From the IMG/VR virus record IMGVR_UViG_3300032294_001568, positions 1 through 20,193 of that record: a stretch of DNA of 20,193 bases; one strand, 5' to 3'. The notes under the pieces are model-generated. The model had not been told where the DNA came from. It searched no databases and saw only the letters and a program-made list of their open reading frames with translations. The position numbers were made by a program, and so were the translations under genes. The stretch's first letter is position 1, and every line of letters begins with the position of its first letter. This document shows, piece by piece, positions 1-20,193 of this stretch. The DNA comes from a virus.

Positions 1-198
1 GCAATTACAAAATCAAGAATTGGAAAGGACGGTATTATATTTGAAAACTGTAAGTTTGATAATGGAATGCTTGAAATTGATACCGAACAAAGTGTGACGT
101 TCTTAGGTCATGAAGAACAAAAGGAAGAAAAAAATCGTAACAGAATAAAAGAACTGTTAGAAAGAAAAAAACAAAAAGAACAAGAAAAATCAGAATAA
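1..198 (+). CDS. C-terminal end of a protein, possibly a DnaB/gp41-type replicative helicase (partial)
   Basis: The reading frame is open from the left edge to a TAA at 196-198, giving 65 residues; the start lies outside the window. The first part reads [20 protein letters not shown]. Such a Lys-Ser/Asn-Arg-x-Gly strand followed by a short hydrophobic strand resembles the end of RecA-fold motors such as DnaB/gp41 helicases or UvsX-type recombinases. The last 30 residues are highly charged (many Lys, Glu, Arg and Gln) and probably form an exposed helix or a flexible tail. The stop is two bases before the nrdB start, so it is probably co-transcribed with the reductase genes, which suits a replication role. 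That the frame is a real gene is fairly secure; the helicase name is an inference from a short segment with no Walker motifs in view. Confidence 0.6.
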
Positions 199-200
199 TT

Positions 201-1148
201 ATGGAAAAAATTTTAAAAATTAACCCCTCTCGATTTGTTATATTCCCAATCGAACATAATGATATATGGGAATTTTATAAACAACACCAAGCAGCCTTTT
301 GGACCGCAGAAGAAGTTGATTTAACAAATGATATTAGAGATTGGGAAACATTAACAGATAATGAAAAATATTTTATTAAAAATGTTTTATCATTTTTTGC
401 GGCATCAGATGGAATTGTAAATGAAAATTTGGCCGAAAACTTTTATAGGGAAGTTCAATATCCTGAAGCTAAATTCTTTTATGGTTTTCAATTAGCAATG
501 GAAAATATACATTCTCTAATGTATTCGTTATTGATTGACACTTATATTAATAACCCAAAAGAAAAAGACGAATGTTTTAATGCAATTGATAGATTACCTG
601 CGGTTCAGAAAAAAGCTAAATGGGCGTTAGATTGGATTGAAAATGCATCTTTTCAAGAAAGGTTAGTAGCATTTGCCGCTGTTGAAGGTATATTTTTTTC
701 AGGTTCATTTTGTTCAATATTTTGGTTAAAATCAAGAGGTATCATGCAAGGTTTATGTAACGCTAATTCATTGATTTTTAAAGATGAAAATTTACATTGT
801 GATTTTGCTATTCATTTGTTAAATAATCATTGTGAAAATAAACCATCAGAAAAAAGAATTAAAGAAATTTTATTATCGGCACTTGAAATTGAAAAAGAAT
901 TTATTACCGAATCTTTACCTATTTCTTTAATTGGTATGAATTCTAATTTAATGAAACAATATTTGGAATTTGTGGTTGATGGGTTATTGGTAAAAATGGG
1001 ATGTAGTAAAGAGTTTAATGTTGAACAACCATTTAAGTTCATGGAGCAAATTGCTGTTGAAACCAAAGGAAACTTTTTTGAATCAAGGACTATGGAATAT
1101 CAAAAAGCAAAATTAAACGAAACTATATCATTCACTGAAGATTTTTAA
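201..1148 (+). CDS. nrdB: Class Ia ribonucleotide reductase, small (beta, R2) subunit
   Basis: This subunit holds the diiron centre and tyrosyl radical that start reduction of ribonucleoside diphosphates by the large subunit. All expected ligands are visible: D40 in EEVDL, E101 and H104 in [10 protein letters not shown]162 in VEGIFFSG, and E196 and H199 in KDENLH. Y108, four residues after H104, is in the position of the radical tyrosine, so this is the classical tyrosyl-radical type rather than a tyrosine-less variant. The C-terminal tail ends in FTEDF, like the acidic aromatic tails that dock R2 onto R1. At 315 residues it matches the shorter eukaryotic/viral/Bacteroidetes-type R2. The ATG follows the upstream stop by two bases, with no Shine-Dalgarno match. 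nrdA follows after 11 bases, so the two should be made together in the infected cytoplasm. Confidence 0.97.
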
Positions 1149-1159
1149 ATTTATACATT

Positions 1160-3583
1160 ATGTCATTAAAAATATTAAAAAGAGGAGGGGACTCAGCATC
1201 ATTTAACCCCCAAAAAATTTATAATAGAGTTAAACGAGCAGCAAAAGGTTTAAGTGTTAACTCTGATGAAATCTTTATAAAAGTTATTACATCAGTCCCA
1301 ACTGAGGGTGAAATAACAACAAAAGATTTAGATAAATTAATTTATGAAATTGCCGCAGCATATACTGGTAGTCATCATGACTATTCTCGTTTAGCGTCAT
1401 CTGTTGCGATTTCATCATATCATAAAGAGACAAATGATAGTTTTTCACAAACAATGAAACTCTTATATGAAGATGGTGTAATACATGAAAAATTAATTGA
1501 GACCATTCAAAATTATGGTGAAGAAATAATAGATAATATTATTGAACACGAAAAAGATTATAATTTTGATTATTTTGCTTGGAGATCATTACAAGAAATG
1601 TATCTATTAAAAAGACCAAATGGTAGGGTTATTGAAAGACCCCAACATATGTATATGAGAGTTGCACTATGGGTAACTAATAGTTTTTCAGAAGCCGTAG
1701 ATTATTATAAATCATTATCTAATCAACTTATTTCAAAGGCAACCCCTATTATGATTAATTCTGGAACCAAAGTTCCTCAACTTGCTTCTTGTGTTTTACA
1801 TTATAATAATTCAGATTCTAGACAAGGTTTATTAGATACGTTGAATGATATATCGACTTTTTCTTCTGATGCTGCTGGTATTGGATTATCGATGTCTAAC
1901 ATTCGTAGTAAAGAAAGTAGAATAACAACTTCGGGAGGTTTTGCTGGTGGATTATTAAAGTATTTAAAAATTGTAAACGAATCATTAAGATTTTTTAATC
2001 AACAAGGAAGAAGACCTGGAAGTGCCGCCATTTATTTAGAACCATGGCATAAAGATATTTTTGATTTATTAGATATAAAAAAGAATACAGGTGCTGAAGA
2101 ACTTAGAGCTAGGGATTTATTTACCGCACTTTGGATTCCTGATAATTTTATGAGAGCTGTAAAAAATAATGATGATTGGTATCTTTTTTGTCCTAATGAT
2201 ATTATTAAAGCGGGTATAAAACCATTACAAGAATGTTATGGTGACGAATATGAAACAAATTATAAAAAGGCTGTTTCATTAGGTTTAGGTAAAAAAGTTA
2301 AAGCTCAAGACGTGTGGTCTAAAATAATTGAATCGCAAGTTGAAACTGGGGTTCCTTATTTATGTTCTAAAGATAGTGCAAACAAAAAAACTAATCATCA
2401 AAATATTGGTGTAATTAAGCAGTCAAATTTGTGTAATGAAATTTACCAATATACAGACGAAACAACAACTGCAATTTGTACTCTTTCATCCATTGTATTA
2501 AAAAACTTTATTCAAAACGGAAAATTCAATCATGAATTATTGTTTAGTGAAGTTCGTAAAGTTGTTAGATCTTTAAATAAAGTTATTGATATTAATAATT
2601 ATTCAACTAAAAAAGGATTAAAAGGTGGATTAGAACAAAGAGCTATTGCAATAGGAACACAAGGTTTGGCTGATGTTTTTTATTTAATGGATTATATTTT
2701 TACATCTGAAGAAGCTCGTAAATTAAATAAAGAAATTTTTGAAACAATTTATTATGGTGCCATTTATGAAAGCAACCAGTTATGTATTAACGGTGAATAT
2801 AAACCATATACATTTTTTAATGGGTCACCAATGTCACAAGGGGCATTTCAATTTGATATGTGGGGATTAAATGAAAATCAACTTTCAGGAATGTGGGATT
2901 GGAATGAATTAAAGAAAAGTGTTTCAGAACATGGTGTATGTAATTCACTATTTACCGCACAAATGCCTGTTGCTAGTTCTGCTAAAATTACCGGTTCATA
3001 TGAAATGACAGAACCTGCACATTCAGCAATTTTTAATAGAAGAGTTGTTGGTGGTGAAATTATGATTGTAAACAAGTACTTAATTAATGATTTTGAAAAA
3101 TTGGGTATTTGGTCTGAGGATATAAAAAATGAAATAATTCTAAACGAAGGATCGATTCAAAATATTAACTTCAATAATTATTTGGATGCTGAAGATAAAA
3201 ATTATAATAAAAAGGTTAAAAGGATTGAACATTTAATACAAAAATATAAAACAATTTGGGAAATCTCACAAAGAGAATTAATTGATATGGCCGCCGACCG
3301 AGCACCATTTATTGATCAATCACAATCAATGAACATATATATGAGTAATCCAACATTGTCCAAAATTACTTCATCACATTTTCATTCATGGGAAAAAGGT
3401 TTAAAAACTTTATGTTACTATGTTAGAACTAAAGCAATATCAACAGGGGCAAAACATTTAGCCGTTGATATATCTAAAATTGAAAAACCAAAATATGAAA
3501 AACCTACAGTCAAATTAAATGAAATTAATTTACCACAAAAACCAACCGATAGTCCATTTGAATGTTTTGGATGTTCATCATAA
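1160..3583 (+). CDS. nrdA: Class Ia ribonucleotide reductase, large (alpha, R1) subunit
   Basis: This is the catalytic and allosteric subunit that reduces NDPs to dNDPs together with NrdB. Residues 3 to about 90 form an ATP-cone domain (KILKRGGDSASF at the start), so activity should respond to the ATP/dATP ratio. Active-site residues are in place: C211 (LASCVLHY) and C440 (AICTLSS) as the redox pair, and N423, C425 and E427 in SNLCNE, with C425 the radical cysteine. The tyrosine pair Y753/Y754 (LCYYVRT) completes the radical-transfer path. The protein ends in ECFGCSS, with C802 and C805 as the shuttle pair for thioredoxin or glutaredoxin. The 807-residue length and cysteine spacing resemble the eukaryotic/viral R1 type more than the E. 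coli enzyme. No intein or frame break is present. A strong terminator follows the stop at once, so this is the last gene of its transcript. Confidence 0.97.
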   Translation: MSLKILKRGGDSASFNPQKIYNRVKRAAKGLSVNSDEIFIKVITSVPTEGEITTKDLDKLIYEIAAAYTGSHHDYSRLASSVAISSYHKETNDSFSQTMKLLYEDGVIHEKLIETIQNYGEEIIDNIIEHEKDYNFDYFAWRSLQEMYLLKRPNGRVIERPQHMYMRVALWVTNSFSEAVDYYKSLSNQLISKATPIMINSGTKVPQLASCVLHYNNSDSRQGLLDTLNDISTFSSDAAGIGLSMSNIRSKESRITTSGGFAGGLLKYLKIVNESLRFFNQQGRRPGSAAIYLEPWHKDIFDLLDIKKNTGAEELRARDLFTALWIPDNFMRAVKNNDDWYLFCPNDIIKAGIKPLQECYGDEYETNYKKAVSLGLGKKVKAQDVWSKIIESQVETGVPYLCSKDSANKKTNHQNIGVIKQSNLCNEIYQYTDETTTAICTLSSIVLKNFIQNGKFNHELLFSEVRKVVRSLNKVIDINNYSTKKGLKGGLEQRAIAIGTQGLADVFYLMDYIFTSEEARKLNKEIFETIYYGAIYESNQLCINGEYKPYTFFNGSPMSQGAFQFDMWGLNENQLSGMWDWNELKKSVSEHGVCNSLFTAQMPVASSAKITGSYEMTEPAHSAIFNRRVVGGEIMIVNKYLINDFEKLGIWSEDIKNEIILNEGSIQNINFNNYLDAEDKNYNKKVKRIEHLIQKYKTIWEISQRELIDMAADRAPFIDQSQSMNIYMSNPTLSKITSSHFHSWEKGLKTLCYYVRTKAISTGAKHLAVDISKIEKPKYEKPTVKLNEINLPQKPTDSPFECFGCSS

Positions 3584-3588
3584 ATTTT

Positions 3589-3614
3589 AACCCACCAATT
3601 AAGGTGGGTTTTTT
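3589..3614 (+). terminator. Rho-independent terminator after nrdA
   Basis: The sequence holds a perfect 8-bp inverted repeat: AACCCACC at 3589-3596, a six-base loop AATTAA, and GGTGGGTT at 3603-3610, with an uninterrupted T run at 3609-3614. The GC-rich stem stands out sharply from the AT-rich surroundings. It begins six bases after the nrdA stop and lies about 40 bases before the next gene. It separates the nucleotide-metabolism transcript from the virion module. Confidence 0.93.
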
Positions 3615-3635
3615 ATTTATATAAAAATTACCAGC

Positions 3636-3646
3636 ACTATATTTAT
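3636..3646 (+). promoter_or_regulatory. Candidate late promoter element ACTATATTTAT before the gp25-like gene
   Basis: The element lies between the nrdA terminator and the gp25-like start, ending five bases before the ATG. Nearly the same string, ACTATTTAT, is found at 6008-6016 and 14616-14624, the only other intergenic gaps longer than a few bases in this module. It loosely recalls AT-only late promoters of T4-like phages, but it is not TATAAATA on this strand. A promoter is needed here, because the terminator just upstream should stop read-through. If this is a -10-like box, the transcript would be nearly leaderless. The promoter role is inferred from position and recurrence only. Confidence 0.45.
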
Positions 3647-3651
3647 CTAAT

Positions 3652-4116
3652 ATGGCAGATGGAACAACATATGGTATAAATTTTCCTTTTAGAAACAACC
3701 CAAAAGGTTATTATTTTTCATTATCAGAAACAACTGACGAGGAAATAAGATCAAACTTATTACATTTAATTTTAACAAGAAAAGGTAGTAGGTATTTTCT
3801 ACCCGACTTTGGAACACGAATTTATGAATTTATATTCGATCCTTTAGATGGTGAAACATTTGAAGGAATAAAGGCCGAAATACAAGAACAAGTAGATAAA
3901 TATATACCAAATCTAATAGTAAATAATATATCAGTAACACCATATTTACAATCTGATGAAGCACCCGGTGAAATAAATTATGAACAATTGGGTCAAAATG
4001 ATATATATAAAATACCGGGTTCAGAAACATATGAATATACCGCAAAATTAAGAATTGATTATACCAATAATAATAGTTCTTTTGGTTCAAGAGAATTTAT
4101 AATAATTAACATCTAA
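3652..4116 (+). CDS. Baseplate wedge protein, T4 gp25-like (GPW/gp25 family)
   Basis: Proteins of this family join the baseplate wedge and connect it to the first sheath ring in contractile tails; members also occur in type VI secretion and extracellular contractile systems. The family signature is visible at residues 43-66: a basic Arg-Lys-Gly-Ser-Arg stretch, then LPDFGTRIYEFIF, corresponding to the conserved Pro-Glu/Asp-Phe-Gly turn followed by an amphipathic segment. The protein has 154 residues, slightly longer than T4 gp25, with an N-terminal extension (MADGTTYGINFPF) and a beta-rich C-terminus. The ATG has no Shine-Dalgarno match and follows the candidate promoter by five bases. The gp6-like gene starts one base after its stop, so the conserved gp25-gp6 core pair is kept together. 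It is the first gene of the virion module in this window. Confidence 0.9.
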   Translation: MADGTTYGINFPFRNNPKGYYFSLSETTDEEIRSNLLHLILTRKGSRYFLPDFGTRIYEFIFDPLDGETFEGIKAEIQEQVDKYIPNLIVNNISVTPYLQSDEAPGEINYEQLGQNDIYKIPGSETYEYTAKLRIDYTNNNSSFGSREFIIINI

Positions 4117-4117
4117 T

Positions 4118-5956
4118 ATGGCAACAAATAGAATAAATTACACTAGTAGGGATTTTGAAAGTCTTAGACAGGATTTAATTAACTACGCACAACAATATTA
4201 CCCCGAAGTTATTCAAAATTTTAATGATGCTTCAATATTTTCCGTATTGATGGATTTAAACGCCGCTATCGGAGACAATTTACATTTTCATATTGATAGA
4301 AGTATTCAAGAAACAGTTTTACAATATGCTCAACAAAGATCATCAATTTATAATATAGCAAGAACATACGGGTTAAAAATACCTGGATTTAGACCATCAG
4401 TTGCATTAATTGATGTATCAATACAAGTTCCGGCTTTTGGTGATAGTGAAGATACAAGATATTTAGGAATATTAAGATCAGGAGCTCAATTTAATGGTGG
4501 AGGAACAACTTTTGAAACGGTTTATGATATAGATTTTTCAACACAATATAATAATGAAGGTTTTGTTAATAGAACTAAAATACCAATTTTTGATAATAAC
4601 AATAAAATAACTGGTTACATAATAACTAAAAGAGAGGTTGCAGTTAATGGAGTCACAAAAGTTTTTAAAAGAGTAATTAATCCAAATGAGGTTGTTCCAT
4701 TTTTTAATTTCTTTTTACCTGAAAAAAATGTTTTAAGTGTTACATCTATTATTCAAAAAGATGGAACACAATATCAATCAACACCACCATCATCTGATTT
4801 TGTTACCTCACAAAATAAATGGTATGAGGTCGATGCATTGGCTGAAGATACCGTTTTTATTGAAGATACAACAAAACCTACAGATTTAGCGGGTTTAAAA
4901 GTTGGAAGGTATTTAAAAACTGACAATAGATTCATAACTGAATATACACCGGAAGGTTACATGAAAATTCAATTTGGTGGAGGAACCACAACACCAAACC
5001 AACAATTACAAAATTTTGCTAGACTTGGAGTTCCATTAGAGTTACAAAATTATCAAAATAACATCGGTTTAGGTTTAACGGTAACACCAAATACAACACT
5101 TTTTGTTCAATATAGAATTGGAGGTGGTATTTCATCTAACGTTGGTGTTGGATCAATAAATCAAATTGGTACTGTTGATTTAGCAGTAAACGGTCCGTCA
5201 GATATTATAAACTCAAATGTTGTAAGATCATTAAAAGTTAATAACGTGACATCTGCAGTTGGAGGGGCAAATCCACCAACAACCGAAGAAGTTAGAAATA
5301 TGGTTAGTTTTAATTTTGCTGCACAAAAACGAGCAGTAACTGTTAATGATTATAAATCTTTAATTGATACAATGCCAGGTAAGTTTGGTGCACCAGCAAA
5401 AGTTGCAATAACTGAAAATAATAATAAAGTTGTTGTTCAGATTTTATCATATGATTCAGATGGTAATTTAACACAACTTGTGCCTAACGCGTTAAAACAA
5501 AATTTAGCCACTTACCTTTCAAAATATAGAATGGTTAATGATTACATCTCTATTGATGTTGCAAAGGTAATTGATTTAGAAATTGAAGTTTCAATTGTTA
5601 TTGAAAATAACACATCACAAACTCAAATTATTACAGATGTTATTGATAAAATTTCAACATATATGCAACCAACAAGTAGAGATTTAGGACAAAATTTAAA
5701 TGTTTCTGACATTAGAAAATTAATACAAAACTGTGCTGGTGTAATAACACTTTCTGATTTAAAAATCTATAATAAAGTTGGTGGTCAATATTCATCATCT
5801 GAAACTTCACAAAGATACATAGATAAAGAAACAAAAGAGATTGAATTAATTGATGATACCATATTTGCCGAACCTGATCAAATATATCAAATAAGATTTG
5901 ATTCTAGAGATATTAATGTTAGAGTTAAACAACTTAGAACGGTAGACTTTTCTTAA
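4118..5956 (+). CDS. Baseplate wedge protein, T4 gp6-like (baseplate J-type)
   Basis: Gp6-type proteins dimerise to form the inner ring that ties baseplate wedges together; P2 gpJ is the distant equivalent. The N-terminal signature is clear: NYTSRDFESLRQDL near residue 7, then a Tyr-Pro-Glu, an Asn-Asp-Ala-Ser and a Met-Asp-Leu-Asn-Ala stretch, typical of T4-like gp6 (residues 7-70). A Phe-Gly-Gly-Gly turn near residue 282 and the RAVTVNDYKSLI motif near residues 404-415 match the core and C-terminal parts of baseplate J-like proteins. The length of 612 residues is close to the 660 of T4 gp6. It follows the gp25-like gene after a one-base gap, so translation is probably coupled. It ends before a 74-base gap that holds another candidate promoter. 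The family assignment is strong; details of assembly are by analogy with T4. Confidence 0.9.
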   Translation: MATNRINYTSRDFESLRQDLINYAQQYYPEVIQNFNDASIFSVLMDLNAAIGDNLHFHIDRSIQETVLQYAQQRSSIYNIARTYGLKIPGFRPSVALIDVSIQVPAFGDSEDTRYLGILRSGAQFNGGGTTFETVYDIDFSTQYNNEGFVNRTKIPIFDNNNKITGYIITKREVAVNGVTKVFKRVINPNEVVPFFNFFLPEKNVLSVTSIIQKDGTQYQSTPPSSDFVTSQNKWYEVDALAEDTVFIEDTTKPTDLAGLKVGRYLKTDNRFITEYTPEGYMKIQFGGGTTTPNQQLQNFARLGVPLELQNYQNNIGLGLTVTPNTTLFVQYRIGGGISSNVGVGSINQIGTVDLAVNGPSDIINSNVVRSLKVNNVTSAVGGANPPTTEEVRNMVSFNFAAQKRAVTVNDYKSLIDTMPGKFGAPAKVAITENNNKVVVQILSYDSDGNLTQLVPNALKQNLATYLSKYRMVNDYISIDVAKVIDLEIEVSIVIENNTSQTQIITDVIDKISTYMQPTSRDLGQNLNVSDIRKLIQNCAGVITLSDLKIYNKVGGQYSSSETSQRYIDKETKEIELIDDTIFAEPDQIYQIRFDSRDINVRVKQLRTVDFS

Positions 5957-5980
5957 ATCCTTTATTTTTTTTAAATGACG

Positions 5981-6004
5981 TTTAGTTTTTGTAAAAAGAC
6001 TAAA
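5981..6004 (+). repeat. AT-rich inverted repeat in the gap after the gp6-like gene
   Basis: TTTAGTTTTT at 5981-5990 pairs with AAAAAGACTAAA at 5993-6004 around a two-base loop, apart from one bulged G. The stem is almost all A-T and no T run follows directly, so it would be a weak terminator. It could be a weak attenuator, an RNA-processing site or an operator next to the candidate promoter at 6008, or chance in AT-rich DNA. Confidence 0.3.
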
Positions 6005-6007
6005 ATA

Positions 6008-6016
6008 ACTATTTAT
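6008..6016 (+). promoter_or_regulatory. Candidate late promoter element ACTATTTAT before the 1644-aa gene
   Basis: This nine-base string is identical to the one at 14616-14624 and close to the one at 3636-3646. It ends 14 bases before the ATG of the 1644-aa gene, in one of the few intergenic gaps of the module. GGG at 6025-6027 lies only three bases from the ATG, too close for a normal Shine-Dalgarno sequence. The promoter role is inferred from position and recurrence. Confidence 0.42.
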
Positions 6017-6030
6017 TTTTAAAAGGGATA

Positions 6031-9000
6031 ATGACCAAAACATATAGGATAAGAACCACACCTGGTGACGATAAAAACATAAGAATTAATATAAACCAAG
6101 ATTTTGACTTTTTGGAGATATTATCCTTAAAGTTAAGACAAGACGATGTTTATACTAGGTTTTGTGCCGATTACGGTGTTGTTGCCGGTAGAGTTATAAC
6201 AAACGGTGGTTATGGTATACCAAACGTTAACGTGTCCGTTTTTGTTCCACTTTCTACTGAAGATGAAAATGATCCTGTAATATCTACATTATATCCGTAT
6301 AAAAATATTACACAAAAAAATGAAGATGGTTATAGGTATAACCTATTACCATACAAACAAGAATACCAAGGACACACACCAACCGGAACTTTTCCTGATA
6401 GAGAAGATGTTTTAACAAGAAGAGAGGTATTAGAGGTTTACGAAAAATATTATAAATACACTGTAAAAACAAATGAAAGTGGTGATTTTATGATCATCGG
6501 AGTTCCTTTAGGATCACAAGTTGTTATGATGGATTTGGACCTATCAAACATTGGATGTTTTTCATTATCACCATCTGATTTGATAAGATTGGGTATTGGT
6601 TCTGCAGGACAATTTAATGGGCCTCAATTTAAGTCATCAACAGATATTGATTCATTACCACAAATAGTTAATCAAAAAAAAGAAATAAACGTTACTTCTT
6701 TTTGGGGTGAAAATGAAATATGTGAAATTGGCATTACAAGAGTTGATTTTGATTTAAGAGATTTAGGTATTGAAATTAAACCGCAAGCAATTTTTATGGG
6801 GTCATTAGTTTCATCAACCGAAGAAGATTTTTTAAAATCAAATTGTAAACCCAAAAAAAATACAGGAAACCTTTGTGATATGACAACGGCTTCAGGTAAA
6901 ATTTTGGCAATCAGACAAACAATTAATTATGATTCTACAGGTTTACCAATACTTGAACAATTTTTATTACCTGAAGGTGGAAATGTAATTGATGACGACG
7001 GAACATGGTTGGTTGAGGTTCCGATGAATTTGGATTATGTGGTAACAGATGAATTTGGAAATCAAGTTATCTCAAACGACCCAAATATAGGTATACCAAC
7101 AAAGGGTAAATATAGATTTAGAATACAATATCAAAATGAGGATGGTTTAAATAATGATATATTAAGAGCCGATTACTTAGTTCCAAACATTAGAGAATAT
7201 GGATGGAATAGTAATGGTTTATTTTCATCAGTAAATCAAACACAACAATTAAAATCATATGCCTTTAGTTTAGATTGGAATGATTATGTTGACCCACAAG
7301 CAGCAATTAATTGTGAAGATTTTTTTTATGAATTTAATTATAATAAAGTATATACAATTGCAAATTTTATCGACAGATGGAAGTGGGGTTATAATAGAAG
7401 TAGACATTTAGGTATAAAAGAAATAACTGATAGAGCATGTGCAACAACAAATAATAGATTTCCAGTAAATGACGGTGTAAGAAATTTTGATTTTTTATTT
7501 TTCTTATTTAATTTGATGGTCACTATTTTTAGTCCTATAATGATTGCGTTAATTCCATTAATTCACATTATTGCATTTTTATTTCCAATTCTTAAATGGG
7601 TGTTGGTTGTTTTTATTGCTGGATTATTGGGTTATTTTGCTATATATTTTGGCATTGGTGCAGTATCTGCTTGGCCGGCGATTGGTTTAGCTATTCTTAA
7701 TGGATTAGCAACTATTGTATTTGCAACTGCTTTATCTTTATATACGGCGTTAATTATTAAAAAATGGGACGCAATAAAAGATGCTAAGTTTAAAGGAATT
7801 AATTTACCAATGATGTCTTTTCCTGATTGTGAAGCATGTCCTTGCGATTCTCCTGACTTAGAAACGGATGAAATATCAGGAAATGCTTTTGGAGGTGGAC
7901 AAGGAGGTAATAATCAAGTAGGTGATTATACAATTTATAGTAGAGGTGCTAGTGGGTTTTTAGCACCTGTCAACACTGTCATCACATGGTCATCTTTTAA
8001 TCCCGATAATATTGAAGAAGATGACTACGGAACAAACAAACAAGAAAAATATATTGCAGACCAATATGGTGTAAGATATGCGATTGCTGGATATCAACAA
8101 TATGGAAGTTCTCTTTTTGGGGTTCCTATTGTTTGGAAGTATTCACCGACAGAAAGATTTTTTAGACAAAAAACCATTACACTTTCACATTCATTAAATT
8201 TAATGAATTTAAGAACAAGATATTTTGATTCGGTTGCTCCAAATATAATTCAAACAACGGTAGTTAATCCAGGAACTCCGGCTTCTGGATCTTTTACTGA
8301 TAATGTATTAATATTATTATGTAATAATGATATAATTAATCAATATCAATCAGGGACAGTTGTGTCTTTTAATGATATTAATAACATAAATGACCCAAAT
8401 TTAACAGGTGTAACTATAGAAAATCAATTTGGAAGTAATTCTATAACAGGAACATCAAGTAATGGTACATTCGGTGTTCAGTTAAAGTATATTAATACAA
8501 ACGCAACTGAACAATCAACTACAGTTTATTTAACTGGTGATAGTTTGGTTTCAGAATATAAGTTTAAAACAGGTGTAGAATATTTTCAAGTAATCACTGG
8601 AATGACAGCACAACAAGCATTAAATATTGCATCGTCACAACCAAACACATATGATAGTATATTAAGAAGGTATATGATTAGTACCATTCAAGAAATATGT
8701 TATTGGCCAGATGGTAGTAGTAATACTGTATCACAAAATGTAAACCCTTTCACTTTAATAAATGATTGGCAAAATTTAAGTGTTTTATTTTTAGTAAAAG
8801 GTGTTGACGTATGGACTAAAAAACAAAATATTAAATACGATTTATCAAGGTTATTTGGTTTTTCATCTTTTAACAATCAAGTATCGGTTACCGGTAATTT
8901 CTTTATGAATATACCAATTCAAAAACCAACAGGAGCTGCTGGTATAGTAAATGATAAATCACCTGAATCACATTTAACAACCACAGCACCTTACGCAACG

Positions 9001-10965
9001 TCCTCATTATATCATCCACCATATGATTTTGTTGTTAGTAATTTTTCTGCCGTTACAACAAATACTATTCAATATTATTCATCTTTAGACAAAGAACATC
9101 CTAATACATATTTAGGTGGAGATGTTGATGATAACACATCAACACCAAACGAGATATTTTATAGATTAGGTACACCAACAGTAAATAGTGAAAGACAAGG
9201 TAATGTAGAGGGTGGATCATATTTAGGTACTTCAACACAAGCATGTGATAGCCAAAGTAGTATTACTTCGATCAATGCTAAACTATATTCACCAGCTTAT
9301 GTTACAACAAATAACATACTTTCGGTTACAATTAATAATGGAACGTTTACACATTGGGGACAAACCGTTAATAACGCAAAACTTGTTTTAAGAACCGATA
9401 GATTACCGACGTCAGATATAACACAAAATGTGGGTGTCGATTGTTATGCTTTACACCAAAATGAAAAATTTGTTAGCTATATTGTTAATGGCGCCGAATC
9501 AGTTCCAACAGTAAACACTAGTAGCACCGCAACTGACTCAACTAATAATTCTCAAGATATATCTGGAGATACCCCAAGTTTCACAGATGCTGTTCTTGGT
9601 TCTTTTAGTTGTGAAGGAATGGTTCCACTAAAATGTTATCAAAGTACTACAGACAGTAATGGGGATCCTACTGTTCAAGTGTTAAGTCCATGTCCTGATA
9701 ATGAAGATCCTGTTAGAATAAGTGGTGGTTGTTATCGTTTAGTTCAAAAACCATATGTTGTTGGTATTGGTAGAGATATACAAAATTTTTTAGAATGGAA
9801 AACAAGATTTAGATTTATGTTTGGTGCATGTAGAGGTGTGTTCTCACATGTATTTCAAAACAATTGGGTTAATGGTGTTTTATATATGTTTTCATTTAAA
9901 AAACAAACTATTTTTGATATTGTAGGGCAACCAAAAAAATATAAGTTTTGTGGTACATTTGACAATATATACAGACAAGGACAAGGTCCGATTTTTTATA
10001 CTGAAAACACAACAAACTCATTTTTTTACAGATCATCACCATATGATGGAAATAACTTTGTTGGGCAAGTTCTACAACAATCAACTTACAGTAACCCAAA
10101 TACTTATACAACACCAAATTTTAAAGGAACTAACGACAGAAACTTATTTTTTCCTACAACTATAATGGATTTAGGACCTAGAGATGAATTTATTAGTGAA
10201 ATATGTAATAATAGTGCATTTCAAGGATATATTGTTGATACAGTTAAATCGTCTTCATTTAATGATACTGCGGATATCTTGCAGTTAGCAATCATATCTA
10301 GATTGATGAACTCAAATTGGTTAAGTTCATTATTTAATGCTGGAGATGCTTCAATAAATAAATTATTTTCTAGAAGTGAAGATAGGTTAGATGGTGATAT
10401 TACACAAATGTTTAGTATTAATTCAGAATATGGTGTAGAACCGTTTAGTGATGATAATTATGGTGATAATGATTTATTTGTTCAAACAACAGGAGATGCT
10501 CTTGTTGGCATTTTCTTTTCATCAAATACTGAAAATAGAAAATTAATAAGCCCAGGCGTTGTTACTTTTTCAACAACACCACCATTATTTAATTATTATG
10601 GGTTTCCAAAATCACAAGAAGTACCGGTTTATAAATGGAAAAATGATAATCAAACAACTATTTTTGGTAGTGACACTAATGATTGGGTAACGGCACCTCC
10701 ATATTATTCACAAAAATATCAAGATCTAAATTTTGGATTACCAGCACCACCAGCATTGTCACCTTATTTTAATAATTCTAATACGGGACAAAAAGGTTAT
10801 ATTTATAATTCAGACCCAACAGGTAACCCAATAAGTACGTGGCCATCATCTCAATCAAGTTCATTTATTGTCGGAGCTCCTTATCATTTTTATTTTGGAT
10901 TAAGAAAAGGGAAAAGTGCTATTAACAGATATATAACTAAATATTTTTTAAATCAAGATGTCTAA
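6031..10965 (+). CDS. Very large putative baseplate/tail protein with a carboxypeptidase-regulatory-like N-terminus and an internal hydrophobic block
   Basis: I cannot assign this 1644-residue protein to a named family. Residues from about 54 (GRVITNGGYGIPNVNVSVFV) to about 180 look like a carboxypeptidase regulatory-like beta-sandwich: a Gly-Arg-Val strand, a Pro-Asn-Val turn, and a closing Gly-Asp-Phe-Met-Ile-Ile-Gly-Val-Pro stretch. Residues 486-577 are strongly hydrophobic and could form three or four membrane helices, ending in Lys-Lys-Trp. A cysteine cluster, DCEACPC (C600, C603, C605), and a Gly-rich linker follow. The remaining roughly 1000 residues are Asn/Thr/Ser/Tyr-rich and beta-like, as in virion proteins. 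In T4, gp7 follows gp6, so a peripheral wedge role is possible from position alone. The hydrophobic block is unexpected for a baseplate protein and could act in membrane contact or DNA entry. The last eight bases overlap the next gene. Confidence 0.85.
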   Translation: MTKTYRIRTTPGDDKNIRININQDFDFLEILSLKLRQDDVYTRFCADYGVVAGRVITNGGYGIPNVNVSVFVPLSTEDENDPVISTLYPYKNITQKNEDGYRYNLLPYKQEYQGHTPTGTFPDREDVLTRREVLEVYEKYYKYTVKTNESGDFMIIGVPLGSQVVMMDLDLSNIGCFSLSPSDLIRLGIGSAGQFNGPQFKSSTDIDSLPQIVNQKKEINVTSFWGENEICEIGITRVDFDLRDLGIEIKPQAIFMGSLVSSTEEDFLKSNCKPKKNTGNLCDMTTASGKILAIRQTINYDSTGLPILEQFLLPEGGNVIDDDGTWLVEVPMNLDYVVTDEFGNQVISNDPNIGIPTKGKYRFRIQYQNEDGLNNDILRADYLVPNIREYGWNSNGLFSSVNQTQQLKSYAFSLDWNDYVDPQAAINCEDFFYEFNYNKVYTIANFIDRWKWGYNRSRHLGIKEITDRACATTNNRFPVNDGVRNFDFLFFLFNLMVTIFSPIMIALIPLIHIIAFLFPILKWVLVVFIAGLLGYFAIYFGIGAVSAWPAIGLAILNGLATIVFATALSLYTALIIKKWDAIKDAKFKGINLPMMSFPDCEACPCDSPDLETDEISGNAFGGGQGGNNQVGDYTIYSRGASGFLAPVNTVITWSSFNPDNIEEDDYGTNKQEKYIADQYGVRYAIAGYQQYGSSLFGVPIVWKYSPTERFFRQKTITLSHSLNLMNLRTRYFDSVAPNIIQTTVVNPGTPASGSFTDNVLILLCNNDIINQYQSGTVVSFNDINNINDPNLTGVTIENQFGSNSITGTSSNGTFGVQLKYINTNATEQSTTVYLTGDSLVSEYKFKTGVEYFQVITGMTAQQALNIASSQPNTYDSILRRYMISTIQEICYWPDGSSNTVSQNVNPFTLINDWQNLSVLFLVKGVDVWTKKQNIKYDLSRLFGFSSFNNQVSVTGNFFMNIPIQKPTGAAGIVNDKSPESHLTTTAPYATSSLYHPPYDFVVSNFSAVTTNTIQYYSSLDKEHPNTYLGGDVDDNTSTPNEIFYRLGTPTVNSERQGNVEGGSYLGTSTQACDSQSSITSINAKLYSPAYVTTNNILSVTINNGTFTHWGQTVNNAKLVLRTDRLPTSDITQNVGVDCYALHQNEKFVSYIVNGAESVPTVNTSSTATDSTNNSQDISGDTPSFTDAVLGSFSCEGMVPLKCYQSTTDSNGDPTVQVLSPCPDNEDPVRISGGCYRLVQKPYVVGIGRDIQNFLEWKTRFRFMFGACRGVFSHVFQNNWVNGVLYMFSFKKQTIFDIVGQPKKYKFCGTFDNIYRQGQGPIFYTENTTNSFFYRSSPYDGNNFVGQVLQQSTYSNPNTYTTPNFKGTNDRNLFFPTTIMDLGPRDEFISEICNNSAFQGYIVDTVKSSSFNDTADILQLAIISRLMNSNWLSSLFNAGDASINKLFSRSEDRLDGDITQMFSINSEYGVEPFSDDNYGDNDLFVQTTGDALVGIFFSSNTENRKLISPGVVTFSTTPPLFNYYGFPKSQEVPVYKWKNDNQTTIFGSDTNDWVTAPPYYSQKYQDLNFGLPAPPALSPYFNNSNTGQKGYIYNSDPTGNPISTWPSSQSSSFIVGAPYHFYFGLRKGKSAINRYITKYFLNQDV

Positions 10966-12685
10966 CCAAAGTGAAATAAGAGTAGTTTTAGGATCTAAAA
11001 GATTTGCGGCAAATGAAAATAAAGGTGTTTGGATACAACCACCATTAACTTCAGACCAAAGAGAATTTGTTGAGGGTGATAGAACTATATTAGTAGACCA
11101 ACAAACCATTTTTGACAATGAAAGACAAAGTAGTAATAAATTTAGAATCGCAGGTAAAATAACTAATATCATAAATAATGATGTTTCAGGAAAAACTAGT
11201 TATTCACCTTATAAATTAAATTTATATTATACAAATCCTTTACAAAACGCCATTACATCATTAAACAACCCATCTTTAGCGTGGGAAGGTTACCCACAAT
11301 ATAATGAATTTGCGATTAGTAGAAATGAAGGAATACCAAACCACATACCGTTTATAAATAAAAGTGCATCAACATACAATTGGTCTTTTTATATTTCATA
11401 TGCTTTTTCTAGTACAACAGCACAAACAATGTCATACACAAATGAAAAATTTAATGTAACGAATAGTAATTTTATTTGTGGTGACGGTATACCATATGTT
11501 ATTAATTCAGGTCAATTTAACGGAAAAAGTTTAGTTTATTTTTATTGTGCCACAAACCATAACTTACAGGTTGGAGATTACGTTGAACTATCAACACCAA
11601 TTAATAATAAAAATACTTTTATTGTTTATTCATTAGGTGATGAAACATATAGATCTGAAGAAAATGTTTTTGCAATATATGATTTAAAATTTAATTCAAC
11701 AGACATACAAACAGGAACTTACGGAACCTTAAAGAGAATTACAAATATATCAAATTCGGCAGAAACAAAATCAATTTATTATGTTAGATTACATAAAATA
11801 TTAAAAACACCTGAAAGTTGCAATATTTCAAAAGCTGGTTTTGAAAACAATCCATTTTTTGTAAAAAGAAAAGTTGAATACTCAGCATTAACGCCAAATC
11901 AAATTGAAAGAATATCAGTTAAAGATGGAACACAAAGTTTTTCATATACGTTTGATAGTGATGTTTCAATTGATGGTTTAATGGATAATAATGGAAAACC
12001 AATAACTGAACTTTTTTTAACATTAATTGAAAGAGGTTATATGGGTTGGTTTAATAAACCATATCCTAACCAAAACTCACAACCAACTGGTTTAGATATA
12101 GGGTGGGAATTTAATTTTTTAAATAATTCTATTGATAACTGGTGGGACAAAACTTCTGCCATTAATAAAGACAATATACCTGTAAATTCTTATATAGCTA
12201 ATAATCAAACTTTTTATTATAACGAATACTTAAATGTTAATGATGTTATAAAAGGTGATTTTTGTGAATATAATTATTATGAACAAAAAGAATATGTTTT
12301 ATCAAAAATGGTTCATAAATATTCATTTAATGACCAAATATTTAGTAATAACGCAGCAACAAACTTACCTTTTGGTTATTTATATGTTCCACATAACAGT
12401 ATAAAAATAAAACAATTTAGTGATTATATCGAAAGTGGATCTAAAGATTTAGTGGACAATATACCTGGATATTCTTGGTATAGTGAATATGATGATGTTT
12501 GGTATTGGAGAGATCTTTACACATACGGTTACATCGATGGGGAAGGTTTGGGTGTTGATTACCCATTTATAAATGGTAGTCATTATCCTTTTACTAATTT
12601 AATATTTTTACAATATCCTGTTAAAAGAGATATAAATCTACAATCTTTAATAATAAAACCTTTAACTGACGATAACTGTGAATAA
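10958..12685 (+). CDS. Unrecognised putative virion (baseplate/tail) protein, 575 aa
   Basis: I do not recognise the family. The protein has no signal peptide or membrane segment. Composition is rich in Asn, Tyr, Ser and Phe with alternating hydrophobic residues, as in beta-rich phage structural proteins. Residues near the N-terminus (GVWIQPPLTSDQREF) and a middle part with HNLQVGDYVELS look like small beta-barrel pieces. The C-terminal region, around residues 505-527, is crowded with Trp and Tyr (YSEYDDVWYWRDLYTYGYID), which could form a tight core or a ligand surface. The ATG lies inside the end of the 1644-aa gene with an eight-base overlap (ATGTCTAA), so its translation is probably coupled. 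The next gene overlaps its end in the same way. Its location between wedge-type genes supports a role in the baseplate or fibre attachment, but this is inference. Confidence 0.85.
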   Translation: MSNQSEIRVVLGSKRFAANENKGVWIQPPLTSDQREFVEGDRTILVDQQTIFDNERQSSNKFRIAGKITNIINNDVSGKTSYSPYKLNLYYTNPLQNAITSLNNPSLAWEGYPQYNEFAISRNEGIPNHIPFINKSASTYNWSFYISYAFSSTTAQTMSYTNEKFNVTNSNFICGDGIPYVINSGQFNGKSLVYFYCATNHNLQVGDYVELSTPINNKNTFIVYSLGDETYRSEENVFAIYDLKFNSTDIQTGTYGTLKRITNISNSAETKSIYYVRLHKILKTPESCNISKAGFENNPFFVKRKVEYSALTPNQIERISVKDGTQSFSYTFDSDVSIDGLMDNNGKPITELFLTLIERGYMGWFNKPYPNQNSQPTGLDIGWEFNFLNNSIDNWWDKTSAINKDNIPVNSYIANNQTFYYNEYLNVNDVIKGDFCEYNYYEQKEYVLSKMVHKYSFNDQIFSNNAATNLPFGYLYVPHNSIKIKQFSDYIESGSKDLVDNIPGYSWYSEYDDVWYWRDLYTYGYIDGEGLGVDYPFINGSHYPFTNLIFLQYPVKRDINLQSLIIKPLTDDNCE

Positions 12686-13514
12686 TAATTATTTTAGATA
12701 TAGTGTTTCACCAAATGAACGGTTCATTAATATACCCGTTCAAATTGCATTTGATAATTTAGGAAGAGAAGACGGTATTGTAAACTTTGAAAATGATGTC
12801 TTAACAGAAATTATTAATGGTATTGATGATTTTGAAACTACGAGATTTGCAAATGCACCATACCCCACAAACCCAAGTGTAACTGAGGTTAATTATCAAT
12901 TTTCTTTTTTTAATTATAATAATAGTATTTCAGCTGCAACATCATCAGCATGGTCTGATTTATATGAAAATCAAACATTCACAAACAGCGAAGTTTATTA
13001 TTTTGCAAATTCGTTTAAAAATAGTTTTTTTAAATTGGATTTTTATGATACTAATACAAACGAAAATCAAAGAGCATATTTTAGTGTTATAATACCAACA
13101 CAACAAGGAACAAATATAAATGTACCAATAGGTAATGGACCACAAACTGTAGACATAAAAAGACCTTATTTTATTTTAGATTATGTAGGTGCCGATAAAA
13201 AAGGGTTCTTTTTTTATTGGCTTAAAGAACGTGATTATATAAATATAAATAATTTTTATATGACTGCAAAGTTTTATAACGGTAAAACTGGTCAATTTAT
13301 ACGTTTAATGAATGAACCACAATCGAGTTTTAATGGTTCAGATAAATTTAATTTTGATAAAAGCATTTATTTCTATTATAAGGTTGTATTAGATTATACT
13401 AATTATGAATATGAAATTTTTAAAGAAATACCACAAGTTGGACAACAACCGGTATTAGTTAGAGTAGGGGACAACGCAAACCCAATAAAATGGTATGAAT
13501 ATGTTAATCCATAA
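12678..13514 (+). CDS. Unrecognised putative virion protein, 278 aa, GTG start
   Basis: The frame opens with GTG at 12678, overlapping the previous stop by eight bases (GTGAATAA), the same geometry as the preceding junction. It is the only non-ATG start among the genes here. I do not recognise the family. The sequence is beta-like, with many Asn, Phe and Tyr residues and no membrane segment or signal peptide. A central part (KRPYFILDYVGADKKGFFFY, then a Trp-Leu-Lys-Glu-Arg stretch) looks like a folded core. Residues toward the C-terminus (FNFDKSIYFYYKVVLDYTNY) suggest further strands. The stop overlaps the next ATG by one base (TAATG). Unbroken linkage on both sides implies that its product is made with its neighbours and probably assembles with them. 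Confidence 0.82.
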   Translation: MNNNYFRYSVSPNERFINIPVQIAFDNLGREDGIVNFENDVLTEIINGIDDFETTRFANAPYPTNPSVTEVNYQFSFFNYNNSISAATSSAWSDLYENQTFTNSEVYYFANSFKNSFFKLDFYDTNTNENQRAYFSVIIPTQQGTNINVPIGNGPQTVDIKRPYFILDYVGADKKGFFFYWLKERDYININNFYMTAKFYNGKTGQFIRLMNEPQSSFNGSDKFNFDKSIYFYYKVVLDYTNYEYEIFKEIPQVGQQPVLVRVGDNANPIKWYEYVNP

Positions 13515-14602
13515 TGAATGAAATAAGGTATAGTATAGTAATTTCTCCTGAAGTTTTAAAAAATAGTATTGTTACTGAAAATTTTAGTGGTGATAGTGGA
13601 TTGAATACTTTTGGTGTATATTCTGGTATCTCTGAAATTTTAAGTGGAGGAACAAATGGTTCATCATTGTTGACTGGATTAACAATACCAATAATGTTTA
13701 CTCAATCAATAAATGATTTAGGTTTTTATAGTGTTTTTGATGGAGACTTATTACAAAAAGATGTTATTACAAACTTTTTATATTCTGCCGATACCAATAA
13801 CCCTTATAATATTTATGTTTATAATACATCTGGTGATTTAACAATTTCTTATTTATCATTTAGTAGTTTTTATGTTGATTGGGGTGATAACACAACAATA
13901 GATCAAATAACAAACCAACCATTAATGCATAGTTATCAAACAACGCCAGATGTTTACACAATTTCATTTTCAGGGGTTAATAGTTGGGGAACAACAGTAA
14001 TACAAAAACAAATATTTTTACCATCAACAAATGTTACAATATCAAATTTAGAAGGGACTGTAACATTTACACCACAAGGAGGAAATTGGTCAGGAATACC
14101 AACAACTTATGATTTTATTTTTACTGGAGATTCACAAAATAATTATCAATCACAAATATCTAGCACATATACACAAATACCGTTTCCCGTTTCTGGTTTT
14201 ACAACTTCAAAATTATTAAACCTTAAAAGATATGGACCTATACCATATACCATTGGTTACCCATTTTTTAAAAATAACCAATTGTATGGACAAGTTGATG
14301 ATATAACTCCTGACTATACTGAATACACCATAAATGGTATAAAATATTTTGATTTTACAAATGGTAACACATTATATTTGGCCGATAGTTCTGGATTTAC
14401 AATTGATAATATAATATTAAGTGCGATTACAAAAGATGAAAGATTATTGGATTTTGTATATGATCCCGAAGTTCAAAGTAATGTTTATATTGAAAGAGGT
14501 AAATATAGTGCTTTTGAACCACTACAAAGACTAGGTGAAATTGATAACATTGGAGATTTAGTTAGATATGGTTATAACTATTATAAAATTAATACTGTAT
14601 AA
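13514..14602 (+). CDS. Unrecognised putative virion protein with a PKD-like domain, 362 aa
   Basis: The start ATG shares its A with the previous stop (TAATG). An in-frame alternative start is not needed. Residues about 100-172 resemble a PKD-type immunoglobulin-like fold: YVDWGDNTTI at 120-129, then a His-Ser-Tyr, then VYTISFSGVNSWGTT. This mirrors the Trp-Gly-Asp-Gly / His-x-Tyr / Tyr-Thr-Val / Asn-x-x-Gly pattern of PKD domains, which are common in cell-surface and carbohydrate-binding proteins and in some phage fibres. A second beta-rich segment follows at about 173-215. The C-terminal third (GQVDDITPDYTEYTINGIKY onward) is not recognised, and ends in a Tyr-rich tail. No signal peptide is present. 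A structural role at the baseplate or fibre base is plausible; the PKD assignment rests on motif reading alone. Confidence 0.83.
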   Translation: MNEIRYSIVISPEVLKNSIVTENFSGDSGLNTFGVYSGISEILSGGTNGSSLLTGLTIPIMFTQSINDLGFYSVFDGDLLQKDVITNFLYSADTNNPYNIYVYNTSGDLTISYLSFSSFYVDWGDNTTIDQITNQPLMHSYQTTPDVYTISFSGVNSWGTTVIQKQIFLPSTNVTISNLEGTVTFTPQGGNWSGIPTTYDFIFTGDSQNNYQSQISSTYTQIPFPVSGFTTSKLLNLKRYGPIPYTIGYPFFKNNQLYGQVDDITPDYTEYTINGIKYFDFTNGNTLYLADSSGFTIDNIILSAITKDERLLDFVYDPEVQSNVYIERGKYSAFEPLQRLGEIDNIGDLVRYGYNYYKINTV

Positions 14603-14615
14603 AAAAACGACATAA

Positions 14616-14624
14616 ACTATTTAT
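14616..14624 (+). promoter_or_regulatory. Candidate late promoter element ACTATTTAT before the 302-aa gene
   Basis: This is a nine-base identical copy of the element at 6008-6016, ending 11 bases before the ATG. It sits in a 33-base gap, the only break in an otherwise overlapping run of genes from 10958 to the right edge. The gap is otherwise A-rich, with no hairpin. The promoter role is inferred. Confidence 0.42.
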
Positions 14625-14635
14625 AAAATAAAAAA

Positions 14636-15544
14636 ATGGCACTTGGCACATATGGAATTGTAAGACCGGCTGATGTATCACCTGAAGATGTTGATATTAT
14701 TCTTCATTATACGGAATCTAGGGATACTACTGATAATTTTACTTTAAAAAAATTAAATACTGCAAATATTTTAACACCTTATTTTCATAATGCAAATACT
14801 GGAGGAAATGCTGATGTAGAAATATTAGGTGGATTATATAATTTAAAATTACCAACAAGTGAGTTTAATAAAAAAGGTATTTACACATTAATGATAAGAC
14901 CTGCTGAAATTAGAACTACAATTTTAGATTGTGGAGTATTATCATCATTACCAAATGTAAAAGGGTTGATAATAGATATTAATCAGGTCCCTTCACAATT
15001 TAGAAATAAATTTGTTAACCAAGGTTTAGTTGGTTATAGGTTTGAATATCTAAATGATGACGGGACAAAAATACCAAACTTTTTTAGAATTGCTACTTCA
15101 TCTTTTTATTGCGAACCAGTTATAAGTGATCAAACAAATACATCACAAAAAGCAATTAGATATAGATATGTCGATAACCCAACAGATTTAATATTTGTAA
15201 CATTATCACCATCATCCTCACCAACTAATAAACCAACCGCCATACCGTTTATTGGTCAACCTAACCAAAATATAATAATAACAAATACTTTTTTTAATCC
15301 AATTACAATCGATATTCAAATGGCTGAACATGATATAGATACATTGGCAATTGCACTTTACGGTAATCAAACTAAAAGTATTGAAGATGGTATCTATACA
15401 CTTTATGATACTGCGGGTAATATATATAAACAATATAACTTGTTTGAAATTAGAGATAACTTTAATGAGTTACTTTATGAAGTTAGACAAGATCGAAATA
15501 ATAACATTGATTTTAGTAAAAATTTCACAAATATTATTAGTTAA
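14636..15544 (+). CDS. Unrecognised putative virion protein, 302 aa
   Basis: I do not recognise a named family. The N-terminus (MALGTYGIVRPADVSPEDVD) and the beta-rich body, with a Leu-Met-Ile-Arg-Pro strand and later MAEHDIDTLAIALYGNQTKS, read as a compact phage structural protein with no membrane segment or signal peptide. The C-terminal part (IYTLYDTAGNIYKQYNL) looks like a further beta domain. It is the first gene after the third candidate promoter, preceded by an A-rich leader with no Shine-Dalgarno sequence. Its stop overlaps the start of the 982-aa gene by one base (TAATG), so the two are probably translated together and may interact. A part of the baseplate or a fibre connector is the simplest guess from position. 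Confidence 0.84.
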   Translation: MALGTYGIVRPADVSPEDVDIILHYTESRDTTDNFTLKKLNTANILTPYFHNANTGGNADVEILGGLYNLKLPTSEFNKKGIYTLMIRPAEIRTTILDCGVLSSLPNVKGLIIDINQVPSQFRNKFVNQGLVGYRFEYLNDDGTKIPNFFRIATSSFYCEPVISDQTNTSQKAIRYRYVDNPTDLIFVTLSPSSSPTNKPTAIPFIGQPNQNIIITNTFFNPITIDIQMAEHDIDTLAIALYGNQTKSIEDGIYTLYDTAGNIYKQYNLFEIRDNFNELLYEVRQDRNNNIDFSKNFTNIIS

Positions 15545-18492
15545 TGGCTAAGAAAAAATTTTTATATCCACCAGCACCACCAGTAGGTTCAGACACACCG
15601 TTTGGTAATATTGTAGGGTTACAACTTACAACAGGTGGAGGTTTAACGCAGGGAAATTTTGAGTTTACACCATCAATATATGAAAAGGTAAATAGAAAAT
15701 TCGATCAAGGTATATTTTCAAAAAAATATAATTTAGAAAATTTAGACATTACTGACATATTACAAACAAAAAAACTAATACAAGAAAATTTTCAAGTTTA
15801 CCCAAATTTTGATATATCACAAGTAACAAGTTTTACAGTATATGGATCATTACAAAAAAGAATTTCAGCATCAATTACAAAAATAATTAATTATTTTCCA
15901 GCGGCGCTTGAAGTAAATTTTAAAACATTATCGTTAACAACAGGTTTAACAGCAACAAATATAGTTTATGACCCGATAGAGGATTTAACAACATTAGAAA
16001 TTAATGCTCCTTTTGCTAGAAATCCATTTGATATTGATTATAGTGTTAATGCTTCTAGAAATATTGAAGTTAGACCAATGAAAGTGTCACCATATAGAAA
16101 TATGACCAACAATTTCAATGATTTTTCACTTTATGTAAATAATTTAGAAAATGAATACCCATTGGTCGATTTTGAACCAACAGAAAAGGTTGGTGAAGGG
16201 TATATCTATATGACCGTTATTGGTGATCCGTTTTCAGGTCTTACATCAACAACAGATACCTTAATTATAAAACCAAACTATTTTAAAACTCAAGAAATAT
16301 TAAAAAATAATTTTGATGAAGTTGAAAAGTTTTTATTAAACACAAATACAAGTCCTAAATATACCGCAAATTTTAGTTATCCAGAATATTCTGATAGTGG
16401 TGATTATGTTACTAAAGAAAAAAAATTAACATGGTTATTGGATGGTTTATGGAATTTAGATATTAGAACATCAACATTTGATAATTATTTGGACCAATTA
16501 AATTTAATAAGCCAAAATTTAGATGAATTTAGCACAAATTTAATATCAAGATTTTTGGTAACAGGTTCGTTGAAAGAATTTGATACTCAAGATCAAAAAA
16601 TGGAAAAAATATTACAACTTTATGGTCGAAGTTTTGATGAGGTTAAAAAATTTATTGATTCATTAGCCTTTATGAATTCTGTTAATTACATACCTAAAGA
16701 TGATATACCATCTCAGTTGTTATATAATTTAGCACAAACATTAGGTATTGAAACCAATATTTCACCAATCAATAATGAAGACCTTTTAAATTCATTATTT
16801 CAAACATCAAAACAAAGAATTTATTCAGGTCAAACAGAATCTTTAACACCATTAGAATTAAACTATCAATATTATAGAAATGTTATATTAAATTCGGCTT
16901 ATATGTTCAAAACAAAAGGAACAAGACAATCTTTAGAATATATTATGCGTTTTATAGGTGCACCTGAAGCAATAACAGAATTTAACGAAATAATATATTT
17001 AGCAGATGCTAAAATTAATGTTGATGAATTTAAAGAATCTTTTGCTAACATATCTGGAGGAACCGTCTATGTTGAAAGGCCGGCATTGGACCCAACAAAC
17101 ACATTTTCAATTTTAGGTGTAACATATACTGGTTACACAACAGATGGAACTGTAGAACAAGTCACTCTTGGTGAGTCGGACTATGGTATTTCTGAAGATG
17201 GATTTCCTAAATCACCATCAAGTACTGACGATTACTTTTTTCAAAAGGGGTCTGGTTGGTTTGAAAAAAACCCAAAACATCGATCACCACAAGTTGTAGA
17301 TGAGGAAAATTCACAACTTAATCAAAACAACCCAAATGTTGTTACAAAATTACAACCATATAGTTATGGGCAAGAATATTTAGATAGATATAGAAAATTT
17401 CCTTTCATGAATCAAGGTTATACAATAAGAAAAGTTATTGATAATCAAAAATCTTGGCCGGTAGATTCTGTTGGAAGTAGAAAAAATAATTCTAATTTTG
17501 GTGGTGTAGATTATAAAACATCAAGTGATAAATTGGTTTTAAATTCTAAAAATATAGAACTTAATGTAAACGTAGGACAAGGTTTAATTTATGATATTTG
17601 GGATATGTCAGTTAAGTACGATTACCCAATACCAAATTCAGGTCTTACATCGCCTTATCCATATCCAGGAGATATTGATTGGACATTTGTTAATCCTAAG
17701 CCAAAAGAAAAAACATTTTTTGAATTTGCTCAAACATTTTTTAATAATTTAATAAACGTAAGAAATAGACAAACAATAAATGATGGTAAATCGGGAGGTT
17801 ACCCAACACTACAATCAATTTATTGGAAATATTTACAATCAGAACAAACAGTTGGGATACCATCAAATAAATTTACATATCAAAAAATGATTGACTATAC
17901 GTTAGGTTTAGGTGATCATTGGCAAAGGTTATTAGAACAGGTGGTGCCGGCTACCACACTTTGGCTTACAGGGGCTAAAATGGAAAACTCTATTTTACAT
18001 AGACAAAAATTTGTATGGAGAAGACAAAGAGGTTGTCAGTTTATACCTGTCGCTTGTATACCTTGTGAATATAATGGTCAGTTATTTGCTTATGACTGTA
18101 TTGACCAAACACTAAGTTGTAAATTAAGTAATAAGTCATACCAAAAAGTTTTAGCCGATGTAGTGAAGAATTTTTTAAAAAATAATGGTTATACTATCAA
18201 CCAATGTGATTTAAATAGTATTGTAAGTAATTGGTATATTGATTGTAGATTAGATAATGACATATTAGTACAAGAACAATTTTTTACAGGTTACGGATCA
18301 AACGACTTACCAACAACAACACAAGTTTTGAATGCGATAAACGAAAAACTGGAAAAATTATATCAATTTGGACTTAATTATTATTTTGCGGGAAATACTT
18401 TAATAATAAGTAACTCCACTTGTTATGATGACTTTACAAATAAAACATTATACCTGAATATTGGTATAGATATACAAATTAACTGTGGATAA
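15544..18492 (+). CDS. Large putative baseplate/tail protein with a gpI/gp7-like stretch, 982 aa
   Basis: The start overlaps the previous stop by one base. The N-terminus is Pro-rich (KKKFLYPPAPPVG). Residues about 456-475 read KTKGTRQSLEYIMRFIG, resembling the Lys-Gly-Thr helix of P2 gpI-type tail proteins, the family to which T4 gp7 wedge proteins are distantly related. Near the C-terminal third, EQVVPATTLWLTGAK and HRQKFVWRRQRGC form a second dense, well-ordered segment. After it comes a cysteine-rich tail (an Ala-Cys-Ile-Pro-Cys-Glu, a Tyr-Asp-Cys-Ile-Asp, a Leu-Ser-Cys-Lys and more), ending in Asn-Cys-Gly. This could be the wedge partner of the gp6-like protein, or the adapter that holds the fibre encoded next. 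There is no membrane segment or signal peptide. That it is a real gene is near certain; the gpI/gp7 link is moderate to weak. Confidence 0.87.
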   Translation: MAKKKFLYPPAPPVGSDTPFGNIVGLQLTTGGGLTQGNFEFTPSIYEKVNRKFDQGIFSKKYNLENLDITDILQTKKLIQENFQVYPNFDISQVTSFTVYGSLQKRISASITKIINYFPAALEVNFKTLSLTTGLTATNIVYDPIEDLTTLEINAPFARNPFDIDYSVNASRNIEVRPMKVSPYRNMTNNFNDFSLYVNNLENEYPLVDFEPTEKVGEGYIYMTVIGDPFSGLTSTTDTLIIKPNYFKTQEILKNNFDEVEKFLLNTNTSPKYTANFSYPEYSDSGDYVTKEKKLTWLLDGLWNLDIRTSTFDNYLDQLNLISQNLDEFSTNLISRFLVTGSLKEFDTQDQKMEKILQLYGRSFDEVKKFIDSLAFMNSVNYIPKDDIPSQLLYNLAQTLGIETNISPINNEDLLNSLFQTSKQRIYSGQTESLTPLELNYQYYRNVILNSAYMFKTKGTRQSLEYIMRFIGAPEAITEFNEIIYLADAKINVDEFKESFANISGGTVYVERPALDPTNTFSILGVTYTGYTTDGTVEQVTLGESDYGISEDGFPKSPSSTDDYFFQKGSGWFEKNPKHRSPQVVDEENSQLNQNNPNVVTKLQPYSYGQEYLDRYRKFPFMNQGYTIRKVIDNQKSWPVDSVGSRKNNSNFGGVDYKTSSDKLVLNSKNIELNVNVGQGLIYDIWDMSVKYDYPIPNSGLTSPYPYPGDIDWTFVNPKPKEKTFFEFAQTFFNNLINVRNRQTINDGKSGGYPTLQSIYWKYLQSEQTVGIPSNKFTYQKMIDYTLGLGDHWQRLLEQVVPATTLWLTGAKMENSILHRQKFVWRRQRGCQFIPVACIPCEYNGQLFAYDCIDQTLSCKLSNKSYQKVLADVVKNFLKNNGYTINQCDLNSIVSNWYIDCRLDNDILVQEQFFTGYGSNDLPTTTQVLNAINEKLEKLYQFGLNYYFAGNTLIISNSTCYDDFTNKTLYLNIGIDIQINCG

Positions 18493-20193
18493 TGGCTTGT
18501 ATTAGTGGATTTACATTAGGGGGATATTACAACTATATTGATTGTTGTGGATTTAATCAAACAGGGTTATCACCTGGTTTAGAAAGCGTATGTATTGACC
18601 AAACATATTCTGGAACTACGGTAGGTATTTTATTTGATTCTGGATCAACTTGTACTCAAGATTGTAATCAAGGGCCGTTTAACTATAATTTTCAAGTAAC
18701 GGGAATTTGTTCGGCGGTAACCGGAACTGTTGTAATTAATGGTGTTGGTGGTATATTACCATATACTATAACACCCATTAGTCCATTAGGTAGCGGATTA
18801 TCAGCACAAACAGGAAATGGTCCATTTACTTATACTGGGTTAACTGGTGGAACTTATGTGTTTAGAATAAATGATACCACAGGACCAACTAACAACGAAT
18901 TATATTTTAATGTTGATATATCTGATTGTTTTGTTGCAAATATTTACGATTTGTCTGGTACAACTTGCGGATTTGATAACGGCGAATTTAAAGTTAGTGC
19001 AACATCAACTAGTAGCCCATACACTATTTTACTATACAAAGATTCAGTCTTTAATCAATTACAAACTACTAACATATTACCGTATACATTTACAAACCTA
19101 TCAAGCGGTGTGTATTATGCTGAAATTTACGATTACGGATATTCAACCGCAAAAACTGAAAACGTTGTTATTAGTGCTAGTACAGGACCTGATTTTGGAT
19201 TTTGGAAAGTAGATACATCAACATGTGTCATAACAGGAGGAAAACTTTCAGTAACAGGAGTTACAGGTAACGGTCCATTTAGTTATTTATGGAGTAATGG
19301 TGAAACAACACAAACAATAACTGGTTTAACTTTAGGCACATATAGTTGTGTAGTGACAGATAGTTTAGGATGTGCAACAACTAAAAGTGAATTTGTAAAT
19401 AGTGCATTACCTTTTGGTGTTGGTTTAGTTACATCGGTTAATCCTTCTTGTTTTGCTTCTGACGGATCATATACCTATACATTTACAGGAGGAACTAGAC
19501 CTATATATTACTCTGCTGCAACTGGACAAGTTGGTTATACTTTTGGTGATACCGTAACATTAAATAATTTACCAAGTGGTTCTTATGATGTTTACGTTAG
19601 AGATGCTAATTTTTGTCCTCTACAATTAAATGCATTTGTATCACCACAAAATGGGTTTAATGTTGTTAATACTATTGTAACCAACTCAAATTGTAATTCT
19701 AACAATGGAAGTATATATGTTCAACTACAAGGTTTAGGAGGGTTTTATAGTTATAATTTATCTGGTCAAAATACAAATTATGTATTTACAACTACAACAC
19801 AAGATCAATTCTATACCTTTAATAATCTAAGTAATGATAATTATTTACTAATAATATCAGGTTCAGGAACTAATTGTTTTTATGCTGATAATATAACAAT
19901 TAATTCATCACAAAAATTTGATTTAACGGCAACGACAAGTGGGTCAAGCTGTGGGTTAACTAATGGTTCTGTTTCAATTAATGTTGGTAGTGGATATACT
20001 GGTGTTTTAGATTATATTTTAAGCGATGGGCAAAGTGTTATTGATTATCCTTATAGTTCTTATACTTTTAATAATTTATCATCTGGATCTTACACTATAA
20101 ATGTTGTTGATCAAGACGGGTGCTCAGTTTCAGAATCATTTAATATTGTAACAACAAATGGAATCCTTAGTTCAGTAATAACCACTAACTGTA
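18492..20193 (+). CDS. Putative tail fibre/adhesin with SprB-like repeats (partial, continues past the right edge)
   Basis: The ATG at 18492 overlaps the previous stop (TAATG). I read the frame codon by codon to the right edge and found no stop: 567 codons plus one base. After a Cys-rich N-terminus (MACISGFTLGGYYNYIDCCG), the protein is a chain of repeats that open with Cys and a Gly-rich strand and, in most units, close with a Gly-x-Tyr strand and a terminal Cys. Opening cysteines are residues 73, 159, 245, 320, 401, 487 and 567. Unit 3 shows the pattern best: YLWSNGETTQTITGLTLGTY, then a Val-Val-Thr-Asp stretch ending in Gly-Cys. This matches the SprB-repeat pattern of gliding Bacteroidetes surface adhesins. 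No signal peptide is visible, unlike secreted adhesins, which fits a virion part. Its place after the baseplate genes suggests a receptor-binding fibre. Total length and C-terminus are unknown. Confidence 0.88.
   Translation, partial: MACISGFTLGGYYNYIDCCGFNQTGLSPGLESVCIDQTYSGTTVGILFDSGSTCTQDCNQGPFNYNFQVTGICSAVTGTVVINGVGGILPYTITPISPLGSGLSAQTGNGPFTYTGLTGGTYVFRINDTTGPTNNELYFNVDISDCFVANIYDLSGTTCGFDNGEFKVSATSTSSPYTILLYKDSVFNQLQTTNILPYTFTNLSSGVYYAEIYDYGYSTAKTENVVISASTGPDFGFWKVDTSTCVITGGKLSVTGVTGNGPFSYLWSNGETTQTITGLTLGTYSCVVTDSLGCATTKSEFVNSALPFGVGLVTSVNPSCFASDGSYTYTFTGGTRPIYYSAATGQVGYTFGDTVTLNNLPSGSYDVYVRDANFCPLQLNAFVSPQNGFNVVNTIVTNSNCNSNNGSIYVQLQGLGGFYSYNLSGQNTNYVFTTTTQDQFYTFNNLSNDNYLLIISGSGTNCFYADNITINSSQKFDLTATTSGSSCGLTNGSVSINVGSGYTGVLDYILSDGQSVIDYPYSSYTFNNLSSGSYTINVVDQDGCSVSESFNIVTTNGILSSVITTNC
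18708..20189 (+). repeat. Six complete SprB-like protein repeat units (about 75-86 codons each)
   Basis: Unit starts, marked by the opening Cys codon, are at 18708, 18966, 19224, 19449, 19692 and 19950, and a seventh opens at 20190. Spacings are 86, 86, 75, 81, 86 and 80 residues. Closing cysteines are seen at residues 146, 294, 375, 462 and 544, but unit 2 lacks one and has Tyr-Gly-Tyr-Ser there. The units are diverged in DNA sequence, so this is a protein-level repeat rather than a recent tandem duplication. Confidence 0.8.

Follow-up and report, generated by a model that had tools for sequence, protein, structure and literature searches.

The closest precedent for the protein that we describe here is the group of BACON-repeat tail-associated proteins of crAss-like phages (PMC6949934). 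These BACON arrays have been suggested to act in host binding, and in the crAssphage lineage duplications gave rise to an array that differs from the bacterial copies (PMC6949934). On the bacterial side, the gliding adhesins SprB and RemA have been named as possible phage receptors (PMC13288928). We found no description of SprB repeats in phage tails in the literature, most subscription journals lying outside the scope of the search, and the one full-text match of "SprB repeat" with "phage" concerned Bacteroidetes toxins. SprB repeats have already been annotated automatically in a phage protein, A0A6J5LD72, which carries the database label "SprB repeat [uncultured Caudovirales phage]". Here, we analyzed a 20,193-base IMG/VR virus fragment of a T4-type phage (the window; 29% GC) that contains a gene built of SprB-type units. 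Our preferred reading, to which we assign a probability of about 0.7, is that this gene encodes an extended tail arm with interchangeable tips in T4-type phages that probably infect Bacteroidota. Like the BACON arrays (PMC6949934), the product is a tandem array of a Bacteroidota-associated beta-sandwich domain, encoded beside tail genes. Unlike them, it belongs to the SprB family and to T4-type phages, has a C-terminal domain in common with a baseplate-cluster protein, and is accompanied by exchangeable tips and a neighboring GlcNAc-type transferase.

The 5' part of the SprB-unit gene (567 aa) occupies positions 18492–20193 on the plus strand, where it is truncated by the end of the contig. 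As the initial annotation had read it, the frame (18492–20192) runs off the edge and encodes a chain of Cys-bounded repeats. We set the unit boundaries from the alignment, from unit-versus-unit comparison, and from the AlphaFold model of an orthologue (locus L072). A Cys-rich N-terminal beta domain, delimited by the alignment and the same model (residues 1–72, 18492–18707), is followed on the plus strand by unit 1 (residues 73–158, 18708–18965), unit 2 (18966–19223), unit 3 (19224–19448), unit 4 (19449–19691), unit 5 (19692–19949), unit 6 (19950–20189), and the first Cys codon of unit 7 (20190–20192), the remainder of the gene lying past the contig end. The Cys residues that start the units stand at positions 73, 159, 245, 320, 401, 487, and 567 of the protein, giving spacings of 86, 86, 75, 81, 86, and 80, in agreement with the initial annotation, and units of 74–86 residues each. 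A profile search against the SprB family, proposed when the frame was first noticed, matched PF13573 (1.2e-7, 31.6 bits) above its curated cut-off of 28 bits. The units are 24–45% identical to one another, most comparisons reaching z ≥ 3 over shuffled sequence. The pattern WSNGxTTQ with GxY...DxxGC, which had been ascribed to the repeats as a whole, holds in part: only unit 3, which is also the best conserved, has all of it (WSNGETTQ / GTY / DSLGC), unit 6 keeps the second half (GSY...DQDGC), and units 1, 2, and 5 show degenerate forms. A start Cys together with DxxGC near the end of the unit is found in full in units 3 and 6 and in unit 7 of relatives.

The repeats also sit in line with baseplate genes, as had been claimed. 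These are, of a T4-type baseplate, wedge gp25 (3652–4116) and a gp6/baseplate J-like wedge gene (4118–5956), both on the plus strand. Between gp6 and the SprB-unit gene lie five large genes with no clear match to a known family; they are followed by a gene for a 982-aa protein (15544–18492, plus strand), which abuts the SprB-unit gene. Elsewhere in the window, two genes immediately ahead of the baseplate genes (201–3583) appear, from a reading of their translations, to encode the two subunits (small and large) of a class I ribonucleotide reductase, and a 1644-aa gene between gp6 and the later tail genes (6031–10965) has a long hydrophobic stretch at about residues 490–580 and no tblastn match in 50,697 phage records. 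The core of the 982-aa protein aligns with baseplate-region proteins of two named phages: over about 170 residues, its family profile matched a large protein of Microcystis phage Mel-JY01 (1e-5) and one of Flavobacterium phage immuto (7e-5), at matching positions and in genes located after gp6. Because of its gene position and this profile match, we infer that the 982-aa protein is a wedge protein of the gp7/gpI kind. The gene had no tblastn match in the phage records, its profile had no credible match in the PDB, and its AlphaFold model (pLDDT 56) had no significant Foldseek match. Immuto (vB_FspM_immuto, NC_055915.1) has the same gp25–gp6 order as the window, as well as a large protein whose core matches that of the 982-aa protein, whereas its fiber and spike genes have no SprB match.

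The major capsid protein T4 Gp23 is encoded on two long relative contigs, one of 281 kb. None of the 11 genes in the window has a Shine-Dalgarno-like motif upstream, and gp6 is closest, among host-named records, to that of immuto, with Mel-JY01 almost equally close. Both the missing motifs and the proximity of gp6 to immuto fit a Bacteroidota host, which we consider likely. A search of 395 Bacteroidia genomes for the 982-aa protein, aimed at finding a host and run without a positive control, gave no match.

To view the complete gene we relied on relatives. A scan with the 982-aa protein returned 75 loci, from which we inspected 37 representatives and aligned 32 sequences. In all 64 loci with enough sequence beyond it, the 982-aa gene is followed by the SprB-unit gene as the next large gene. 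That the gene runs past the contig end in the window might otherwise have pointed to misassembly or host DNA at that end; this explanation is already refuted by the conserved synteny, the same junction, flanked on either side by phage genes, recurring in 64 contigs. The SprB-unit protein is usually 763–775 aa long without a tip and up to 1153 aa with one, and in it the Cys-rich N-terminal domain leads into the seven units. A flexible linker and a C-terminal alpha/beta domain come next, and in many relatives a further linker and a variable tip are added behind that domain. One 1838-aa variant (L063, 12955–18471) has about 700 residues added at its N terminus, including Pro-Thr-rich stretches. 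The contig extension that the initial annotation had called for was thus obtained through relatives, in which the full gene has phage flanks and no sorting domain above the cut-off. The Pfam families matched by these proteins include no C-terminal trimerization or chaperone domain such as Peptidase_S74.

Structure prediction, likewise proposed at the outset, gave seven SprB-type beta units. AlphaFold run on the alignment with the L072 orthologue (mean pLDDT 80.8) produced a chain of seven beta-sandwich units, a low-confidence linker at residues 633–655, and a C-terminal domain of the order H-E-E-H-E-E-E; with a pTM of 0.35, the individual domains of this model are credible and the overall shape of the arm is not. 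The best matches among solved structures were fragments of GhpA from Aureispira sp. CCB-QB1 (9flw, 9flp, and 9fly; E ∼1e-18, 15–20% identity), and the best viral structural match was A0A6J5LD72 (E 3.5e-60, 35% identity). GhpA differs in scale, being a giant bacterial surface hook with entry residue numbers up to 5009, as against about 770 aa for the phage chain. Many phage Ig proteins also match by fold, and the profile has weak matches (3e-4 to 2.5e-3) to the Ig domains of phage decoration and neck-whisker proteins, as would be expected if the units were generic phage Ig-like decoration domains, of the sort found in the T5 decoration protein or Hoc, and the likeness to SprB reflected a shared fold only. 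However, those matches score about 19–22 bits, whereas bacterial SprB-type units, mostly of the two-Cys kind, reach 62 bits, and of the Pfam families SprB alone matches every one of the 32 aligned members (E ≤ 0.01, best 3.1e-20). We therefore regard a generic decoration domain as quite improbable.

An HMM built from the phage units alone found 1577 units in the bacterial proteins of 78 loci, 1133 of them with two Cys, in a set that is not independent since these loci had been fetched with the phage alignment. Nearly all records with cellular relatives of the units are titled Bacteroidota. The phage protein shares its repeat family, including two-Cys units, with Flavobacterium johnsoniae SprB and other SprB-repeat surface proteins. 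It differs from these proteins in lacking a signal peptide and a type IX C-terminal domain and in its seven fixed and diverged units, its phage-specific N- and C-terminal domains, and its tail locus. The claim that the repeats lack a secretion signal was borne out: the N termini of the homologues inspected have neither basic residues nor a strong hydrophobic core by a simple hydropathy count, and no type IX sorting domain scored above the cut-off in the 32 members (the window frame itself ends before the C terminus). A Por_Secre_tail match in L063 was internal and below the cut-off, and we rejected it. Since both the signal peptide and the sorting domain are absent, we conclude that the protein is not a SprB adhesin, though it is built of SprB-type units.

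When the window frame was compared by tblastn to the 50,697 phage records, the only match was LR756502.1, a 642-kb "huge phage" record (L096). It encodes a 1670-aa protein (12325–17337) with 13 SprB repeats, a PKD domain, and a CHU_C type IX secretion signal; the gene adjoins SpoVR and glutamate synthase genes, and ribosomal protein S12 was not found in the record. This protein looks like a true secreted Bacteroidota-type adhesin, and we rejected it as a homologous tail arm because it is of this different, secreted type. Its presence in a phage record lends some color to the idea that the SprB-unit protein of the window acts outside the virion, at the surface of the infected cell or secreted from it, for instance as an adhesin that changes the cell's behavior. 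We consider this very improbable given that the members inspected have no signal peptide, that no sorting domain scored above the cut-off in the 32 aligned members, and that the gene keeps a strict position behind a baseplate-cluster gene with which it shares its C-terminal domain.

The array is old. Across phages, identity between units at the same position is 50–70%; inside a single phage, units from different positions are on average 31% identical. A tree that also includes bacterial units resolves six of the seven positions as a single group each, the remaining one requiring one extra step; fork support ranges from 58 to 100, and with only 81 columns the direction and number of transfers between phages and bacteria are not readable from this tree. 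The separate clustering of the positions indicates that the seven-unit array predates the split of these phages, and sequence comparison places the acquisition of SprB-type units as ancient. The suggestion that the phage had captured host surface modules therefore needs qualification: units of the SprB family in a phage tail gene cluster agree with it, but an array this old and fixed does not reflect a recent capture.

We compared the ends of the two neighboring proteins. The C-terminal domain of the 982-aa protein (18109–18489, plus strand) aligned with that of the SprB-unit protein by hhalign (P 6.3e-6, probability 85%). Although the AlphaFold model of the 982-aa protein is of poor quality as a whole, it is good in this region, where it places H866–880, E889–903, E906–917, H925–942, E944–949, E952–957, and E969–980, so that two separate models give the same H-E-E-H-E-E-E order. 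We conclude from the alignment and the models that the two C-terminal domains are homologous. A profile of this domain had no credible match in the PDB, and tblastn against the phage records returned a chance-level match only; it is probably a docking or oligomerization module. The two proteins also have a tip module in common. In L033, the homologue of the 982-aa protein bears a 250-aa Pro-Thr linker plus tip that matches the tips found on the SprB-unit proteins in L039 (E 1e-30) and in L036 (E 4e-22), which indicates that at least one tip type is common to both proteins. Tips vary from 0 to 367 aa while unit lengths are nearly constant across relatives, and the tip in L022 contains a Fib_succ_major domain (1.6e-16). 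No reverse transcriptase for a diversity-generating retroelement was found on 12 contigs, all of them fragments. Together, the shared C-terminal domain and the shared tip module point to a tail arm or adaptor.

The units could instead bind the host surface themselves, whether a polysaccharide or a partner in the gliding machinery, so that the protein would bind the receptor and functionally mimic the host adhesin. The units are, after all, homologous to Bacteroidota surface repeats, host binding has been suggested for the BACON arrays of crAss-like phages (PMC6949934), SprB and RemA are themselves candidate phage receptors (PMC13288928), and many members are tipless, so that the repeats could bind something conserved. 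However, the number and length of the units are constant across divergent phages, and the diversity is located in the tips and in separate fibers. Conservation of the units and the N- and C-terminal domains (47–64%, the C-terminal domain at 57%) is also about that of the 982-aa neighbor (61%). With a conserved core and variable tips, the repeats resemble a scaffold more than a determinant of specificity, and we consider direct receptor binding unlikely.

The genes that follow lie beyond the end of the window and were read from relatives. Directly 3' of the SprB-unit gene are one or two genes for mutually related proteins of about 95 aa; by profile, these proteins are related to the SprB units (8e-8) and correspond to single SprB-like units. 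These genes (L072, 15275–15571; L021, 17644–18223) recur ahead of a second fiber-type gene, which suggests adaptor–fiber pairs. Fiber genes come after them, one with a Peptidase_S74 chaperone (L067) and one with collagen-like repeats below the cut-off. Also downstream is a 400-aa GlcNAc-type glycosyltransferase (PF11397, 4.3e-67) with a well-conserved DSHmRF motif, present in 47 of 64 loci and in 45 of the 48 that have at least 5.6 kb of downstream sequence. Its gene lies 0.6–5.5 kb downstream of the SprB-unit gene (for example, L021, 19336–20577), and on a few contigs a second glycosyltransferase stands beside it (Glyco_transf_34, 2.6e-22; L021, 20579–22282). The GlcNAc-type transferase also has relatives in jumbo phages, namely XacN1 of Xanthomonas and the two Stenotrophomonas phages CM1 and RAS14. 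The SprB-unit proteins contain about 25–29% Ser plus Thr, and we hypothesize that the arm is glycosylated by this transferase.

The tail-arm reading draws on unit homology, a fixed seven-unit architecture, gene neighborhood, the shared C-terminal domain, and the tip type common to both proteins, all established at the level of sequence and predicted structure; from these we infer that the SprB-unit protein is part of the virion. It would be a structural tail protein in which the Cys-rich N-terminal domain and seven Ig-like SprB-type units extend as an arm, while the C-terminal domain, of the same family as that of the 982-aa neighbor, may dock or oligomerize it. The domains behind the C-terminal domain in many relatives would serve in recognition. 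The arm would project from the baseplate and position the tips and the downstream fibers for adsorption, and the neighboring GlcNAc-type transferase may glycosylate those stretches of it that are rich in Ser/Thr or Pro-Thr. More speculatively, and in our view improbably, the virion arms could copy the gliding-adhesin coat of the host, glycosylated by the phage GlcNAc-type transferase, and bind SprB partners or polysaccharides on neighboring cells, so that the phage is held at, or moved along, the gliding surface before the tips find a receptor.

If the protein is a tail arm, SprB would follow BACON as the second family of Bacteroidota surface domains from which phages have made a tail-associated array, and this array appears to be a fixed and ancient part of a widespread uncultured T4-type lineage. 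A plug-and-socket logic is visible in the C-terminal domain common to both proteins and in the exchangeable tips. The locus suggests a substrate, open to testing, for a phage-encoded GlcNAc-type glycosyltransferase, and it provides markers with which to find the hosts of these phages and to test phage adsorption to gliding bacteria.
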